In this document: positions 1 to 64,000 of the stretch, piece after piece
Position numbering within the stretch: the first letter of the stretch is position 1
Layout: every line of letters begins with the position of its first letter
NCBI RefSeq assembly: GCF_002968575.1
Contig: NZ_PVBM01000012.1
Coordinates: 1 to 64,000 of the forward strand
Length of the DNA: 64,000 nt
DNA from: Neorhizobium huautlense
GTDB taxonomy: Bacteria; Pseudomonadota; Alphaproteobacteria; Rhizobiales; Rhizobiaceae
Direction of reading: 5' to 3'
Position numbers and translations under genes: made by a program
The notes under the pieces: model-generated
What the model saw: the letters and a program-made list of their open reading frames with translations, nothing else
Database searches by the model: none
Told to the model about the DNA's origin: nothing

Positions 1-133
1 CCCCGAAACCCCCTCCACGAGATATCAGGGCATTCTGCCGGGATTAGGCGCCTATCGTCAGGAATGGCGGAACCGCCTGGGTCTTTTCGATTGCTGACCG
101 CCGACGTGAGACGGCATCCCTTTACCGCCTCTT

Positions 134-2044
134 TCAATCCAGAAGCTGTCGCAGCCGCGTTGCAAGCTCTCTCGCCGTATAGGGCTTTTTGAGCCAGCTT
201 CCGGATTGGGCAAGCTCGCGGCCGGCGATGGCGGGCTCGGCATAGCCGGACGTGAACAGGACTTTCATGTTCGGCCGCTCCTCTCTTACCCTTTGCGCGA
301 GTTCGTCGCCAGTGATCCCGCCCGGCATGACGATATCGGTAAAGAGCAACGCGATATTGTCATGGCGTTCGAGCTGTTCGAGCGCCTCCTTGCCGTTTGC
401 AGCTTCGACCACCTGGTAGCCGAAATCGGTCAGGCGGGAAATGGCGACGCGGCGAACGCGCGGGTCGTCCTCAACCACCAGAATTTTCTCCGTACCGCCC
501 GGAATTGGCGCCGGGCGCGACACATCCTCATTGCTCGAAGCAGCTATTACGTCCTTCTGAGCGGCGTGCAGGAAAATCCTGACGCTCGTGCCCTGACCCG
601 GCTCGCTGTAGAGCTGGATGTTGCCGCCCGACTGCTTGGCGAAGCCGTAGACCATGCTGAGGCCAAGCCCAGTGCCGGCCCCCACACCCTTGGTCGTGAA
701 GAACGGCTCGAACGCTTTTTCCTTCACCTCCGGGGTCATGCCCATACCGGTATCGGTCACCGAAATCAGGACATAATCGCCGGTTCGCACATGGGGATAC
801 ATCTGGGCATAATCGACATCCAGCTTGACCCGGGATATCTCGATGGTCAGCTTTCCGCCCTTCGGCATTGCGTCTCTCGCATTCAGCGTGAGGTTGAGAA
901 GCGCGTTCTGCAATTGCGACGCATCGACAAGGGCTTCGTTGGAAGCACCCGTTACGACGGTCCGGAACTCGATCGTTTCCCCGAGCGTGCGGCGCAGAAG
1001 GTCGGAGAAACCGGTTACCAGCTGCCCAATGTCGACAAGCTTCGGGTTGAGCGGTTGGCGTCGCCCGAAAGCCAGCAACTGTCCCGTCAGCTTGGCACCA
1101 TCGTCGGCGGCGTCCTGCGCTTCGCGCAACAGCACGAGTAGTTTTTCGTCGGCCAGCTTGTTTTCGATCATCTCGAGATTACCGCTGATGACGGTGAGCA
1201 GATTGTTGAAGTCGTGCGCCAGCCCGCCGGTAAGCTGGCCGATAGCCTCCATCTTCTGCGATTGCCGCAGCTCTTCCTCGATCTTGTGACGGCTGGTGAG
1301 ATCCCGGATGAAGCCTGTGAAAATCCGTTCGCCGCCTGTAAGGGCCTCGCCTACTGCAAGTTCCATTGGAAATACCGACCCATCCTTCCGTTGCCCCGTG
1401 ACCACTCGGCCATAACCGATGATACGGCGTTCGCCCGTGGTGAGATATCGAGAGAGATAACCATCATGAGCCTCCCTGTCCGGCGACGGCATCAGCATCT
1501 TGACATTGCGCCCGCAGACTTCATCCGCCGAATAGCCAAAAAGTCTCTCCGCAGCCGCGCTGAAAGAGGAGATGATGCCAACCTCGTTGATCACCACCAT
1601 AGCTTCGGGCACGGTGTCGAGAATCGAGCGCAGATGCGCCTCTCGCCCCGCCAGATCGTTCTGCACCCTCCGCATGTCCGTCACATCGTTGTTTGTCTGG
1701 ATGATGACGGCCTGTTCACTGTTGAGCGCAACCCAACGCGTCGCCACGAAGATACGCTGGCCGTTCTTGTGCTGGTGAACGACCTCACCTTCCCAGGATT
1801 GCGTCTCCAGAACCTGCTGCCGAATCGAATCCAGAGGCTCTGGAAATTCCGTGGCCAGTAACTCTTGCACCACTTTTCCGATCGCTTCCTCGGCCGTCCA
1901 GCCATAGAGGTTCGCACATCCGGCGGTCCAGCGGGTGATGACGCCATCCAGGCCGTGAATGATGAGGTTTGCATCATCGAGAAGGCGGGCGACGGCATCG
2001 AGCTCGGTTTCGGTGGTGCTGTCGGTATGCGTATTCGAAATCAT
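134..2044 (-). CDS. fixL: Hybrid FixL-type heme-PAS oxygen sensor histidine kinase (hFixL)
   Basis: Predicted oxygen-sensing hybrid kinase of 636 residues. An N-terminal PAS domain (about 15-125) is followed by a second PAS domain (about 140-250) that closely matches the FixL heme domain. It has the proximal His in REAHDGYL (H193) and, exactly 20 residues on, the Arg in GYGRVV (R213), the same spacing as the FixL heme His and O2-contacting Arg. A DFNNLL-type H-box follows (phospho-His H277), then an HATPase domain and a C-terminal receiver with acceptor Asp D570 in FTDIVMPGG. No transmembrane segment is visible, so it is probably cytosolic. The start at 2044 is chosen because GGAAGAGA precedes that ATG; a longer frame runs into the upstream fixK gene. 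The built-in receiver and the fixK and OmpR-type neighbours match the hFixL-FxkR-FixK pathway known in Rhizobium. Heme binding is inferred from residues only. Confidence 0.88.
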
Positions 2045-2066
2045 TTCTCTTCCGTGAGCGGTGCCG

Positions 2067-2816
2067 CTAGTGGCGGCGACGTTCACCATGACCGTCGAAA
2101 TCCCGCCTGCTGTCCTCGTATTCATCGCCGTCTCCGGCGAGATGCGCAAGGGCGGAGGGCTTTGTAATCTGCAACGAATGCCGCCCGGCGGCAGCCACGA
2201 TTCCCTTGCCGGCCAGTTTCGTGATTGTACGCGAAACCGTCTCGATCGTAAGCCCCAGATAGTCCGCCATGTCCTGACGTGTCATCGGCAAGTCGACAAT
2301 CCGCTTCATTGCGCCCTCGGCAATGGATCGTTTCAACCGCTTCTGGAGGAAAGTGCAGACCCTTTCCTCGGCATTTTTGCTGGACAGAAGAACCATCTGA
2401 TCTTGGGCAGCAGCCATTTCGTCGCAAACATGGGCCAGCACCTGCGGCCGAAGTTCTGCTGAATCCGACACGGCCGCGTCGAATGTCTTGCGGGTGAGAC
2501 GGCGAACCTTGGCAGAGGTGATCGCCTCTGCGCTATAGAGATAATTTCCTCGCAAAGAAACGCCAACCATGTCCCCCGCATCGAGGAACCCCGTGATGAC
2601 ACGACGCCCATCCGCTATGATGCGATAGATTCGCAATGTACCTTCAAGCACATCGAAGACATGTTTTGCTTGATCGCCTTCGAAGAACAGCGCTTGGCCG
2701 GGCGCCAGATGTTCAGCCGGCTGCTTCGCGAACAGCGTGCGCAGGGAGTTTGGGCCACTATCGTCAATTGTTGTTGCGAACGCGTCTTTATAAATGCGAT
2801 TGCTGGTAACGAACAT
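2067..2816 (-). CDS. fixK: FixK-type CRP/FNR-family transcriptional regulator
   Basis: A 249-residue CRP/FNR-family activator. It has an N-terminal cyclic-nucleotide-binding-like beta-roll ([13 protein letters not shown] onward), a long dimerisation helix, and a C-terminal winged helix with [18 protein letters not shown]. The E-T-V-S-R recognition helix is the FNR/FixK type that reads TTGA half-sites. The N-terminal Cys cluster of FNR/FnrN is absent, so it should not sense oxygen itself and fits the FixK class that is controlled transcriptionally. The start at 2816 has GGAGGCAGGGCC just upstream. hfixL follows 22 bp downstream on the same strand. A K-box-like direct repeat lies about 93 bp upstream. 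Six anaeroboxes at 40-45.5 kb are plausible targets (inference). Confidence 0.87.
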
Positions 2817-2901
2817 GGCCCTGCCTCCATCTGCGGATGGGCTCAATTGACCAAATCCGGGTAACACGCGAATGCTAACCCGGTGAAACATGGTTCTATT
2901 T

Positions 2902-2917
2902 GGTAACAGACTGTAAC
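2902..2917 (-). promoter_or_regulatory. K-box-like direct repeat (FxkR operator) between fixK and fxkR
   Basis: On the fixK strand the sequence reads GTTACA-GTCT-GTTACC: two near-identical hexamers 10 bp apart, one helical turn, the geometry of OmpR/PhoB-type tandem sites. It matches the GTTACA-N4-GTTACA K-box I recall for FxkR at rhizobial fixK promoters. It lies about 93 bp before fixK and just before the fxkR ATG, so it could activate fixK and affect fxkR as well. Looser half-sites (GTAACA at 2861, CTAAC at 2875) lie between it and fixK. Confidence 0.7.
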
Positions 2918-2923
2918 AACCCC

Positions 2924-3652
2924 ATGACCCTGCTTTCATCCACTGCCGCACACATCCTCGTCGTCGACGACGACCCTCGGATCCGTCAGATGCTCATCCG
3001 ATATTTCGAGGATGAAGGATATCTCGTAAGCACGGCTGGCGACGGCACCGAAATGAAGGTTCAACTCCGGCAGAAAGAGATTGATATCATCCTGCTCGAT
3101 CTTTCGCTTCCCGGCGGGCAGGACGGTCTTGATCTCGCTCGCGAGGTTCGGAGCCACTCGGATGTGCCGATCATGATGCTGACGGGACGCGATGATGTGG
3201 TGGACCGGATCATCGGCATCGAGATCGGAGCCGACGATTATATCGCCAAGCCCTTTCATCTGCGCGAGGTGCATGCGCGGCTGAAATCGATTCTCAGGCG
3301 CCGCCAGCCTGGTACCTCCAAGCCGGAAGCCAACGAAGACAAGATCATCCGTTTCGAAGGATGGAGCCTCAATCTTTCCCGGCGGCAGCTTCTGGCGCCT
3401 GATGCTTCGGAAGTCGATCTGACGACGGGCGAATTCGACATGCTGGCAGCCTTCCTGCAGAATGCCGGGCGGGTGCTGACGCGGGATTTCCTAATGGATT
3501 CCACCAGAGGGCGTCAGCTTGAGGCATTTGATCGCACCATCGACGCACAAATCGTCCGGCTGCGCAGAAAGATCGAGGCAGACGCCAGCAATCCTCAATT
3601 GATCAAGGCCGTTCGTGGCGTCGGCTATATCTTCACCGGCAAGATCGAATGA
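2924..3652 (+). CDS. fxkR: OmpR-family response regulator, FxkR-like
   Basis: A 242-residue two-domain response regulator. The receiver spans about 10-125, with the acidic pocket DDD at 15-17, acceptor Asp D59 in LLDLSLPGG, and the conserved K in AKPF. The C-terminal OmpR/PhoB winged helix spans about 140-240 and ends in the typical VRGVGYIF. The gene is divergent from fixK and hfixL. This context is that of FxkR, which relays the hFixL signal to the fixK promoter in Rhizobium etli and R. leguminosarum. I chose the ATG at 2924, although its Shine-Dalgarno is weak. A TTG at 2900 in frame would add eight residues but would place the K-box inside the gene. The FxkR name rests on context plus the K-box rather than on sequence alone. 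Confidence 0.8.
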   Translation: MTLLSSTAAHILVVDDDPRIRQMLIRYFEDEGYLVSTAGDGTEMKVQLRQKEIDIILLDLSLPGGQDGLDLAREVRSHSDVPIMMLTGRDDVVDRIIGIEIGADDYIAKPFHLREVHARLKSILRRRQPGTSKPEANEDKIIRFEGWSLNLSRRQLLAPDASEVDLTTGEFDMLAAFLQNAGRVLTRDFLMDSTRGRQLEAFDRTIDAQIVRLRRKIEADASNPQLIKAVRGVGYIFTGKIE

Positions 3653-3695
3653 TACCGTGCTTCACGCAGCCCCTCGAAAGGGACTTGGCCCATCG

Positions 3696-4331
3696 TCAAC
3701 GCGCCGCCTTGTCCGGATGTGCTGCAATAAAAGGCGCCAACTTCGCGCAACGGTCGGCAATTTCCACAACCTTTTGGAATCCGGAAAGCTCCACGTCCCA
3801 TCGTCGCGCGTTGTAGATCTGGGGCACAAGGCAGATATCGGCCATGGTCGGTCGATCGCCATGGCAAAACGCTCCGGTCGACGGCGAATCCAGCAACGTT
3901 TCGAACGCGCCAAGCCCCTCATGGATGAACTTCTGCATCCAGGCTTTTCGCGTTTCCTCCGCACCGTCAGTCAGAGACATCACATGCGCCACGACATGCA
4001 GATTGCAGACGGGGTGGATCTCCATGGCGATGATATAGGAGAGCGCCCTCACCCGCTGCCGCCCGACGGGATCGTCAGGCAAGAAAGCTCCTCCGCGCGT
4101 TTCATCCAGATATTCGATCACCGCCAGTGACTGCGTAAAGCTGTGCCCGTCGATCTCCAGTACCGGCACCAGTCCCTGCGGATTGCGCCGCAGATATTCT
4201 TCGGATCTGTGGGCCTTTGCGAGCAGGTCGATGGGTACCGTGACAAAGGGTTCGGCCAGCATATTGAGCGCAATCCGCAGCCGGTAGCTCGCCGACGAAC
4301 GCCAGTAATCATAAAGGACGGCGTCTGTCAT
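3696..4331 (-). CDS. maiA: Maleylacetoacetate isomerase (zeta-class GST)
   Basis: Glutathione-dependent isomerase converting 4-maleylacetoacetate to 4-fumarylacetoacetate in tyrosine/homogentisate breakdown. The 211-residue product has the zeta-class signature SSASYRLRIALN near residues 11-22 (catalytic Ser in SSxxYR), followed by the thioredoxin-like N-domain with SLAVIEYLDE and an all-helical C-domain. It is the last gene of hpd - Rieske - maiA on this strand. hmgA and fahA, which supply and use its substrate and product, lie 2.6 kb away on the other strand. The ATG at 4331 is preceded by GAGGG; a second ATG four codons earlier (4343) is also possible. Confidence 0.88.
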   Translation of the reverse strand: MTDAVLYDYWRSSASYRLRIALNMLAEPFVTVPIDLLAKAHRSEEYLRRNPQGLVPVLEIDGHSFTQSLAVIEYLDETRGGAFLPDDPVGRQRVRALSYIIAMEIHPVCNLHVVAHVMSLTDGAEETRKAWMQKFIHEGLGAFETLLDSPSTGAFCHGDRPTMADICLVPQIYNARRWDVELSGFQKVVEIADRCAKLAPFIAAHPDKAAR

Positions 4332-4367
4332 TCGTACCCTCATATATCTCGTGACGAAGTCCTCAAT

Positions 4368-4739
4368 CTAGGCTCCGATCCGCAAATTGCCATTCGCATC
4401 TTCCGCGATGGGCACGGGATCGAGCCCCTCTGCCGCATCACCGGAAAGGCAGGCACCGGTTGTCACATCGAAGGCGGCCCCGTGCGCTGAACACAGGAAC
4501 CGCGCACCGTCGGCGGAAAGAACAGAATCGGATCGGTAGTCGAGCGGAAGATACTGGTGCGGACAGGCGTTAACGAAGGCCCGCACGCGACCGGACTTCC
4601 GCACCAGCAGAAGCGGAAAGATGCCTCTCTCCGTCTGCACTGATAGGCAGCGGGCGACGCCCTCGTCGATCTCGGAGGAAGCACAGACGAGCGCGCCGGT
4701 CTCCGGCGCACTCGAATAGGAGCGCCACCCATCACTCAT
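4368..4739 (-). CDS. Rieske [2Fe-2S] ferredoxin-like protein in the hpd operon
   Basis: A small 123-residue Rieske protein. It carries CPHQYLPL and, 21 residues further, CSAHGAAF, giving the C-x-H ... C-x2-H ligand set for a Rieske [2Fe-2S] cluster. No signal peptide or oxygenase catalytic domain is present, so it looks like a stand-alone cytosolic electron carrier. It sits between hpd (24 bp upstream) and maiA (36 bp downstream) on the same strand, implying co-transcription with tyrosine catabolism. HPPD does not need a Rieske partner, so its role here is unknown. The ATG at 4739 was chosen; a GTG at 4751 is in frame. Confidence 0.83.
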   Translation of the reverse strand: MSDGWRSYSSAPETGALVCASSEIDEGVARCLSVQTERGIFPLLLVRKSGRVRAFVNACPHQYLPLDYRSDSVLSADGARFLCSAHGAAFDVTTGACLSGDAAEGLDPVPIAEDANGNLRIGA

Positions 4740-4763
4740 CTGCCGCGGCACCCAAAACCAAGA

Positions 4764-5876
4764 TCATTCGGCCGCATCGACCTTCAGAACCCCGCGCCGG
4801 ATCTGGTCTTCCTCGATCGATTCGAAGAGCGCCTTGAAGTTGCCCTCGCCGAAGCCGTCGTCACCCTTGCGCTGAATGAACTCGAAGAAGATCGGGCCGA
4901 TGACGGTTTTCGAAAAGATCTGGAGCAGGACGCGCGTCTCTCCGCCGCCCACGACACCTTCGCCGTCGATGAGGATGCCGCGCCGCTTGAGCTTATCGAG
5001 CGGCTCCTGGTGATCCTTTACCCTTGACTTCGACTTCTCATAGTAGATGTCCGGCGGTCCCGGCATGAATTCGAGGCCATTAGCCGCGACCGCATCCGTG
5101 CTGGCGTAAATATCGTTGGTGGCGACGGCGATATGCTGAATGCCCTCGCCCTTGTATTCGCGCAGATATTCCTCGATCTGGCTGCGATCATCGGAGCTTT
5201 CGTTGATCGGAATCCGGATCTTGCCGTCGGGTGACGTCAGCGCCCGGCTCGTCAGGCCGGTCATCTTGCCGGCGATGTCAAAATAGCGGATTTCTCGAAA
5301 ATTGAACGTGTCGTGGTAGAATTTGTACCAGGTGTCCATGTTGCCACGCACGACGTTGTGGGTCAGGTGATCGAGGTAGTAGAAGCCAACCCCCTCCGGC
5401 TTCGGATTTTCCTCGCCAAGCCATTCGAATTCGGCGGAATAGCAGCTTCCATCATCACCGTAGGTCTCGACGAAGTAGAGCAGCGAACCGCCGATGCCGA
5501 TGACGGCCGGTACGTCCAGCGACTTGCCTTCGCCGGTGTATTCCGTGGCTCCGAGATCGACGGCTCTTTTGAGAGCGTGCTTTGCATCGACCACGCGCCA
5601 AGCCATGGCGGGTGCACATGGGCCATGCTGGGCAACAAAGGCCGAAGCATGGCTGTCGGATTGGCGGTTGAGCAGGTAGTTGATGTCGCCTTGCCGGTAG
5701 AGAACGACATCTTTTTCGCGATGTCTGGCGACCGGCGTGAAGCCCATCTGCCGGAAGAGCGTATCCAGCTTCTCCGGCTCAGGATGGGCAAATTCCACGA
5801 ACTCGAATCCATCGGTACCTGCGGGATTGGCAGCGCTGATCTCCGCCTTCGGCGCGTCGTGCGGGAACGGGCCCAT
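4764..5876 (-). CDS. hpd: 4-hydroxyphenylpyruvate dioxygenase
   Basis: Fe(II) dioxygenase converting 4-hydroxyphenylpyruvate to homogentisate, the committed step of tyrosine degradation. The 370-residue length fits the bacterial family. Two glyoxalase-fold (VOC) halves are present. The iron ligands are visible in order: His in YLDHLTHNV, His in GIQHIAVAT, and Glu in FFEFIQRKG near the C-terminus. The start at 5876 is supported by GGAGGAGAATTGC before ATG; longer frames have no such site. It heads hpd - Rieske - maiA and is divergent from an Lrp-type regulator across 117 bp, which probably holds its control region. Confidence 0.95.
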   Translation of the reverse strand: MGPFPHDAPKAEISAANPAGTDGFEFVEFAHPEPEKLDTLFRQMGFTPVARHREKDVVLYRQGDINYLLNRQSDSHASAFVAQHGPCAPAMAWRVVDAKHALKRAVDLGATEYTGEGKSLDVPAVIGIGGSLLYFVETYGDDGSCYSAEFEWLGEENPKPEGVGFYYLDHLTHNVVRGNMDTWYKFYHDTFNFREIRYFDIAGKMTGLTSRALTSPDGKIRIPINESSDDRSQIEEYLREYKGEGIQHIAVATNDIYASTDAVAANGLEFMPGPPDIYYEKSKSRVKDHQEPLDKLKRRGILIDGEGVVGGGETRVLLQIFSKTVIGPIFFEFIQRKGDDGFGEGNFKALFESIEEDQIRRGVLKVDAAE

Positions 5877-5993
5877 GCAATTCTCCTCCATTGCTTGATG
5901 AAGAAAGCTTGCCGATTTCGGCCTGCAATGTCCTTGCAAAATGAGGAGCCTCCGGTCATCCTTTGCACGATTTATGCATCTGCGAGGGGTATC

Positions 5994-6464
5994 ATGCACG
6001 AAACTTCCCTGGATACGTTTGACAAGGCCATTCTCAATGCATTGCAGCGCAATGCCGCACTGACCAATGCGGAGATCGCCGGCATCGTCAACCTTTCGGC
6101 TTCGCAATGCTCACGGCGGCGAGCCCGGATGGAGGCAGATGGCATCATTACGGGTTATTCGGCGCAGTTGGCGCCTGAAGCGCTTGGGTTTGGATTGCGG
6201 GCCATCACCCGCGTCAATCTTTCCACCCATAGCGAGAAGAACGCCGAGTCCTTTGCAGAATTTCTGTCCCGGCACAACGAGGTTCGGCAAGCCTATTCCG
6301 TCTCAGGGGATGCGGACTACGTGCTCATCATCCTTGCGCGGGACCTTGCTGCCTTTGCGGATTTCATCCACCGGACCCTGCTGCCGCATCCGCAGGTGGC
6401 GCAGGTTCGCTCGGAGATCGTGCTGATGCGCCTCAAGGACGAGCAAGGATTGCCACTCGGCTGA
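5994..6464 (+). CDS. Lrp/AsnC-family regulator divergent from hpd
   Basis: A 156-residue Lrp/AsnC regulator. It has an N-terminal helix-turn-helix (LQRNAALTNAEIAGIVNLSASQCSRRRARMEADGII) and a C-terminal RAM ligand-sensing domain with YSVSGDADYVLIILARDL. The start at 5994 follows GAGGGG. Its position back-to-back with hpd suggests it controls the hpd operon in response to tyrosine or a related aromatic amino acid (inference from location). A TGCAAA ... TTTGCA inverted pair (5935-5940, 5962-5967) lies in the shared intergenic region and may be part of its site. Confidence 0.88.
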   Translation: MHETSLDTFDKAILNALQRNAALTNAEIAGIVNLSASQCSRRRARMEADGIITGYSAQLAPEALGFGLRAITRVNLSTHSEKNAESFAEFLSRHNEVRQAYSVSGDADYVLIILARDLAAFADFIHRTLLPHPQVAQVRSEIVLMRLKDEQGLPLG

Positions 6465-6484
6465 CTCTGTAACGCGGCCGCGGC

Positions 6485-6922
6485 TTAATTCATCTTCTTC
6501 ACGCGCTCCAAGGCATCCAAGGCATCGAGAAGTGCCTGGGCATGAATGCCCAGGGAGCAGAGCAGCTTCTCCTCGTAGGCAAGCGCGCTCGGCACGATAT
6601 TTTCGTAGGCTGTGAGCCCCTGGGGCGTCAGGGCAAGCACTTCCTCGCGGCGATCCTCCAAGCTCTCCCGCCGCTTCAGCCAGCGCCTTTCTTCTAAAGC
6701 GCGCACCGCCCGGCTGACCTTGGTCTTGTGCATGAACGAATGCCGGCCAATGGCTTTGGCGCCCATCTCTCCAAATTGGCCAAGCGTTGCGAGAACCCGC
6801 CACTCCGGGATCGTCAGGTCATAGTCGCGGCCGTAGATCTCGCGGAACTCCTGCGAGACGACCGTCCCGATGCGGGCAAGCCTGTAGGGAAGAAAATGCT
6901 CAAGGGCGAGTTTTGTCATCAT
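6485..6922 (-). CDS. MarR-family regulator divergent from hmgA
   Basis: A 145-residue MarR-type winged-helix protein. The core is seen in LTIPEWRVLATLGQFGEMGAKAIGRHSFMHKTKVSRAVRALEERRWLKRRES, with the DNA-reading wing rich in D-R-R. The gene is divergent from hmgA-fahA across 58 bp that contain a matching inverted-repeat operator. It is therefore the likely repressor of homogentisate breakdown, as HmgR-type regulators are elsewhere (inference). Two adjacent ATG codons (6922 and 6919) could both serve as start; neither has a strong Shine-Dalgarno. Confidence 0.87.
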   Translation of the reverse strand: MMTKLALEHFLPYRLARIGTVVSQEFREIYGRDYDLTIPEWRVLATLGQFGEMGAKAIGRHSFMHKTKVSRAVRALEERRWLKRRESLEDRREEVLALTPQGLTAYENIVPSALAYEEKLLCSLGIHAQALLDALDALERVKKMN

Positions 6923-6925
6923 TGA

Positions 6926-6958
6926 TAGTTACAAAATCGATGGTTACTTTTGCAACTA
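6926..6958. promoter_or_regulatory. Inverted-repeat operator for the MarR regulator / hmgA promoter
   Basis: TAGTTACAAAA (6926-6936) and TTTTGCAACTA (6948-6958) form an 11-bp inverted repeat with one mismatch around an 11-bp spacer. Inside it, GTTAC-TTTT-GCAAC (6943-6956) is a second, near-perfect 14-bp palindrome of typical MarR size. The element fills the gap between the MarR gene and hmgA, so binding would cover both promoters. Confidence 0.6.
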
Positions 6959-6980
6959 ATTTCGTGATGGAGGACACGCC

Positions 6981-8330
6981 ATGAATATTCAGCCTTCCGC
7001 CGCCCCTAAGGGTGCAGAACAATCGGCGATCCAGGCCGATTACATGTCCGGTTTCGGAAACGGCTTCGAAACCGAGGCGCTTGTGGGCGCACTGCCGTTG
7101 GGCAGAAACTCGCCGCAGAAATGCGCCTATGGGCTGTATGCGGAACAACTCTCCGGTTCACCCTTCACGGCGCCCCGTACCACCAATGAACGGTCGTGGC
7201 TTTATCGCATTCGGCCAACCGTGGCCCATTGGGGCAGCTTCGAGAAGATCGATCAGGGTCTTTGGCGCACAGCGCCGGCGCCCGAGGCGGAACTGCCGGT
7301 CGGCCCGCTTCGCTGGGACCCCATTCCGTTTCCGCCCGAACCGCTATCCTTCATCGAGGGCATACGCACCCTGACAACGGCAGGCGACAGCGGTGCCCAT
7401 GGCGGCATGGGCGCTCACGTCTATCTCGTGACCCGCTCCATGGTGGACGAGTATTTCTACAATGCCGACGGGGAAATGCTGTTCGTGCAACAGCAGGGAG
7501 AACTGCGCCTTTGGACGGAGTTCGGTATCATTGACATCGAGCCCGGCGAAATTGCCGTCATTCCGCGTGGCGTGAAGATCCGCGTCGAACTGCGTGGCAC
7601 GTCGGCTCGCGGTTATCTCTGTGAGAATTACGGCGGTGCGTTCACGCTGCCGGAACGAGGTCCGATCGGTGCCAATTGCATGGCCAACCCGCGCGACTTT
7701 CTCACGCCGGTGGCGGCCTATGAGGATAGAGACGCCCCGTCGAGACTTTTCGTGAAATGGGGGGGCAGCCTCTGGGCCGCAGAGATTGAGCATTCGCCCC
7801 TCGATGTAGTCGCCTGGCATGGCAATTACGCGCCCTACAAATACGATCTCCGACGTTATTCGCCGGTCGGTCCAGTGCTTTACGACCATGCCGACCCGTC
7901 GATCTTCACCGTCCTGACCTCGCCTTCCGAAACGCCCGGGACGGCGAATATCGACTTCGTGCTCTTTTCCGACCGCTGGCTCGTCGCCGAAAGCACGTTC
8001 CGCCCGCCGTGGTACCACATGAACGTCATGAGCGAGTTCATGGGCCTCGTCTACGGCCAGTACGATGCCAAGACCGGTGGCGGCTTCGTGCCCGGAGGCG
8101 CCTCGCTGCACAACACCATGCTGCCGCACGGGCCCGACGTGGATGCTTTCGAGAGGGCGAGCAAGGTCGAGCTCAAGCCCCACAGACTGGAAGGCACGAT
8201 GGCCTTCATGTTCGAGACGCGTTTTCCCCAGCGGGTGACCGCTTTTGCCGCCGAAACACCTTGCCTGCAGAAGGATTACACCGCCTACGGCAAGAGTCTT
8301 GCGAAACATTTTGATCCGAACAGGCGCTGA
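6981..8330 (+). CDS. hmgA: Homogentisate 1,2-dioxygenase
   Basis: Fe(II) ring-cleaving dioxygenase turning homogentisate into maleylacetoacetate. The 449-residue length is typical. The family hallmark is present near the N-terminus ([13 protein letters not shown]) and the C-terminal metal region [19 protein letters not shown] ... [21 protein letters not shown] holds the His/Glu ligands. The ATG at 6981 follows GGAGGACACGCC. fahA follows 7 bp downstream, giving a two-gene operon that works with maiA on the opposite strand. Confidence 0.96.
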
Positions 8331-8337
8331 GGCCGAT

Positions 8338-9660
8338 ATGTCCATTCTCGATGAAACGCACGCTCCGAAGCTTAGGAGTTTCGTGGCCACGGCAAACGGT
8401 CACCCCGATTTTCCGATCCAGAACTTGCCGATCGGTATCTTCAGCCGCGGCAGAGCCGAGCGCCGGGGCGGCATCGCTATCGGCGATGCGATTTTCGATA
8501 TCGGCCTCGCGCTGCAATCGGACCTTTTCCAAGGAGAGGCGCAAGAGGCGGCCGAGACGGCGGCCGCTTCGGAGCTGAATGCGTTCCTTGGGCTGGGTAC
8601 ATCTGCCCGCATAGCGCTCCGCCGTCGCGTTTCGGCCCTGCTTGCGGCCGATTCCTCCGAACGGCCGCAGGTCGAAGCCTGCCTCCACCAATCCTCCGAT
8701 TGCGCCATGCATCTGCCGGCTCGGATCGGCGACTACACCGATTTCTATGTCGGCATCCATCATGCAATGCATGTCGGGCAGCTCTTCCGGCCCGACAATC
8801 CGCTCCTGCCAAACTACAAGCACGTCCCGATCGGTTATCATGGCCGCGCCTCTTCGATCCTTGCCTCGGGCACGGCGATCCGCCGGCCGAACGGTCAGAC
8901 GAAAACTCCCGATGCCGAGGCCCCGACCTATGGGCCGAGCCGCAGACTGGATTACGAGCTGGAAATCGGCGTTTTCGTCGGGCCCGGCAATGCTCTTGGA
9001 GAGCCCATTGCGATCGGCGACGCCGCCGAACATATTGCAGGCTTCTGTCTCCTCAACGACTGGTCGGCGCGCGATATCCAGGCTTGGGAATATCAGCCGC
9101 TCGGCCCCTTCCTCGCCAAGAATTTCGCCTCGACGATCTCACCTTGGGTGGTCTCACCCGAAGCGCTGGCACCCTTCCGCATCGCCCAGACACCGAGAGA
9201 GGAAGGCGACCCCCAACCCCTGCCCTATTTGTTCGATGAGCAGGACCAGCGTCAGGGGGCAATCGATCTGGAGCTGGAGGTTGCTGTCATGACGGAAGGA
9301 CTGTCTCGAAAAGGCCTCCCGCCGCATCGGCTCGCGCTGTCGAACACCCGCCATATGTACTGGACGGTAGCCCAGATGATCACTCATCACGCGAGCGGCG
9401 GCTGCAATCTGCAGCCGGGCGATCTTCTCGGTTCCGGTACGATATCAGGGCCGGATCTCGCAGCCGCCGGCAGCCTTCTGGAAGCGACTGAAGGCGGCAA
9501 GTCGCCGATCCGCCTCGCTTCGGGCGAAGAGCGGCTGTTCCTGGAAGACGGTGACGAAGTTGTTTTCACCGCCCGCGTCCGCCGTGACGGCTATGTCACC
9601 ATCGGCTTCGGTTCATGCAGGGGAAAGGTGCTGCCTGCCCTTCACACCCTGCGGAGCTGA
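8338..9660 (+). CDS. fahA: Fumarylacetoacetase
   Basis: Hydrolyses fumarylacetoacetate to fumarate and acetoacetate, the last step of the homogentisate pathway. The 440-residue product has the N-terminal SH3-like domain and the C-terminal FAH catalytic fold. The motif block DFYVGIHHAMHVGQLFRP holds the catalytic His region, and NDWSARDIQAWEYQPLGPF is the FAH metal-binding signature. The ATG at 8338 lies 7 bp after the hmgA stop, consistent with translational coupling; the upstream in-frame extension overlaps hmgA and was rejected. Confidence 0.95.
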   Translation: MSILDETHAPKLRSFVATANGHPDFPIQNLPIGIFSRGRAERRGGIAIGDAIFDIGLALQSDLFQGEAQEAAETAAASELNAFLGLGTSARIALRRRVSALLAADSSERPQVEACLHQSSDCAMHLPARIGDYTDFYVGIHHAMHVGQLFRPDNPLLPNYKHVPIGYHGRASSILASGTAIRRPNGQTKTPDAEAPTYGPSRRLDYELEIGVFVGPGNALGEPIAIGDAAEHIAGFCLLNDWSARDIQAWEYQPLGPFLAKNFASTISPWVVSPEALAPFRIAQTPREEGDPQPLPYLFDEQDQRQGAIDLELEVAVMTEGLSRKGLPPHRLALSNTRHMYWTVAQMITHHASGGCNLQPGDLLGSGTISGPDLAAAGSLLEATEGGKSPIRLASGEERLFLEDGDEVVFTARVRRDGYVTIGFGSCRGKVLPALHTLRS

Positions 9661-9700
9661 GGTTTTGCTGATGCCTCTTCTAAGGCCGGTGTGATCCGAC

Positions 9701-10486
9701 CTACTGGCGGCCGTCCGGTACCGGGCAAGCCTCACCGCATCCGCCGACACCTGGAAGGTTGTAACGAAGGCAGCAAATTTTCCGGCGCGAAAATTCCAGT
9801 CCACATTGTTGCCGCGCGATGCGGATCATCCCATGCATGGGATTTCGGCGCCCGTCCGGCCAGATCGGCTCATCAAGCAGCGCCAAACCGTCCTCGACCA
9901 ATTCGCGGCTGTGCTTATAGGCGATTTCCTTGAGTATCCAGGCAAGATAAGCGGCCACGTTGTTCCAGAGAAGCTTCGGCGCCACGACAGCATGGGCTGC
10001 GATCGCTTCGACAAGAGGCTCGACATGCCCGAGCAAGAGATTGTGAAGCTCGGCGCCCGGATCAGCCGCGGTGAATGTATCAGCCGTCATCAGAAAGGCT
10101 TCAGGCTCGGCCGTATCTTCGTTGCAGACTATCGAAACCTGGCTGAGCCCCAAAGGCAATCCGATCCGGTGAGCGAAGAGATGCACACACGGCGCCACGG
10201 TAAGGATGCTGAAATAATAAAGCGTCCACATCGACACGACGGCGCGCCGGTCGCTGCCGGGAAACTTGCTGGCATATCGGGAGATAACATCGTTCAGCGT
10301 CGCCGCTTCCCGCAGATCGCTGCAGGGAATGACGGATCCAGATCCCGTGGATGTTCGCAGGAGCTTGCCGCGGCAGTAGGAGAACGGGCTCTTTTCCACC
10401 AGTCTGTCGAGGTCGAAGGCCGGGTTGGCGATGAAACCTTCCTTGCCGTTCGAAGTCGAGACCTCTCCGCTCGCATCTCCTGCCAT
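9701..10486 (-). CDS. fhuF: FhuF-family siderophore-iron (ferric) reductase
   Basis: A 261-residue cytosolic protein of the FhuF family, which reduces ferric iron from imported siderophores using a C-terminal [2Fe-2S] cluster. The diagnostic C-terminus is RKICCLRYNLPGVGGCGEAC: a Cys pair, ten residues, then two more Cys. Here the last pair is C-x3-C, whereas the E. coli protein has C-x2-C, so either the spacing tolerates one residue or the cluster is altered. The start at 10486 is the first ATG but lacks a clear Shine-Dalgarno. A TGA-N9-TCA iron box lies about 120 bp upstream, supporting iron-repressed expression. No siderophore receptor or transporter lies beside it. Confidence 0.8.
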   Translation of the reverse strand: MAGDASGEVSTSNGKEGFIANPAFDLDRLVEKSPFSYCRGKLLRTSTGSGSVIPCSDLREAATLNDVISRYASKFPGSDRRAVVSMWTLYYFSILTVAPCVHLFAHRIGLPLGLSQVSIVCNEDTAEPEAFLMTADTFTAADPGAELHNLLLGHVEPLVEAIAAHAVVAPKLLWNNVAAYLAWILKEIAYKHSRELVEDGLALLDEPIWPDGRRNPMHGMIRIARQQCGLEFSRRKICCLRYNLPGVGGCGEACPVPDGRQ

Positions 10487-10589
10487 TCGTCACAATCGAT
10501 GTTTCGGGCCGGCTGTGTTCAGCACTGGCCGCACGGAAACCCACCGCCCTGCTTCATTTCCAGGAGGAACTAAAGAACGCAGTCGGCGA

Positions 10590-10617
10590 TGTCAATGTAA
10601 GATGAGTGAATTTATCA
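10590..10617 (-). promoter_or_regulatory. Iron-responsive operator (IRO/RirA-type box) and candidate -35 before fhuF
   Basis: TGA-GTGAATTTA-TCA (10603-10617) exactly fits the rhizobial IRO-box pattern TGA-N9-TCA used by RirA. Just downstream on the fhuF strand is TTGACA (10590-10595), with TTAGTT 17 bp further as a weak -10. The remaining 10487-10791 stretch (305 bp) is AT-rich near the box, and I see no gene in it apart from the cytochrome leader. Function is inferred from pattern and from fhuF being an iron gene. Confidence 0.6.
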
Positions 10618-10791
10618 TATTTAAAACAGACAGATTTTGGACCTCTGCTGCGAGGTAGGGTCGCCTGCGCCACTGCGGCTGCAACCTCGGAACTATGTTG
10701 ACTTGCCTTTTCCCAGGGCTACTTGAATTATTGGGAGAGCCGGCAGTCATGGCTGCCCGCCTGTCAAGGCTCGACCTTTGGGAGAAATGAC

Positions 10792-11172
10792 ATGTATTTC
10801 AATGTTTGCCTCGGCGCACTTGGCGTGATGATTATGACCGTGACTCACGCCCACTGTCAGGACGCCGCCGCCGGCGAAAAAGTTTTCGCCAAATGCAAGG
10901 CCTGTCACGTCGTCGATACGGATCAAAACAAAGTCGGTCCGTCGTTGAAGGGAGTGATCGGTAGAACTGCCGGAACGCTCGGCGACTTCAAGTATTCCAG
11001 CGCCATGGTCGATGCCGGCAAGAATGGCACCGTCTGGGATGAGGCAACGCTTGCCACATACCTTCGTGATCCCAAGGGCACGATCAAGGGAACGAAAATG
11101 GCATTCGTCGGCCTCAAGGCGGACGAAGACATCGCCAATGTCATTGCCTATATCAAGCAGTTCCCGAAATAG
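10792..11172 (+). CDS. Periplasmic class I cytochrome c
   Basis: A 126-residue secreted mono-heme cytochrome c. The first 22 residues (MYFNVCLGALGVMIM...) form a signal peptide, probably cut before DAAAGEKVF. The heme site CKACH follows, then KVGPSLKGVIGR and a Met axial ligand in GTKMAF, the cytochrome c2-type layout. It probably carries electrons in the periplasm, for example to a terminal oxidase such as the one at 25.7-30.2 kb (inference). The start at 10792 has GGGAGAAATGAC upstream. It is a single gene, convergent with eutE. Confidence 0.9.
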   Translation: MYFNVCLGALGVMIMTVTHAHCQDAAAGEKVFAKCKACHVVDTDQNKVGPSLKGVIGRTAGTLGDFKYSSAMVDAGKNGTVWDEATLATYLRDPKGTIKGTKMAFVGLKADEDIANVIAYIKQFPK

Positions 11173-11210
11173 AGCCGCAGGAAAACGCGGCAATCACTTC
11201 GCCTTTAACG

Positions 11211-12230
11211 TCAATCCGAACTATGACTGACGACGGCGGCAATCACCGCCACGCAATCGCCCGCCTTGACTAGTCCCGGAAAATGCCGGGCGCACAGGAT
11301 GCCATTCATTTTTGCATGAATCTCGCGCGGCGCAGCGCCGGTCCTTCCGGTCGGGTAGATACGGGCCACCACGGCACCTTCTTGGACCTGGTCTGCGAGG
11401 TCGAAGGTGAACTCGATCAGCCCGTCCTCTTCAGCGAACACGAAACAATCGCCGCCCGGCATATCGAGCCAGGTCGTCGATCCGACGTCGAACCTGCCCG
11501 CGACGATGCCGGCATGGCGCAGCACGTTCATGACGCCGCGTTTGGCGATGCCTGCGGTTTTCGCCGTTGCCGTGCCGCCGCCGCCAAGTTCCGTCGTGAT
11601 GAAGACCTTGCCCATCTCCTCGGCGGCCGTGTCGTACATGCCGACGGCGTCGATTTCGAGCATCTTCATCGAATAGGGTGCGGAAAACGCCTTCACCAGC
11701 TCGAAGGCTTTTTTCTCCTGCTCTTTGTCAGGCAGGATGTGAGCGGCGCAGAAGGGCAGGAAATCCAGCGTCCTGCCGCCCGAATGGAAATCCAGTATGA
11801 TATCGGCGCGCGGCAGCAGTTCGCGCTGAAAATAATCGGCGATCTTCTGCGTCACCGTCCCGTCCGGGCGGCCGGGAAAGCTGCGGTTCAGATTGCCCTT
11901 ATCGATCGGCGAAGTGCGCGTGCCGGTCAGGAAGGCTGGGTAGTTCATTGCCGGGACGATGATGACCGTGCCACTTACATCCTCCACCTTCAGGCTGCGC
12001 GCGAGATCGAAGAGCGCGATCGGTCCTTCGTACTCATCGCCGTGATTGCCGCCTGTCAGGAGCGCGGTCGGCCCCTTGCCGTTGCGGATCACCGTTACTG
12101 GGATCATCACCGATCCCCAGGCGGAGTCGTCGCGGCTGTAGGGCAGCCGCAGGAAACCGTGCTGCACACCCTCGGCATCGAAATCCACCGTCGGGCTGAT
12201 CGGCGAGGGCCGCAAAGCTGTCTCGCTCAT
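11211..12230 (-). CDS. eutE: N-alpha-acetyl-L-2,4-diaminobutyrate deacetylase (EutE/DoeB)
   Basis: Zinc-dependent deacetylase of the AspA/AstE (M14-like) family, 339 residues. It removes the acetyl group from N-alpha-acetyl-diaminobutyrate, the product of ectoine ring opening, to give 2,4-diaminobutyrate. Metal-site motifs are GGNHGDEYEG (H-x2-E) and DFHSGG. It is the last gene of ehuABCD-eutABCDE, 7 bp after eutD. The ATG at 12230 is used; the GTG one codon earlier is less likely. Confidence 0.92.
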   Translation of the reverse strand: MSETALRPSPISPTVDFDAEGVQHGFLRLPYSRDDSAWGSVMIPVTVIRNGKGPTALLTGGNHGDEYEGPIALFDLARSLKVEDVSGTVIIVPAMNYPAFLTGTRTSPIDKGNLNRSFPGRPDGTVTQKIADYFQRELLPRADIILDFHSGGRTLDFLPFCAAHILPDKEQEKKAFELVKAFSAPYSMKMLEIDAVGMYDTAAEEMGKVFITTELGGGGTATAKTAGIAKRGVMNVLRHAGIVAGRFDVGSTTWLDMPGGDCFVFAEEDGLIEFTFDLADQVQEGAVVARIYPTGRTGAAPREIHAKMNGILCARHFPGLVKAGDCVAVIAAVVSHSSD

Positions 12231-12237
12231 CACCGTC

Positions 12238-13419
12238 TCAGTCCTTAACCATCAGCTTGCGCGGCACGTTCGCCAGGCATTCGACGCCGGTCTCGGTAAT
12301 GAGAATGCTCTCCGTCGTCTCAAAGCCCATGTCTTCCAGCCACAGGCCGGTCATGAAATGGAAGGTCATGCCAGGTCTGAGCTCGGTGCGGTCGCCGGGG
12401 CGCAGGCTCATGGTGCGCTCGCCCCAGTCCGGCGGATAGGAAAGACCGATCGGGTAACCGGTTCGGTTGTCCTTGACGATCCCGTACTTCTTCAAGACGC
12501 CAAAGAAGGCATTGGCAATATCCTCGCAAGTATTGCCGGGTTTAGCCACCGCAAGGCCCGCCGCCATGCCCTCCAGCGTCGCTTTTTCGGCATCGAGAAA
12601 GGCTTGCGTCGGCTTGCCCAGAAACACCGTTCGCGAGAGCGGCACGTGATAGCGATTATAGCAGCCGGCGATCTCGAAGAAGGTGCCCTCGCCCTCCTTC
12701 ATCGGCCGGTCGTCCCAGGTCAGATGCGGCGCCGAGGCTTCCACGCCCGACGGCAGCAGCGGCACGATCGCCGGATAATCGCCGCCGATACCGTCGACGC
12801 CGCGCGTGCCGGCGTCATAGATTTCGGCGACGAGGTCGCATTTGCGCATGCCGACCTCGATTTTGTCGAAGATCCGCGCATGCATCGCCTCGACGATGCG
12901 GGCTGCATTGCGCATATATTTGATCTCGGTTTCGCTTTTCACCGCGCGCTGCCAGTTGACGAGCGCGGTCGCATCCACGAACCGGGCGTTCGGCAGGTGC
13001 TTCGTGAGCGATGCGAAGGCAGCAGCCGAGAACCAGTAATTGTCCATCTCGACGCCGACAGTCAATTTGCCCAAGCCGCGGTCGGTCAGGATACCGGAGA
13101 GATAGTCCATCGGATGCCGCTCGGTCGACTGAACGTAGTGGTCCGGATACCCGACGATGTTTTCGTGGCGGAGATAGGCGGTCAGCTTGGCGCCATTGGC
13201 ATCTTGACCTCGACCGAACCAGATCGGCTCGCCGGATGGCGGCACGATGACCGCCTGATGCACATAGAAAGACCAGCCGTCATAACCCGTCAGCCAGGCC
13301 ATGTTAGAGGGGTCGCTGATGATCAGAAGATCGATCCCCTTTACCTCCATAGCGCGCCGTGTCTTTTCCAGCCGTGCAGCATATTCGCCAAGTGAGAATT
13401 TGAGATTGGGCTGGGTCAT
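12238..13419 (-). CDS. eutD: Ectoine hydrolase (EutD/DoeA), M24 peptidase fold
   Basis: Opens the ectoine ring to N-acetyl-2,4-diaminobutyrate. The 393-residue protein has the creatinase/aminopeptidase P architecture: an N-terminal domain with GYDGWSFYVHQAVIVPP and a C-terminal pita-bread domain (GVDGIGGDYPAIVPLLPSG ... TFFEIAGCYNRYHVPLSRTVFLG). The start at 13419 follows GGGAAGAAAC; the longer frame overlaps the eutC end and has no such site. It works directly before eutE (DoeB) in the pathway and lies beside it in the operon. Confidence 0.92.
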   Translation of the reverse strand: MTQPNLKFSLGEYAARLEKTRRAMEVKGIDLLIISDPSNMAWLTGYDGWSFYVHQAVIVPPSGEPIWFGRGQDANGAKLTAYLRHENIVGYPDHYVQSTERHPMDYLSGILTDRGLGKLTVGVEMDNYWFSAAAFASLTKHLPNARFVDATALVNWQRAVKSETEIKYMRNAARIVEAMHARIFDKIEVGMRKCDLVAEIYDAGTRGVDGIGGDYPAIVPLLPSGVEASAPHLTWDDRPMKEGEGTFFEIAGCYNRYHVPLSRTVFLGKPTQAFLDAEKATLEGMAAGLAVAKPGNTCEDIANAFFGVLKKYGIVKDNRTGYPIGLSYPPDWGERTMSLRPGDRTELRPGMTFHFMTGLWLEDMGFETTESILITETGVECLANVPRKLMVKD

Positions 13420-13453
13420 GTTTCTTCCCTTCATTATCCGGTGCAAGACCGGC

Positions 13454-14446
13454 TCAGCTTTCGAATGTGATGCCAGCGCCGGCGGCATCCGCTCGCGCGA
13501 AGGCAAGCGTGGCGATGGCGGTGTCCTGGATCCCCGTGCCGGTGAGGTCAGCGAGTGTGATCTGTCCGGGGTTCTCGCGGCCTTGATGGAGACCGGCGAC
13601 GACGTCGCCTAGCTGCGGGAACACTGCATCCTCTGAAACCAGCCCGGCCGCGATCGCGTGATGCAGTTCCCCCAGCCGCCTGGTCTGTTTGAGGCTATCG
13701 GCGACATAGACGTCGATCTTGGCGATCGCCGTCGGCTCGACCTCGTTCTTGTGCTCGGCATCCGAGCCCATGGCAGTCACGTGCTGACCTGACCGAAGCC
13801 AGTCGGCCCTCAGGATCGGCGTTTCGGACGGCGTCGTGGTAACGATGATATCGGCCCCGGCGACGGCGGCCTGAGGGTCGGCTTCAGCGCGGATAGGAAA
13901 GTCGAGCTTGGCGGCCAGCTCGGTCGCAGCGGCTTCGGCCTTTGCCATATCGCGCGCCCAGATGCGCGCCTCCCGGATCGGGCGGACCAGCGTCAGAGCC
14001 TCCAGCTGAAGGCGCGCCTGCATGCCTGCTCCGAAGATCGCCGCAATGCTCGAGTCCGGACGCGAAAGGTGCCTGGCGGCCACCGCGCCGGCAGCTGCCG
14101 TCCTGACATCGGTGAGATAACCGTTATCGAGCAACAGCGCCTGAACGAGACCGGTGCGACTGGACAACAAGACCATCATCCCGTTTGTGCTCGGCAAGCC
14201 GATCTTCGGATTGTCGAAAAACCCGGGGCTGATCTTGATGGCGAAACCTTCCAGGCCGGGCACATAGGCGGTCTTTACGTCCACCTCGCCTCGATGCTCG
14301 GGAATATCGAGGCGCAAGATGGGGGGCATGGCAACAGGCTTGGTGGCGAGCGCGCGAAATGCGTCCTCAACGCAGGCGACCGCTTGGCCGTCGAGCGGAA
14401 CAAGTTTGCGCAGGTCCCTTTCGGTGAGAATTACCATCCGGCTCAT
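13454..14446 (-). CDS. eutC: Ornithine cyclodeaminase-family protein EutC
   Basis: A 330-residue NAD-binding protein of the ornithine cyclodeaminase / mu-crystallin family. Features are the Rossmann segment AIFGAGMQARLQLEAL, the N-terminal KTAYVPGLEGFAIKISPGF substrate block and TTTPSETPIL. In ectoine users, EutABC is thought to convert 5-hydroxyectoine to ectoine; the exact step of each enzyme is less certain. Its ATG overlaps the eutB stop (ATGA), so translation is probably coupled, and GGAAAGG provides the ribosome site. Confidence 0.9.
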   Translation of the reverse strand: MSRMVILTERDLRKLVPLDGQAVACVEDAFRALATKPVAMPPILRLDIPEHRGEVDVKTAYVPGLEGFAIKISPGFFDNPKIGLPSTNGMMVLLSSRTGLVQALLLDNGYLTDVRTAAAGAVAARHLSRPDSSIAAIFGAGMQARLQLEALTLVRPIREARIWARDMAKAEAAATELAAKLDFPIRAEADPQAAVAGADIIVTTTPSETPILRADWLRSGQHVTAMGSDAEHKNEVEPTAIAKIDVYVADSLKQTRRLGELHHAIAAGLVSEDAVFPQLGDVVAGLHQGRENPGQITLADLTGTGIQDTAIATLAFARADAAGAGITFES

Positions 14447-15444
14447 GCGGCATCCTTTCCATGGGAGATGTCACCGTTGATCACGCGCCGGTGCTGCTCC
14501 ATGTCGATATTGCGGCCGGAGAGAATGGTGACGACAGGGCCTCGACTTGCGACCTTGCCCGCCAACAGCGCCGCGATGCCCACGGCTGCGGCGCCTTCGA
14601 CTACTTCGCGCTCGACGGCATAGGCATGCCGCATGCCGGCCGCGATCTCCGCTTCGGAGAGAAGGACGACGTCATCGAGAAGATCCCTACACATCGCGAA
14701 AGTGACGCGGTTATCGAGACCGATGCCGCCGCCGAGCGAATCCGCCAGGCTCGATAGCTCCTCGACCAGCACCGGTCTGCCGGCGTCGAGGCTCGCCTTC
14801 ATCGCTGCTCCGCGCTCCATCGTCAGGCCGATCACCCGGACCGATGGTTTCAGGCCCTTCACCGCAGCGGCAACGCCAACGGCAAGCCCCCCGCCGGACA
14901 ACGGCACCAGAACGGTTTCCACCTCCGGGCACTGTTCGATGATCTCGAGGCCCAGCGTGCCCTGCCCCGCGACGATGGCCGGATGATCGAAGGGCGGCAC
15001 CATGACCAGCCCCTCTTCCGCGACCAGTCTCTCCACCTCCTCCTGCGCCTCGTCCTGCGAGCGCCCGACAATACGTACATGGGCGCCTAGCCGGCGGATT
15101 TCCGAGACCTTGTTCTCCGGCACGAGCGACGACATGCAGACGGTCGCGACGGAGCCTTCTGCCTTGGCCGCAAAGGCGAGCGCCCGCCCGTGATTGCCGG
15201 TGGAAGCAGCCACCACCCCTCGTGACCGCTCTTTCCGAGAAAGGGAAAGTACGGCGTTCGTCGCGCCGCGCAATTTGAAGCTGCCGGTGGTCTGGTGATG
15301 CTCCAGCTTCAGATGGACCGGCACGCCCATATGCTCCCTCAGCGTTGCCGATTGCGTCATCGGAGTCCGGAGTACACGACCATCGAGCCGGGCCGAGGCG
15401 GCGCGGATATCGTCAAGCCGAACCGGCAAGGTTTTCCCGCTCAT
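14443..15444 (-). CDS. eutB: Threonine dehydratase-like PLP enzyme EutB
   Basis: A 333-residue fold-type II PLP enzyme. It has the Schiff-base Lys in GSFKLRGA, the phosphate-binding GGGLAVGVA loop and the STGNHGRA asparagine loop of serine/threonine dehydratases. No regulatory ACT domain is present, as in catabolic forms. In this operon it is the EutB component assigned to 5-hydroxyectoine conversion with EutA and EutC. The start at 15444 follows GGAGGGCTGAG and lies 4 bp after the eutA stop. Confidence 0.9.
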   Translation of the reverse strand: MSGKTLPVRLDDIRAASARLDGRVLRTPMTQSATLREHMGVPVHLKLEHHQTTGSFKLRGATNAVLSLSRKERSRGVVAASTGNHGRALAFAAKAEGSVATVCMSSLVPENKVSEIRRLGAHVRIVGRSQDEAQEEVERLVAEEGLVMVPPFDHPAIVAGQGTLGLEIIEQCPEVETVLVPLSGGGLAVGVAAAVKGLKPSVRVIGLTMERGAAMKASLDAGRPVLVEELSSLADSLGGGIGLDNRVTFAMCRDLLDDVVLLSEAEIAAGMRHAYAVEREVVEGAAAVGIAALLAGKVASRGPVVTILSGRNIDMEQHRRVINGDISHGKDAA

Positions 15445-15448
15445 GAAC

Positions 15449-16246
15449 TCAGCCCTCCGAATAGGGTTTTGTCATCAGCGTGCCCAGTTCTGGACGCAAA
15501 GCGGTTTCACCGCAGAGGCGCAGACAGGCCCAGGCAGTGGCCAGATTACTGGTAACCACAGGCTTACCTATCGCAGCTTCGACGCGCCCCGCGACTTGAG
15601 CGGCCCGGACGGCGGTACAGGAGATGAAAAGCGACTGCGACTGCGGATCCATCGCTTCGCTGGCGAGCGAAACGATCTCGTCTGGAGCAATGCGAGCCAT
15701 TTCGCGATCATCTTCGAAACCAAGGCAGGTGAAGCGGTTGATCGTGAAGCCGAGGCCGGCGAAATAATCGGCCATCGGTCGGCTCGTCTCGACGGTATAG
15801 GGGGTCAGGATCGAGATACTGTGCGCGCCCAACGCCCGCAGTCCCCTTACGGCCGCGGCAGTCGGCGTCACGACCGGAACGCCCGGCTTGGCAGCACGTA
15901 TCGCCTCCTCGATCCTGACATCTCCGATCACCACGGAGGCGGAGGTACAGGAATACATGACGGCATCAAGCGGCTCGTCGGGCAGAATGAGCGATGCGCC
16001 TTCGCTTAACGCCGGCTGCATCTTCATGAGATTTTCGGGCGTCGTGGGATTGGCATAGGGGATGCGATTGACGTAGACGCCGATGCGGTCGCTTGCGACC
16101 ATGCGCTGGAAGTCCACCTCCGTCGTATGATCCGTGGACAGGATGACGAGGCCGATCCGCTTTTCAAGCGGCCGCTCGTCCAGCCGCGGTTTTCGGCCAT
16201 GGAGGTTTATGTCGACAGGAACCATATCAGTCATCCATCCGGGCAT
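15449..16246 (-). CDS. eutA: Asp/Glu racemase-superfamily protein EutA
   Basis: A 265-residue member of the Asp/Glu racemase / arylmalonate decarboxylase / maleate isomerase superfamily. Both catalytic Cys regions are present: MYSCTSAS near the middle and FISCTAVRA later. It is named EutA from its place directly between ehuD and eutB. The ATG at 16246 has the strong site GGAGGAACG and overlaps the ehuD end by 20 bp; internal ATGs at 16234 and 16225 have weaker sites. Confidence 0.88.
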   Translation of the reverse strand: MPGWMTDMVPVDINLHGRKPRLDERPLEKRIGLVILSTDHTTEVDFQRMVASDRIGVYVNRIPYANPTTPENLMKMQPALSEGASLILPDEPLDAVMYSCTSASVVIGDVRIEEAIRAAKPGVPVVTPTAAAVRGLRALGAHSISILTPYTVETSRPMADYFAGLGFTINRFTCLGFEDDREMARIAPDEIVSLASEAMDPQSQSLFISCTAVRAAQVAGRVEAAIGKPVVTSNLATAWACLRLCGETALRPELGTLMTKPYSEG

Positions 16247-16886
16247 AACGTTCCTCCAGCCAGCGCAGCCCGACGACCGAGAGCAGGCTGACGGCGAGGA
16301 AAAAGACGCCGACCAATGTCATCGGCTCGATGTAGCGGTAATTGCTGTTGGCGATGCTCTTCGCCTGGTTCATCAGTTCCAGCACGGTGATCGCCGAAAG
16401 CAGCGGCGTCTCCTTGAACATCGCGATAAAATAGTTTGCGAGCGCCGGGATCATCGGCGGAATGGCCTGCGGCAGGATGACGTGTATCCAGGCCTGCCGC
16501 GTGGTGAGATTGGTTGCGTTGGCTGCCTCCCATTGGCCGCGCGGCACGTTTTCGATACCGGCTCGGTAGACCTCTGCAGTATAGGTTGCGTAATGCACAC
16601 CGATACCGATCACGCCGGCAACCAGCGGCGACAGGCGGATGCCGATATCGGGCAGCACATAGAATATGAAATAGAGCTGTACGAGAAGCGGCGTGCCGCG
16701 GATGAATTCCGAGACGAAGCCGACCGTGCGAGATACCGCGGCGATCGGCGAACGGCGCGCAATGGCGAGAGCGAGACCGATTACCGCAGCCACCAGCGCA
16801 CCGAGAATGGTCGCCAGTATGGTGATCTTGAACCCTTCGAGAAGGGTCGGCATGATCTGCCAAACGAAATCCCAATCCCATTCCAT
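16227..16886 (-). CDS. ehuD: Ectoine ABC transporter permease EhuD
   Basis: A 219-residue HisM-type polar amino-acid permease. About five membrane helices are visible, starting with TLLEGFKITILATILGAL, and the EAA loop reads EAANATNLTTRQAWIHVILPQAI. It forms the inner-membrane channel with EhuC. The start at 16886 follows GAGGACCTGATC and is 2 bp after the ehuC stop; the longer frame would overlap ehuC. Confidence 0.92.
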   Translation of the reverse strand: MEWDWDFVWQIMPTLLEGFKITILATILGALVAAVIGLALAIARRSPIAAVSRTVGFVSEFIRGTPLLVQLYFIFYVLPDIGIRLSPLVAGVIGIGVHYATYTAEVYRAGIENVPRGQWEAANATNLTTRQAWIHVILPQAIPPMIPALANYFIAMFKETPLLSAITVLELMNQAKSIANSNYRYIEPMTLVGVFFLAVSLLSVVGLRWLEERYARMDD

Positions 16887-16888
16887 GA

Positions 16889-17548
16889 TCAGGTCCTCAC
16901 GCCATCGAGACCGCGCGTCATCCGCCGCTCCAGCCAGCGCATGGCTGTGGAAATCGCCCACGCCATGACGAAATAGAGGAAGAGGATCGTGGTGAAGGGA
17001 ATGAGTGTGTTGCCGGTCTGTGCGCGGACGACCTGTGCCTGGAAAGTCAGGTCCGTCAGCGAGATCAGCGACACGACCGCGGTTCCCTTCAAGAGCTCGA
17101 TGGCATTGTTGCAGAAGGTCGGCAGCATCAGGGGCAGCGCCTGCGGCAGGATCACATGGCGCATGCGCTGATAGCGCGAGAGATTGAGCGCCACGCAGGC
17201 CTCGGTCTGCTGGCGCCCAACGGCCTTGACGGCACCGCGCACGACTTCGGCCCCATAAGCCCCGACGTTCAGCCCCAATGCAAGCACGCCTGCCTGAAGC
17301 GGGGTAAGCGTGATGCCTGCAAAAGGCAGGACGAAGTAGACCCAGAAGAGCTGTACGAAGATCGAAGTACCGCGGAAGAACTCGATATAGGTCGTGGCAA
17401 GCGCCCTCACGGCGAAGAAGCGTGAGAGCCGGCCGAGCCCGGCCAGAAAAGCCATCACCAGCGCCAGAGCCGACCCCATGACGGTCAACTTCAGCGTCAC
17501 CAGCGCGCCCTCGAGGATCAGCGTCAAATAGCCGGACCAGACCGACAT
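16889..17548 (-). CDS. ehuC: Ectoine ABC transporter permease EhuC
   Basis: A 219-residue HisQ/HisM-type permease and partner of EhuD. Helices are visible from SGYLTLILEGALVTLKLTV onward, and the EAA loop is EACVALNLSRYQRMRHVILPQAL. The ATG at 17548 is used, with GGGAAG upstream; a TTG two codons earlier is possible. A 103-bp gap containing a strong hairpin separates it from ehuB. Confidence 0.92.
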   Translation of the reverse strand: MSVWSGYLTLILEGALVTLKLTVMGSALALVMAFLAGLGRLSRFFAVRALATTYIEFFRGTSIFVQLFWVYFVLPFAGITLTPLQAGVLALGLNVGAYGAEVVRGAVKAVGRQQTEACVALNLSRYQRMRHVILPQALPLMLPTFCNNAIELLKGTAVVSLISLTDLTFQAQVVRAQTGNTLIPFTTILFLYFVMAWAISTAMRWLERRMTRGLDGVRT

Positions 17549-17584
17549 CAGCAAAAACTTCCCATCATCCGATACAGTGCAGAG

Positions 17585-17599
17585 ACGGCCTTCGGCCGT
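17585..17599. repeat. Strong hairpin between ehuB and ehuC
   Basis: ACGGCC-TTC-GGCCGT is a perfect 6-bp stem with a 3-base loop in the gap between ehuB and ehuC. No T-tract follows on the operon strand, so it is not a simple terminator. Hairpins after binding-protein genes often protect the upstream mRNA and allow more binding protein than permease to be made. That role is inferred. Confidence 0.5.
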
Positions 17600-17651
17600 G
17601 ACCGGTGGCGGACCGGGACATAGACCGCTCCGTCCACCTGATCTCGGCAGC

Positions 17652-18503
17652 TTACTGGGCGGCAGTGCATTGCTTGTCCCGGGTCGTCGACATGGCGGCC
17701 TTGGCAGAGAAGCCGTAGGGCTCGATGAGCTTGGCGAACTCGCCGGATTCCTTCAGCTTCTTGAGTTCCACGTCGAAGGCATCGCGAAGCGCCACATCCT
17801 GCTTGCGGAAGGCCGCCCCATCACAATAAACCGGCGCTCCGACGACGGGTGCGACGACTTCGAGGTTTGGATCCTTGGCCTTGTCCATGAGGTCGTGGAT
17901 CGAAAGGACCGGAAGCGAGTAGACGTCGATACGACCGTCCTGAAGCATCTTGACGCCGCTCTGCCCGTCGGGCACCACGATGACACGGTCGCGCGGCACG
18001 CCGGCCTGGAGTGCGAGCTTCTCCTCGGTGCCGCCGCCCGGTGCCCCGATCTTCGCGTTGGTGTTGTCGGCAATGTCCTTGTAGCTCGTGAGCTTCAGCG
18101 GGTTGCCTTTCTTGACGGCGAAAGCTTCCGCATCGCAGAGGATTGGCTCGGAATAGGCGACCGCGTTGCAGCGCTCCGGCTTCATGAAGAGACCGGCGGT
18201 AATGGCGTCGTGCCGGCCGGCCTGCAGGCCCGGGATCATCGCACCATATTCGGAGATCGAGGCCACGACCTCCTTGACGCCGAGGCGCTGGAAAATGACG
18301 CGCGCGACGTCCGGTGCGGCACCCGACACCTTGCCGTCGGCGCCGACGGCCGTATAGGGCGGCTCGTTGGCGATGGCGATACGGGCAAAGCCCTGTTCCT
18401 TGAGATCGTTCAGCTTGTCGTCAGCGGCGAACGCAGGCACCCCGGCTGCGATGGAAAGCAACGTTGCCATACTGACGGCGGTCGTGAGAATTCTTGTCTT
18501 CAT
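17652..18503 (-). CDS. ehuB: Ectoine/5-hydroxyectoine-binding protein EhuB
   Basis: A 283-residue periplasmic solute-binding protein of the polar amino-acid family. The signal peptide is about residues 1-27 (KTRILTTAVSMATLL ... PAFA), cut before ADDKLN. The mature domain has FARIAIANEPPYTAVGADGKVSGAAPDVARV typical of this class. It delivers ectoines to EhuCD-EhuA. The start at 18503 follows GAGGAATTGGG. Confidence 0.93.
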   Translation of the reverse strand: MKTRILTTAVSMATLLSIAAGVPAFAADDKLNDLKEQGFARIAIANEPPYTAVGADGKVSGAAPDVARVIFQRLGVKEVVASISEYGAMIPGLQAGRHDAITAGLFMKPERCNAVAYSEPILCDAEAFAVKKGNPLKLTSYKDIADNTNAKIGAPGGGTEEKLALQAGVPRDRVIVVPDGQSGVKMLQDGRIDVYSLPVLSIHDLMDKAKDPNLEVVAPVVGAPVYCDGAAFRKQDVALRDAFDVELKKLKESGEFAKLIEPYGFSAKAAMSTTRDKQCTAAQ

Positions 18504-18562
18504 TGTCCCAATTCCTCTGGTTTTCCTATTTATTATTCGGGCAATGTCACCGCTCCAGGCGG

Positions 18563-19348
18563 TCAGACGCGGTGCCCCGCCGCGATGATCTTGCGGAGAA
18601 AACCCTGCGTTCGCTCCTGCTTGGGGTTTCGGAAAATCTCCTCCGGCCTCCCCTCTTCGACGATCTTGCCGCGATCGAAAAACAGGACGCGATCGGCGAA
18701 ATCGTGAGCGAAACCCATCTCATGCGTTACGAGAAGCATGGTCATGTCGGTCTCGGCTGCCAGCCGCCGCATAACGTTCAATACCTCTTCGACGAGTTCC
18801 GGATCGAGCGCCGAGGTCACCTCGTCGAACAGCATGATCTTCGGAGAGAGCGCGAGCGCCCGGGCGATCGCGACGCGTTGCTTCTGGCCGCCGGAAAGCT
18901 GGGCCGGCACCGCCTTCGCCTTGTCCGCCATGCCCACCATGTCCAGAAGTTCCATCGCCCGCTTTTCCGCGTCTGCGCGCCCCGCGCCCTGCGTCAGCAT
19001 CGGCGCGAGCGTGATGTTGTCGAGCACACATTTGTGCGGAAACAGATTGAAGTGCTGGAAGACCATGCCGATCTTCTTGCGCATGCGATGCAGGTGGCGC
19101 TCGTCGGCAGAGATCAGGTCCGCGCCCTTCCTCATGTGATATAGCTGCTCGCCGTCAACCTCGATATGGCCCCCGCTGATCGTTTCCAACGTCATCAGAA
19201 TGCGCAGGATGGTCGTCTTGCCGGAACCGGACGGACCGATCAACGCCAGCTTTTCGCCAGGCATCACCTTGATAGACAAGCCGTCGAGAACGGTGAGCGG
19301 ACCATATCTCTTCACGATGTTGTCGATGCGGATGATAGGGGATGCCAT
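18563..19348 (-). CDS. ehuA: Ectoine ABC transporter ATP-binding protein EhuA
   Basis: A 261-residue GlnQ/HisP-type ATPase. It has Walker [10 protein letters not shown], the Q-loop FQHFNLFPH, signature [15 protein letters not shown], Walker [13 protein letters not shown] and the H-loop VTHEMGF. It powers EhuBCD and is the first gene of the ehu-eut operon. The start at 19348 has GGGAGAG upstream. The AT-rich 122 bp before it carry two direct repeats likely to be regulatory. Confidence 0.94.
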
Positions 19349-19402
19349 TCATGTCTCTCCCTGTTGAGACAAGCAATGCACCAACGATGACGGCCTCAAG
19401 AA

Positions 19403-19436
19403 ATCATGTCAATTCATAATATAATATCATGACAAT
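19403..19436. promoter_or_regulatory. Direct repeats upstream of ehuA (candidate EnuR site)
   Basis: ATCATGTCAAT (19403-19413) and ATCATGACAAT (19426-19436) are 11-bp direct repeats with one mismatch, 23 bp apart from start to start, in a notably AT-rich stretch between enuR and ehuA. MocR/GabR-type regulators such as EnuR are known to use direct repeats. The link to EnuR is inference. Confidence 0.5.
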
Positions 19437-19470
19437 ATTTATACATCTGCCCATTTCCCCAGCGCTAAAC

Positions 19471-20856
19471 CTAAATCGCGAGCAGAAGCGCCTCTGGATT
19501 TCCTTGAGTGAGCGAAGCCACAATCCCGAGGCCTGTCCTCAGGTCGTCGCCTGACGTGGAGCCCAGCGAAATCCGCACAGCGGGCGCCCATCCCTGACCG
19601 GCGGTGCGAAACGATGTGCCCGGGGCGATTGCCACGCCACGCAACCTCGCTTGCGACACGAAACCCTCTTCCGAATGAGCGTCGGAGAGAGGAAGCCAGA
19701 CATGCAGGCTCTGCGGATGCGAATAGTAACGCAGTCCCGAAAGCGCCTCCTGGGCGATGGCATGCCGGTCGGCAAGAGCTTGGCGCTGCCAGTTGACAAG
19801 CTCCATGGCAGTACCGTCGGCCACCCAACGGGTGGCGATCTCGGCGATTGCGGGGGTAGCCATCCAGTTCGAAACCAGATGCCGGTTTGCGACTGCGGCC
19901 ACATACCGGTCGGGAGCGACGAGATAGCCGATACGCAAGCCGGGTACGGTAATTTTGGTAAAGCTCGTGACATACAGCGTGCGCTCCGGCGCGATTGCCG
20001 CAATCGGCGGAGGCCTGTCGCCCACCAAGGGGCCGAGGACGTCGTTTTCGATGATTGCGATATCATGCCGGCTTGCCACTTGCGCCAGAGCTTCCCGTCG
20101 CCGTGCACTCATCAGGGTGGCTCGTGGATTGATAACCGAGGGCTGCAGGAAGACGGCGCGGATAGGGCTCGTGCGGCAGGCTTCGTCTAACGCTTCCGGA
20201 ATCATGCCGTCGTCATCGATCGGCAAGCCTTCCAGATGAATGCCGAGATAGGTGGAAAGCGGCACCAGCGTATGGTGGCTGATCGCCTCCGTGGCGACGA
20301 TCGATCCAGGTGGAGCGGTGCTCATCAGCGCCACCGTCATGCCGGATGTCGCGCCATTGGTCAGGTTCACGTTCAGGGCGGAGGCCTGGATGCCGCAAAG
20401 AGCAAGCCACTCGGTCGCAATGGCGCGATGACGTGGAAAGACCATGTTCGGTCGAAAGGAGAGCGCAGAACTGGCCGGCAGGTTTTCCGAAAGCCAGCCG
20501 AAGGCCTGCCGCATCTTGTCCAGATGCATGTTTTCGCAGACCGGCTTGAGGATCGACAGATCGATAACCTCGCCCAGCCTCTCCGGCAGGTAGGGCGGCT
20601 CGGGCTCTCGGGGCCGGCTCTGGACGAAACTGCCGCGCCCGATCTCGCCGGAGATCAGCCCGCGGCGGATGAGGTCGTCATAGGCGCGGCTTACTGTCTG
20701 AACCGAAAGGCCGAGGTCGTCCGCCAAGCGGCGATGGGTGGGAAGTCTCGCGCCGCTGGCAAGTGTCCCCTCCTGGATGGCGCGCGCAATCTGCTCGGCG
20801 AGCGAGAGATAGGCCGGTCGGCGAAGTTGAGAGGGATCCGGTCGCCAATTTGTCAT
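19471..20856 (-). CDS. enuR: MocR/GntR-type PLP-dependent regulator EnuR
   Basis: A 461-residue MocR-family protein. An N-terminal GntR winged helix (residues about 10-80, LPTHRRLADDLGLSVQTVSRAYDDL) is joined to an aminotransferase fold-type I domain with the PLP-binding Lys in TSFTKITVPGLRIGY. EnuR represses ectoine genes and is released when ectoine-breakdown products (N-acetyl-DABA or DABA) react with its PLP. The start MTNWRPD at 20856 was chosen because the longer frame lacks homologous sequence. It lies just upstream of ehuA on the same strand and is divergent from asnC/doeX. Confidence 0.9.
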   Translation of the reverse strand: MTNWRPDPSQLRRPAYLSLAEQIARAIQEGTLASGARLPTHRRLADDLGLSVQTVSRAYDDLIRRGLISGEIGRGSFVQSRPREPEPPYLPERLGEVIDLSILKPVCENMHLDKMRQAFGWLSENLPASSALSFRPNMVFPRHRAIATEWLALCGIQASALNVNLTNGATSGMTVALMSTAPPGSIVATEAISHHTLVPLSTYLGIHLEGLPIDDDGMIPEALDEACRTSPIRAVFLQPSVINPRATLMSARRREALAQVASRHDIAIIENDVLGPLVGDRPPPIAAIAPERTLYVTSFTKITVPGLRIGYLVAPDRYVAAVANRHLVSNWMATPAIAEIATRWVADGTAMELVNWQRQALADRHAIAQEALSGLRYYSHPQSLHVWLPLSDAHSEEGFVSQARLRGVAIAPGTSFRTAGQGWAPAVRISLGSTSGDDLRTGLGIVASLTQGNPEALLLAI

Positions 20857-20887
20857 GATTTCGACTGTGCTTAAAATCAGTTCAATT

Positions 20888-20915
20888 GACAATGCCAAAA
20901 CGAATTTTCATTGTC
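20888..20915. promoter_or_regulatory. Inverted repeat between enuR and asnC/doeX
   Basis: GACAATG (20888-20894) and CATTGTC (20909-20915) form a perfect 7-bp inverted repeat with a 14-bp spacer in the 89-bp divergent region. The arms share the TGACAAT core with the repeats upstream of ehuA, so one regulator (EnuR or AsnC) could bind both places. This is inference. Confidence 0.45.
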
Positions 20916-20945
20916 TTTCTTCACAACTGCACGACAGGAAACCGT

Positions 20946-21464
20946 ATGAAAATCGACGCCATCGACCTGCGAATCCTGGAAGCCGTCCAAAGCGACGGTC
21001 GAATCACCAAGCTTGCGCTCGCCGAAAAGGTCGGGCTTTCACCGACGCCCTGCTGGATGCGCCTTCGAAAACTGGAGAAGGCGGGCATCATTGCCGGGTA
21101 TCACGCGCACCTCGCGGCGCGGCGAATCGCACCCATTGCCAGCGTCATGGTGGAAGTCACGCTTGCCAACCACCGCCAAAGCGATTTCGATCGCTTCGAA
21201 CGCGCTGTGTCAGCTATTCCGGAGATTACGGCCTGCTGGTCGGTCGGCGGTGGCGTCGATTACATTGCAAAGATCGTGACCCTTGATATCGATGCCTACC
21301 AGCGGCTGATCGACGATCTGCTCAACCGCGAGCTCGGTATCGAGCGTTATTTCACCTACATCGTTACAAAAACCGTGAAGGAAGAGACCGGGGTGCCGGT
21401 CTCGGCCCTCTTCCGGGCCGACACCGGTGACAGACAATTTCTCCGGACAGACCCGCCAGTTTAG
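20946..21464 (+). CDS. doeX: Lrp/AsnC-family regulator (AsnC/DoeX)
   Basis: A 172-residue Lrp/AsnC regulator with helix-turn-helix DGRITKLALAEKVGLSPTPCWMRLRKLEKAGII and a C-terminal RAM domain. It lies between enuR and the doeCD pair, the place of AsnC/DoeX in ectoine-catabolic loci, where it controls breakdown genes. The ATG at 20946 follows CAGGAAACC. A 20-residue upstream extension in frame lacks family similarity and overlaps the divergent promoter. Confidence 0.88.
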   Translation: MKIDAIDLRILEAVQSDGRITKLALAEKVGLSPTPCWMRLRKLEKAGIIAGYHAHLAARRIAPIASVMVEVTLANHRQSDFDRFERAVSAIPEITACWSVGGGVDYIAKIVTLDIDAYQRLIDDLLNRELGIERYFTYIVTKTVKEETGVPVSALFRADTGDRQFLRTDPPV

Positions 21465-21552
21465 ACCATCTCTCTCTTTCCGCCCCGCGGAATGGACAAT
21501 CTCTCGCCGAAGCTCCGCCACACTGGAGACGAGCTTGAATGAGGATCTGGCC

Positions 21553-23049
21553 ATGACCGCAATTTTTGCACGCCCTGCCTATCACGAGGCCCTGATGCGT
21601 CTTATCGATCGTCATCTGCTGCGCGATCTCGCCTATGTGAACGGACGTTGGATCGCCGGCACGGAGGGCCACAGCTTCCAGGTGACCGATCCCTCCTCCT
21701 CCGCCACGCTTGCCTTTGTCGCGAGCCTGGGCGCGGAGGAAACCGGCATTGCGATCGACGCCGCCGCGGCCGCTTTTCCCCTCTGGCGGGCAAAACTGCC
21801 GCAGGAGAGGGCAGCGATCTTGAAGGAATGGCATCGGCTGGTATTGGCAGCCAAGGAGGATCTTGCGCTCCTGATGACCCTTGAACAGGGCAAGCCGCTT
21901 GCCGAAGCTCGCGGCGAGATCGACTACGCCGCATCCTTCATCGAGTGGTATGCCGAGGAAGGAAAGCGCGTAAACGCCGAAAGCGTCACCAGCCACCTGC
22001 CGGATGCGGAGATGATCATCCGGCGCGAACCGCTCGGCGTCGTCGGCGTGATCACACCTTGGAACTTTCCCTCCGCCATGCTGACCCGCAAGGGTGCAGC
22101 GGCGCTTGCCGCCGGCTGCACGATCGTTGCCCATCCGTCCTCCGAAACGCCACTTTCGGCCCTGGCGCTGGCCGAGCTCGCCGAACGTGCCGGCATTCCG
22201 GCCGGCGTGTTCAATGTCGTGACCGGTGACGCAGCCACCATCGTTGGTCGGCTTTGCGAAGATAACCGGGTGCGGGCGATGAGCTTTACCGGCTCCACCG
22301 AGATCGGCAAGCTGATCGCCGCGCAATGCATGCCGACAATGAAGCGGCTGGTCTTGGAACTCGGCGGACATGCACCCCTCATCATATTCGAGGACGCGGA
22401 TATCGATCGCGCCGCCGATATAGCGATGGCCGCCAAATTCGCGACCTCCGGGCAGGACTGCCTCGCGGCCAACCGGATTTTTGTCCAGCGGCCGATCCTT
22501 AGCGCCTTCAACGCCGCTTTTGCCGGGCGGATCGCTGCCCTGAAAATTGGCAACGGGCTGACCGAGGGCATCGATATCGGCCCCCTCATGCATGAGCGCG
22601 CCATGACAAAGGTCGAGGCGCAGGTGGGGGATGCGATTAAGCGCGGTGCGCGACTGATCGCCGGAGGCAAGCGCCACGCGGCCGGTCCGTTGTTTTTCGA
22701 ACCCACGCTATTGGTGGATGTGCCGGACGACGCGCTGGTCATGCGCGAGGAGACCTTCGGGCCGGTTGCGGCCGTAACTGCCTTCGACCACGAGGATGAA
22801 GTCATCGCCCGCGCCAACGACACCGAATACGGCCTGGTCGCCTATGCCGTCACGGAGAACGGCGCCCGCCAGCTGCGCGTCAGTCGGGCGCTCGAATATG
22901 GCATGGTGGCCATCAACCGCGTGAAGATTACCGGCGGGCCGATCCCCTTCGGCGGATGGAAACAGTCCGGTCTCGGGCGCGAAGGTTCTCGCCACGGCAT
23001 CGAGGCCTTCAGTGAAGTCAAATACATCTGCATCGACACGGCCGGCTGA
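21553..23049 (+). CDS. doeC: NAD(P)-dependent aldehyde dehydrogenase (DoeC/Ssd)
   Basis: A 498-residue aldehyde dehydrogenase of the succinate-semialdehyde dehydrogenase type. Catalytic Glu lies in LELGGHAP and catalytic Cys in [10 protein letters not shown]; the cofactor-binding FTGSTEIGK is present. In ectoine degradation this step oxidises aspartate-semialdehyde, made by DoeD, to aspartate. The start at 21553 follows GAGGATCTGGCC. It lies 88 bp after asnC and 28 bp before doeD. Confidence 0.88.
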
Positions 23050-23077
23050 GCGGTCCCGTATCTCGAAGGAAAAGCCA

Positions 23078-24457
23078 ATGCTCGAAAGAAATAATGAACT
23101 CACCGCCTGGGACCGGGACCATTTTTTCCATCCGTCGACCCATATGGGAATGCATGCGCGCGGCGAGACGCCGACCCGCGTGATCGGCAGCGGAGAAGGC
23201 GTCTACATCACCGACGTCAACGGGCGCACCAGCCTCGACGCCTTCGCCGGCCTCTATTGCGTCAATGTCGGCTATGGGCAGCAGAAGATCGCCGAAGCGA
23301 TCGCCGAGCAGGCGAGAAACCTCGCCTACTACCATGCCTATGTCGGCCACGGCACCGAAGCCTCGATCACTTTGTCGAAGATGATCATCGATCGGGCGCC
23401 GGCCGGCATGAGCCGTGTCTATTTCGGCCTTTCCGGCTCCGACGCCAACGAGACCAACATCAAGCTGATCTGGTACTACAACAACATCCTCGGGCGATCG
23501 GAAAAGAAGAAGATCATTTCGCGCTGGCGTGGCTATCACGGTTCCGGGGTGATGACCGGCAGCCTTACCGGCCTCGAACTTTTTCACAAGGCCTTCGACC
23601 TGCCGCGAGCACCGGTCCTGCACACCGAAGCGCCTTATTATTTCCGGCGGCCGGACCGCTCCATGAGCGAAGAGCAATTCTCGCAATATTGCGCCGACAA
23701 ACTCGAAGAACTGATCCTGGCTGAGGGCCCCGATACGATCGCCGCCTTCATCGGCGAACCGATCCTCGGCACCGGCGGCATCGTACCGCCGCCGAAGGGC
23801 TATTGGGAGAAGATCCAAGCCGTGCTCGGCAGATACGACATCCTGCTCATCGCGGATGAAGTCGTCACCGGCTTCGGCCGGCTCGGCACCATGTTCGGTT
23901 CTGACCATTACGGCATGAGACCGGATCTGATTACGATAGCCAAGGGCCTGACTTCGGCCTATGCGCCGCTCTCGGGAACCATCGTCTCTGACAAGGTCTG
24001 GCAGGTACTGGTCCAGGGCTCGGACCAGATGGGAGCGATCGGCCATGGCTGGACCTATTCTGCGCATCCGATCTGCTCGGCTGCGGGCATCGCCAATCTC
24101 GAATTAATCGACGAACTCGATCTGGTGACGAAAGCAGGCGAGACCGGCGCCTATTTCCGGAGCGAACTCGCCAAAGCGGTCGGTTCCCATAAGTATGTCG
24201 GTGAGGTCCGCGGCGACGGCCTGATGGCTGCGGTCGAATTCGTCGAAGACAAGGACGACCGCACATTCTTCGATCCTTCACAGAAGATCGGCCCCCGAGT
24301 CGCAACGGCACTCCTTGAACGCGGCGTCATCGGGCGCGCCATGCCTCAAGGCGACATCCTCGGCTTTGCGCCGCCCCTCTGCCTCACTCGCGAAGAGGCG
24401 GACACCGTTGTGAAAGCCACGGCGGAAGCGATCGACAGCGTCTTCAAGTCGATCTGA
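23078..24457 (+). CDS. doeD: Class III aminotransferase (DoeD/Atf), diaminobutyrate transaminase
   Basis: A 459-residue PLP-dependent class III (omega) aminotransferase. The PLP-binding Lys is in [15 protein letters not shown], with [14 protein letters not shown] as the Asp motif and [12 protein letters not shown] upstream. In this setting it should transaminate 2,4-diaminobutyrate to aspartate-semialdehyde, linking EutE to DoeC. The ATG at 23078 follows AAGGAAAAGCC. The next gene starts 10 bp after its stop. Confidence 0.88.
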
Positions 24458-24467
24458 GGAGTGCCGA

Positions 24468-25538
24468 ATGAATACGATTCCCAAAACCATGGCCGCCGTA
24501 CAGCTGATCGGTCATGGCGGCCTCGACAAACTGATCTATAACCGCGCCACGCCCGTTCCGGTGCCTGCCGATGGCGAAGTGCTGATTAAAGTCACCGCTT
24601 GCGGCATGAACAACACCGATGTCTGGGTCCGCCAAGGGGCCTATGGCACCGAAGACGACCCGTCCGCCGTCTCGACCTGGCGCCGGCAAGGCAATACGTT
24701 GACCTTTCCGCGCATCCAGGGCACCGATACGGTGGGCTGCATCGTCGCGGTCGGCAAGGGCGTCGATGACGCCCGGATCGGCGAACGCGTCATGGTCGAT
24801 TTCTCGATCTACAACCGCGACGACGACAGCCTCGCCGATATCGATTACATGGGCCACGGCCGGGATGGCGGCTATGCGGAATACATGGCGCTGCCATCCG
24901 AGAATGCGCATGTGGTCGATACCGACCTCACCGACGTCGAACTCGCGACCTTCTGCTGCGCCTATCTGACCGGCGAACGGATGCTCGAACGGGCGCGACT
25001 TTCGGCGGGTGAAATCGTGTTGGTCACCGGCGCATCCGGCGGCGTTGGCTCTGCGATCATCCAGTTGGCGCGAGCGCGCGGAGCCGTCCCCATTGCTATT
25101 GCCGGCGCCGGCAAGGAGCAGGCGGTGCTCGATATCGGCGCGGAAGCGGTCGTAACGCGAGGCGCGGGCAATCTGGTCGACGCCGTGCATTTGGCGACGC
25201 GAGGCAGACCAGTCGACGTCGTCGCCGATCTTGTCGCAGGACAGATGTTCAACGACCTGTTGAAGATCCTGCGCCCGGAGGGCCGTTATACGACGGCTGG
25301 CGCGATCGGCGGACCGGTCGTGCAACTGGATCTCCGGACGATGTATCTCAAGCAGCTCGAACTGCACGGGTCGAGCCAGGGGAGCCGGACCGATTTCCGA
25401 CGGCTCGTCCGCTATATCGAGGAAAAGAAGATCCGGCCGCTTGTCGGCGGCGTCTATCCTCTCTCTGAGTTTCATCAGGCACAGACCGACTTCATGGCCA
25501 AGAATTTCGTCGGTAAATTGGTGGTGGTTCCGGACTGA
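24468..25538 (+). CDS. MDR-family zinc-type alcohol dehydrogenase-like protein
   Basis: A 356-residue medium-chain dehydrogenase/reductase. It has a GroES-like N-domain (CGMNNTDVWVRQGAYG) and a Rossmann NAD(P) motif VTGASGGVGSAIIQLA. The GHE zinc motif and the four-Cys structural zinc lobe are absent, so it resembles quinone-oxidoreductase-like members rather than classical zinc ADHs. It is the last gene of the asnC-doeC-doeD run (ATG 10 bp after doeD, with GAGGAGTGCC). It may serve ectoine breakdown, but the known pathway has no step for it. Confidence 0.8.
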   Translation: MNTIPKTMAAVQLIGHGGLDKLIYNRATPVPVPADGEVLIKVTACGMNNTDVWVRQGAYGTEDDPSAVSTWRRQGNTLTFPRIQGTDTVGCIVAVGKGVDDARIGERVMVDFSIYNRDDDSLADIDYMGHGRDGGYAEYMALPSENAHVVDTDLTDVELATFCCAYLTGERMLERARLSAGEIVLVTGASGGVGSAIIQLARARGAVPIAIAGAGKEQAVLDIGAEAVVTRGAGNLVDAVHLATRGRPVDVVADLVAGQMFNDLLKILRPEGRYTTAGAIGGPVVQLDLRTMYLKQLELHGSSQGSRTDFRRLVRYIEEKKIRPLVGGVYPLSEFHQAQTDFMAKNFVGKLVVVPD

Positions 25539-25730
25539 AACCATCCCGTGCGCTGCGACGCAGAGCCTGCGAGGGGATCGATGGTTGAACGACGGAACCG
25601 GCCGACGCCGGGGACACATGCTTAAATTGCCGTAATTGCGGGTGTTTTCTATTTGTGAGATAATCAAAAAATAAGAGTTGCGAAATGCGGTTTCCTATCC
25701 ACGGTCGGATCGGCTCAGGGAGGGGCGGAA

Positions 25731-26546
25731 ATGGCTGTCGTGCTGATCCTCGTCTTGCTGGTGGTGGGCTCGCTGCTCTTCCATGTGCTGAGCCCATGGT
25801 GGTGGACGCCGATTGCGTCCAACTGGACCTATATCGATAGCACTCTCGTCGTCACCTTCTGGATTACCGGCGTGGTTTTCGTGGCCGTGGTCTTGTTCAT
25901 GGCCTATTGCGTCTTTCGCTTCCGGCACAAACCCGGGAACAAGGCGGCGTACGAGCCGGAAAACCGCAGGCTGGAAATGCTGCTCGCCTCAGGCACCGCC
26001 GTCGGCGTCGCCGCCATGCTCGCGCCCGGCCTTGTGGTATGGAACCAGTTCGTCACGGTGCCGGACGAGGCATCACCTCTGGAGGTCGTCGCGCAGCAAT
26101 GGCTGTGGAGCTTCCGTCTGCCGGGAGTGGACGGGAAACTCGGCCGCGCGGATACGCGTGACATCACCTCCGAAAATCCGCTCGGCCTTAACAGGAACGA
26201 TGCCGCAGGTCTCGACGACGTGATCGTAGAGGGCGGCGAATTGCATTTGCCGGTCGGCAAACCGGTGCGGGTGCTGCTGCGCTCCGTGGACGTCGTCCAC
26301 GATTTTTACGTGCCCGAATTCCGCGCCAAGATGGATGTGATCCCCGGCATGGTGACCTATTTCTGGTTCACACCGACGCGAACCGGAACTTTCGACATTC
26401 TCTGCGCCGAACTGTGCGGCGTCGGCCATCCACAGATGCGCGGAACGGTCGTGGTCGAGGAGGCCGCGGACTATCAGATCTGGCTCGACCAACAGCAGAC
26501 GTTCAACCAGCTTCTGGCATCGGGAGAGCAGCAGCCGGTCAACTGA
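25731..26546 (+). CDS. coxM: Alternative cytochrome c oxidase subunit II (CoxM-like)
   Basis: A 271-residue subunit II. Three hydrophobic segments in the first 105 residues anchor a periplasmic cupredoxin domain. The binuclear CuA site is complete: His in VVHDFYVP and CAELCGVGHPQM (C-x3-C-x3-H-x2-M). It accepts electrons from cytochrome c. The ATG at 25731 follows GGGAGGGGCGG. Gene order II-I-III-III matches Bradyrhizobium coxMNOP, an alternative copper-containing oxidase; the symbol is given on that basis. Confidence 0.88.
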   Translation: MAVVLILVLLVVGSLLFHVLSPWWWTPIASNWTYIDSTLVVTFWITGVVFVAVVLFMAYCVFRFRHKPGNKAAYEPENRRLEMLLASGTAVGVAAMLAPGLVVWNQFVTVPDEASPLEVVAQQWLWSFRLPGVDGKLGRADTRDITSENPLGLNRNDAAGLDDVIVEGGELHLPVGKPVRVLLRSVDVVHDFYVPEFRAKMDVIPGMVTYFWFTPTRTGTFDILCAELCGVGHPQMRGTVVVEEAADYQIWLDQQQTFNQLLASGEQQPVN

Positions 26547-26596
26547 GGCCGGGAAAGACAGTCAAAGCGGCATCGGATGAAACGGGAGGAGATATC

Positions 26597-28375
26597 ATGG
26601 TCGAAATTCCGTCTGGCAGCGCAGGCGCCGTTCCGGCCGCCGAGGTGGAGGATGTCGAGCTTTATCATCCGAAAAGCTGGTGGACGAAATACGTCTTCAG
26701 CCAGGACGCCAAGATCATCGCCGTGCAGTACTCGCTCACGGCCATCTCGATCGGTCTGGTCGCGCTCGTGCTTTCCTGGCTGATGCGCCTCCAGCTTGCC
26801 TTTCCCGGCTATTTCGCCTTCATCGATGCCAATCACTATTACCAGTTCATCACCATGCATGGCATGATCATGGTGATCTATCTTCTGACAGCGCTGTTCC
26901 TCGGCGGTTTCGGCAATTACCTCATTCCCCTGATGCTCGGCGCCCGCGATATGGTGTTCCCGTATGCGAACATGCTGAGCTACTGGATCTATCTGCTTGC
27001 CGTCCTGATCCTGGTCGCAGGCTTTTTCGTCCCCGGCGGCCCGACAGGGGCCGGCTGGACCCTCTATCCTCCGCAGGCCGTTCTGTCCGGTACGCCGGGC
27101 GGCAGCGACTGGGGCATTCTCCTCATGCTCTTCTCACTGATCGTCTTCATCATCGGCTTTACCATGGGCGGCCTGAATTATGTGGTGACGGTGCTGCAAG
27201 GACGGGCGCGCGGCATGACGCTGATGCGCATGCCTTTGACCGTCTGGGGCATCTTCACCGCGACCGTGATGGCGCTGCTTGCATTTCCCGCGCTCTTCGT
27301 CGCCTGCGTCATGATGCTGTTCGACCGATTGCTCGGCACGAGCTTTTTCATGCCCGCCATCGTCGAGATGGGCGAGCAGCTGCAACACGGGGGCGGCAGC
27401 CCGATCCTCTTCCAGCACCTGTTCTGGTTCTTCGGCCATCCGGAAGTCTATATCGTGGCGCTACCCGCTTTCGGCATTGTCTCTGACCTTATCAGCACCC
27501 ATGCCCGCAAGAACATCTTCGGCTACCGCATGATGGTCTGGGCGATCGTCGTCATCGGCGCCTTGAGCTTCATCGTCTGGGCGCATCATATGTATGTCAG
27601 CGGCATGAACCCGGCCTTCGGCTTTTTCTTCGCCACCACCACGCTGATCATCGCTGTCCCGACTGCCATCAAGGTCTACAACTGGGTGCTGACACTATGG
27701 CGCGGCGACATCCATCTAACCCTGCCCATGCTCTTCGCGCTAGCCTTCATCGTCACCTTCGTCAACGGCGGCCTGACCGGACTGTTCCTAGGCAACGTCG
27801 TGGTCGACGTTCCCCTGTCCGATACGCTGTTCGTCGTCGCGCATTTTCACATGGTCATGGGCGTCGCGCCGATCCTCGTCATCTTCGGGGCGATCTACCA
27901 CTGGTATCCCAAGGTTACCGGACGGATGCTGGACGATTTCCTCGGTCATATCCATTTCTGGATCACCTTTCTCGGCACCTATGCGATCTTCTTTCCCATG
28001 CATTATCTCGGCCTGCTCGGCATGCCGCGCCGCTACCACGAACTGGGAGACACGGTCTTCGTTCCGCCTTCGGCCAACACATTGAACGTCTTCATTACCG
28101 TCATGGCGCTCGTTGTGGGCGCAGCTCAGATCGTCTTCTTGTTCAATCTGGTCTGGAGCCTCTTCAAAGGCAGGCAAGCAGGCGGCAATCCCTGGCGGGC
28201 AACGACGCTCGAATGGCAGACGCCGCAAACCCCTCCTGCGCACGGGAATTGGGGCAGGGATCTGCCGGTGGTCTACCGTTGGGCCTATGACTACAGCGTG
28301 CCGGGATCGGCTGAGGATTTCATTCCGCAGACGCAGCCTCCAAGCGGCGGCCTCACGAGGGAGGTCGTCGCATGA
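26597..28375 (+). CDS. coxN: Alternative cytochrome c oxidase subunit I (CoxN-like)
   Basis: A 592-residue heme-copper oxidase subunit I with about 12 to 14 membrane helices. The heme a ligand region is TMHGMIMVIYLL, the CuB and cross-link motif is GHPEVYIVALPAFG, the two CuB His are in WAHHMYVSGMNP and the heme pair in VAHFHMVMG. GHPEV marks an A1-type proton path. The start at 26597 follows GGGAGGAGATATC; the longer frame overlaps coxM. Confidence 0.92.
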   Translation: MVEIPSGSAGAVPAAEVEDVELYHPKSWWTKYVFSQDAKIIAVQYSLTAISIGLVALVLSWLMRLQLAFPGYFAFIDANHYYQFITMHGMIMVIYLLTALFLGGFGNYLIPLMLGARDMVFPYANMLSYWIYLLAVLILVAGFFVPGGPTGAGWTLYPPQAVLSGTPGGSDWGILLMLFSLIVFIIGFTMGGLNYVVTVLQGRARGMTLMRMPLTVWGIFTATVMALLAFPALFVACVMMLFDRLLGTSFFMPAIVEMGEQLQHGGGSPILFQHLFWFFGHPEVYIVALPAFGIVSDLISTHARKNIFGYRMMVWAIVVIGALSFIVWAHHMYVSGMNPAFGFFFATTTLIIAVPTAIKVYNWVLTLWRGDIHLTLPMLFALAFIVTFVNGGLTGLFLGNVVVDVPLSDTLFVVAHFHMVMGVAPILVIFGAIYHWYPKVTGRMLDDFLGHIHFWITFLGTYAIFFPMHYLGLLGMPRRYHELGDTVFVPPSANTLNVFITVMALVVGAAQIVFLFNLVWSLFKGRQAGGNPWRATTLEWQTPQTPPAHGNWGRDLPVVYRWAYDYSVPGSAEDFIPQTQPPSGGLTREVVA

Positions 28376-29082
28376 ACGTGGTGCTGATCTTCCTTGCCCT
28401 AATCGGCGGCGTCGTTATCTGGTGGCTGGCCGGGCAGCGGCTGATGTCGAAACCCTGGCTCGAAACAGGGACTGCACCGCCCGCGACAGACAGGCAGGAA
28501 CTGCCGTCCGAACCTGCGGTGAAAATCGGCCTCTTTGTCTTCCTCGGCGTCGTCGGCGCCCTCTTCAGCCTCTCTGTCAGCGCTTATTTCATGCGCATGG
28601 CCTCGGCGGACTGGTGGGCCACTCCGGTTCCGCGCCTGCTCTGGGCAAACACCGCCGTGCTCGTGTTGAGCAGCGGCGCCCTGGAATGGGCAAAAAGAGA
28701 AGCGCGGCATGACCGCATGGAAAGCCTGCCGCTGGCGCTAGCAGCCGCTTTTTCGCTTGCCGTTCTCTTTCTCATCGGACAGATCCAGGCCTGGCGGGAG
28801 CTGGTATCGGCCGGCTACGTGCTTGCCGACAACCCAGCCAACAGCTTCTTCTATATGCTCACCGGCCTGCATGGCCTTCATATCCTCGGCGGGCTTGTCG
28901 TGCTTGGCCGTACGACAGTGCGGGTATTTGCAGCGGATGTACCGCGAGACAGGCTACGTCTTAGCGTCGATCTTTCCGCCATCTATTCCCATTTCATGCT
29001 CGCCGTCTGGCTGCTGCTCTTCGTGCTCTTTGCCGGCTGGGCGAATGATTTCATCGATCTCTGCCGCCAACTGATCAGCTAG
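28372..29082 (+). CDS. coxO: Cytochrome c oxidase subunit III-like protein (CoxO-like)
   Basis: A 236-residue membrane protein of the subunit III family, with a leading helix (VVLIFLALIGGVVIWWLAG) and about five more. It has the family blocks FLIGQIQAWREL and FFYMLTGLHGLHILGGL. Its ATG overlaps the coxN stop (ATGA). Together with the next gene it gives two subunit III proteins in a row, as in coxMNOP. Confidence 0.85.
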   Translation: MNVVLIFLALIGGVVIWWLAGQRLMSKPWLETGTAPPATDRQELPSEPAVKIGLFVFLGVVGALFSLSVSAYFMRMASADWWATPVPRLLWANTAVLVLSSGALEWAKREARHDRMESLPLALAAAFSLAVLFLIGQIQAWRELVSAGYVLADNPANSFFYMLTGLHGLHILGGLVVLGRTTVRVFAADVPRDRLRLSVDLSAIYSHFMLAVWLLLFVLFAGWANDFIDLCRQLIS

Positions 29083-29094
29083 GAGGTATCTCGG

Positions 29095-29805
29095 ATGACA
29101 CAGTCTCTCGGCAATTCCGACCTCGGTCCCACCGGGCTGCGAGGGGTCGCCGCCGATTTTTCCTCCGATCAGCGCGCCTTCAAGACCGCCTCCTGGGGCA
29201 AGGCGATGATGTGGATTTTTCTCCTCAGCGACACCTTCGTCTTCGGCTGCTTCCTGATTGCCTATATGACGGCCCGAATGTCGACGCCTGTCGCCTGGCC
29301 CAATCCGAGCGAAGTCTTCGCGCTTCATATCGGCGGGCAGGACGTACCGCTGATCCTGATTGCGATCATGACGTTCGTGCTGATCTCAAGCAGCGGCACC
29401 ATGGCGATGGCTGTAAATTTCGGCTATCGCCGCGAACGCGGACGGACGGCCGCCCTGATGCTGGCGACGGCGCTTCTCGGCGCTACCTTCGTGGGCATGC
29501 AGGCCTTCGAATGGACGAAGCTGATATCCGAAGGTGTGCTTCCCTGGGAGAATCCCTGGGGTGCTCCCCAGTTCGGATCGACCTTCTTCATGATCACCGG
29601 CTTCCATGGCACTCACGTCACGATCGGCGTCATTTTTCTCCTCATCGTCGCCCGCAAGGTTTGGCGAGGGGATTTCGACGTGGCGCGCCGCGGCTTTTTC
29701 ACAAGCCGGAAAGGCCAGTACGAGTCCGTCGAGATCATGGGCCTCTACTGGCACTTCGTCGATCTGGTCTGGGTATTCATCTTCGCGTTTTTCTATCTGT
29801 GGTGA
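29095..29805 (+). CDS. coxP: Cytochrome c oxidase subunit III (CoxP-like)
   Basis: A second 236-residue subunit III. Family hallmarks are MMWIFLLSDTFVFG, the membrane Glu in MQAFEWTKLI, FFMITGFHGTHV and the C-terminal GLYWHFVDLVWVFIF. It is closer to the classical subunit III than CoxO. It lies 12 bp after coxO with GGAGGTATCTCGG before the ATG. Confidence 0.88.
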   Translation: MTQSLGNSDLGPTGLRGVAADFSSDQRAFKTASWGKAMMWIFLLSDTFVFGCFLIAYMTARMSTPVAWPNPSEVFALHIGGQDVPLILIAIMTFVLISSSGTMAMAVNFGYRRERGRTAALMLATALLGATFVGMQAFEWTKLISEGVLPWENPWGAPQFGSTFFMITGFHGTHVTIGVIFLLIVARKVWRGDFDVARRGFFTSRKGQYESVEIMGLYWHFVDLVWVFIFAFFYLW

Positions 29806-29817
29806 AGGAGCGTCATC

Positions 29818-30171
29818 ATGAGCGAGACAACATCGCATATGCAGACACCCACGCAAGCGCACAGCGCGCAGCATCCGATCCGGCTCTACCTCCTCGTTTG
29901 GGGCCTGCTCTTCGTGCTCAGCGCCTTTTCCTACATGGTTGATTATCTCGGGGTCCAGGGCTTGGCGCGCTGGTTGCTGATCATCGTCTTCATGATGCTG
30001 AAGGCAGGTTTGATCGTTGCTGTCTTCATGCATATGGCCTGGGAACGGCTGGCGCTCGTTTACGCTATCCTGCTGCCGCCGGCAGCCGTGCTGATCTTCA
30101 CGGCGCTGATGATCTCGGAAGCGAACTATACCATCCTCACCCGGCTCGCCTTCTTCAACACCGCTCCGTGA
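29818..30171 (+). CDS. Cytochrome c oxidase subunit IV-like (prokaryotic COX4/CyoD type)
   Basis: A 117-residue protein with three membrane helices (YLLVWGLLFVLSAFSYMV, WLLIIVFMMLKAGLIVAVFMHM, LVYAILLPPAAVLIFTALM). The KAGLIVAVFMH block is typical of prokaryotic COX4/CyoD subunits. It is 12 bp after coxP and closes the oxidase operon. Confidence 0.83.
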   Translation: MSETTSHMQTPTQAHSAQHPIRLYLLVWGLLFVLSAFSYMVDYLGVQGLARWLLIIVFMMLKAGLIVAVFMHMAWERLALVYAILLPPAAVLIFTALMISEANYTILTRLAFFNTAP

Positions 30172-30249
30172 TGGCGCAGTGTTGGCGCCGATTGCATTCG
30201 GTAAAAATCTACCTTAAGTAGCATTATTTATATTTCCTAAAACAAAAAG

Positions 30250-30278
30250 TTGACAATCGCATTGGCATCCCCTATTTG
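30250..30278 (+). promoter_or_regulatory. Sigma-70-type promoter of the cold-shock gene
   Basis: TTGACA (30250-30255), a 17-bp spacer and TATTTG (30273-30278) form a near-consensus promoter in an AT-rich stretch. Transcription would start near 30285, leaving a leader of about 130 nt before the csp ATG, as is usual for cold-shock mRNAs. Confidence 0.65.
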
Positions 30279-30414
30279 AGAACCATCGATACTTTGTTTG
30301 CTGATATTGTTGTTGCTGCGCCTCGCGCTTCTTGACGAACGTTCCCTCTCAAAAGTCGAAAACATCCCGCCGTGCGTCGCCCGGCGGTTCACAATTGCTA
30401 TGAAAGGGTTCGTT

Positions 30415-30624
30415 ATGACCACTGGCACAGTTAAATGGTTCAATGCCACCAAGGGCTTCGGCTTCATTCAGCCTGACGACGGCAGCGCCGACGTTTTCGT
30501 TCACATCTCTGCTGTCGAGCGCGCCGGCATGAGCTCGATCGTTGAAGGTCAGAAGCTCGGCTTCGAACTCGAGCGCGACAAGAAGTCGGGCAAGATGTCT
30601 GCAGGCCAGCTTCAGGCTGCCTAA
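30415..30624 (+). CDS. cspA: Cold-shock protein (CspA family)
   Basis: A 69-residue single cold-shock domain protein that binds single-stranded RNA and DNA. RNP1 is KGFGFIQ and RNP2 is [14 protein letters not shown] is the family start. The ATG at 30415 has AAGGG upstream. It has a long leader, its own promoter and a clear terminator, so it is a single-gene unit. Confidence 0.95.
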
Positions 30625-30676
30625 ACTTTGGCTTCCATGACCACGGATGTACTGGCATGGGTAGCGAAAGTATGCG

Positions 30677-30704
30677 AAGGCCAGGCGGATGTCTGGCCTT
30701 TTTC
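30677..30704 (+). terminator. Rho-independent terminator after cspA
   Basis: AAGGCCAG (30677-30684) pairs perfectly with CTGGCCTT (30693-30700) around an 8-base loop and is followed by a T-run to about 30703. It lies 53 bp after the cspA stop and before the DUF6481 gene. Confidence 0.85.
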
Positions 30705-30801
30705 TGTTAAGGTAATTGGCTGACGCGAATAGTCGCCCGGCTTCCCGCCGAGCGATCTCCGCCTACACCTGTAACATGCCGAAAAATACAAGGAAGATCC
30801 A

Positions 30802-31182
30802 TTGAGACACCCGAACGACAACAGCTTTGCCGAGCGCCGCAAAACCGCAGCGGATGCTAAGCAAAGGCTTTTGGCGAAATTTGCGTCCGCCCCGAAAGCG
30901 GACGATCCCGCCATGCAGGAGCGGCGTGCTGAGCGCGAAGCCGTTGCGGCAGCGCGAGAAGCCCGCCGCGCCGAACGTGAAGCATTGAAGGCAGCGGAAA
31001 ATGAGCGCCTCAGGAAGGAAGCGGCGGAATTGACCGCCGCCGCGGAAGCCCATGAAAAAGCCGAGGCTGCCGCCAGAGAAGCAGAAATCAACGAGCGCGT
31101 TTCCCGCGTCGTGGCCGATGAAGCCGCCCGCAAGGCAGAACGCGACCGCCGCTACGCGGCACGCAAGGCCCGTCAGCGCTGA
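30802..31182 (+). CDS. DUF6481-family coiled, charged protein
   Basis: A 126-residue, highly charged, Ala/Arg/Glu-rich protein predicted to be almost wholly helical or coiled-coil (residues about 35-120). The start RHPNDNSFAERRKTAADAKQRLLAKF resembles the DUF6481 family of alphaproteobacteria. There is no ATG in a suitable place; the TTG at 30802 has AAGGAAGATCCA just upstream. Function is unknown. It lies after cspA but beyond its terminator. Confidence 0.72.
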   Translation: MRHPNDNSFAERRKTAADAKQRLLAKFASAPKADDPAMQERRAEREAVAAAREARRAEREALKAAENERLRKEAAELTAAAEAHEKAEAAAREAEINERVSRVVADEAARKAERDRRYAARKARQR

Positions 31183-31271
31183 CGGTTGCAGAGCATATAC
31201 CAGCAGAACGCAACGGCGAATCTCTCCTCGGAGCTGCTGCGCCCCGAGGCCGAGAAGGTGGATCGAACTCC

Positions 31272-32312
31272 ATGAACGCCCATGTTTTTCCAATCGCGAG
31301 TGTCGCAGATGACAACGACGGCGCGTGGCTGAAGATTCTTTCGAAATATCGGCAGCCCCGTTTTGGCCGTAGCGCATTCGAACTGATCGTCACGCTTCTT
31401 CCCTTCACGGCGTTTTGGGCCGGCGCCTATATCTCCGTCATCCTGGGTTTTCCGATCGGGCTCGTCCTCGTTCTCCCGGCAGCCGCCTTTCTGCTGCGAC
31501 TCTTCATGATCCAGCACGATTGCGGGCACGGCTCGTTCTTCGCGCGCCGGCGTCTCGACAATTGGACCGGGCGGGCCCTCGGGGTGCTGACCCTGACGCC
31601 TTACGACTACTGGCGGCGGGCCCATGCCGCCCATCACGCCTCGGCCGGCAATCTTGACGAACGGGGCGTCGGCGATATCACCACGCTGACGGTTGCTGAA
31701 TATCATGCCCTTCCCTGGTCGAAGCGTCTCGCCTACCGGCTTTACCGTCATCCGCTGGTCATGTTCGGCATCGGGCCTGCCTGGCTCTTTCTCTTCAAGC
31801 AGCGCCTGCCTTTCGGGATGATGAATTCCGGGGCTTTGCCGTGGGTTTCCACGATGGCGACCAATCTCGCGGTCGCAATCCTCACGGCTCTGATGATCTG
31901 GGCCGTCGGGCTCGTTCCCTTTCTGCTGGTCCATCTGCCGGTGGTTCTGCTTGCAGGTGCAGCCGGCGTATGGCTCTTTTACGTCCAGCATCAGTTCGAG
32001 GACACCCATTGGTCGAAGGGCGACGAATGGCAGTTCCCGAAAGCCGCGCTTCACGGCGCATCCCATTACGACCTGCCGCTGGTGCTTCGATGGGTTACCG
32101 GCAATATCGGCGTTCACCACGTCCATCACCTATCGAGCCGGATTCCTTACTACAGGCTGACGGAAGTGCTTCACGACCATCCCGAGCTTGCTGGTATCGG
32201 CCGCATAACCTTGTGGCAGAGCATTCAGTGCGTCAGGCTCGTGCTTTGGGATGAAAAGAGCCGCAAGCTCGTTTCCTTCCAGGATGCTGCGAAGATGGCA
32301 ACGCCTGCGTGA
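31272..32312 (+). CDS. Membrane fatty acid desaturase (DesA/omega-6 type)
   Basis: A 346-residue integral membrane di-iron desaturase. The three His boxes are HDCGH, HAAHH and HHVHH, set between hydrophobic helices. It probably introduces a double bond into membrane lipid acyl chains. Beside cspA this suggests a role in cold or membrane-fluidity response (inference). The ATG at 31272 has AAGGTGGATCG upstream. Confidence 0.88.
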   Translation: MNAHVFPIASVADDNDGAWLKILSKYRQPRFGRSAFELIVTLLPFTAFWAGAYISVILGFPIGLVLVLPAAAFLLRLFMIQHDCGHGSFFARRRLDNWTGRALGVLTLTPYDYWRRAHAAHHASAGNLDERGVGDITTLTVAEYHALPWSKRLAYRLYRHPLVMFGIGPAWLFLFKQRLPFGMMNSGALPWVSTMATNLAVAILTALMIWAVGLVPFLLVHLPVVLLAGAAGVWLFYVQHQFEDTHWSKGDEWQFPKAALHGASHYDLPLVLRWVTGNIGVHHVHHLSSRIPYYRLTEVLHDHPELAGIGRITLWQSIQCVRLVLWDEKSRKLVSFQDAAKMATPA

Positions 32313-32443
32313 TTTAACCGGCAACGTGCGGCTCTGCCGGATTACCTCCGGAAATCGTATCCTTCCGCAGTTCATTGACGGCGTATTGCATCACGCCGGC
32401 ATGATCTTTCCTCGGGAGAAGTTGCAGTCGGCACACCACGATT

Positions 32444-33238
32444 TTACCCCATGGAAGCAGATTGCCCGCCCTTTCGGCCTTGTGCTTGAAAACGGACGTG
32501 ACAGCTTCCTTGGATATCGATTTCGACTTCGGCTTCGATCCCAAAAACCTCGCGGATGCGTTTGGCGGTGAGCACCTCGGAAGGCGTTCCGAGCGCAGCC
32601 AGCCGCCCGCCCTGCATCACGGCGATCCGATCGCAGAACATGGCGGCATGGTTGAGGTCGTGCAGTGCCGCGACCACTGTAAGCCCCTGTCGGCCGACGA
32701 GATCGAGCAGGCCGATCTGGTGGCCTATGTCCAGGTGGTTGGTCGGCTCGTCCAGGAGCAGAATCTTCGGCTGCTGGGCAAGAGCGCGGCCAATATGCAG
32801 ACGCTGGCGTTCCCCGCCCGAAAGCGTATGCCAAAGCCGATCGGCAAGATGAGCCATGTCGACATTGGCAAGGGTCGCCTCAACGACCGCATCGTCATTC
32901 GCGGACCAGGGCGACAAAGGTCCGAGATAAGGCGTGCGTCCAAGCTCGACGGCCTGCCTGGCAGTGATCCGCTCGGCGGTCTCCGCCTGCTGCTCCACAA
33001 AAGCCAGATGCCGGGCGACTTCGCGCCGACCGAGCCTGCCGATCGGCACTCCATCCAGAATGACCTCGCCGGACCGCGGCCTGCGGATGCCGGAAAGCAA
33101 CGCCATCAGACTCGTCTTCCCCGAGCCGTTCGGACCGATGAGACCGAGAAACTCTCCTTCCCTGACCTCCAGCGAGATGCTCTTCACAATCGCAGCTTCC
33201 CCGACGCCCCAGGAAACGTCTTTTGCCGTAAGCGTCAT
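32444..33238 (-). CDS. btuD: B12/iron-chelate ABC transporter ATP-binding protein (BtuD-like)
   Basis: A 264-residue FecE/BtuD-class ATPase with Walker A GPNGSGKT, signature LSGGERQRLHIGRAL, Walker B ILLLDEPTNHLD and H-loop AALHDLNHA. It is the third gene of a binding protein - permease - ATPase operon, with its ATG overlapping the permease stop. The upstream cobalamin riboswitch argues for a corrinoid rather than a siderophore as substrate; sequence alone would not separate the two. Confidence 0.82.
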   Translation of the reverse strand: MTLTAKDVSWGVGEAAIVKSISLEVREGEFLGLIGPNGSGKTSLMALLSGIRRPRSGEVILDGVPIGRLGRREVARHLAFVEQQAETAERITARQAVELGRTPYLGPLSPWSANDDAVVEATLANVDMAHLADRLWHTLSGGERQRLHIGRALAQQPKILLLDEPTNHLDIGHQIGLLDLVGRQGLTVVAALHDLNHAAMFCDRIAVMQGGRLAALGTPSEVLTAKRIREVFGIEAEVEIDIQGSCHVRFQAQGRKGGQSASMG

Positions 33239-34263
33239 CCGCGTCCCCTTCGCTGCCCCAGAACGAAAGCGAAGGCCGGCGCTCCGACAAGGGCGGTGAT
33301 CACTCCGATCGGCAGGACCTGACCCGGGATGAGAACGCGGGAAAGGATATCCGCCAGGATCATGAAAACGGCGCCGATCAGCGCGGCAGCCGGCAACAGC
33401 ACGCTGTGGCGGACGCCGACCAGCATGCGCGCTGCATGCGGAATGACCAGACCGACAAAGCCGATGGAGCCGACGATCGAAACCATGACCGCCGTCATCA
33501 TTGCGGAGACTCCGACCAGTGCGACGTAGGTGCGGCGAACGGATATGCCGAGTGATGCCGCCGATTCCGCGCCGAACGTGAAGGCGTCAAGCGAGCGGGC
33601 ATGCCAAAGGCAGACCAGAAGACCCGTCAATGCGGCAGGAATCGCCAGCCAGGCATCCGGCCAACGGACTCCCGACAGATTGCCGAGCAGCCAGAACATG
33701 ATGCCCCGCGCCTGTTCCGCGGTCGCCGCCTTGGTAACGATGAAGGAAGTGAGCGCATTGAAAAGTTGCGACGCCGCAACGCCTGCAAGAATGATGGCCG
33801 CCGTTCCTTTGCCCGCCTTGAGGGCCAGCAGGCTGACAAGGGCAAAAGCTATGAGCGCTCCGAGAAATGCACCCATCGGGAGCGTCATCATGCCGCCCCC
33901 CAGGCCAAGGATCGCCACGCTGACGGCCCCGGTGGAAGCCCCCGCGGAAATCCCGAGGATATAGGGATCGGCTAGCGGATTGCGCAGCAGCGACTGCAGC
34001 ACCACCCCGGACAAGGCGAGCGCCGCACCGCAGCAAGCCGCCACGACTGCCCGACTGAGCCGATAGCTCCAGACGATGCCTTCGTCGATCGGCTCGAGCG
34101 CATAGCCCGCACTCCACAGCCGGTTGGCAACCGTCTTGGCAACCACCCCGAACGGGATCGAAGTCTCGCCGATCGCTGCGCCAAGCCACAAGGCTGCGAC
34201 GAGGACCACAAGCGCCAGCGGAATAGCGCCCGTACGGCCAATGGAAGAGACTGCAGGTCTCAT
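33235..34263 (-). CDS. btuC: FecCD-family ABC permease (BtuC-like)
   Basis: A 342-residue FecCD-type permease with about ten membrane helices. Family blocks include NPLADPYILGISAGASTGA and GSIGFVGLVIPHAARMLVG. It forms the channel for B12 or iron chelates. Its ATG overlaps the stop of the binding-protein gene, implying coupled translation. Confidence 0.83.
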   Translation of the reverse strand: MRPAVSSIGRTGAIPLALVVLVAALWLGAAIGETSIPFGVVAKTVANRLWSAGYALEPIDEGIVWSYRLSRAVVAACCGAALALSGVVLQSLLRNPLADPYILGISAGASTGAVSVAILGLGGGMMTLPMGAFLGALIAFALVSLLALKAGKGTAAIILAGVAASQLFNALTSFIVTKAATAEQARGIMFWLLGNLSGVRWPDAWLAIPAALTGLLVCLWHARSLDAFTFGAESAASLGISVRRTYVALVGVSAMMTAVMVSIVGSIGFVGLVIPHAARMLVGVRHSVLLPAAALIGAVFMILADILSRVLIPGQVLPIGVITALVGAPAFAFVLGQRRGRG

Positions 34264-35291
34264 TTGACCAGACCGGCGCCTGCAATGGCATCGGCCAGCG
34301 CCTCAATGCCCTCGATGGTGCGGATCGTCGGATTCATGGCTTGCGCATCCATATCGAAGACATGGCCGCTCCTGACTGCCGGCATCAGGCTGGCGACAGG
34401 ATCGGCGTCCAGGAATTTGCGTTTCGCCTCGATGCTGTCCAGCGGGTAACGGCGGCGATTCATTGCGCCGGCCACAATCATCGTCGGATTGGCCCTGGCG
34501 ATTGTCTCCCAGCCCACCGTCGGCCATTCCTCGTCGGTTTTGATGATGTTTTCGATCCCGAGAGCCGACATGATGTAGCCGGGCGCCCCGTTTTTACCCG
34601 CCACGTATGGGTCAGCGTCCTGCTGGGCGCTGGAAAACCAAAAGACGGCCGAAAGCCTGCCCTCGACAGAAGCGACCTTGGCGCGCGCCGCTGCCTCACG
34701 CCGCTTGAGATCGGCCACTACTTCCTCGCCCTTTTCCTGCACGTCGTAGATCTTCGCGAGATCACGAACCTCCTGATAGACGAGGTCCATGGTAAAAACC
34801 TGATGGCGGACGCCGTCGCCGGCGGCGGAATTTTCCTTGCCCATGCAGTCGGACGGCGACGTGTAGACCGCGATGCCCAGTTCCTCGAACTGTTCGGGCT
34901 TGGCAACGACACCCTCGGGACCGACCTGCCACTGGAACTGCACGGTGACGATGTCCGGCTTTTTGCTGAGGACGCTTTCAAAGCTCGGATCGTTGTCGGC
35001 GAGGCGTTCGATCTTGGCGTTGACCTCTTCGTAGCCTTTCAGGACAGGCCCGACCCACAGCGCAGTGCCCCTCACCTTGTCCGCAAGACCGAGAAGGTAG
35101 AGAATCTCGGTGCTGCTCTGGCCGATCGAGACGGTGCGCGCCGGCGCCCTCTTGAAGGTTATCTGCCGTCCGCAATTCTCAAGCGTGAGAGGATAGACGG
35201 TTTCTGCCGCCATGGCGTTGTGAAACAGTCCTGAAACAATCAAGGACAAAGCGCACAGGCCAACGTGCGGCCACCGCTTGGAAGTGATCAT
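34260..35291 (-). CDS. btuF: Periplasmic corrinoid/iron-chelate binding protein (BtuF-like)
   Basis: A 343-residue class III periplasmic binding protein. The signal peptide covers about residues 1-28 (GLCALSLIVSGLFHNAMAA). RTVSIGQSSTEILYLLGLADKVRG and the C-terminal IRTIEGIEALADAI are typical of BtuF/FepB-type proteins. The start at 35291 has GGGAAATATAACG upstream. The cobalamin riboswitch at 35490-35700 points to vitamin B12 or another corrinoid as ligand. Confidence 0.82.
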   Translation of the reverse strand: MITSKRWPHVGLCALSLIVSGLFHNAMAAETVYPLTLENCGRQITFKRAPARTVSIGQSSTEILYLLGLADKVRGTALWVGPVLKGYEEVNAKIERLADNDPSFESVLSKKPDIVTVQFQWQVGPEGVVAKPEQFEELGIAVYTSPSDCMGKENSAAGDGVRHQVFTMDLVYQEVRDLAKIYDVQEKGEEVVADLKRREAAARAKVASVEGRLSAVFWFSSAQQDADPYVAGKNGAPGYIMSALGIENIIKTDEEWPTVGWETIARANPTMIVAGAMNRRRYPLDSIEAKRKFLDADPVASLMPAVRSGHVFDMDAQAMNPTIRTIEGIEALADAIAGAGLVK

Positions 35292-35359
35292 CGTTATATT
35301 TCCCGAAGTGTGATGTGAATGCGGGTCCTAAACGGGCCGCGGTAGATATCAGGATGCCT

Positions 35360-35443
35360 TCAAAGCACCCGGTCGCCCCGTCGACGATGGAGATCTGGGA
35401 AATACGATACGCAAAAGCGCGATGAAGCGCGGGTGTCGGCCAT
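35360..35443 (-). CDS. Possible 27-residue leader ORF between riboswitch and btuF
   Basis: A short ORF, MADTRASSRF ... RRRGDRVL, begins at ATG 35443, 5 to 6 bases after an excellent Shine-Dalgarno (AGAGGAG). It starts about 45 nt after the riboswitch aptamer and ends 68 bp before btuF. A CGGGC/GCCCG stem (35458-35473) abuts the ribosome site. It could be the element the riboswitch controls translationally, or a coincidence. I recognise no family. Confidence 0.35.
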   Translation of the reverse strand: MADTRASSRFCVSYFPDLHRRRGDRVL

Positions 35444-35489
35444 GTCTTTCTCCTCTTCGGGCATCCCCGCCCGTGATGATGGATCGATG

Positions 35490-35700
35490 TTCGACGGCAG
35501 GTCTCCTGGCTTGCGAATATCTGTCGCCCATCTGCCTTCCCGCGCCGAAAACCAGCGCAGTGGCATGGCGCCTTTCGGCACCACGAGGATGGACGGCAAT
35601 CCGCTCACAGTTGCGGGGGCAGCCACGGTCTTGGATCCCCTTCGGGTCGTCCGCACCGTATTCCCTTTTCGTCCCGTTGCTTTTGACTCCGGGAACCGTC
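35490..35700 (-). promoter_or_regulatory. Cobalamin riboswitch
   Basis: Read on the minus strand, the region has the B12-box AGCCAGGAGACCTGCC (around 35496-35512), upstream GCCACTG and GGGAAGG conserved pieces, and the 5-prime GGTTCC with AGGGAATACGGTG. Together these form the standard cobalamin aptamer. It controls the btuF-btuC-btuD operon, presumably turning it off when cobalamin is plentiful. The expression platform lies in 35443-35490. Confidence 0.9.
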
Positions 35701-35706
35701 ATCGCC

Positions 35707-35735
35707 AGATAAAGGCCCGTCCCTCTCGCCGTCAA
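35707..35735 (-). promoter_or_regulatory. Promoter of the riboswitch-btuFCD transcript
   Basis: On the minus strand TTGACG (35730-35735), 17 bp and TTATCT (35707-35712) form a sigma-70-like promoter. Transcription would start near 35700, exactly at the 5-prime edge of the riboswitch. Confidence 0.6.
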
Positions 35736-35908
35736 GCCGGAAAAGACGGCAGCCAAGGTGCGGAAACCGAAGAGCAAGCGTATGAGATTTCCGCGCCCGT
35801 TCGGACCGGGACTTTAGTCGAGATCGGCTCGGCGAGATGCCGGTGATAGGTGAGGAGAAGCATACCGAGCCCCGTGTCGTATAATCACTCTCAAAAGTCA
35901 CACGGGCC

Positions 35909-35937
35909 TGCATATGTAATGTTATTACATTCGTCAA
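35909..35937 (-). promoter_or_regulatory. Promoter with an embedded perfect palindrome (orphan)
   Basis: ATGTAAT-GTT-ATTACAT (35914-35930) is a perfect 7-3-7 palindrome. On the minus strand it fills the 17-bp spacer between TTGACG (35932-35937) and TATGCA (35909-35914), an ideal place for repression. It resembles Zur-type sites of alphaproteobacteria as I recall them. No obvious gene starts just downstream. The rest of 35740-36171 appears to be non-coding. The lysR gene starts at 36172 on the other strand. Confidence 0.5.
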
Positions 35938-36171
35938 ATTAAAAGTTGCGCAAGAATGCTTCGTTACGGGCACCGGCCTTCTCTTTTCAGCCGCCGATGT
36001 CGTCCTTGCCGCTAATCGAGACGGAGGGGTGCGGCCGGGCGTCGTCGAGACAGAAGGATGCTGTCTCGCTGAAGACGGCAGCAGAGGCAACGCCTATGGA
36101 TTGGTATCCATACTTCGCTTAATTTATCGATCCAGACCATAAGTCGTCTATGAAAACCGGACGGGGAAACG

Positions 36172-37074
36172 ATGGCCAGGGAAGATTTCAACGACCTTTT
36201 ATGGTTCCTGGCCGTGGCAGAGGAGCGGAGTTTCACCAGGGCTGCGGCCAAACTCGGTATTACTCAGTCCACGCTTAGCCACACGATCAAGCGCCTGGAG
36301 ACACGCATGGGCCTGCGGCTTCTGTCCCGCACCACCCGTAACGTGGCGCTGACCGAAGCCGGTGAGCGTCTGTTTCAATCGCTGGCGCCTCGGGTCTCCG
36401 CCATAAGGGATGATCTTGCGGCACTCATGGCCCTGCGCGACAAACCGTCCGGCACTATTAGGATTACCTTGTCTGATCACGCGCTGGAAAGCATCGTCTG
36501 GCCCAGACTGCAGCCGATCCTTTCTGAATACCCCGATATCAAGCTTGAGCTGAGCCGGGATAACGGCTTGCGCAATATTGTGGAAGACGGTTTCGACGCA
36601 GGGATAAGGCTCGGCGAGAGCATCGAGAAAGACATGATCGCCATCAGGGTCGGTCCCGACTGGCGAATGCTGGCTGTCGCCTCGCCCCAGTACCTTGCCA
36701 CGCAACCGCCGCCGCAGCATCCGCAGGACCTCGTACAGCATAACTGCATCAACATGCGCCAGGCCACCGGCGGCGGGCTCTACGTCTGGGAATTCGAGAA
36801 GGACGGGCAAGAGCTACGTGTCAGAGTCGACGGCCAGCTCACCTTCAATAGCTCTTACCCCATGATAGATGCTGCCATGAAAAATGGTGGCATCGCCTAT
36901 CTGCCGGAAGATCTTGTCGCCGAACACATCGCGACTGGACGCCTCGTGCCCATGCTGGAAGAATGGTCGCCTCCATTTTCAGGCTATTTCATCTATTACC
37001 CGACCCGGCATCAGAACTCCCCTGCCTTCAAGGTCGTCGTGGATGCCTTGAGATACCACGGCATTAGGCGGTAG
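36172..37074 (+). CDS. LysR-family transcriptional regulator
   Basis: A 300-residue LysR regulator. The N-terminal helix-turn-helix is SFTRAAAKLGITQSTLSHTIKRLETRMGLRLLSRTTRNV, followed by a substrate-binding domain with LKLELSRDNG-like and FDAGIRLGE segments. The ATG at 36172 follows GGGGAAACG. It is convergent with the nitroreductase gene, and no divergent partner lies close enough to suggest a target. Confidence 0.9.
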   Translation: MAREDFNDLLWFLAVAEERSFTRAAAKLGITQSTLSHTIKRLETRMGLRLLSRTTRNVALTEAGERLFQSLAPRVSAIRDDLAALMALRDKPSGTIRITLSDHALESIVWPRLQPILSEYPDIKLELSRDNGLRNIVEDGFDAGIRLGESIEKDMIAIRVGPDWRMLAVASPQYLATQPPPQHPQDLVQHNCINMRQATGGGLYVWEFEKDGQELRVRVDGQLTFNSSYPMIDAAMKNGGIAYLPEDLVAEHIATGRLVPMLEEWSPPFSGYFIYYPTRHQNSPAFKVVVDALRYHGIRR

Positions 37075-37360
37075 GGACGAATTACGTTTCAGGGATTCCG
37101 GGCGGGCGCAATCGGTCCCAACTTGGCCACCCCCTCGGATAAGAGCCTCGCCAACTTCATCGATTCATCAAATTCGCCGCTACCGCGACATGGCTCGAGT
37201 GCCAGCTCGTTCCCAAAGAAGGTCTGCTGTAGACCGCGGCGCATCTGAGAAGCTGAGCAAGGGGTTCGAGCATCCGATTCCGCAACTACCGGAAAGGCCC
37301 GGGCCGTCGCCAATGACGCTTGTCCGCAGATCCCATGACGGCGAGGTCTCGTGTGTTCGC

Positions 37361-38461
37361 TTACGCCAGCACCGCCTCCACCGGGCGCCGCGGCGAATAG
37401 GGTAGCGTCGGCCCATATCCGAACCGCATGACGATGTCCGGCCGACGTCCCGGCAGGCCCGCGAGCGCGGCCAGTTCGGGTCGCAGTTGCGCGACTTCCA
37501 CCGGTTGATTGATAAAGGCATGCTTGAGACCGAGCGCCGTCGCCTGCAGGGCGAAGCGCTGGCAGGCACGTCCGGCGCGGACCCAATGCTCCGCATCGTC
37601 ACGTGCGGAAACGAACACCGCTACGCCCGCTGACGAATGAAGCTGCCTTGCGTATTTATCGTTCTCGGTATCCGCGCGAAACGCGAGATCGAAGAGGTGC
37701 GGACCCAGCCAGCTCGGCAAGGATGGGTTGCCGCTCGTAGGCCCGAACAGCCCATCGCCAGATGCCATCGCCTGGCGCGGGTTGAAGCGCAACCAGGATT
37801 TCAGTTCGCGCATGAAGGCGGCGTCCGCCATTTGCGCGGTGTTTCCGGCGACGACGAGATCCCGCACGCGATCCATCCCGGGCTTCCCAGTGATCAGCAC
37901 GAGATCGACGCCCGGCATGTCTGCCGCCGCTACCAGAGCCTGGAGGTCTGCCGCGGAAACGCTTTTGCCGTCATAGTCGGCGCGGGTCGACTGGCGCCTC
38001 GGAATCGCAGCGAACAGATCGGATCGGCTCGCTGCTCCGTCGCCGAAAACCACTGTCACGGCGCCTTGATACGCCGGATCGAAGCTGATTTCTTCGGCAG
38101 GACGGCCAGCCGCGGAGGCGGCGAGCGCGAGGTTCTCGGCTGCGCATCCGAGGCTCGCAAACAGATGGTGGTCATCGGCATCGACCACGGGGGTGCGCCG
38201 CGTAGGGTCGGCGAGGATGTCAACGCGCCTCTCACCGAGGCGAAACCGCCACGGCTGCGTGTTGTGGCCGTTCGCGGCAAGCGTCGCGTAGCGGACAAGT
38301 TCATGCAGCCGGGGGTTTTCAGAGAGCACCGCCCTGCTCGCCGCAATCGAAACTTCGTACGCCTCCATCGAACCCATCTGGCGTAGGCTCCAATAGGTAG
38401 CACCTGCGCCCGCAATCGCCACCGCGCCGCCTCCGATGAGCAGACCGCGCCGCGTCATCAT
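37361..38461 (-). CDS. Acg-type nitroreductase-family FMN oxidoreductase with Tat-like N-terminus
   Basis: A 366-residue nitroreductase-superfamily protein of the Acg subgroup. The N-terminus TRRGLLIGGGAVAIAGAGATYW has a twin Arg and a hydrophobic stretch, so it is probably Tat-exported or membrane-anchored. FMN-contact pieces include ANGHNTQPWRF, RRQSTRADYDGK and ALGLKHAFINQPVE. Its ATG overlaps the stop of the FAD oxidoreductase gene, so the two are one operon. Acg-type proteins occur in hypoxia regulons elsewhere, which fits the FixK box upstream of the pair. The physiological substrate is unknown. Confidence 0.8.
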   Translation of the reverse strand: MMTRRGLLIGGGAVAIAGAGATYWSLRQMGSMEAYEVSIAASRAVLSENPRLHELVRYATLAANGHNTQPWRFRLGERRVDILADPTRRTPVVDADDHHLFASLGCAAENLALAASAAGRPAEEISFDPAYQGAVTVVFGDGAASRSDLFAAIPRRQSTRADYDGKSVSAADLQALVAAADMPGVDLVLITGKPGMDRVRDLVVAGNTAQMADAAFMRELKSWLRFNPRQAMASGDGLFGPTSGNPSLPSWLGPHLFDLAFRADTENDKYARQLHSSAGVAVFVSARDDAEHWVRAGRACQRFALQATALGLKHAFINQPVEVAQLRPELAALAGLPGRRPDIVMRFGYGPTLPYSPRRPVEAVLA

Positions 38462-39993
38462 CCGAATAACTCCCGCGGCATGCTCTCATCCCGGCGGCCG
38501 GGGCCATCGGGCAGGAAGGCGACATGGTCGCGGCGGCAGATCGCCCGAACCGCTGCGCGCGCCGTCATGAGGCCGCACGGCAATCCTCCGCCGGGCTGCA
38601 CCCATTGACCGACCATCCGGAACCGGTGGAGGCCCGGCAGAGTCTGGCGACGCGGCCGAAAGCCGACGCCTGGCGTAGGCAGAAAACCCTCCATGCTGCC
38701 TTTCCAGTTGCCGGTAAAGTGCATGACGCTGGCCGGCGTCGAAACATCCGTCACTTCGATGGCTTCGCGGACACCCGGCAGGCGGCGTTCGAGAATTTCG
38801 ATCACGGCTGAAGCAATGCGCCGCTTCTCCACCTCGTAGGCGGTCGCATCCTTGCGCTGCAGATCCTGCCAATAGGCATAGTTCCATGTTGGCAGAAAGC
38901 AGGTGACCGCGGTCTTGCCTGCGGGCGCAAAGGTCGGATCGAAATGGAAGATGCGGAACGCGACGGTGTCGAGGCTGGTCTCGGGATCGATTTCGAGTGG
39001 CTTGGCCAGAGTTCGAGCGAGGAAGCCGGGTTCCTGCGAAAGGTCCCTTGCGACGCCCAACGAGACTTGCAGATAGGAAGGAAAGACCTTCTGGCTGTCG
39101 TAGAAGGCGTCGATCGCCGCGTTGCGATAGCGGCCCTCGAGCATATCGTAGATCGTCGCGTGGCCGTCGGCGCCGGAGATCACCCAGTCCGCCCTGATAA
39201 TCTCGCCGTCGCTCAGCCTGACGCCCACGGCAACGTCATCCTCGACCAGGATCGTTTCGACTTTCGCCATGAGGCGCAATTTTCCGCCAAGCGCGCGGAA
39301 GCGTTGGGTGATCGCGTCGATGATCGACTTAGCGCCGCCCACCGCGTAACCCGCATTGCGTGCACTCATCCAGCCGAACATCAGCACGAGCGCGATGGCA
39401 GCCATGTCGGCCGTCGCGCTCTCAGTAAAGAAGCGGCGCAACAAGTCGTTTCTGAAGCGCTTGCCGTATTCCGCCGCGCTCATGCCAGCCCATTGCGTGA
39501 GCAGCGGAAGTTTCGGGATCAGGCGCAGCATCGCCCAGGTCCGGCGGGGCCAGGCGGCGTTCAGATCATCCATCGGAAGATTTGCCAGCCGACGGATGGC
39601 GGACGTGAACTCCATGATTTCTTCGGCATCCTCGGGCGCTGCATGCAGAAGCTCCGCCTCCATCCGGTCGACGTCGGAGTAAAACGTGAGCGAGCGCCCG
39701 TCTTCGGTTTCCACGCGCTGATATACCTCGGCGTCAACGAAGCGGAGCTTGTCGACATCGAAGACTTCGCGCCATTGCCGACCCAGCGTCCCGTCTGGGG
39801 CGGACCCAAGGAACCAGTGCAGGCAGGTTTCAAATGTGTAGCCGTTCCGCGTCCAGCTGGTCGCGAGGCCTCCCGGGATCGCATGCTGCTCCAGGATCGT
39901 CACCTGATAGCCGCAGAGCTGCGCGTAGACGCCGGTGCACAAGCCCGCGATCCCGCCGCCAATGATTACGATATGTCGAGCAGGTTCAGGCAT
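38458..39993 (-). CDS. FAD-dependent oxidoreductase, phytoene desaturase / retinol saturase-like
   Basis: A 511-residue flavoprotein of the CrtI / retinol-saturase amine-oxidase superfamily. The dinucleotide-binding motif IVIIGGGIAGLCTGVYAQLCGYQVTILE opens the protein, followed by GGLATSW. A C-terminal FAD block reads RFRMVGQWVQPGGGLPCGLMTARAAV. The start at 39993 follows GAGGGTTTCTCC; the longer frame runs into the promoter. A FixK box is centred 60 bp upstream. No carotenoid genes are nearby, so a carotenoid role is not supported. Confidence 0.78.
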   Translation of the reverse strand: MPEPARHIVIIGGGIAGLCTGVYAQLCGYQVTILEQHAIPGGLATSWTRNGYTFETCLHWFLGSAPDGTLGRQWREVFDVDKLRFVDAEVYQRVETEDGRSLTFYSDVDRMEAELLHAAPEDAEEIMEFTSAIRRLANLPMDDLNAAWPRRTWAMLRLIPKLPLLTQWAGMSAAEYGKRFRNDLLRRFFTESATADMAAIALVLMFGWMSARNAGYAVGGAKSIIDAITQRFRALGGKLRLMAKVETILVEDDVAVGVRLSDGEIIRADWVISGADGHATIYDMLEGRYRNAAIDAFYDSQKVFPSYLQVSLGVARDLSQEPGFLARTLAKPLEIDPETSLDTVAFRIFHFDPTFAPAGKTAVTCFLPTWNYAYWQDLQRKDATAYEVEKRRIASAVIEILERRLPGVREAIEVTDVSTPASVMHFTGNWKGSMEGFLPTPGVGFRPRRQTLPGLHRFRMVGQWVQPGGGLPCGLMTARAAVRAICRRDHVAFLPDGPGRRDESMPRELFG

Positions 39994-40046
39994 GGAGAAA
40001 CCCTCGTTGGACGAGGTAAAGCTGGGCGACTTTTCGGCTCCCTTCA

Positions 40047-40060
40047 TTGAGGCAGGTCAA
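40047..40060 (-). promoter_or_regulatory. FixK/FNR anaerobox upstream of the FAD oxidoreductase - Acg operon
   Basis: TTGAG-GCAG-GTCAA fits TTGAT-N4-ATCAA with one mismatch in each half. Its centre is 60 bp before the ATG at 39993, which would place it close to -41.5 with a short leader. A TTTACC -10-like element lies between (40015-40020). Confidence 0.7.
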
Positions 40061-40138
40061 ACGGCCGTCTTGTCACAAAGGTTGTCAGTTCGAACATCCA
40101 CGGCACTGCCGTTTTCGCACAGCCCGCCGCGCCGCAGA

Positions 40139-40564
40139 TCACGTCCGTCTGCTCCATACTCTGCCATACAAGGTCATTCCGGCCAGCATGGCTGCGACGA
40201 ACAGGACCGTCTGGGGGAGGCCGACCGACAGGGATGCAACGGCCGGACCGGGACAGAAGCCGCCAATCCCCCAGCCCAGGCCGAACAAAGCCGAACCGAC
40301 CACCAAGGGTGCATCGATCCGATTGTCCGTCGGCACATGGAAGCTGTCGTCGAGTACCGGACGCTCCATCCGCTTCATCACCTGCACGCCGGTGAAGGCG
40401 ACGACGACCGCGCCGCCAAGAACGAACGCCAAGCTTGGGTCCCAGGCGCCGAAGATGTCGAGGAAACCCTGGACTCGGACAGGATTTAGCATGCCGGACA
40501 AGGACAGCCCGAATCCGAAGACGATGCCCGAAGCAAGCGCTACGCATGAAGCCAAAGATAGCAC
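40139..40564 (-). CDS. DUF6691 (YeeE/YedE-type) membrane protein, 5-prime end altered
   Basis: A 141-residue membrane protein of the DUF6691/YeeE-YedE family (putative sulfur-compound transport), with GFGLSLSGMLNPVRVQGFLDIFGAWDPSL and GFCPGPAVASL. Normally such genes begin with ATG and are paired with a second YeeE/YedE half gene. Here the reading frame opens with GTG, and the first six or seven codons lie in DNA that encodes a P-type ATPase on the other strand. The partner half is missing. It has probably lost its native start and promoter by recombination, so expression is doubtful. Confidence 0.65.
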   Translation of the reverse strand: MLSLASCVALASGIVFGFGLSLSGMLNPVRVQGFLDIFGAWDPSLAFVLGGAVVVAFTGVQVMKRMERPVLDDSFHVPTDNRIDAPLVVGSALFGLGWGIGGFCPGPAVASLSVGLPQTVLFVAAMLAGMTLYGRVWSRRT

Positions 40565-41779
40565 TTACGCAGGTATTGTGCGCCTGGTCGAGGACGCACA
40601 ACGCTCCAAGGCTCCCATGTCCCGGCTCGCCGACAGATGGTCGACAGGATTCCTGGCGATCACTGTGATAATTGCCTTTGCCGCATGGTGGTTCACAAGA
40701 GACCCGATCCGGGCCGTCGCGGTGCTGGTCGTGGCGACGCCCTGTCCGTTGATCCTGGCGGTGCCCGTGGCTCTCGTGGCGGGGCTTTCGCGCGCCGCCC
40801 ATTCGGCGTCCTCATCAAGGGCGCGCATTCTCTCGAGAACATGGCTCGCATTCACACTCTGGTCCTGGACAAGACGGGGACGCTCACCGACGGCCGGCCC
40901 CAGATCGCCTCGATCCACAGCCCGTTGGGCTACACTGAGGACGAAATCCTACGGTTTGCCGCCTCCGTGGACCAAGCATCGAAGCACCCTATCGCCCAGG
41001 CTATCGTTGCGGCGGCCCGGCGGCGAAATCTCCCTCTCGCTCTGCCGTCGGAGGTAAACGAGGTGGCGGGAGAAGGGATAGCGGGCTGCGTGGACGATAA
41101 GGAGGTGACGGTCGGCGGCAATGGCTTCGTGGAAAGGCGCGTCCAAGCCACGCCATTTTCCATTCCGGAAACCGCAGCCGGTTCGGTTGTCGTCGCTGTC
41201 GCGATCGCAAACAGGCTGGTTGGTTACATATTGATGGCCGATCCGGTGCGGGAAGAGGCGGCGGAGATGCTTGACGGGTTACGCCACGAAGGCATCCGGC
41301 GTATTCTGCTCGCCACCGGAGATCGCGCCGCTGTAGCCGAACGTGTCGCCGATGGCCTCGGTCTCGATGGAATTCGTTCCAGCCTCACTCCGGATCAGAA
41401 GGTACTGGTGGTACTGACGGAGCGAAAGAACGGACCTGTCATGATGGTTGGGGACGGCGTCAATGATGCGCCGGCCCTTGCGGCGGCAGACGTCGGCGTC
41501 GCGATGGGCGCGAGGGGAGCCGCCGCCTCCGCCGAAGCAGCGGACGTCGTCCTTCTGGTGGACAGGATCGACAGGCTCCGTACCGGGATAGAGATCGCCC
41601 GGCGATCACGCAGGATTGCGATCGAGAGCATTGTCGTAAGGATCGGCCTTTCGGTGTTCGCCATGGTGGCTGCAGCGCTCGGCTTCCTGCGCCCGGTCGA
41701 GGGAGCAATCCTGCAAGAGGCAATCGACGTCGCCGTCATTCTAAACGCGCTTCGGGCGCTAAGGATAAAACCGCGATGA
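40539..41779 (+). pseudogene. Truncated and frameshifted P1B-type heavy-metal ATPase remnant
   Basis: The DNA encodes the second half of a P1B metal-transporting ATPase: DSTYAGIVRLVEDAQRSKAP, the membrane motif ATPCPLILAVP (TPC rather than the usual CPC), phosphorylation motif DKTGTLT, HP motif SKHPIAQA, and hinge GDGVNDAPALAAADVG. The metal-binding domain and first membrane helices are absent. Between SRAA and FGVLIKG the frame changes at 40800-40801, where two bases stand where a codon is expected, so one base is lost. The 5-prime break coincides with the start of the DUF6691 gene. It is very likely non-functional, although the soluble part alone (from about 40840) remains open. Confidence 0.85.
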
Positions 41780-42011
41780 AGAGAATGGGCGCTGCTTGCT
41801 GCTTCATCTGACGGACGCCGATGCCGTCTATGCGGGTTTCGGCAAGCGGGCTGCACGCCCGCTGGCAAAGATTGATCCGTCCGCCATGGATGAAACGCAG
41901 TTCCCGGCAGGATCGACGCGGCGGCCCGCTTCAAGGAAGCCAGGCGTCGAGCCGTCATAGGCGGCCTGGAAGATGCCGCTGAAATTATTGCAGGGACAAA
42001 AGGAACTGTCT

Positions 42012-42025
42012 TTGAGAGGGATCAA
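42012..42025 (+). promoter_or_regulatory. FixK/FNR anaerobox before a small hypothetical gene
   Basis: TTGAG-AGGG-ATCAA differs from the consensus at one base. A good -10, TACAAT (42049-42054), lies where expected for a box near -41.5, giving a start near 42060. The rest of the 306-bp stretch 41780-42085 shows no gene. Confidence 0.72.
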
Positions 42026-42085
42026 AGATGATCTTCGCTGTGGGTGGCTACAATAACAATTGGAGGCTTTGCCTGGTTGGCCGGC

Positions 42086-42367
42086 ATGAACGTCCAGCCC
42101 AGGCACATGCAGGAGGCGTCATTGGATCTTCATCGCGCAGCAGTCGAGAAATTATGGGAACGACATCGTCCACTTGACGACCGCGGCCACTGCAAACTGC
42201 CGAGTCCAAACACTTCTTCCACCGAAGAAACGATCAGTGTCGAAGCATTCTGCGGTTGCCATGGCATTGACGAGGCCGAGATCAGGCAGCTTCAACGGCT
42301 TTTGGGCCCCTTCGCTATCAGAAATGAGCTGTGGGCGAACATTCGTCGCCAGCCGCGCTTCAGATAG
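42086..42367 (+). CDS. Small hypothetical protein downstream of a FixK box
   Basis: An open frame of 93 residues (NVQPRHMQEASLDLHRAAV ... ANIRRQPRFR) of no family I recognise; it has a CGCHG motif and a charged helical C-terminus. The reading frame extends upstream to a GTG at 42044, but the predicted promoter start near 42060 excludes that. The ATG at 42086 has only a weak ribosome site. A TTG at 42122 directly follows a strong AGGAGG and may be the true start (81 residues). It is believable mainly because of its promoter. Confidence 0.42.
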   Translation: MNVQPRHMQEASLDLHRAAVEKLWERHRPLDDRGHCKLPSPNTSSTEETISVEAFCGCHGIDEAEIRQLQRLLGPFAIRNELWANIRRQPRFR

Positions 42368-42464
42368 TTAATCGGAGCCCGACAATGCCCGCAGCACCGG
42401 CTGCGGGCATTGATCTGGTCCAACCCTGTTTCCGACCCCGCATACAGCAGGCCGCGACATGGGA

Positions 42465-43295
42465 TCAGCGGGCGAGGAAGACGGGAAAATCGCACTTGTC
42501 CAGCATCGAGGCCGTAACGCCACCGAATATCCTCTCGCGAAGCCGCGAATGACCATAGGCTCCCATGACGATCAGATCGCAATCGAAATCGAGCGCACGC
42601 TGCTCCAGAACTTCGGCGACGGGCCGTCCGCCGCTGGCAACCTGCTCGACCTGCACGGTGGCGCCGTGCCGGGCAAGATAGGTCGCCATGTCCGCGCCAG
42701 GCTCTCCGCCATTCTCCCAATAGGAACTGTCTGGATCGATCAGCACGACGTAAACGAGGTCCGCGGAAACGAACATGTCCAGCGCCTCTCGGGCGGCGCG
42801 AGCCGCCTCGCCCCGAGAATTCCAACCGAGCAATATCCGTTTGGGCTTCAAAGTCGACCCACGTTCCTTGGAGGCCAGGAGAAGCGGTCGGTGGGCATCG
42901 AAGACCGCACCGTTTATGATCGCCTTGGCAAGTTGAGGATCGCCGCGAACTCCATCGCCCAGAATGACCACATCCGCATAGAGCGCGCGCCTATATATCT
43001 CCTCGTCGAGCGTGACAGTCTCGGCATAGACTTCGCCGACGTCAAAAGACAGCCCGCTTGCTTTGCATTCTGCTTCCGCCTTCTTCCGGATCTCATCGAG
43101 AATTTTCAGCTCATCGTATCGCTGATCGAGCCATGCGGTACCGGCTGGAAAGTCGCCGACATTTGGCGGTAGGGCCAGGCCTGCAACAACGATGGAAAGG
43201 TGAGCCTCGAGTTCCGAGCCGAGTGCGATAGCTTTCTTGATATCGGACGCAGCGCCGGAGGCACCTATGACGGCAAGAACTGTCTTGAAAGGCAT
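42465..43295 (-). CDS. Universal stress protein with two Usp domains
   Basis: A 276-residue protein with tandem Usp folds: domain 1 about 1-140 (FKTVLAVIGASGAASDIKKAIALGSELEAHLS), domain 2 about 150-276 (KRILLGWNSRGEAARAAREAL). The ATP-binding signature GAYGHSRLRERIFGGVTASML near the C-terminus is intact in domain 2 only. The start at 43295 follows GAGGGAACGTGCC. A FixK box lies 79 bp upstream with a TTACAA -10-like element between, so low-oxygen induction is likely. Confidence 0.88.
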   Translation of the reverse strand: MPFKTVLAVIGASGAASDIKKAIALGSELEAHLSIVVAGLALPPNVGDFPAGTAWLDQRYDELKILDEIRKKAEAECKASGLSFDVGEVYAETVTLDEEIYRRALYADVVILGDGVRGDPQLAKAIINGAVFDAHRPLLLASKERGSTLKPKRILLGWNSRGEAARAAREALDMFVSADLVYVVLIDPDSSYWENGGEPGADMATYLARHGATVQVEQVASGGRPVAEVLEQRALDFDCDLIVMGAYGHSRLRERIFGGVTASMLDKCDFPVFLAR

Positions 43296-43367
43296 GGCAC
43301 GTTCCCTCACGATGGGCCTTAATTGACCTGATACCGAAAAGTTGTAACCGCGTAGCAGCGGGCAACG

Positions 43368-43381
43368 ATGATCTGCGTCAA
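43368..43381 (-). promoter_or_regulatory. FixK/FNR anaerobox upstream of the universal stress protein
   Basis: On the Usp strand the sequence is TTGAC-GCAG-ATCAT, matching TTGAT-N4-ATCAA at eight of ten positions. It is centred 79 bp before the ATG; TTACAA (43342-43347) fits as a -10. Confidence 0.65.
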
Positions 43382-43521
43382 AGTGGTTGGCGAATTTCGA
43401 CGCATAGAACCACAGCCCCGAAGATCATTGATGGGGACTAACGTTCTCCAGATGCTCCACCTTCTCATACAAACACGCGAGCAATGGTGGGGCCGACAGA
43501 AACCTAGAGGTGCCCGCAGCA

Positions 43522-43535
43522 TTGATCTCGATCAC
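43522..43535 (+). promoter_or_regulatory. FixK/FNR anaerobox with well-placed -10 before the DUF1488-like gene
   Basis: TTGAT-CTCG-ATCAC has one mismatch to the consensus. TATACT (43557-43562) is placed as expected for a class II site at -41.5, giving a start near 43570 and a 20-nt leader. This is the best complete FixK promoter in the window. Confidence 0.78.
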
Positions 43536-43589
43536 TGAAGATATGCGGGACATGCCTATACTGGAGCCTTCTACAGCGAGGAGGATGCT

Positions 43590-43871
43590 ATGCCATTGAA
43601 GCTCAAGTCAGGATTTATGACATCCGACGGAGACGAAGGCCGCCTCTTGATGGATTCGGGAACAGGCGACCAGGTCGTGCTTGGGACTCATGACGCGCTC
43701 CAAACCATCGCCAATCCGCCACGAGCAGATGAATTCAGGCTCCAAGAATATGTCGACCTCTTTAGCCAGATCGCAAGTGACAAGTTCGACAGGAAGGAAT
43801 TCGACGCCGCCGGCCATATTCGCGTGACGTCTGAGGACATCCGCACCTTCCGCTCCCTGCATGCGCGATAG
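43590..43871 (+). CDS. Small DUF1488-like protein
   Basis: A 93-residue protein. The C-terminal half (FSQIASDKFDRKEFDAAGHIRVTSEDIRTF) resembles the DUF1488 family, in which a helix is followed by a short strand ending in TS-x-D. The N-terminus is less similar. The ATG at 43590 follows GAGGAGGATGCT. It has its own FixK-box promoter. Function is unknown. Confidence 0.65.
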   Translation: MPLKLKSGFMTSDGDEGRLLMDSGTGDQVVLGTHDALQTIANPPRADEFRLQEYVDLFSQIASDKFDRKEFDAAGHIRVTSEDIRTFRSLHAR

Positions 43872-43996
43872 CGTTGCTGGCTTTAACGGCCGGTGGAAAG
43901 ACATCAGTTCCGTAAACCGCCACCACGAGTACAGGCAACAGGAACTTGCTCCCTGCCTAATCGAGAAATTCATCGAAGCTCCTCGGCCATATATCA

Positions 43997-44010
43997 TTGA
44001 TGCTGGTCAA
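43997..44010 (+). promoter_or_regulatory. FixK/FNR anaerobox upstream of hsp20
   Basis: TTGAT-GCTG-GTCAA has one mismatch to TTGAT-N4-ATCAA. It is centred 122 bp before the hsp20 ATG, leaving a leader of about 80 nt. The remaining part of 43872-44125 shows no gene. Confidence 0.7.
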
Positions 44011-44125
44011 TGCGTGCAAATCCGACACGAGCTTGAATTACGGTGCTCGATGAAGAGCTGCCACCGGGACGAGGAGAGCGCTTGTTTGCGCTGCATAAAG
44101 TCCCTTAACAGCAAAGGAGAATGTA

Positions 44126-44653
44126 ATGGTTGAGGCTGCGACGAAACTGCCCGTTCAGAAGGATGAAAAGCCAGTACAACCGGCTGGTACCTTCTGGTCT
44201 CCCTTCCAAACGCTTCGCAATGAGATTGATCGGCTGTTCGAAGATTTCGCTCCGACCTCCAGGCGTACTCCGGAACGCTCCTTGTTCGGCCGAGCCATGC
44301 CGTCGTTGAACGGCTGGGCCACCGCGCCGGCTGTCGATATTGTTGAGAACGACGACGCTTTTGAAGTCACCGCGGAAGTTCCTGGCATCGACGAAAAGAA
44401 CCTCGATGTGAAGCTTTCGAACGGTTACCTGATCATCCGCGGTGAGAAGACCGAGGAAAAGGAAGAAAAGCAGAAGGAATATCACGTCTCGGAACGCCGT
44501 TATGGCTCCTTCCAGCGGACGTTCCAGCTTCCGGACGGGATTGACGCCGAGAAGGTGGAGGCGACCTTTCATAAAGGCATTTTGAAGGTCAAGCTGCCCA
44601 AGAGCGCAGAAGCTAAGAAGAACGAGCGCAAGGTTGAGATCAAAGCTGCTTGA
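44126..44653 (+). CDS. hsp20: Small heat-shock protein, Hsp20/alpha-crystallin family
   Basis: A 175-residue class A small heat-shock chaperone. The alpha-crystallin domain spans about 65-165 (APAVDIVENDDAFEVTAEVPGIDEKNLDVKLSNGYLIIRGEK), with GILKVKLPK as the C-terminal strand and a preceding EIDRLFEDF helix. The ATG at 44126 follows AAAGGAGAATGTA. It has an upstream FixK box and a strong terminator, so it forms a single-gene unit. Low-oxygen rather than heat control is suggested; I see no ROSE-type thermometer, though I could not fold the leader. Confidence 0.94.
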   Translation: MVEAATKLPVQKDEKPVQPAGTFWSPFQTLRNEIDRLFEDFAPTSRRTPERSLFGRAMPSLNGWATAPAVDIVENDDAFEVTAEVPGIDEKNLDVKLSNGYLIIRGEKTEEKEEKQKEYHVSERRYGSFQRTFQLPDGIDAEKVEATFHKGILKVKLPKSAEAKKNERKVEIKAA

Positions 44654-44678
44654 CCGACCGGCTCTTACTTTCCAACCC

Positions 44679-44714
44679 GGCGCGCATCAATATTTTGCGC
44701 GCCTTTTCTTTTTA
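44679..44714 (+). terminator. Rho-independent terminator after hsp20
   Basis: GGCGCGC (44679-44685) and GCGCGCC (44697-44703) make a perfect 7-bp stem around an 11-base loop, followed by TTTTCTTTTT. It lies 25 bp after the hsp20 stop. Confidence 0.9.
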
Positions 44715-44980
44715 GTCGGCGAACAGCTAACAGCCGCTCCAACATAGCTCCAACATAGCTCCAACATATCCGTAGCCTTGTCCGGCGCGAGACCGGGAGA
44801 AGTTGCTGGTGAGTCGCCCCGCAGATGTCGGTAGGCTCCAAAGGATGAAGAAGCCGCGTTGTTGCTGAACCCCACCGTACGCCTGCGGTCGCAGACGTCG
44901 TTATTGAAGCAATTGCTGAATACCGCGGGTTGCATGAGTTGAAAGAGACCGGCAGGCAGTATCTGGCGGTCTCTTTCAGA

Positions 44981-45424
44981 CTAGAAGGCCAGGTGCTTTT
45001 CGATTTCCTGCACCGGTAGCTTGATAAGATCCTTATCATACTCTGCAAGGATCAGCTTTCTGACCGAGACCGGCATCGCGTGACGCAGGTCTGCAAGCGC
45101 CTTCGGCGGTGCGACGACCACCAGCTTATGGACTTTCTTTTCTTCGCAAATCGCCTCCAACCTCTCCGCGACAGTGACGGAGAAGTGTTCCTCTTCCTGC
45201 TCATGGAAATCGGTTTGTCCAAGCGCGCTGCGTCGGCTACCAACCGCCGCTCGACCCGGCCTGTCCGTCCCCTGGCTACGTGCCGAAGGATTGTCAGGCG
45301 CTTCGATCACCTGTTCGACCTCCAACGCCAGTTTAAACGCCGTACCGGTATTGCGCAGCAAAAGTGCCTTCTGCCCGTCCGCAACGAGCACCCAGGCGTC
45401 GTAGGGAATGACCTTGCTCTTCAT
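44981..45424 (-). CDS. Host-attachment family protein
   Basis: A 147-residue protein of the Host_attach family, first named for Agrobacterium attachment genes. Hallmarks are WVLVADGQKALLLRN near the N-terminus and KLVVVAPPKALADLRHAM ... KDLIKLPVQEIEKHL at the end, an eRF1-like fold. No signal peptide is present, so a direct adhesin role is doubtful. The ATG at 45424 follows AAGGAGGATGATGTG. A FixK box is centred 61 bp upstream. Confidence 0.83.
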   Translation of the reverse strand: MKSKVIPYDAWVLVADGQKALLLRNTGTAFKLALEVEQVIEAPDNPSARSQGTDRPGRAAVGSRRSALGQTDFHEQEEEHFSVTVAERLEAICEEKKVHKLVVVAPPKALADLRHAMPVSVRKLILAEYDKDLIKLPVQEIEKHLAF

Positions 45425-45478
45425 CACATCATCCTCCTTGGAGATAGGAGCAGGATAATCATTTTGGAAACGTAGGGT

Positions 45479-45492
45479 TTGATCGGTGTCAA
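45479..45492. promoter_or_regulatory. FixK/FNR anaerobox between host-attachment gene and nuclease gene
   Basis: TTGAT-CGGT-GTCAA has one mismatch. It is centred 61 bp before the host-attachment ATG, with a TTATCC -10-like element (45453-45458) on that strand. It could also act on the plus strand, where the nuclease gene begins 324 bp away. Confidence 0.7.
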
Positions 45493-45815
45493 TCATCCTA
45501 CCGTTCTGGGCTCGGCCACCAGAAGCGCCTTTGACGCTGCTCGATACCATCCGCGGAAAAGATGGAGACCGTCCTGGAATACGTGCGGATCTTAATATGC
45601 AATCCGGCCGACCGCTTCCGGCCACCCGGCGAAACGGTTACCTCATATTCGCCGACCGGCGGAAGAGCCGCAATCTTGAGAAGCGGAACAGCGACGTGAA
45701 CGCCGCCCGATCGGGAGAGCATAAGTACGTTGATTTCCGTCAACTTGCCGACAGTGAGGATGAGTTAGACGAAGAAATACGATATTTATTCATTTGAGAC
45801 ACAAGGAGGCCCGCG
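45493..45815. other. 323-bp stretch without a firm gene, open on both strands
   Basis: Two weak open frames overlap here. The plus-strand one could start at ATG 45597 and end at 45797 (66 residues, ending DSEDELDEEIRYLFI), 18 bp before the nuclease start. The minus-strand one covers 45498-45743 with only a TTG start. Neither has a good ribosome site or a family I recognise. The stretch may be a long leader for the nuclease gene. Confidence 0.4.
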
Positions 45816-47420
45816 TTGAACGATCACTCCCCGCGTATCGCGTTCCACGGAGCAGCCGGCACTGTAACCGGCTCCTGTTTCCTCCTTGAGTTCGGAGATA
45901 TCCGAATCCTCATCGATTGCGGGATGTTTCAAGGCTCGAAGACTGAAAAGGAACTCAATTATCGTCCTTTTCCGTTCGCACCCTCATCGTTGGATGCGGT
46001 TCTCCTCACACATGCCCATATCGATCACAGCGGCCTGCTTCCCAAGCTCGTTAAGGATGGCTTTGCCGGTCCGATCTTTTGCGCGCCGGCGACCTTGGAT
46101 CTGTGTGCAGTCATGCTGCCCGATTCCGCTCATATCCAGGAAATGGAAGTGGAGCAACTCAACCGGCGCAATGAGCGGCGGGGCCGCAAATCTGTCGATC
46201 CGATCTATACCGCGGCTGACGCTATGGCCGCTCTGGTTCAGATGAGAACTGTTGGGTTCGAGCAATGGGAGGAACTGGATCCGGCCATCCGCTTCCGTTT
46301 CTGGAATGCTGGGCATCTTCTCGGATCAGCCTCCATCGAGGTCGAGATCGGGACGGCCGCGGCGCGCCAGCGGCTTCTTTTCTCAGGCGATATCGGCCCG
46401 AGCCACAAGCTGCTGCAATTCGATCCTGAAGCCCCTCCCGGCTGGGACTATGTGATTTGCGAGAGCACCTACGGCGACGTCGACCGCCACGATCCTTCCG
46501 ACGAAGCGCGGCGGACCATGTTGCGTGATGAGGTCCGCCATGCCTGTCGCCACCGGGACGGAGCTCTTCTTATACCATCCTTCGCCGTCGAACGTACTCA
46601 GGAGCTTTTGGCCGACCTGATCAATCTTATGGAGAGACACCAGATTGACCAATGCCCGATCATCATCGACTCTCCGTTGGCCCTGCGAGCAACCGAGGTC
46701 TTCAAGAAACATGCCCGGGACCTCGAGAACGGTGACCTGCTGCTTCGTGCCCTTCGAGCCAGGAATGTCCGGTTTACCGAAACCGCCGAGCAATCCAAGG
46801 CGATTGACAACATGCGAGGTTTCCACATCGTCATCGCGGCGAGTGGCATGTGCGAGGCTGGCCGTATACGACATCGCCTGAAAAATTGGCTGTGGCGGGA
46901 GGAAGGGACCGTTCTCCTCGTAGGCTATCAAGCTACCGGAACGCTGGGACGCCTGTTGGAAGACGGTGCCCCTACCGTCCGGATCCAGGGCGACGAGATT
47001 GCCGTAAGAGCAAGCATCCGCAAGCTTGACGTCTACAGCGGCCATGCCGACGGGCCGGAACTCGCTGCATGGCTTGCGGCACGCGCGCCGGTCCGGAAAG
47101 CCGTATTTCTGGTCCATGGGGAACTGCCCGCAGTCGCGGCCATGAAGGAGCGCATTTCCACCCTGCAGCCTCACGTCAGGGTCATAGAGCCGTCGCTCGA
47201 TGCCGAATATGCTCTGACGCCCAGGGAACCGAGAGAGATTTCCATCGCGCAGGCTCCGCCGAGGCTCAACCCATTACAGGTCGGTCGCAGGGACTGGCAT
47301 AACGACTTCCAGTCTCTGATCCTGGATCTCCAGGAGAAACTGGACAGTGCGGCAGACGAAAAGGCTCGCGGCGCAATCCTGCGAAAGGTCAGACGCGCTC
47401 TCTCGGGATCAGAGGAGTGA
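45816..47420 (+). CDS. Beta-CASP metallo-beta-lactamase-fold RNase
   Basis: A 534-residue MBL-fold protein with a beta-CASP insertion, related to archaeal/bacterial CPSF73-type RNases. Zinc motifs are THAHIDHSG, AGHLLGSAS and FSGDIG; the beta-CASP part holds PSFAVERTQEL and MCEAGRIRHRLKNWL; YSGHAD and VHGE close the site. Likely an RNA-processing nuclease. There is no ATG near the family start: the TTG at 45816 has an excellent AAGGAGG, so a TTG start is assigned. It converges with the alcohol dehydrogenase gene 13 bp away. Confidence 0.87.
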   Translation: MNDHSPRIAFHGAAGTVTGSCFLLEFGDIRILIDCGMFQGSKTEKELNYRPFPFAPSSLDAVLLTHAHIDHSGLLPKLVKDGFAGPIFCAPATLDLCAVMLPDSAHIQEMEVEQLNRRNERRGRKSVDPIYTAADAMAALVQMRTVGFEQWEELDPAIRFRFWNAGHLLGSASIEVEIGTAAARQRLLFSGDIGPSHKLLQFDPEAPPGWDYVICESTYGDVDRHDPSDEARRTMLRDEVRHACRHRDGALLIPSFAVERTQELLADLINLMERHQIDQCPIIIDSPLALRATEVFKKHARDLENGDLLLRALRARNVRFTETAEQSKAIDNMRGFHIVIAASGMCEAGRIRHRLKNWLWREEGTVLLVGYQATGTLGRLLEDGAPTVRIQGDEIAVRASIRKLDVYSGHADGPELAAWLAARAPVRKAVFLVHGELPAVAAMKERISTLQPHVRVIEPSLDAEYALTPREPREISIAQAPPRLNPLQVGRRDWHNDFQSLILDLQEKLDSAADEKARGAILRKVRRALSGSEE

Positions 47421-47433
47421 CGCCTTTGGGTTG

Positions 47434-48417
47434 TCAGGGGATGAGGACGGCTGCGCCGCTCAGGCGCCCTTCCCTAAGATCATCGAGTGCGCGGTTTGCA
47501 TCTGCGAGCGGATAGACGACAGTATGCGTCCTCACGTTTGCTGCCGCCGCGGTCGGGAAGAACTCCTGCGCATCTTCCCTGGTTAGGTTCGCGACGGAGA
47601 CCACCTGCCGCTCTTCCCAAAGAAGGGCGTAGGGCATCTGCGGAATGTCGCTCATATGAATGCCACCGCAGACAACCCGCCCACCCTTTTTGACTGCCTT
47701 CAACGCTGCCGGCACCAGACTGCCGACCGGAGCAAAAATGATCGCTGCATCCAATGGTGCCGGCGGCAGCTCATCGGAACCACCCACCCATGCCGCCCCG
47801 AATTCCTGGGCAAAGGCCTGCGCCTGTTTGTCGTCCGGCCGCGTAAAGGCGTAGACCTGCCTTCCTTGCCAGCGGCAGACCTGCGCGATGATGTGCGCGG
47901 CCGCTCCGAACCCGTAAAGCCCTATCCGCCTACCTTCTCCCGCCTTCTTGAGGGATCGCCAGCCGATCAAGCCCGCGCAGAGAAGTGGTGCCAGGGCAAC
48001 AGGGTCGGCCGCCATCGGGAGATCGAAGGCATAGGCTGCATCTGCCACCGCATGCGTGGCGAAACCGCCGTCCCGCGTGTAGCCCGTAAAAAGAGGATCA
48101 TCACAAAGGTTTTCGGCCCGCGATTTGCAATAGCCGCAATGACCGCAGGTATGGCCGAGCCAGGGAATCCCGACTCGTGAACCAATTCTCGCCGAGGGAA
48201 CTCCCTCCCCGACCGCATCCACGATGCCGACGACCTCATGGCCGGGCACAAGCGGAAGTTTTGGGTTTGGAAGATCCCCGTCGACCACATGCAGATCGGT
48301 CCGACAGACCGCACATGCCTCTATCCGGACACGGAGCTCTCCCGCTTTCGGTTCAGGATCTGGCCGCTCCACCAGTTCGAGCGGGTTGCCGACCTCATGC
48401 AATACCATGGCCTTCAT
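47434..48417 (-). CDS. Zinc-dependent alcohol dehydrogenase (AdhA-type)
   Basis: A 327-residue medium-chain zinc alcohol dehydrogenase. Catalytic zinc ligands lie in CAVCRTDLH and PGHEVVG; the structural zinc lobe is CGHCGYCKSRAENLC. The cofactor loop reads GLYGFGAAAHI, slightly off the GxGxxG pattern, as is normal for the AdhA group. The start at 48417 follows GGAGGTTCC; the longer frame lacks similarity. I see no FixK box before it, unlike its neighbours. Confidence 0.88.
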   Translation of the reverse strand: MKAMVLHEVGNPLELVERPDPEPKAGELRVRIEACAVCRTDLHVVDGDLPNPKLPLVPGHEVVGIVDAVGEGVPSARIGSRVGIPWLGHTCGHCGYCKSRAENLCDDPLFTGYTRDGGFATHAVADAAYAFDLPMAADPVALAPLLCAGLIGWRSLKKAGEGRRIGLYGFGAAAHIIAQVCRWQGRQVYAFTRPDDKQAQAFAQEFGAAWVGGSDELPPAPLDAAIIFAPVGSLVPAALKAVKKGGRVVCGGIHMSDIPQMPYALLWEERQVVSVANLTREDAQEFFPTAAAANVRTHTVVYPLADANRALDDLREGRLSGAAVLIP

Positions 48418-48563
48418 AAGGAACCTCCGCGCAATCGTCCATCCGTTGCAAGGCGTCGCTGGCTCGCCGCTCAGCCTGCGAGCTTCCGCAGAGAGTCGCT
48501 CCATATACTACACCCGATCTGCCCCTCAAAAACCGGTTGCAAAATAAAATCGGTATGCTAGCA

Positions 48564-48577
48564 TGCAACCAGTTGCA
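48564..48577. promoter_or_regulatory. Perfect palindrome upstream of the GST gene
   Basis: TGCAAC-CA-GTTGCA is a perfect 6-2-6 palindrome, 32 bp before the GST start. Flanking copies of the core (GGTTGCA at 48535-48541 and TTGCAAATTGCAA at 48573-48585) make a cluster of TTGCA elements. It is a likely repressor site; no matching regulator gene lies adjacent. Confidence 0.5.
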
Positions 48578-48608
48578 AATTGCAATCAATATTAGAAGGA
48601 GTCGATCA

Positions 48609-49190
48609 ATGAAGCTCTACTCTGCGCCCGGCTTCACCAGCCTGGCCGACCACATCGCATTGCTGGAGGCTGAACTCCCGTTCAAGCTGGTCAAGGTTGA
48701 CATCGAGACCAAGCAGATCGAAGGCGGCGGCAGCTATACAGATATCAACCCAAAGGGCTACGTGCCGGCGCTTGAGTTCAACGATGGCGAGGTGCTGACC
48801 GAAAATGTCGCGATCCTGGCTTGGGTCGCCGATCGCGCACCGCAGCTCGCGCCGCAGGGTCATCTGGGCCGCGAGCGCCTGCTCGAAATGCTGAGTTTCA
48901 TCGCGACCGAGATTCACAAGCGCTTTCCCACTTACCTGTCGCTTCCTGAAGGCATCCGGGAGCAGACCGCTCAGGAAATACTGCACTGGTTTGGCTTCGC
49001 AGCAGGCCGATTAGAGCGGGGATATCTGTTTGGAGAGACATTCACTGTCGCTGATCCCTATCTCTTCCAACTGGCGTGGGGTGCAGCTCAACTCGGCTTT
49101 CGGCTGCCCGAGCCGCTTGGCGATTATATCGCGCGGATCGAACAGCGGCCCGCCGTACAAGCGGCGTTTCACCGGGAGGGCTTGGCATGA
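48609..49190 (+). CDS. Glutathione S-transferase, beta-class-like
   Basis: A 193-residue GST. The thioredoxin-like N-domain (KLYSAPGFTSLADHIALLEAELPF ... NPKGYVPALEFNDGEVLTENVAILAWVAD) has the cis-Pro VPAL and ENVAI glutathione sites. The beta-class Cys near residue 10 is replaced by Phe-Thr-Ser. The ATG at 48609 follows AGAAGGAGTCG. It is translationally coupled (ATGA) to the next gene, suggesting a detoxification pair. Confidence 0.87.
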   Translation: MKLYSAPGFTSLADHIALLEAELPFKLVKVDIETKQIEGGGSYTDINPKGYVPALEFNDGEVLTENVAILAWVADRAPQLAPQGHLGRERLLEMLSFIATEIHKRFPTYLSLPEGIREQTAQEILHWFGFAAGRLERGYLFGETFTVADPYLFQLAWGAAQLGFRLPEPLGDYIARIEQRPAVQAAFHREGLA

Positions 49191-50038
49191 ATGAGCTTGT
49201 TATCCGCACTGACAGGCTCGAGCTCGCCACGCAGAGCTTCGGCGACCCGGTGCATCCACCCGTCATTCTGATCATGGGCGGGATGGCATCGATGTTGTGG
49301 TGGCCGGAGGAATTCTGCCGGCGGCTCGCTGAACAGGGCCTCTTCGTCATCCGCTACGACCAACGCGACACAGGTCTTTCGACAAAATATCCGCCCGGTC
49401 AGCCCGGCTACACTTTCGACGACGCCGTCGATGATGTCTTCCGCGTGCTCGACGGCTACGCGATTTCGAGCGTGCATCTCGTCGGCTTTTCTCTCGGCGG
49501 CATGATCGGCCAAGGCGCCGCATTGAAGTTTCCGGAACGCGTGCTTTCCCTGACGGCGATCAGCACCTCGCCGGTCGGGGTGGACAAATCGCATTTCCCT
49601 CCGAGCGGCGAGGCCTGGATGGAGCATATGTCCCTGGAGGCGGATTGGTCGGACCGCTCAGACGCCGTCGCATATCTGGTCGAGGATGCGCGCCTGACCG
49701 CCGGGACGGCACATACGTTCGACGAAGCCGGGACCCGAGCCTTCCTTGAACGAGATTTCGACCGCTCCGGAGGTTATCTCAGCGCCACCAACCATAGCAT
49801 CCTCTTTGAGGTCGGCGACATATGGCAGGGCCGGCTGAACGAGATGATGGCGCCGCTTCTTGTCCTTCATGGCACGGCCGATCCGGTCTTCCCGCTGGCG
49901 CACGGCGAGGCACTGGCGCGAGCTGTGGTCGATGCAAAGCTCGTAAAGGTAGAGGGCGGCGGCCATGAAATTCATCCCGAAGATTGGCGAGAGATCATTT
50001 CCGCCATCGACGAACATGTCCGAACATCCGCCCAGTAA
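49187..50038 (+). CDS. Alpha/beta-hydrolase
   Basis: A 283-residue alpha/beta-hydrolase-fold enzyme. The nucleophile elbow is GFSLGG, the oxyanion region MGGMASMLWW, the acid is Asp in LHGTADPVFP and the His in GGGHEIHPED. The substrate is not deducible; relatives include esterases and aclacinomycin methylesterase-like enzymes. Its start overlaps the GST stop. Confidence 0.85.
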   Translation: MNELVIRTDRLELATQSFGDPVHPPVILIMGGMASMLWWPEEFCRRLAEQGLFVIRYDQRDTGLSTKYPPGQPGYTFDDAVDDVFRVLDGYAISSVHLVGFSLGGMIGQGAALKFPERVLSLTAISTSPVGVDKSHFPPSGEAWMEHMSLEADWSDRSDAVAYLVEDARLTAGTAHTFDEAGTRAFLERDFDRSGGYLSATNHSILFEVGDIWQGRLNEMMAPLLVLHGTADPVFPLAHGEALARAVVDAKLVKVEGGGHEIHPEDWREIISAIDEHVRTSAQ

Positions 50039-50202
50039 CGGTAACAGGCCAAATGAGGGTTGAGAATTGGATCGTGCCAACGTCTATGATGCCGGCAAGG
50101 GGTCGGCGTTTATAATCTCGCACCGAAATGGATCGGGCATTGATGCCGACTGACCTGCAGGCGCTACCGCACATTCGGTTATAGCCGGCACTTCGGGCGT
50201 GG

Positions 50203-51339
50203 TCAGCGCGGATATTCGAGCTGCATGGCGACCACATTGGTGGTGGGGTGACCGTAGCGCCCCGCAATCGCCTCCAGCGCCTGATCGAGCGCATCCGCCG
50301 GCTTCCGGTCGGGAAAGGTCGACGCGCGACGACCTTCTGGCCAGTTCGCACGCACCTGGTCCGGCATGACACGAATACCGCTGCGCGTTTCTACGACATC
50401 CGCCGAGGTGGAAAAAATCGTGACGCTCGAACGGTAGGTCCGCGACCAGGCATCGGCCACCAGGGCAAGCGACACCTCATCCATGCGCGGCTCGACGCGG
50501 ATGCCGAGCTCATCCCGGTTCCAGAAGGCCACCTGGTTGGCAAGTACGGTCGTCGCAAACGGTCGAGTCAGTTTAAAAGCAGCGCTGGCATGCCGCGCAC
50601 CCCACCGCTCGAGCCCGAGATCGCGAGCCGCCGCTTCGGCCTTGCCCCTGCCAGCGATCGCTTCGATCAACGTCAGCATCATCGGCATGGAGGCGGTGAT
50701 GCCGGTTGTCGTGACGACGCTTCCATCCGACACCATACGGCGGTCGGCTACGTATTCGATCGTGGGGCTACGGCCAAGCATTTCACTCAGGTAATACCAG
50801 TGGGTGGTGGCGCGCCGCCCATCGAGAAGACCTGAAGCGCCGACGACCTTGGCGCCGGCGCAGATACCAATGATCTTCGCGCCCTTCTCCGCCTGGCTCC
50901 GTAGCCATGCAAGCGCTGCCGGATCGTCGTCGCGGCTCATGGCGGGCACGATGACGTAGTCCGCTCCGTCGGGATGGTTGGCGTCGAACTCCGTGATCGT
51001 CGCGTCCGGCTCGACCTTCAGGGCCGGATAGAGCTGAACCGGCCCCGGCCTGGTTGCCAGCATCATCACGTCGGCGACGTCCGCCCGCCGCAGGATGCCG
51101 GTAGGTACGAGATAGTCGGTCGTTTCGGTGGCATCGTTGATGCCGATGACCGCGACAAGCGGCCGCTCGCGCTTGGTTGGCCTGAGCGAAGCAAGCATCG
51201 CGTCCGCCTCCGCCTGCGGTACGAGGGGTGCATTTGCAGCCCTCGTACCAGACGGCAGGCTGATCATCCAACCGCCAAAACCTGCCATGCCAAGAGTGGC
51301 AACCGCGGCGGCACCCCATATCAAGACGGATTTCCGCAT
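50203..51339 (-). CDS. Membrane-anchored or exported DJ-1/PfpI (GATase1-like) protein
   Basis: A 378-residue protein with an N-terminal hydrophobic segment (SVLIWGAAAVATLGMAGFGGWMI, residues 4-26), so it is exported or anchored. Next comes a DJ-1/PfpI domain with the nucleophile elbow GICAGAKVVGASGLLDGRRATTHW, as in GlxA-type regulators. The C-terminal AraC helix-turn-helix of GlxA is missing; in its place is a second region without a recognised fold. The function is unknown; it is probably an extracytoplasmic enzyme or sensor. Confidence 0.78.
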   Translation of the reverse strand: MRKSVLIWGAAAVATLGMAGFGGWMISLPSGTRAANAPLVPQAEADAMLASLRPTKRERPLVAVIGINDATETTDYLVPTGILRRADVADVMMLATRPGPVQLYPALKVEPDATITEFDANHPDGADYVIVPAMSRDDDPAALAWLRSQAEKGAKIIGICAGAKVVGASGLLDGRRATTHWYYLSEMLGRSPTIEYVADRRMVSDGSVVTTTGITASMPMMLTLIEAIAGRGKAEAAARDLGLERWGARHASAAFKLTRPFATTVLANQVAFWNRDELGIRVEPRMDEVSLALVADAWSRTYRSSVTIFSTSADVVETRSGIRVMPDQVRANWPEGRRASTFPDRKPADALDQALEAIAGRYGHPTTNVVAMQLEYPR

Positions 51340-51482
51340 AGCTGAACTGCTCCGACGGTATCCACGAGTCTTTGAGAGCAGTCACTCCACGTGATGCTTT
51401 CGCTGATTAGCGCAATACTACCAAAGCACGCGTCTGACTGAAAAGATAAAAGCCGTCGTGAGAATTTGGGCTTACGCCGATT

Positions 51483-53204
51483 TCAGCGGTCGTCTGAAAC
51501 GGCAATCCTGAGTTCGAGCATCGCCTGCCTTTTCTCCTTGCGGATCACGCCAATGGCGCGCTCCAGTGCCCCCGGAAGGTCGCGCCCGTGCTCGACCCGT
51601 TCAGTGTAAGCTCGGCTTGCGGCCGCGATCGCGCTGTAGTCCGGAGAAGGTTCAAGCGAGACGAGAGGCATCTTGTTCGCCATAACTGCCGCCCCATCCG
51701 GATAACTGCTGACGACGGACCGGCGGACCGCGTTCCAAATGCCGTTGTTTTTGACGATTGTTAGAATAGGGAGTTCCAGTGCCTCTGCAATCTGATGACA
51801 TGCAACAGGATTGGCGAACATATAGGAACCATCGCCGATACAGGCGATGCAGAGCCTGTTGCGGTCGGCAAGCTGCGCTCCGAGCGCTGCCGGCAGTCCC
51901 CATCCAAGCCCGCCGGAATGCGGATTGTTGAAGATGCGATTGGGACCGCTCACCTTCATCACCTCCGGTACGACGCCGAGTTCAGAAAAAATCACCGCCC
52001 GACTGTCGATCGCCTCGGAAATGCAGCGGCTCATCCATTCGGCGGACATCGGGCTCTCACACCCTGCAGCAGCCAGTGCGGCGGCGCGCTCCACGCGCTG
52101 CTGCGCCCGCGCGGCGATCATCCTCCGCCGCTCCTCGGCACCGCCCGCCAACGGCCGCACCGCCTCGCGAAGCGCGGCCATGGCCGCGGCCGGATCGCTG
52201 ACGATCGCAAGATCACTGCGATGACCGCGGATCGGCATGCGCTGGAAATGCGGATCGGGCCCTATCTGGATTACCCGCGTATTACTGTCCGGGCGGTGGA
52301 GCGACTCCATCCAGGGAATGGCGCTGTCGATCACCAGCACGACGTCCGCCTCCTTGAGCGGCGCCTTGACGTCATAGCCGAGAAACATCGAGTGCTCCGA
52401 CGGCATCACGTTTCGCACCGTGTAGGGCTCGACGACCGGGATGGCGAACTCCTCCGTAAATCGAAGGATTTCCGCGGCCGCCTTTCCATCGGGACCGCTG
52501 CGCTGGCATATGACAAGCGGCGCGCGAGCCGCGGCAAGCCAGGCAGCAGCCGTTCGGATCGCCTCCGGGTCGGGATAGGCGACCGACGATACCGCTTGCG
52601 GGGAAACCGACTGCCCGGCAATAGGCGGGACAGCGTCCATCAAAGGCTCCCGTGGAAGGCTGACATAGACCGGCCCGCGCGGCTCGCTCATCGCAAGGCG
52701 CGTCGCACGGGTCGCAAGGATCTCGCCCTGCTCCGGGTAGCGCATTTCATAGTGAAATTTGGTGACGTCGCTTACCATCGAGGATTGATCGTACATCTCC
52801 TGCCCATACTGGATGGGCGTCACTCTGGTACCGCGGCGGCCGCTTTCGGTGATCGGCGTACGCCCTGAAAGCACCACCACGGGAACGTTGTCGCTCGCCG
52901 CATTGATCACTCCCATGACGGAATTTGCCAGGCCGACATTGACATGCACCATCGTCGCCTGCGGCCGGCCGGTGACGAGGTAATAACCGTGGGCCATGGC
53001 AACACTCGCAGTCTCATGCGGGACCGTGATAGGTTCGGGAACGGAGCTTTTATCAAGCGACACAAAGGCTTCGATAATCGGCGGAAAGTCCGTACCGGCA
53101 TTGGCGAAGATGTAATCGATGCCATTGCGCTTGAGCCCCAAAAGGAGGGATTCCGCGCCCGTCGTCAGCGTTTGGACCTCCGTTCCTTCAGTCGCTTCGT
53201 CCAT
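51483..53204 (-). CDS. ThDP-dependent acetolactate synthase / benzoylformate decarboxylase-like enzyme
   Basis: A 573-residue thiamine-diphosphate enzyme with the three-domain POX architecture. The cofactor-activating Glu is in VPHETASVAMAHGY, and the ThDP/metal motif GDGSYMFANPVACHQIAEALELPILTIVKNN is complete. The lack of a partner small subunit argues against biosynthetic acetolactate synthase. A 2-oxo-acid decarboxylase or carboligase is more likely. The start at 53204 follows GGGAGGACCTC. It is divergent from the TAXI-TRAP operon, suggesting that the imported substrate or its product is acted on by this enzyme. Confidence 0.82.
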   Translation of the reverse strand: MDEATEGTEVQTLTTGAESLLLGLKRNGIDYIFANAGTDFPPIIEAFVSLDKSSVPEPITVPHETASVAMAHGYYLVTGRPQATMVHVNVGLANSVMGVINAASDNVPVVVLSGRTPITESGRRGTRVTPIQYGQEMYDQSSMVSDVTKFHYEMRYPEQGEILATRATRLAMSEPRGPVYVSLPREPLMDAVPPIAGQSVSPQAVSSVAYPDPEAIRTAAAWLAAARAPLVICQRSGPDGKAAAEILRFTEEFAIPVVEPYTVRNVMPSEHSMFLGYDVKAPLKEADVVLVIDSAIPWMESLHRPDSNTRVIQIGPDPHFQRMPIRGHRSDLAIVSDPAAAMAALREAVRPLAGGAEERRRMIAARAQQRVERAAALAAAGCESPMSAEWMSRCISEAIDSRAVIFSELGVVPEVMKVSGPNRIFNNPHSGGLGWGLPAALGAQLADRNRLCIACIGDGSYMFANPVACHQIAEALELPILTIVKNNGIWNAVRRSVVSSYPDGAAVMANKMPLVSLEPSPDYSAIAAASRAYTERVEHGRDLPGALERAIGVIRKEKRQAMLELRIAVSDDR

Positions 53205-53297
53205 GAGGTCCTCCCAGTGTCCGTTTATCAGCCCCGCCCGGCCGTCCCGACCAACTCGCGTCACCTCAAAAATGCACTTGTAAATTATCAAAATGCA

Positions 53298-53321
53298 AGA
53301 GATGATCGATCAATAATCTCT
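53298..53321. promoter_or_regulatory. Inverted repeat in the divergent promoter of the TRAP / ThDP-enzyme cluster
   Basis: AGAGAT (53298-53303) and ATCTCT (53316-53321) are perfect inverted arms with a 12-bp spacer that itself contains GATCGATC (53304-53311). It lies midway between the two divergent genes. The IclR regulator encoded downstream is the natural candidate binder. Confidence 0.5.
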
Positions 53322-53383
53322 CTTAATGAGATTTTATGTCGGTTGCTTGGCCGATGGAGGAAACAAGCGGAGGAGAGAAAATC

Positions 53384-54340
53384 ATGAAGCAGCAGTTGTT
53401 TGCCGCCGCTCTGGCGGCTGGACTCGTCATGTTCGGCAGTGCGTCCGCCCAGACCGTCGGTATCGCAACTTCAAATCCCGGCTCGATTTTCCACAATATC
53501 GGTACGGCGGTGGCGAAGGCGGCCAACGACGCGGGATTGAATGCGACAATCCAGCCAGCAACCAGCCCGAACCAATACATGCCGCTGGTCAATCAAAACG
53601 ACGTCGAATTCGGTGTCGGCAATCTGGAGGAGTTCAATAATGCCCTGAAAGGCGAGGCCTGGTTTTCCGGCAGCGTCAACGAAAACCTTCGTATTGTCGG
53701 GCTCATCATGCCGATCAAGGAAGCGATCTTCGTGCGGGCCGACAGCGACATAAAGACAATCGCCGACCTTAAGGGCAAGCCTATGGTCGACGGTTATACG
53801 GCGCAACAGACGATCCTGCCGCAGCTCGACGCCATCTATGCGACCGCCGGGTTGACGCGTGCGGATATGCGGCCTGTTCAGGTCCCGAGCGTCGTGGCAG
53901 GCGCAGATGCATTTATCTCTGGCCAGAGCGCCGGCTTCATCTTCGCCCATGGCGCAGGCAAGGTGCGCGAGGCTGACGCCGCCGTGGGCGGTCTAAGGGC
54001 GCTGACTATACCGGACACGGAGGAAGCGAAGGCCGCCATCCGAAAGCATTGGAAGTCAGGATATGTCGTGAAGATGGAGCCCGGCCCGGCCACTCCGGGC
54101 GTACGCGAAGCCGGCACCTACATCGCCTATCCGCAGCTTGTCTTCACAAACTCCGCCGCAGACGAGGAAGCCGTCTATAAAATGACGAAGATCCTTTATG
54201 AGAGCAAGGAAGCGATGAAAGCCGCCTTTCCGCCCTTCGGCGAATTCCAGCCCAAGAACATGGTGGGCGAGACCGCGCCGGGAGAATATCATCCGGGCGC
54301 TATCCGCTTCTACAAGGAAGTCGGGCTTTGGAAAGAGTGA
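53384..54340 (+). CDS. TAXI-family TRAP transporter solute-binding protein
   Basis: A 318-residue periplasmic protein of the TAXI (TRAP-associated extracytoplasmic immunogenic) group. The signal peptide is about 1-22 (QQLFAAALAAGLVMFGSASA). VGIATSNPGSIFHNIGTAVAKAAN and VEFGVGNLEEFNNAL match the TAXI pattern. The ligand is unknown. The start at 53384 follows GGAGGAGAG. The fused permease gene follows after 5 bp. Confidence 0.9.
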   Translation: MKQQLFAAALAAGLVMFGSASAQTVGIATSNPGSIFHNIGTAVAKAANDAGLNATIQPATSPNQYMPLVNQNDVEFGVGNLEEFNNALKGEAWFSGSVNENLRIVGLIMPIKEAIFVRADSDIKTIADLKGKPMVDGYTAQQTILPQLDAIYATAGLTRADMRPVQVPSVVAGADAFISGQSAGFIFAHGAGKVREADAAVGGLRALTIPDTEEAKAAIRKHWKSGYVVKMEPGPATPGVREAGTYIAYPQLVFTNSAADEEAVYKMTKILYESKEAMKAAFPPFGEFQPKNMVGETAPGEYHPGAIRFYKEVGLWKE

Positions 54341-54345
54341 CCGCC

Positions 54346-56289
54346 ATGGACGCGGAACGCACGAGGGAGCCCGATTTCGGCGTTCCCGCCCGCCTATGGA
54401 GACCTGTGGCTGCTGCGCTTGCCGCAGCCGTCACCCTATCGGCGATGGCGTGGTCTCTGGACGTGCCCCGGATGATGGGCGTCTCCTATTATCCGCAGCA
54501 GTTCCTCGCCGTCATCCTGGCGTTGACCCTGCCCCTCGCATTCATGCTCTATCGGCCTGATCGCGAGAAACGGACAGATCAGGCGTTGCCCTGGTATGAC
54601 GTCGCCGGCGCGATCCTCAGCCTCACAGCCTGCGCCTATATCGCCATCAACTATGCTACGGTGGTGAATTTCGTATTCACCCGTCCGGTCGAGGCTTGGC
54701 TGCCAGGTATTATCCTGCTCGTGCTGCTTCTCGAGGGTTTGCGGCGATCCACGGGCTGGGTTCTCGTCGTCATCATGATCGTATTCCTGCTCTATGCGAT
54801 GTTCGGAAACATCGTTCCCGGGCGATTGGCAGGCCGTCCGCAGGACTGGCAGAAGCTTGCAGGCTACATGGCCTACGATGTCAATGGCGTTTTCGGATTG
54901 TCCCTCTCCGTCGGCGCCACGATCGTGGTGGCCTTTATATTCTTCGGCGCGCTCTTGGGGGCAACCGGCGGCGCAAAATTCTTCACGGATGCTGCGCTCC
55001 TCTCAATGGGGCGCTATCGCGGCGGCTCGATGAAGATCGCCGTCGTGGCGTCGGGCCTGTTCGGCTCGATCTCCGGCTCCGCTGTCGCCAATGTCGTAGC
55101 AACGGGCGTTGTCACTATCCCCATGATCAAACGTGACAAATATCCCGCGTACAAGGCTGGCGCCATCGAGGCGGTGGCTTCAACCGGCGGACAGCTGATG
55201 CCGCCCGTCATGGGCGCTGCTGCCTTCCTGATGGCCGAATTCCTGCAGGTACCTTATGCAGACGTGGCGCTCGCGGCTCTTGTCCCGGCCCTGCTCTACT
55301 ATGGCGCATTGTTCATCCAGGCCGACCTCGAAGCGGCCAAACTAGGTATCAAAAGCGCTCCGGAGGATCAGATCCCTAGCCGCCGTACGATCATGGGCGG
55401 CCTCCACTTCCTGATCGCCTTCGGATTGCTGATCTATGCGCTCTTTGGAATGAACTGGCTCCCAGAACGCGCTGCCTTCCTTGCCTGCGCCAGTGTCGTG
55501 GCGACAGCCGCCGTCTTCGGTTACGACGGCATGCGTGCATCCGTCCGCCAACTCCTCGACACAATCGTGGAAACAGGGGAATCCGTCGTCGAGATCATCG
55601 TCATCTCGGCCGCCGCCGGTATTGTTATCGGCGTGATGAATATCACGGGCCTAAGTTTCAATCTCACCTACGCTCTCGTGCAGCTCGGCGGCGGCAGCGC
55701 GATCGTCCTGCTTTTGATGTCCGCCATCGTCTGCATAATCCTCGGCATGGGCCTACCAACGCTGGCCGTTTACGTACTGCTGGCTTCGCTGGTTGCACCC
55801 GCGCTGGTCGAGGTCGGCTTGCATCCGATGGCGGCCCACCTCTTCGTTCTATACTTCGGCATGATGTCGATGATCACGCCGCCGATTGCGCTTGCTTCCT
55901 TCGCCGCAGCCAGCATCGCCAAAGCGGATCCGATCAAGACTGGGCTTGCCTCGTGCAAGTTCGGCTGGATCGCTTTCGTGATCCCGTTCATGTTCGCCTA
56001 CTCCCCCAGCTTGCTGCTGATTGGAGAGACTGGCGAGGTGGCGTGGGCGGTCCTTACCGCGACGTTCGGCATGTGGCTGGTGTCGGCAGCACTCGCCGGT
56101 TACTTCGCGAGCCGCTTATCTACGTTGATGCGGATCGTTTTCGCCGTCTCTGGCATCCTTTCGCTCATCCCCGCAGGCGCATTCCCGGGAGCGATCTACA
56201 CCGATGCCGTGGGACTTGTGGTAGGGATACCCGCGATGATATTCGCCTATGTCACCGGGAGAAAAGTGGTGGAGCATGCAATAACTTGA
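54346..56289 (+). CDS. TRAP transporter fused 4TM/12TM permease (DctQM fusion)
   Basis: A 647-residue integral membrane protein combining the small (DctQ-like) and large (DctM-like) TRAP subunits, as usual for TAXI systems. Large-subunit blocks include GLFGSISGSAVANVVATGVVTIPMIKR, GGQLMPPVMGAAAFLMAEF and GMGLPTLAVYVLLASL. It imports the substrate by sodium or proton symport. The ATG at 54346 follows GAAAGAG. Confidence 0.9.
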   Translation: MDAERTREPDFGVPARLWRPVAAALAAAVTLSAMAWSLDVPRMMGVSYYPQQFLAVILALTLPLAFMLYRPDREKRTDQALPWYDVAGAILSLTACAYIAINYATVVNFVFTRPVEAWLPGIILLVLLLEGLRRSTGWVLVVIMIVFLLYAMFGNIVPGRLAGRPQDWQKLAGYMAYDVNGVFGLSLSVGATIVVAFIFFGALLGATGGAKFFTDAALLSMGRYRGGSMKIAVVASGLFGSISGSAVANVVATGVVTIPMIKRDKYPAYKAGAIEAVASTGGQLMPPVMGAAAFLMAEFLQVPYADVALAALVPALLYYGALFIQADLEAAKLGIKSAPEDQIPSRRTIMGGLHFLIAFGLLIYALFGMNWLPERAAFLACASVVATAAVFGYDGMRASVRQLLDTIVETGESVVEIIVISAAAGIVIGVMNITGLSFNLTYALVQLGGGSAIVLLLMSAIVCIILGMGLPTLAVYVLLASLVAPALVEVGLHPMAAHLFVLYFGMMSMITPPIALASFAAASIAKADPIKTGLASCKFGWIAFVIPFMFAYSPSLLLIGETGEVAWAVLTATFGMWLVSAALAGYFASRLSTLMRIVFAVSGILSLIPAGAFPGAIYTDAVGLVVGIPAMIFAYVTGRKVVEHAIT

Positions 56290-57065
56290 CGACAAAGGCG
56301 ATCAATAGTCTCGAACGTCTGCAGGCCGTTCTGGAGGTCTTCAGCGAAGATCGCCTCGAATGGACGCCGGAAGAAATGATGGAGGTGTTGGGCTATAGCC
56401 GCCCCACCCTCTATCGCTATCTCAAGATCCTGAAATCGGCGGGGCTTCTCACCTCAATGCCGAACACGGGTTTCACGCTCGGGCCGAAGATCGTTGAACT
56501 GGACTATCTCCTGAGGAAGTCCGACACACTGATCTTGAATGGCGCCCCACATCTCGAGAATCTCACTTCGCGATACAGCTGTACCGCATTGGTCGTGCGT
56601 TGGTACGGCGAAAAGATCCTTTGTGTCGATTCGCGCAGTTCGGTGAAGAACCCCGTCAGTTCCTATCCCCGCGGCCGTCCGATGCCCTTGAGCCGCGGCG
56701 CGATCGGGCGCTCGATCATGGCCTTTCTTCCCAAGCGGCATCTCGTGCCGCTGATCGAAAGGGCAATAGCGGACATGAAGGCAGTCGGCCTAGGAAGCAC
56801 TATAGAAGAAGTACTGGAAAGCCTGAAACGGGTAAAAAAGGCAGGGTTTGCGGTTGCCTATGGCGAGGTGACGCCAGGCGTAGTCGGAATAGCCGCCCCC
56901 GTCTTCGATGCAGGCCGGAGCCCGATTGCAAGCGTTTGCGTCACCATTTCCGGCAGCCTCGTCAACGGCACGACGATTGACGAGATCGGGCAGCACGTTC
57001 GCCGTTCAGGCAGCGAGATCAGCGCTGCACTGGCATCCCACCGACATCAGGCTACCACGCAATAA
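56286..57065 (+). CDS. IclR-family regulator with TTG start
   Basis: A 259-residue IclR regulator. The N-terminal winged helix is WTPEEMMEVLGYSRPTLYRYLKILKSAGLL, the C-terminal effector domain includes KNPVSSYPRGRPMPLSRGAIGRSIMAFLP and GIAAPVFD. The only start giving a complete helix-turn-helix is a TTG at 56286 that overlaps the permease stop (TTGA), which suggests coupled, low-level translation. It probably controls this catabolic cluster. Confidence 0.85.
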   Translation: MTTKAINSLERLQAVLEVFSEDRLEWTPEEMMEVLGYSRPTLYRYLKILKSAGLLTSMPNTGFTLGPKIVELDYLLRKSDTLILNGAPHLENLTSRYSCTALVVRWYGEKILCVDSRSSVKNPVSSYPRGRPMPLSRGAIGRSIMAFLPKRHLVPLIERAIADMKAVGLGSTIEEVLESLKRVKKAGFAVAYGEVTPGVVGIAAPVFDAGRSPIASVCVTISGSLVNGTTIDEIGQHVRRSGSEISAALASHRHQATTQ

Positions 57066-57232
57066 ATCTCATATAGAGAGAAAATGTGTTGACTTGACTT
57101 TCCCGCCCCAGCATCTTGGGGGCCAAGGGAGGAGGAGCTGTGTCGACGTCGCAACGGCAGGCTCCCCATTTGGAAAAGGATCTGGCGAGTATGCCCGCCG
57201 GCGCCTGCAGGACGGCTAGGAGGAGGTCTCCC

Positions 57233-58249
57233 ATGAAGAAGATCGACATTTTCAATCACATCTGGCCGAAGCCCTTCTTCGACGCGCTGATCGACCATAT
57301 CGGCGCGATGACGGACATCACCATGCGTTCCGGCGCCGTGCCTATGATGACGGAGCTCGACCGGCGTTTTGAGGTGATGGATATGTTCGGAGAGGACTAC
57401 CAGCAGGTCCTGTCGCTCGCCTCACCTCCGCTAGAAAAGCTCGCCGGGCCGGAAAAGGCGCTCGATCTCAGCCGGATCGGCTCGGATTCCATGGCCGAAC
57501 TCTGCCTGAAATACCCGGAACGCTTTCCCGCCTTCATCGGCACCGCAGCACTCAGCAATCCTGACACGGCCGTGGCTGAGGCCAAGCGCGCGATCGAGGA
57601 ACTCGGTGCCGTTGGCATGCAGATCTTCACCAATGTCGGCGGCAAGCCGCTGGACCTGCCGGAATTCGGGCCATTCTTCGAGTATATGGCCTCCGCCGGC
57701 AAACCGGTCTGGTTGCACCCTGCGCGCGGCGAAAACTTTCCCGATTATCTCAGCGAAAAACGCTCCGAGTACGAGATCTGGTGGACCTTCGGCTGGCCCT
57801 ACGAGACCTCTGCGGCAATGGCGCGCCTGGTCTTCTCCGGCCTCTTCGACAAATATCCGGGCCTCAAGGTCATCACCCATCACGCCGGCGGCATGATCCC
57901 CTTCTTCGAAGGTCGGGTCGGCCCCGGCTGGGACCAGATGGGCAAGCGCACGACGGATCGCGATCTCGCTGCGGTCCGCCGCTCGCTCAAGCGGCCGCAC
58001 CTTGAATATTTCAAGGACTTCTACGCCGATACGGCAAGCTTCGGATCCCGCATGGCGATCAAGCACGCGATCGAGTTCTTTGGCGAGGACCACGTACTCT
58101 TTGCGTCCGATGCCCCCTTCGATCCCGAGGGCGGTCCGATGTACATCCGCGAGACGATCCGCATCCTGGAGGAACTGGACGTCTCGGACGAGGTGCGGCG
58201 CAAGCTCTTCCAGGACAATGCCGTCGCGTTGCTCGGCCTCAACATCTGA
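57233..58249 (+). CDS. Amidohydrolase-2 family protein, ACMSD/decarboxylase-like
   Basis: A 338-residue TIM-barrel amidohydrolase of the ACMSD / gamma-resorcylate decarboxylase group. Metal-site pieces are WLHPARG, THHAGGMIPFFEGR and the late Asp in FASDAPFDPEGG. The N-terminal metal motif reads FNHIWP, with Trp where the classical H-x-H has its second His; this is seen in one branch of the family. It may decarboxylate or hydrolyse an aromatic or oxo acid. The start at 57233 follows AGGAGGAGGTCTCCC. Confidence 0.8.
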   Translation: MKKIDIFNHIWPKPFFDALIDHIGAMTDITMRSGAVPMMTELDRRFEVMDMFGEDYQQVLSLASPPLEKLAGPEKALDLSRIGSDSMAELCLKYPERFPAFIGTAALSNPDTAVAEAKRAIEELGAVGMQIFTNVGGKPLDLPEFGPFFEYMASAGKPVWLHPARGENFPDYLSEKRSEYEIWWTFGWPYETSAAMARLVFSGLFDKYPGLKVITHHAGGMIPFFEGRVGPGWDQMGKRTTDRDLAAVRRSLKRPHLEYFKDFYADTASFGSRMAIKHAIEFFGEDHVLFASDAPFDPEGGPMYIRETIRILEELDVSDEVRRKLFQDNAVALLGLNI

Positions 58250-58260
58250 TGGAGTTCACG

Positions 58261-59700
58261 ATGCTGGCGGAACTTGGGAGAGCCGACAACTACATCAATG
58301 GCGAATGGATCGCCGACGGCGGAACTGCCGAAAGCACCAACCCGGCCGACGGCAGCGTTCTCGGCCATTACGTGCCGGGCACCAGGGCTCTCGCCGATCA
58401 GGCCGTGGCCGTTGCGCGCCAGACCTTTGACCAGACCGACTGGGCCTCCTCCCCTCGCCTGCGCGCGGCGGTGCTGTTCGAATTCGCCGACCGGCTGGAA
58501 GCCGCGCGCGACGAGATCGCCGACCTCATCGTCGCCGAAAACGGCAAGCTGAGGCGCGAAGCGCTCGGGGAAACGATCGGCGCGATCTCGGAGGCCCGCT
58601 ATTACGGCGGCCTTGCGCGCACCATCCTTGGCCGCACGATCGAAACCGCGCCGGGCAATTTCTCGATGATGAACCGCGAAGCCGCCGGCGTCGCAGCAAT
58701 CATTGTCCCCTGGAACGCCCCGGTTACGCTTCTGGTCCGCTCGCTTGGTCCGGCACTCGCAGCCGGCTGCACGACCGTTATCAAGCCCGCACCACAGACA
58801 CCACTCATTCACCAGCGCGTCATGCAATGCCTTCACGACTGCCCCTCCCTGCCGAAGGGCGTGGTCAATTCGGTAAACGAGAACGGCACCGAAGTAGGCG
58901 AAGCGCTGGTTGCTTCCGACGACGTAGACGTCATCAGCTTCACTGGCTCGAGCGCCACGGGCAAGCGCATCATGGCTGGCGCGGCGCCCACCTTGAAGCG
59001 TCTGTCGCTTGAACTGGGCGGAAAAGCTCCGGCTGTGGTCTTCGATGACGCCGATCTCGATCAGGCCGTGCGCGAGCTGACGAGCGGTTCGCTGATGATG
59101 GCGGGGCAGATCTGCGTCGCTGCCGCGCGTTTTCTCGTGCACAAATCGATCGAGCAGGAGTTCACCGCAAGGATGAAGGCCGCCTTTTCCGCCGTTCGCA
59201 CCGGGCCGGGAGCCGATCCGCAGAGCCAGATGGGATCGCTGATAGATCTGCCTAACCAGAAGCGTGTTGCCTCCATCATCGAGCAAGCGGCGGACGAGGG
59301 AGAGCTTGTCCTGCGCGGCGAGCCGCTCGGCCAAGGCGCCTTCATGACGCCCAGTCTCTTCCGCATCGATAACCTTCAATCGGAACTGGTGCAGGAAGAG
59401 TTGTTCGGCCCGATCGTGTCAATCGAGGGCTTCGAGGACGAAAAGGAGGCAGTCGCGAAGGCCAATGCCACCCGTTACGGTCTGGCAGCCAGCCTCTTCA
59501 CCCGCGACCTCAACCGCGCGACCCGCGTTTCCCGTGCCATTCGTGCCGGCACAGTCTGGCTCAACTGCCACGGCCGGCTTTTTGCCGAAGGCGAAACCGG
59601 CGGTTATCGCCATTCCGGTCTCGGGCGGCTCCATGGACCGGAAGGCCTCAACGACTTTCTCGAGACCAAGCACGTCTACCTCGAAGCCGGCACCGTCTGA
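58261..59700 (+). CDS. NAD(P)-dependent aldehyde dehydrogenase
   Basis: A 479-residue aldehyde dehydrogenase. Catalytic Glu lies in LELGGKAP and Cys in MMAGQICVAAAR; FTGSSATGKR is the cofactor loop. It is related to betaine-aldehyde / vanillin-type dehydrogenases; the substrate is unknown. The ATG at 58261 has GGAG seven bases upstream. Another ATG at 58249 overlaps the previous stop but lacks a ribosome site. The context fits oxidation of the aldehyde released by the ThDP enzyme. Confidence 0.87.
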   Translation: MLAELGRADNYINGEWIADGGTAESTNPADGSVLGHYVPGTRALADQAVAVARQTFDQTDWASSPRLRAAVLFEFADRLEAARDEIADLIVAENGKLRREALGETIGAISEARYYGGLARTILGRTIETAPGNFSMMNREAAGVAAIIVPWNAPVTLLVRSLGPALAAGCTTVIKPAPQTPLIHQRVMQCLHDCPSLPKGVVNSVNENGTEVGEALVASDDVDVISFTGSSATGKRIMAGAAPTLKRLSLELGGKAPAVVFDDADLDQAVRELTSGSLMMAGQICVAAARFLVHKSIEQEFTARMKAAFSAVRTGPGADPQSQMGSLIDLPNQKRVASIIEQAADEGELVLRGEPLGQGAFMTPSLFRIDNLQSELVQEELFGPIVSIEGFEDEKEAVAKANATRYGLAASLFTRDLNRATRVSRAIRAGTVWLNCHGRLFAEGETGGYRHSGLGRLHGPEGLNDFLETKHVYLEAGTV

Positions 59701-59734
59701 TTGCGGCAATTCCTGGAGCGACAGGTATTTGGAA

Positions 59735-61396
59735 ATGCGGAAGAAAATGGCAGACGTTGTCATTGTCGGTGGCGGTCCGGTTGGTACGGGCCTGGCAATC
59801 GAGCTCGGTCAGCGGGGCATCCACACCATCCTGGTCGAACGATACCCCTCTCCCCAACAGGTGCCCAAGGGTCAGAACCTGACGCAGCGGACGATGGAAC
59901 ACTTCCACTTCTGGGGGGCGGAGAAACAGTTGCGCGCCGCCCGCACCGTGCCAAAGGAATATGGGATCGGCGGCCTCACCGCCTATGGTTCATTGCTCGG
60001 CGATTATCACTACGATTGGCTCCAGCGCGAACTGGTTCGCCCCTACTATTTCACCGAGAACGAACGCCTGCCGCAGTACCGCACCGAGGAGGTCCTGCGC
60101 GAACGGGTGCGGGAGCTGCCTGCGGTGGAGCTCTTCTATGGCTGGACCGGCAGGGACGTGAGGCAGGACGAGGACGGGGTGACGGTCACGATCGCCAGCC
60201 GTGACGGAAGCGAACAGCGCAGTCTCAGCGCCGCCTATGCCGTGGGCTGCGACGGCAGTCGATCCGTTATCCGCGAAAAGGCAGGCATCACCCAGACCAA
60301 ATCCGACCACGACCGGCTGATGGTACTCCTGGTCTTCCGCTCGACCGGGCTTCACGAACTCCTGAAGCGTTTTCCAGGCAAGTCCTTCTACAATGTCCTG
60401 CATCCGGACCTGAAGGGCTATTGGCAGTTCTTCGGCCGCGTGGACCTCGGCAAAACCTGGTTCTTTCACGCGCCGGTACCGCCTGGAACCACAAAGGACA
60501 ACTTCGATTTCGCCGGCTATCTCCACCATGCCGTCGGAGCGGAATTCGACATAGAATTCGAGCATGTTGGTTTTTGGGATCTGCGGATCGCGACCGCCGA
60601 CAGCTATCGCAATGGCCGGATCTTTATCGCGGGTGACGCGGCCCATAGCCACCCGCCCTATGGTGGCTACGGGATCAATACCGGTTTCGAGGATGCCCGA
60701 AATCTCGGCTGGAAGCTTGCAGCCACGCTAGAGGGCTGGGGTGGAGAACGCCTGCTCGACAGCTATGATATGGAACGCCGGCCGGTCTTCATATCCACTG
60801 CCCGCGATTTTATCGGGAAGGCGATCGAGAGCGACAGGGCCTTCCTGGAGGCATTCGACCCTGCCCGCGACCGTCCGGCATTCGAGGCGGAATGGCAGGC
60901 ACGGGGATCCGGGGCGCGTGCGGAAGTGAATGCTTTCGAGCCCAACTACCGGGGCTCTCCTGTCATCTGGGGAGATTTCGAGGGCATGCCGAATGCCATC
61001 GGTGGCCACGAACTGCGCGCCAAAGCCGGACATCACCTGCCTCCTCAGATGCTGTCCTCAGGCCGCAATGTCTACGAAGAACTCGGCCCCGGTTTCACGC
61101 TGCTCGCATTCAAAGCCAGTCCTGCTCTTTTAGATGATTTCAGGATTGGCGCGGAACGCCTGGATCTACCACTCAAGATCGTCGCAGATGACAGCGATGA
61201 GGCCAGATCCGCTTACAAAGCGCGTTATGTGCTTGTTCGACCCGATCAATTTGTCGCCTGGGCCGAGGAAGATGAGACATCTTCTGCACTATCAATTCTT
61301 CTTCGTTGCCAAGGTCGATCAGAAACATACGATATGACCCGGCATTTGAAGAGAAGCGAAGCGGACGCTCTCAAGACGCTCAATCCAAACGCCTGA
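59735..61396 (+). CDS. FAD-dependent aromatic-ring monooxygenase (PheA/TfdB/MhpA type)
   Basis: A 553-residue class A flavin monooxygenase. The Rossmann motif VVIVGGGPVGTGLAIEL is followed by VGCDGSRSVIREKAG and the FAD motif IFIAGDAAHSHPPYGGYGINTGFEDARNLGWKLA. A C-terminal thioredoxin-like domain, as in phenol hydroxylases, spans about 440-540. It should hydroxylate a phenolic ring with NAD(P)H. ATGs at 59735 and 59747 are both possible. It ends the run amidohydrolase - dehydrogenase - monooxygenase. Confidence 0.87.
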   Translation: MRKKMADVVIVGGGPVGTGLAIELGQRGIHTILVERYPSPQQVPKGQNLTQRTMEHFHFWGAEKQLRAARTVPKEYGIGGLTAYGSLLGDYHYDWLQRELVRPYYFTENERLPQYRTEEVLRERVRELPAVELFYGWTGRDVRQDEDGVTVTIASRDGSEQRSLSAAYAVGCDGSRSVIREKAGITQTKSDHDRLMVLLVFRSTGLHELLKRFPGKSFYNVLHPDLKGYWQFFGRVDLGKTWFFHAPVPPGTTKDNFDFAGYLHHAVGAEFDIEFEHVGFWDLRIATADSYRNGRIFIAGDAAHSHPPYGGYGINTGFEDARNLGWKLAATLEGWGGERLLDSYDMERRPVFISTARDFIGKAIESDRAFLEAFDPARDRPAFEAEWQARGSGARAEVNAFEPNYRGSPVIWGDFEGMPNAIGGHELRAKAGHHLPPQMLSSGRNVYEELGPGFTLLAFKASPALLDDFRIGAERLDLPLKIVADDSDEARSAYKARYVLVRPDQFVAWAEEDETSSALSILLRCQGRSETYDMTRHLKRSEADALKTLNPNA

Positions 61397-61482
61397 CTGG
61401 CGACGATTTCGCGAAGAGCAACGCAGAAAGCTCGCCAAGGTTTGGACTTGCAAGCCGGACGCTCTGCACCTAAATTTGCCAA

Positions 61483-62472
61483 ATGCTTGATCATTTGTCC
61501 CGGCCGCCGTCGCCTTCACACATTCCGATGGATGCACTAAGCGAAGTGCTGCAAGACTTTCGCTTGAGTGGGGTGAATTATGGGCGCTGCGAACTCCGGC
61601 ATCCATGGAGCATCGCCTTTACGCAACAGCAGCTGCTTCGTTTTCACTTTGTCAGCCAGGGTCCATGCTGGATCCATACCGAAGCCCAGGGATGGCAGGA
61701 GTTGAATGAAGGCGATCTGGTGCTGCTGCCGCAAGGCATCGCCCATCGATTGGCCAGCGCGCCGGATGTTGTAGGCGACTCGCTCAAAGGGTGCCAGGTA
61801 ACAAAACTCGGAGATAATGTCTGCGAAGTAGTGCGTGAAGGAACGGGTGCGACCAGCACCCTCTTCTGCGGCTCCATGACTTTGGGCGCTTATGCGCTTA
61901 ATCCTTTGATCGCTTTGATGCCGCCAATCATCAAGGGCTGTGATGTGGCTGGCAATGACCCGATCGTTGGTCCCCTGCTTGCAGCTATGACGGCGGAAGC
62001 TGCACAGCCTCAAATGGGCAGCGCCACCGTCTTGTCACGTATGGCGGACCTGCTCGTTGCGCGGCTTATCCGCTGCTGGGTCAATTGCAGCGGAGCCTCG
62101 ACTACCGGCTGGCTCGCCGCCATCCGCGATCCTCATATCGGCCGCGTTCTGGTAGCGATGCACCGAGACCCCGGCCATGACTGGACTCTCGAAAGTCTCG
62201 CTGGCGTGGCAGGCCAATCGCGATCCGTCTTTGCTGAACGCTTCAGCGCTGTCTTAGGGGAAGGCGCGGCGCGTTATCTGGCGCGTCTGCGCATGCAGCT
62301 CGCCCGCGAATTGTTGGGGCAAAACGGCCTGTCGGTTGCCGAGGTTGCCTCCCGTCTGGGCTATGAATCCGAGGCTTCCTTCGCTCGTGCGTTCAAGCGC
62401 CTCACGAGCGTCTCACCAGGCCTTGTGCGCCGCACAAATTCCGGACGAATTGATATGGATTTCGGATTTTAA
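61483..62472 (+). CDS. AraC-family regulator with cupin-type sensor domain
   Basis: A 329-residue AraC regulator. The N-terminal AraC_binding (cupin) half includes FHFVSQGPCWIHTEAQGWQELNEGDLVLLPQGIAHRL. The C-terminal double helix-turn-helix reads WTLESLAGVAGQSRSVFAERFSAVLGEGAARYLARLRMQLARELL ... VAEVASRLGYESEASFARAFKR. It precedes an MFS gene by 61 bp on the same strand and probably activates it. The ATG at 61483 has a weak ribosome site; ATG 61528 is an alternative. Confidence 0.88.
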   Translation: MLDHLSRPPSPSHIPMDALSEVLQDFRLSGVNYGRCELRHPWSIAFTQQQLLRFHFVSQGPCWIHTEAQGWQELNEGDLVLLPQGIAHRLASAPDVVGDSLKGCQVTKLGDNVCEVVREGTGATSTLFCGSMTLGAYALNPLIALMPPIIKGCDVAGNDPIVGPLLAAMTAEAAQPQMGSATVLSRMADLLVARLIRCWVNCSGASTTGWLAAIRDPHIGRVLVAMHRDPGHDWTLESLAGVAGQSRSVFAERFSAVLGEGAARYLARLRMQLARELLGQNGLSVAEVASRLGYESEASFARAFKRLTSVSPGLVRRTNSGRIDMDFGF

Positions 62473-62533
62473 GCTACATATCATCCTAAAGGCTTCGGTT
62501 ATGAAATTTCCCTTGAGCTAAAGGGATATCTCA

Positions 62534-63742
62534 ATGACGGACACAATTTCACAGCTTGAATCCACCACGATGGACCTTGATGCCGCCGAGCCAGTCGCAT
62601 GGAGCGGGGCCACCTGGTTCGCCGTTCTTTCGATGGCGGCTACCAGCTTTGCTCTGGTATCGGCCGAATTCCTGCCGGCGGGTCTGTTGACGCCCATGGC
62701 GCGCGATCTCGGCATTACCGAGGGAACGGCCGGACAGGTCGTCACCGCCACGGCTTCCGTCGGCGCGGTGACGGCGCTCCTGAGCAATGTTCTCATAGGC
62801 AAATTGAACCGCAAGACGGTGCTGGTCGGCCTCAGTGCGCTGGCGATCGGTTCCAATATTCTTGCCGCGCTGGCGACCGATTTCTGGCTGTTGTTGTTGG
62901 GCCGGGCCGGGTTGGGCATCGCGCTTAGCGGCTTTTGGGCGCTTTCGGTCGCCGTCGTGGCGAGACTGGTGGGCGCCAATGCGACGGGTCGGGGCATGGC
63001 CATCGTCACCCTCGGCGTCTCGCTCGCCACCATAGCTGCACCATCAATGGGCGCCTTGATCAGCGATTGGCTGGGCTGGCGTAGCGCCATGGCGATGACA
63101 GCGGGGCTTGCCGCGCTGGCCATGCTGCTGCAGGTACTCAGCCTGCCAACGCTGCCTGCAAATACAAGCAACAGTCTCGCCGATGTTTTCCGGCTGACAC
63201 GGCGGCGTGGCGTTCAATTGGGAATGCTGGCCATCCTTTTGCTGATGACGGGGCATTTTGCCGGCTCGGTTTATGTGCGTCCCTTCCTCGAACAAGTGAC
63301 GCTCCTTGAAACCGGCCCGATTGCCTTGGCACTGCTCGGGTTTGGCATTGCCGCTGTGATCGGTAACGTTGCCGGTGGCCGGCTGGCAGACGCCAATATC
63401 CACATGGCACTCGCCGTCACCGCCGTGTTGATGGCATTTGCCGCACTCGCATTGGTGCTTTGGGGTGCGAATATTGGCGTTGCCTTCAGCTTCGTCACGC
63501 TCTGGGGCTTCGCCTTCGGCATGGCGCCGGTGGTACTGCCGACCAATCTTTCCCGCGAGGCACCCGACGCCCTGGAGGCAGCGGGCAGCCTGATGGTCGT
63601 CTCTTTCCAGGTCGCCATCAGTATCGGCGCGGTTTTCGGTGGTTATGTTGTGGACCACTATGGCGCCATGGGGCCGTTGGTCCTTACCGCCGCCCTGGCC
63701 GCATCGACGGTCGCCTTGGCGCTGCTGCAGCCCCGCAGCTGA
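62534..63742 (+). CDS. MFS transporter (drug/sugar efflux type)
   Basis: A 402-residue major-facilitator protein with about 12 membrane helices, of the AraJ/YdhP-like DHA1 efflux group (FALVSAEFLPAGLLTPMARDLGITEGTAGQVVTATASVGA). It probably exports a small molecule. The ATG at 62534 follows AAGGGATATC. Pairing with an AraC sensor suggests inducible export. Confidence 0.88.
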   Translation: MTDTISQLESTTMDLDAAEPVAWSGATWFAVLSMAATSFALVSAEFLPAGLLTPMARDLGITEGTAGQVVTATASVGAVTALLSNVLIGKLNRKTVLVGLSALAIGSNILAALATDFWLLLLGRAGLGIALSGFWALSVAVVARLVGANATGRGMAIVTLGVSLATIAAPSMGALISDWLGWRSAMAMTAGLAALAMLLQVLSLPTLPANTSNSLADVFRLTRRRGVQLGMLAILLLMTGHFAGSVYVRPFLEQVTLLETGPIALALLGFGIAAVIGNVAGGRLADANIHMALAVTAVLMAFAALALVLWGANIGVAFSFVTLWGFAFGMAPVVLPTNLSREAPDALEAAGSLMVVSFQVAISIGAVFGGYVVDHYGAMGPLVLTAALAASTVALALLQPRS

Positions 63743-63819
63743 TCTTTGCTTGCGGGTTGCGTAACCAGGCGGGCGGTGCGTTCTCCACATGGCGGAAGCA
63801 TCGCCCAAACCCCAAGGCA

Positions 63820-64000
63820 TCAAGCCGGTACAGCCATTGTTGCCTGCATGTCCTGCTGCGGCCATCGCTGCAGCGCCTCCCGCCCAGCGTCGGTCAGGCC
63901 GTAGACGCCTCTATCGAGCCGTTCAAACCAGCCGTAGACATTCGAAAGCAGGATCTTTCCGGCATCCGGTACGCCGGATCTGATTTCGCGCACACGCAGC
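63820..64000 (-). CDS. C-terminal part of a DUF2161-like gene, cut by the window edge
   Basis: The minus-strand frame from the window edge to the TGA at 63820 encodes 60 residues: VPDAGKILLSNVYGWFERLD, then RGVYGLTDAGREALQRWPQQ. The YGWFER ... GVYGLT pattern is that of the C-terminus of DUF2161, a putative PD-(D/E)XK nuclease family. The start lies outside the window. It converges with the MFS gene. Confidence 0.6.
   Translation of the reverse strand, partial: LRVREIRSGVPDAGKILLSNVYGWFERLDRGVYGLTDAGREALQRWPQQDMQATMAVPA

Follow-up and report, generated by a model that had tools for sequence, protein, structure and literature searches.

A likely FixK/FNR-controlled gene pair for a CrtI-like FAD protein and a twin-arginine Acg flavoprotein in a rhizobial stress island

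Proteins of the Acg family are strongly induced in hypoxic mycobacteria, and Acg/Rv3131 of M. tuberculosis belongs to the DosR regulon; to our knowledge, no settled function has been assigned to these proteins. Acg is an FMN protein for which work on MsAcg found no use of NAD(P)H, and its role as a nitroreductase is contested (PMC11841060). A comparable set of low-oxygen stress genes has been described in B. diazoefficiens. There, Hsp20, a universal stress protein, a host-attachment protein and the nitroreductase blr4652 depend on FixK2 and are induced under microoxic conditions, with a change of -95-fold for blr4652 in a fixK2 mutant (PMC9104804, PMC6515984). Hsp20 and a zinc alcohol dehydrogenase have also been predicted as members of the FixK regulon (PMC2908626). 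Here, a stretch of 64,000 nucleotides from Neorhizobium huautlense (contig NZ_PVBM01000012.1, positions 1 to 64,000; the window) has been analysed around two neighbouring flavoprotein genes, for which a sequence-only reading had proposed a coupled redox function.

Both genes lie on the minus strand. The first (38458–39993) codes for a CrtI-like FAD oxidoreductase of 511 amino acids, with a GGGIAG FAD-binding motif near the N-terminus and without an export signal, and the second (37361–38461) for an Acg/Rv3131-family FMN protein of 366 amino acids with a twin-arginine leader. The sequence-only reading was correct in describing two reading frames that overlap by an ATGA stop/start (38458–38461) and a FixK box common to both: a TTGA-N6-TCAA site, TTGAGGCAGGTCAA (minus-strand reading TTGACCTGCCTCAA), is found at 40047–40060 on the minus strand, upstream of the CrtI-like gene, with 53 bp between the near edge of the site and the start codon at 39993. 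The centre of the box, about 60 bp before this start codon, would be compatible with an activator site at -41.5 followed by a short leader. Six TTGAN6TCAA sites are present in the 64-kb window, where 0.59 would be expected; none of 100 shuffles reached this number, and all six fall within 8 kb (40047–47703). In B. diazoefficiens, the same 14-mer as TTGACCTGCCTCAA is listed as the FixK2 box before ppsA (blr4655) (PMC9104804). Judged by its promoter, the pair would be assigned to the FixK/FNR regulon, and the two genes likely form a FixK/FNR-controlled operon. Boxes of this type are also found in other genomes, where 9 of 20 other Acg genes (0.02 expected) and only 4 of 26 other CrtI-like genes (0.05 expected) have a strict FNR box in the 200 bp before the gene. 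Since in several genomes an Acg or a CrtI-like gene stands alone with an FNR box of its own, each family appears to be independently tied to low oxygen. The link of a broad, uncharacterised CrtI-like clade to FNR boxes is new.

The genes around the pair form an island. Directly upstream of the pair, the minus strand carries a gene for a DUF6691 (YeeE/YedE-like) membrane protein (40139–40564). Beyond it lie genes for a universal stress protein (42465–43310, minus strand), an Hsp20 small heat-shock protein (44126–44653, plus strand) with a FixK box at 43997–44010, a host-attachment/baeRF-family protein (44981–45625, minus strand) with FixK boxes at 45479 and 45730, a beta-CASP metallo-hydrolase (45816–47420, plus strand) and a zinc-binding alcohol dehydrogenase (47434–48504, minus strand) with a FixK-type box at 47690 within the reading frame. 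The universal stress protein and the beta-CASP protein have counterparts in Rhizobium sullae, and the Hsp20 shows 53% identity to the Pfam-confirmed HSP20 of that species. Because such stress genes are known under FixK2 in B. diazoefficiens and have been predicted for the FixK regulon, the island is of a known kind, and it is the CrtI-like gene that is unusual. A heavy-metal P-type ATPase gene (40440–41779) appears to be a frame-shifted, truncated pseudogene, whose TPCPL transmembrane part and DKTGTLT part lie in different frames; a short ATPase remnant is also present in the R. sullae island. The beta-CASP protein scores 322 bits against the type VII CRISPR Cas14 model, far under the cut-off of 800. 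As 53 of 289 alphaproteobacterial genomes have homologues of it, the protein is probably a common beta-CASP nuclease belonging to the FixK island rather than a Cas14. Further on, an alpha/beta hydrolase (49076–50038) is akin to macrolide esterases; its score of 328 bits falls short of the model cut-off of 420.

The CrtI-like product belongs to the CrtI/amine-oxidase superfamily of FAD proteins and is complete in length; in a Pfam search it matches Amino_oxidase (3.9e-15) and also NAD_binding_8 and DAO. It aligns over its full length with the NCBIfam models crtI_fam (TIGR02734; 139.9 bits, below the cut-off of 238.1) and carotenoid isomerase (124.1 bits, below the cut-off of 586.9). The best fold match of its AlphaFold model (pLDDT 90) is the gamma-carotene desaturase 4rep (E 5e-31, TM 0.74), and the second is CrtI 4dgk, so the fold is that of a carotenoid desaturase while the curated TIGR02734 score is not reached. 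Its description as a cytosolic FAD enzyme of the desaturase/saturase type stands as regards superfamily and lack of an export signal. The label "retinol-saturase-like" is too specific; among models and folds, carotenoid desaturases and isomerases come nearest, at low identity, and a literature search found no paper that connects retinol saturase with the bacterial homologues of phytoene desaturase. The stated absence of carotenoid genes agrees with the genome, in which a search at E<=0.001 gave no further CrtI-like protein and the single PF00494 match (288 aa) adjoins a TrmFO-like FAD protein, with no crt or hpn gene next to it. This PF00494 protein is probably NDUFAF6-like rather than a phytoene synthase, which would make phytoene or squalene unlikely as substrates of the strain's own making. 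More distant relatives of the CrtI-like protein occur in NRPS/PKS clusters; among them are efiO of the epifadin cluster, with 29% identity, and one from a Streptomyces NRPS locus. They point weakly toward polyene or acyl-chain chemistry; the reaction of EfiO is not established in the epifadin paper (PMC11310079). Any substrate class proposed below is drawn from the modelled fold and these distant relatives.

The Acg protein exceeds the cut-off of the NCBIfam model "Acg family FMN-binding oxidoreductase" (NF047509; 317.1 bits against 199), and its AlphaFold model (pLDDT 86) shows the Acg fold in a single chain, with MsAcg 2ymv as top match (E 2e-17, TM 0.69/0.77). In its twin-arginine leader MMTRRGLLIGGGAVAIAGAGATYWSLR (38381–38461, minus strand), R4-R5 are invariant in 16 of the 16 homologues having the N-terminus, the remaining leader being variable, and the model places a single helix at residues 5–29, with low confidence for residues 1–20. 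The conserved twin arginine is accompanied by a hydrophobic stretch, and TatC is encoded in the genome. The earlier designation of this product as an FMN protein with a twin-Arg signal is therefore well founded at the level of predicted features, and the protein would be a Tat substrate. Since the c-region has no AxA cleavage site that is uniform among the homologues, the leader may be either cleaved or retained as a membrane anchor. A periplasmic location of Acg would agree with an electron donor other than NAD(P)H. In lactobacilli, fatty acids are saturated by a route that pairs a flavin hydratase with an enone reductase of the nitroreductase fold; a similar route was considered for the pair and dropped, because Acg is predicted here to be exported.

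Adjacency of the two genes extends beyond the source strain, so that the refuting case named in the sequence-only reading, a pair adjacent nowhere else, does not apply. In R. sullae, plasmid pWSM1592_1 (L036) carries both genes adjacent and in the same order, separated by 65 bp, so that the ATGA overlap is not conserved; the products are 59% (CrtI-like) and 69% (Acg) identical to those of the window, and no box lies directly upstream of the CrtI-like gene. The plasmid island comprises GroEL, Hsp20, a Crp/Fnr regulator, two Usp, baeRF, CrtI-like, Acg, beta-CASP and ADH genes. Its baeRF/host-attachment gene (L036:7368-7821) is matched as two separate parts and thus appears frame-shifted. In Novosphingobium sp. 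CF614 (L024:6001-6650), decayed 3' and 5' remnants of both genes adjoin in the same order. The genes lie 1.8 kb apart and divergent in a Caulobacterales MAG (L005), and 46 kb apart on a plasmid of Paraburkholderia aromaticivorans. Scoring the best few candidates per genome, which limits sensitivity, a CrtI-like gene was found in 2 of 201 relatives (the own genome and G169), in 2 of 395 family members (one only 36% identical) and, among 385 genomes sampled across the class, in the own genome only; an Acg gene was found in 28 of the 201 relatives by the same procedure. Missing from nearly the whole genus, the CrtI-like gene is thus an accessory gene. Its homologues (37–75% identity) are distributed over Alphaproteobacteria, Acidobacteria, Verrucomicrobia, Bdellovibrionota, Aminicenantes and Chloroflexi; only 4 of 24 carrier genomes have an Acg homologue, none of them among the acidobacterial or Chloroflexi carriers, and no conserved third gene accompanies the CrtI-like gene in 25 loci. 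Adjacency is therefore rare, and the two genes mostly occur apart.

The conserved co-occurrence expected for the two families is found in part. Among nine alphaproteobacterial or likely alphaproteobacterial CrtI-like carriers, five have an Acg homologue (E<=1e-60) against 12 of 288 genomes of the class sample (Fisher p 4e-5), and the beta-CASP gene of the island, taken as a control, is present in six of the nine against 52 of 288 (p 0.002), the samples being small and the Fisher p values ignoring phylogeny. As beta-CASP is likewise enriched, part of the Acg association is due to the island and not to the pair. In the trees, the CrtI-like protein of the window groups with Hyphomonadaceae (99/97) and that of R. 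sullae with G169, L008 and Asticcacaulis (83/84), while the Acg of the window is sister to that of another alphaproteobacterium, G381 (100/99); in the class scan, with the best few candidates per genome scored, no CrtI-like gene was reported for G381. Since the trees separate the window and R. sullae copies, the two operons are not simple recent copies of each other, and the association of CrtI-like and Acg genes is either old or has been formed more than once.

On balance, we lean towards an operon under FixK/FNR control whose two flavoproteins act separately, within a rhizobial microoxic-stress island of DosR-like type. The sequence basis of this reading is provided by the genes, their overlap, the box, family and fold, the conservation of the twin arginine, and the recurrence of the island and the pair. 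When oxygen falls, FixK (or FnrN) would act on the 40047–40060 box and turn both genes on. The CrtI-like product would belong to an uncharacterised clade of FAD enzymes and be either soluble or located at the membrane surface; on a long hydrophobic substrate of the polyene, prenyl or acyl type, it would add or remove hydrogen at a C=C bond and, because oxygen is scarce, probably exchange electrons with the quinone pool. Acg would be exported by Tat, folded with its FMN, and be active on the periplasmic side, possibly still anchored, as an Acg-type flavin reductase or a flavin reservoir. The two enzymes would have a common trigger and a common stress, and not necessarily a common electron path. 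A possible alternative, to which we give about a third of our credence, is that the pair is a by-product of island assembly, in which separate low-oxygen stress genes were gathered by horizontal transfer without any joint function. The occurrence of each gene elsewhere alone under its own FNR box would be accounted for in this way, as would the different nearest relatives in the two trees (Hyphomonadaceae for CrtI-like, another alphaproteobacterium for Acg), the fact that window and R. sullae copies are sisters in neither tree, and the enrichment of the beta-CASP gene in CrtI-like carriers. It fits less well with the ATGA overlap, with an enrichment of Acg stronger than that of beta-CASP, and with the same gene order in R. 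sullae and the Novosphingobium remnants despite the different CrtI-like subclades of the window and R. sullae.

The coupling of the two proteins into one redox pair, as proposed in the sequence-only reading, was not supported: the genes are mostly apart and have their own FNR boxes when alone, beta-CASP is associated in the same kind of way, and the compartments differ. With a cytosolic CrtI-like enzyme and an exported Acg, there would be no common NAD(P)H and no contact. A direct exchange of electrons between the CrtI-like enzyme and the exported Acg, for instance via quinol, with lipid saturation or detoxification of quinone or nitro compounds as its outcome, is very unlikely; operon, joint regulation and recurrence would be in its favour, but most carriers hold one gene only (those of Acidobacteria and Chloroflexi having CrtI-like without Acg), and no conserved membrane electron carrier adjoins the pair. 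A long shot is the idea of the CrtI-like clade as a new, oxygen-independent lipid or quinone (de)saturase serving as a low-oxygen electron valve, with Tat-exported Acg completing the pathway on the outward-facing side of the membrane. As to carotenoids, retinoids or squalene-type lipids made by the strain itself, the full-length alignments to crtI_fam (140 bits) and carotenoid isomerase (124 bits) and the carotene desaturase fold could suggest them as substrates; this is highly improbable, however, given that both NCBIfam scores are under their curated cut-offs and that the only squalene/phytoene-synthase-like gene lies beside the TrmFO-like FAD protein, away from crt or hpn genes.

The preferred reading, two separately acting flavoproteins under common control, bears on both families. 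If export is confirmed, a Tat-exported Acg would exclude NAD(P)H as direct donor, and a genetically easy rhizobium carrying Acg in similar gene company offers a simple test system for Acg function. The CrtI-like clade represents a conserved enzyme across several phyla with repeated FNR-type control; since carotenoid synthesis is unlikely in the genome analysed here, the substrate of the clade can be put to the test.

Compared with the described systems, the locus resembles the FixK2 regulon of B. diazoefficiens (blr4637-blr4655) in its Hsp20, Usp, host-attachment protein and nitroreductase under FixK2 boxes, and differs from it in the CrtI-like gene, no counterpart of which was found in the portions of that regulon covered by the sources at hand (PMC9104804, PMC6515984). 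With EfiO of S. epidermidis, the CrtI-like protein shares the wider clade and 29% identity over 95% of its length, EfiO belonging instead to a natural-product cluster without low-oxygen context. With the CrtI/CrtISO/RetSat superfamily (4dgk, 4rep), it shares the FAD fold, a full-length alignment and an architecture of the hydrophobic-substrate type; unlike these enzymes, it is about 25% identical to CrtI, stays under the family cut-offs, has no carotenoid pathway beside it and forms its own clade (37–75% identity) spanning several phyla. Finally, the second protein differs from Acg/Rv3131 in its Tat leader and in a FixK/FNR box instead of DosR, and is only about 22% identical to MsAcg (2ymv) across the fold match; it resembles Acg/Rv3131 in passing the family cut-off, in the double-nitroreductase fold and the conserved HNTQPW motif, and in a predicted low-oxygen control in the company of Hsp20 and Usp genes.

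Follow-up and report, generated by a model that had tools for sequence, protein, structure and literature searches.

Genes and boxes of the island

The 64,000-nt window (the whole stretch of DNA that was analysed) contains the following genes and predicted regulatory sites, with the span 40.0-45.8 kb forming the island considered here.

37361..38461, minus strand: Acg/Rv3131-family FMN oxidoreductase (NF047509, 317 bits vs cut-off 199)
38458..39993, minus strand: FAD-dependent oxidoreductase, CrtI-like superfamily (Pfam)
40047..40060, minus strand: predicted FixK box TTGACCTGCCTCAA, preceding the FAD oxidoreductase gene by 54 nt
42012..42025, plus strand: candidate FixK box TTGAGAGGGATCAA, ahead of orf107, with TACAAT where a -10 is expected
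42044..42367, plus strand: orf107, a small uncharacterised ORF
42465..43295, minus strand: universal stress protein gene usp, 276 aa (Pfam Usp)
43368..43381, minus strand: predicted FixK box TTGACGCAGATCAT, one core mismatch, upstream of usp
43522..43535, plus strand: predicted FixK box TTGATCTCGATCAC, ahead of orf93 and with one core mismatch; TATACT at -10 spacing
43590..43871, plus strand: orf93, a conserved orphan of 93 aa (97 plasmid records)
43997..44010, plus strand: predicted FixK box TTGATGCTGGTCAA, upstream of hsp20
44126..44653, plus strand: Hsp20 small heat-shock protein (Pfam HSP20)
44981..45424, minus strand: host-attachment / baeRF family 12 protein (Pfam PF18856 and PF10116)
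45479..45492, minus strand: predicted FixK box TTGACACCGATCAA, upstream of the host-attachment gene
45730..45743, plus strand: core box TTGATTTCCGTCAA, which precedes the MBL ORF by 73 nt
45816..47420, plus strand: MBL-fold beta-CASP ribonuclease-like protein (Pfam Beta-Casp, RMMBL)

Six of these boxes had been proposed in a sequence-only reading, under a rule allowing at most one mismatch per half to TTGAT-N4-ATCAA, and the 14-mers at all six positions were matched in the sequence, each upstream of a gene with an ORF start within ~130 nt; the site at 45730 had been overlooked. Relative to the core TTGA-N6-TCAA, the two mismatched sites, at 43368 and 43522, are both among those six, and the 40047 box deviates at both fifth positions. 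The earlier naming of the Acg gene was correct, since its score exceeds the curated NF047509 cut-off. The gene lies directly downstream of the FAD oxidoreductase gene, the product of which scores under the NCBIfam CrtI cut-offs, and the two probably form one operon. An Rfam scan of 36-50 kb, in which an RNA element at hsp20 was sought, gave no match at the gathering score.

Neither orf107 nor orf93 matched anything in Pfam or NCBIfam. The gene behind the 43522 box had been called DUF1488-like, a label unsupported by profile searches and profile-profile comparison. Specifically, hmmscan gave no DUF1488 (PF07369) match to orf93 up to E 10; DUF1488 is present in 52 of 151 genomes, and none passed E 0.001 in the genome that carries the island; and hhalign returned a probability of 0.1% (controls 0.1-0.5%, positive control 100%). 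Compared with solved structures, the orf93 profile yielded two weak partial matches, to an RPB_PLP3_R6 chain (E 0.003) and to YefM (E 1.2), while a structure predicted from the single sequence was of unusable quality (mean pLDDT 45). In B. cenocepacia, a DUF1488 gene stands between the Usp and heat-shock genes at the lxa locus, an order that may bear on the identity of orf93, as a hint only.

Density of boxes in the window and the genome

The core occurs six times in the window (40047, 42012, 43997, 45479, 45730 and 47690, the last within an alcohol dehydrogenase ORF), and all six sites fall within 40047-47703, where dinucleotide shuffling gave a mean of 0.7 for the window. Under the looser rule of the sequence-only reading, 22 window sites were found, whereas 200 dinucleotide shuffles led to an expectation of 10.4 and never exceeded 18, so that single loose sites are often chance, a result that speaks for base composition as the source of the cluster. 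Further, 13 of these sites are located outside 40-48 kb; the earlier statement that such sites are lacking at other islands of the window is therefore limited to the strict core and fails under its own rule. Eight of the 22 are nevertheless packed into a single 5.7-kb span, compared with a mean of 3.2 for the best span of the shuffles, and neither this count of eight nor the observed core cluster was reached in any of the 200 shuffles. The broader FixK2-type pattern TTGM-N6-KCAA adds three scattered window sites, for a total of nine vs a shuffle mean of 4.0.

Across the whole genome (5.73 Mb) there are 107 core sites, or ~1 per 53 kb, vs 17 for a reversed-pattern control; TTGAY-N4-RTCAA is found 48 times vs three in the control, and the perfect TTGAT-N4-ATCAA 13 times, with none on the island's contig. 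That contig, of 156 kb, has all six of its core sites in the island cluster. When all 107 places were counted, the maximum per 5.7 kb was five in the island and three elsewhere (contig 83), which bears out the local density that the earlier reading had put forward for a genome-wide motif scan. With 107 sites placed evenly, five within 5.7 kb anywhere arose in 0.045% of 20,000 simulations. The cluster is not due to chance, and an origin in base composition, further contradicted by the box conservation counts in homologues given below, has a vanishingly small likelihood in our estimate.

Elements resembling a -10 sequence were scored where a hexamer 29-31 nt from the centre of a box agreed with TATAAT in at least four of six positions, with a background of 8-9%. 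They are present at five of seven sites vs two of seven on the opposite strand, over a spacing range that was chosen after viewing the sequence; the 40047 and 45730 boxes have none at the expected spacing, and the positive controls, fixN and fixG, reach only three of six matches. We thus take the -10 spacing as weak evidence for the boxes.

Conservation of boxes upstream of homologues

A search of genome contigs for usp gave one locus (R. terrae), and a megablast of 10.5 kb against plasmids gave one 71% match; both were too narrow, and family-wide searches were therefore used, with upstream regions measured from the alignment start and start codons unchecked. Within 250 nt upstream, usp homologues have a perfect box in 21 of 30 cases and a box with at most one mismatch in 28 of 30 (one locus at a contig edge, L058, was unplaceable and scored as a miss), vs 0/90 and 6/90 in coding controls. 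The corresponding counts for hsp20 are 23/30 and 24/30, vs 0/57 and 2/57. Boxes at these two genes are widely retained among the family homologues sampled, with TTGACAAAGATCAT upstream of usp in R. terrae and TTGACAGAGATCAT in genome G106; in B. diazoefficiens, a FixK2-dependent operon has the box ATGATCTGGGTCAA, which resembles that at 43368 (PMC9104804, from its Table 2). Neighbouring-ORF controls gave a perfect box in 11/43 cases near usp, 10/34 near hsp20 and 2/38 near host-attachment homologues, and we take the high counts near usp and hsp20 as putative shared or island promoters. Window ORFs outside 36-50 kb have a perfect upstream box in 0 of 36 cases.

Relatives also keep boxes ahead of orf93 and of the FAD oxidoreductase gene. 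Four of six orf93 homologue regions have a perfect box, with two of these six rows (L080, L081) starting inside the ORF; in three named plasmids, the box is perfect in S. meliloti and A. salinitolerans and has one mismatch in N. galegae, where TTGATCTACGTCAC lies at nearly the same distance as the 43522 box. The FAD oxidoreductase homologues have a perfect upstream box in three of three Paraburkholderia plasmids and a one-mismatch box in R. sullae. A box lies 69 nt ahead of the host-attachment gene of A. salinitolerans, and only 4 of 30 members of the wide family have a perfect one. Support is weak for orf107, which has partial homologues in 117 plasmid records (E <= 0.01).

These patterns bear on a milder variant of the regulon reading, in which four or five promoters are real (hsp20, usp, host attachment, the FAD pair and orf93) and the 42012 and 45730 sites are chance matches, so that the count of six would be partly luck. 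The upstream box is absent in two of two orf107 homologues, and the 45730 site, without a -10, precedes a gene boxed in only some relatives: four of five plasmid loci with MBL homologues have no box within 400 nt, some of these genes sitting in operons. Yet 42012 has its TACAAT at the right spacing, MBL upstream boxes are present in S. meliloti and S. medicae, and MBL belongs to the FixK2-dependent operon bll3117-bll3115 of B. diazoefficiens in the excerpted text of PMC9104804. We regard this variant as a serious possibility, falling somewhat short of an even chance.

Regulatory genes and related regulons

About 36 kb from the stress gene island, the window contains a sensor-regulator module.

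134..2149, minus strand: hybrid-FixL-like sensor, hFixL (Pfam: two PAS regions, HisKA, HATPase, receiver)
2067..2951, minus strand: FixK-type CRP/FNR regulator (Pfam; FixK2 structure 4i2o, E 4e-29)
2900..3652, plus strand: FxkR-like OmpR-type response regulator (Pfam Response_reg and Trans_reg_C)
2902..2917, minus strand: K-box GTTACA-N4-GTTACC (one mismatch to the consensus GTTACA-N4-GTTACA), upstream of fixK

The second PAS of hFixL resembles the FixL haem PAS (1d06, E 5e-47). Compared with their counterparts at the S. medicae island, the sensor is 71% identical over 525 aa, the FxkR-like regulator 66% over 233 aa, and the window FixK 51%; this FixK, the start of which is likely nearer 2837, has the motif ETVSR and is without an N-terminal cysteine cluster. 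A K-box with one mismatch is also found at the contig-91 fixK, and the K-box next to the FixK-like gene is perfect in both S. medicae and S. meliloti. FixK-type regulators of the genome are encoded on contigs 33 and 91 (Pfam) and on contig 58 (by eye, 33% identity to the window FixK), and an FnrN-type cluster (C-x1-3-C-x5-9-C, first 80 residues) was found in none of the best-frame proteins L001-L006 (20/21 CRP/FNR matches, the remaining one having no locus). Classical targets are boxed as well, 100 nt before a ccoN/fixN-like ORF (C91:142513) and 32 nt before a fixG-like ORF (C91:146113), both named by eye. Several CRP/FNR regulators are potential readers of the island boxes.

The genome further encodes an NnrR-like protein, beside a pseudoazurin-like gene, and a DNR-like protein on contig 44 (names by eye). 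If one of these were the main reader of the boxes, the island would answer nitric oxide and not oxygen, and the NnrR consensus may overlap that of FixK (PMC5596199, in excerpt). However, the same kinds of genes are FixK2-, FixK- or FnrN-dependent in three genera, in the portions of the literature drawn on here, and the comparable S. medicae and S. meliloti islands contain sensor-FxkR-FixK-like genes; we therefore judge control by nitric oxide improbable.

The FixK-controlled reading has close counterparts. In the excerpted text of PMC9104804, B. diazoefficiens hspC2, usp, host-attachment and nitroreductase genes and an MBL operon have FixK2 boxes and lose expression strongly without fixK2. These are genes of the same annotated kinds as those of the island, blr4652 being the nitroreductase; the neighbours differ (GroEL, ppsA, RND efflux), as does the input, FixLJ-FixK2, and that text shows neither orf93 nor the FAD partner. 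S. meliloti FixK controls hspC2, SMa1147 and SMa1158, the latter two given by SMa number only (PMC3596328, in part, citing Bobik 2006). The R. leguminosarum hsp20 gene rlv_1399, which like the island hsp20 has TTGA-N6-TCAA upstream, shows ~50-fold microaerobic induction that is lost without FnrN, its regulator in place of FixK (PMC11784457, in excerpt). More distantly, the low-oxygen-activated lxa locus of B. cenocepacia shares a Usp, a small protein, a heat-shock protein and a flavin/nitro reductase, and also contains a BON protein; it differs in being betaproteobacterial, in comprising 50 genes, and in the annotation of its small protein as DUF1488, a family to which orf93 does not belong by profile (PMC6127331, in part).

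Among the Sinorhizobium loci, the 610-655 kb region of S. meliloti pSymA contains 10 core boxes and a K-box along with usp, orf93, MBL and sensor-FxkR-FixK-like genes, and the S. medicae T10 plasmid combines Hsp20 and MBL with the sensor module, like the gene set of the window; here, in contrast, a span of 5.7 kb holds the stress genes, and the sensor module is set apart by ~36 kb. The island arrangement is real, and regulons described in other rhizobia are closely similar to it. Box conservation, the FixK-type genes and the FixK- or FnrN-controlled kinds of genes in other rhizobia support a predicted FixK-type regulon, as first proposed, and we consider it highly probable, from sequence, that the 40.0-45.8 kb span of this Rhizobiaceae bacterium holds a low-oxygen stress island under FixK control. 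The closest precedent being the rhizobial FixK regulon, most island members are not unassigned.

The boxes, their excess and conservation, the island genes and the regulator genes observed here suggest the following circuit, in which oxygen sensing, phosphotransfer, binding, activation and the acting FixK copy are inferred from relatives and published work. As oxygen falls, a haem-PAS hybrid kinase of the hFixL-like type, one copy of which is encoded at 134-2149, would signal to the OmpR-type FxkR-like regulator, which on the K-box would lead to more FixK. FixK, on TTGA-N6-TCAA boxes ~41 nt ahead of the point where transcription starts, would then recruit RNA polymerase. Its targets would include usp, hsp20 and orf93 as well as the host-attachment gene and the FAD-Acg pair, with the MBL ribonuclease as a possible further one, and the products would protect the cell under limited respiration. 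One more Rhizobiaceae genome would thereby join the known FixK stress regulon, with orf93 and the FAD-Acg pair as two candidate new members for low-oxygen survival.

A bolder proposal is that orf93 founds a Rhizobiaceae low-oxygen-survival family of small proteins, retained in several genera behind its own FixK box, and that FAD-Acg is a flavoenzyme pair recruited to FixK. The pair was observed together only here and in R. sullae, and in none of the three Paraburkholderia loci was an Acg-like ORF noticed, by eye, next to the FAD gene, for which reason we set the likelihood slightly lower and hold the proposal as tentative and rather doubtful. The mycobacterial DosR regulon includes Usp, small heat-shock and Acg-family proteins, under a regulator and box that differ from those of FixK, so that it is a parallel to the island in gene content only. 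In favour of the proposed recruitment, the FAD gene is boxed even in Paraburkholderia, and it is the Acg half of the pair that parallels the DosR regulon.

Anaeroboxes in the window and across the genome

The sequence-only reading had described six FixK-type boxes within 5.4 kb, each in front of a gene, and had taken them for a local low-oxygen stress regulon. All six 14-mers do lie where it placed them, and neither half of any of them departs from TTGAT-N4-ATCAA at more than one position. By this loose rule, the window contains 22 sites (mean of 10.4 in dinucleotide shuffles), and 13 of the 22 fall outside 40-48 kb, such that its further claim, that comparable sites are missing from the other islands, holds for core sites but not for the rule used. 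The core, TTGA-N6-TCAA, is the sharper criterion: it yields six sites in the window, all within 40047-47703, against a shuffle mean of 0.7, and five of them in 5.7 kb were reached by 0 of 200 shuffles. Specifically, the sites, by box start, are as follows.

40047, perfect core, upstream of the FAD oxidoreductase ORF (38458..39993, minus strand), paired with an Acg-family ORF (37361..38461, minus strand)
42012, perfect core, upstream of orf107 (42044..42367, plus strand)
43368, one core mismatch, upstream of usp
43522, one core mismatch, 68 nt upstream of orf93 (43590..43871, plus strand, 93 aa)
43997, perfect core, upstream of hsp20
45479, perfect core, upstream of the host-attachment gene
45730, perfect core, upstream of the beta-CASP ribonuclease-like ORF, MBL (45816..47420, plus strand); absent from the earlier list
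47690, core site within an alcohol dehydrogenase ORF, probably a chance match

A COX1 gene (cytochrome or quinol oxidase subunit I) lies at 26414-28375, apart from the 40-48 kb that hold all of the window's core boxes.

A motif scan of the genome (5.73 Mb, 146 contigs) revealed 107 core sites versus 17 for a reversed control, and 48 versus 3 for TTGAY-N4-RTCAA, an enrichment of the core that would be as expected in the presence of an active FixK-type regulator. The 13 instances of TTGAT-N4-ATCAA include none on contig 33 (156 kb), whose first 64 kb form the window and whose six core sites all sit in the island cluster. The density of the island is exceptional: its densest 5.7 kb holds five core sites, versus three elsewhere (contig 83), and of 20,000 simulations with 107 evenly placed sites, 0.045% produced a 5.7-kb stretch with five. 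Contig 59 of this genome (G000, locus L038) carries another candidate low-oxygen group at 59-71 kb. Its core boxes are at 59141, 67388, and 70661, and its genes, named by eye, are those for alcohol dehydrogenase, acetate kinase, a phosphoketolase-like protein, a cation ATPase, NUDIX, and HlyD; the R. terrae Usp homologue has neighbours similar to these.

Box conservation upstream of homologues

We scanned 250 nt upstream of homologues for the core, with coding windows as the control and the window's own locus counted in every set. For usp (the best 30 loci listed; matches in 130 of 297 family genomes), the core was perfect in 21/30 and within one mismatch in 28/30, against 0/90 and 6/90 coding windows, and for hsp20 (30 loci; matches in 43 of 247 genomes), the counts were 23/30 and 24/30, against 0/57 and 2/57. 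The orf93 set comprised six loci from 5 of 247 genomes, including our own (perfect, 4/6; within one mismatch, 5/6; controls, 0/3 and 2/3). In the wide host-attachment family (30 loci; matches in 108 of 247 genomes), only 4/30 were perfect and 9/30 within one mismatch (controls, 0/30 and 1/30), a low count indicating that the scan does not find boxes everywhere. Window ORFs outside 36-50 kb gave 0/36 perfect boxes and five within one mismatch. Other ORFs nearby carried perfect boxes in 11/43 cases at usp loci, 10/34 at hsp20 loci, and 2/38 at host-attachment loci; hence, ORFs in the vicinity of usp and hsp20 often carry boxes too.

For the remaining genes, the box of the FAD oxidoreductase was perfect in all three Paraburkholderia plasmids and had one mismatch in R. 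sullae. Boxes precede MBL in S. meliloti and S. medicae, the other four of five plasmid loci having none in 400 nt upstream, and in A. tumefaciens MBL comes after ppsA, which has a box upstream. Neither of the two orf107 homologues had one upstream.

By sequence comparison, both core-mismatch sites are retained in relatives. Site 43368 reads TTGACGCAGATCAT in the window, TTGACAAAGATCAT in R. terrae, and TTGACAGAGATCAT in G106, a genome from the homologue searches; site 43522 reads TTGATCTCGATCAC, its counterpart in N. galegae is TTGATCTACGTCAC, 66 nt upstream of orf93, and the orf93 boxes of S. meliloti and A. salinitolerans are perfect. A second, asymmetric box, TTGAYNNNGCGCAA or a near variant, lies 61-96 nt upstream in 12 of the 30 usp loci (locus handles L054, L059, L060, L062, L063, L069, L070, and L072-L076); in seven of these, the symmetric box is present as well, 31-81 nt farther upstream. 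The asymmetric form fits that of a FixK2 box; the FixK2-dependent list of B. diazoefficiens includes TTGATCCAGCGCAA (PMC9104804, Table 2).

Candidate regulatory module and known regulons

A candidate regulatory module was identified by domain search in the same window.

134-3652, PAS + kinase + receiver protein, FixK-type CRP/FNR regulator, and divergent OmpR-type regulator

One PAS of the sensor is a match to the haem domain of S. meliloti FixL (1d06, E 5e-47), and fixK is preceded by a K-box with one mismatch. The proteins share 71% (sensor, 525 aa), 51% (FixK, 208 aa), and 66% (OmpR-type, 233 aa) identity with those of an S. medicae island, where the K-box is perfect. With the roles of hFixL, FxkR, K-box, and anaerobox taken from PMC7888657, the most likely mechanism, as read onto the island from its parts, is that low oxygen would activate hFixL, phosphotransfer to FxkR would follow, FxkR at the K-box would raise FixK, and FixK at the boxes would switch on the stress genes. 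Contig 91 encodes a second FixK-FixL-like pair, next to ORFs that resemble fixN and fixG and carry boxes. Of the CRP/FNR loci examined, none encoded an FnrN with a cysteine cluster.

Comparable genes are under such control elsewhere. In B. diazoefficiens, hspC2, usp, host attachment, nitroreductase, an MBL operon (box ATGATCTGGGTCAA), ppsA, phosphoketolase, and GroEL are FixK2-dependent (PMC9104804, Table 2), several of them being microoxia-induced (PMC6515984); S. meliloti hspC2, SMa1147, and SMa1158 are under FixK (PMC3596328); and an FnrN-dependent Hsp20 gene of R. leguminosarum bears a TTGA-N6-TCAA box (PMC11784457). A similar low-oxygen locus occurs in B. cenocepacia (PMC6127331), and the main text of a comparative FnrN/FixK regulon study (PMC4999443) does not mention usp or hsp. 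Given the FixK/FnrN precedents, the island is a new member of an already known kind of regulon, its likeness to the genes of B. diazoefficiens and of R. leguminosarum being one of annotation.

Thus, the earlier suggestion of unassigned members does not apply to the kinds of genes controlled by FixK/FnrN elsewhere and stands for orf93 and the FAD-Acg pair, which are not named as FixK targets in the main-text passages and literature listings covered (by queries other than for orf93 itself). The nitroreductase under FixK2 in B. diazoefficiens might itself belong to the Acg family. The gene behind 43522 had been called DUF1488-like, an assignment not supported by profile comparison; orf93 matches nothing in NCBIfam at E <= 1 or in Pfam at E <= 10, yet is present in 97 plasmid records under the names Rhizobium, Sinorhizobium, Neorhizobium, or Agrobacterium.

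Gene neighbourhoods in relatives

Hsp20 homologues at about E <= 1e-44 (down to 3.9e-44) occurred in 27 other genomes, of which at least 16 also had, among the matches listed, a Usp homologue within 25 kb on the same contig. An Agrobacterium salinitolerans plasmid holds 10 core boxes in a 42-kb stretch with orf93, alcohol dehydrogenase, Usp, MBL, GroEL, host attachment, Hsp20, Usp, and P-type ATPase genes, while R. sullae groups Usp, FAD oxidoreductase, Acg, and an OmpR-type receiver. An R. sullae ORF (locus L153, 6740-7915) fuses an FxkR-like receiver to an MBL-matching piece (66% over 284 aa) and is perhaps a deletion product. In the window, a P-type ATPase remnant at 40530-41779, lacking its N-terminal part and with a change of frame near 40.8 kb (by eye), adjoins a DUF6691 gene at 40139-40564.
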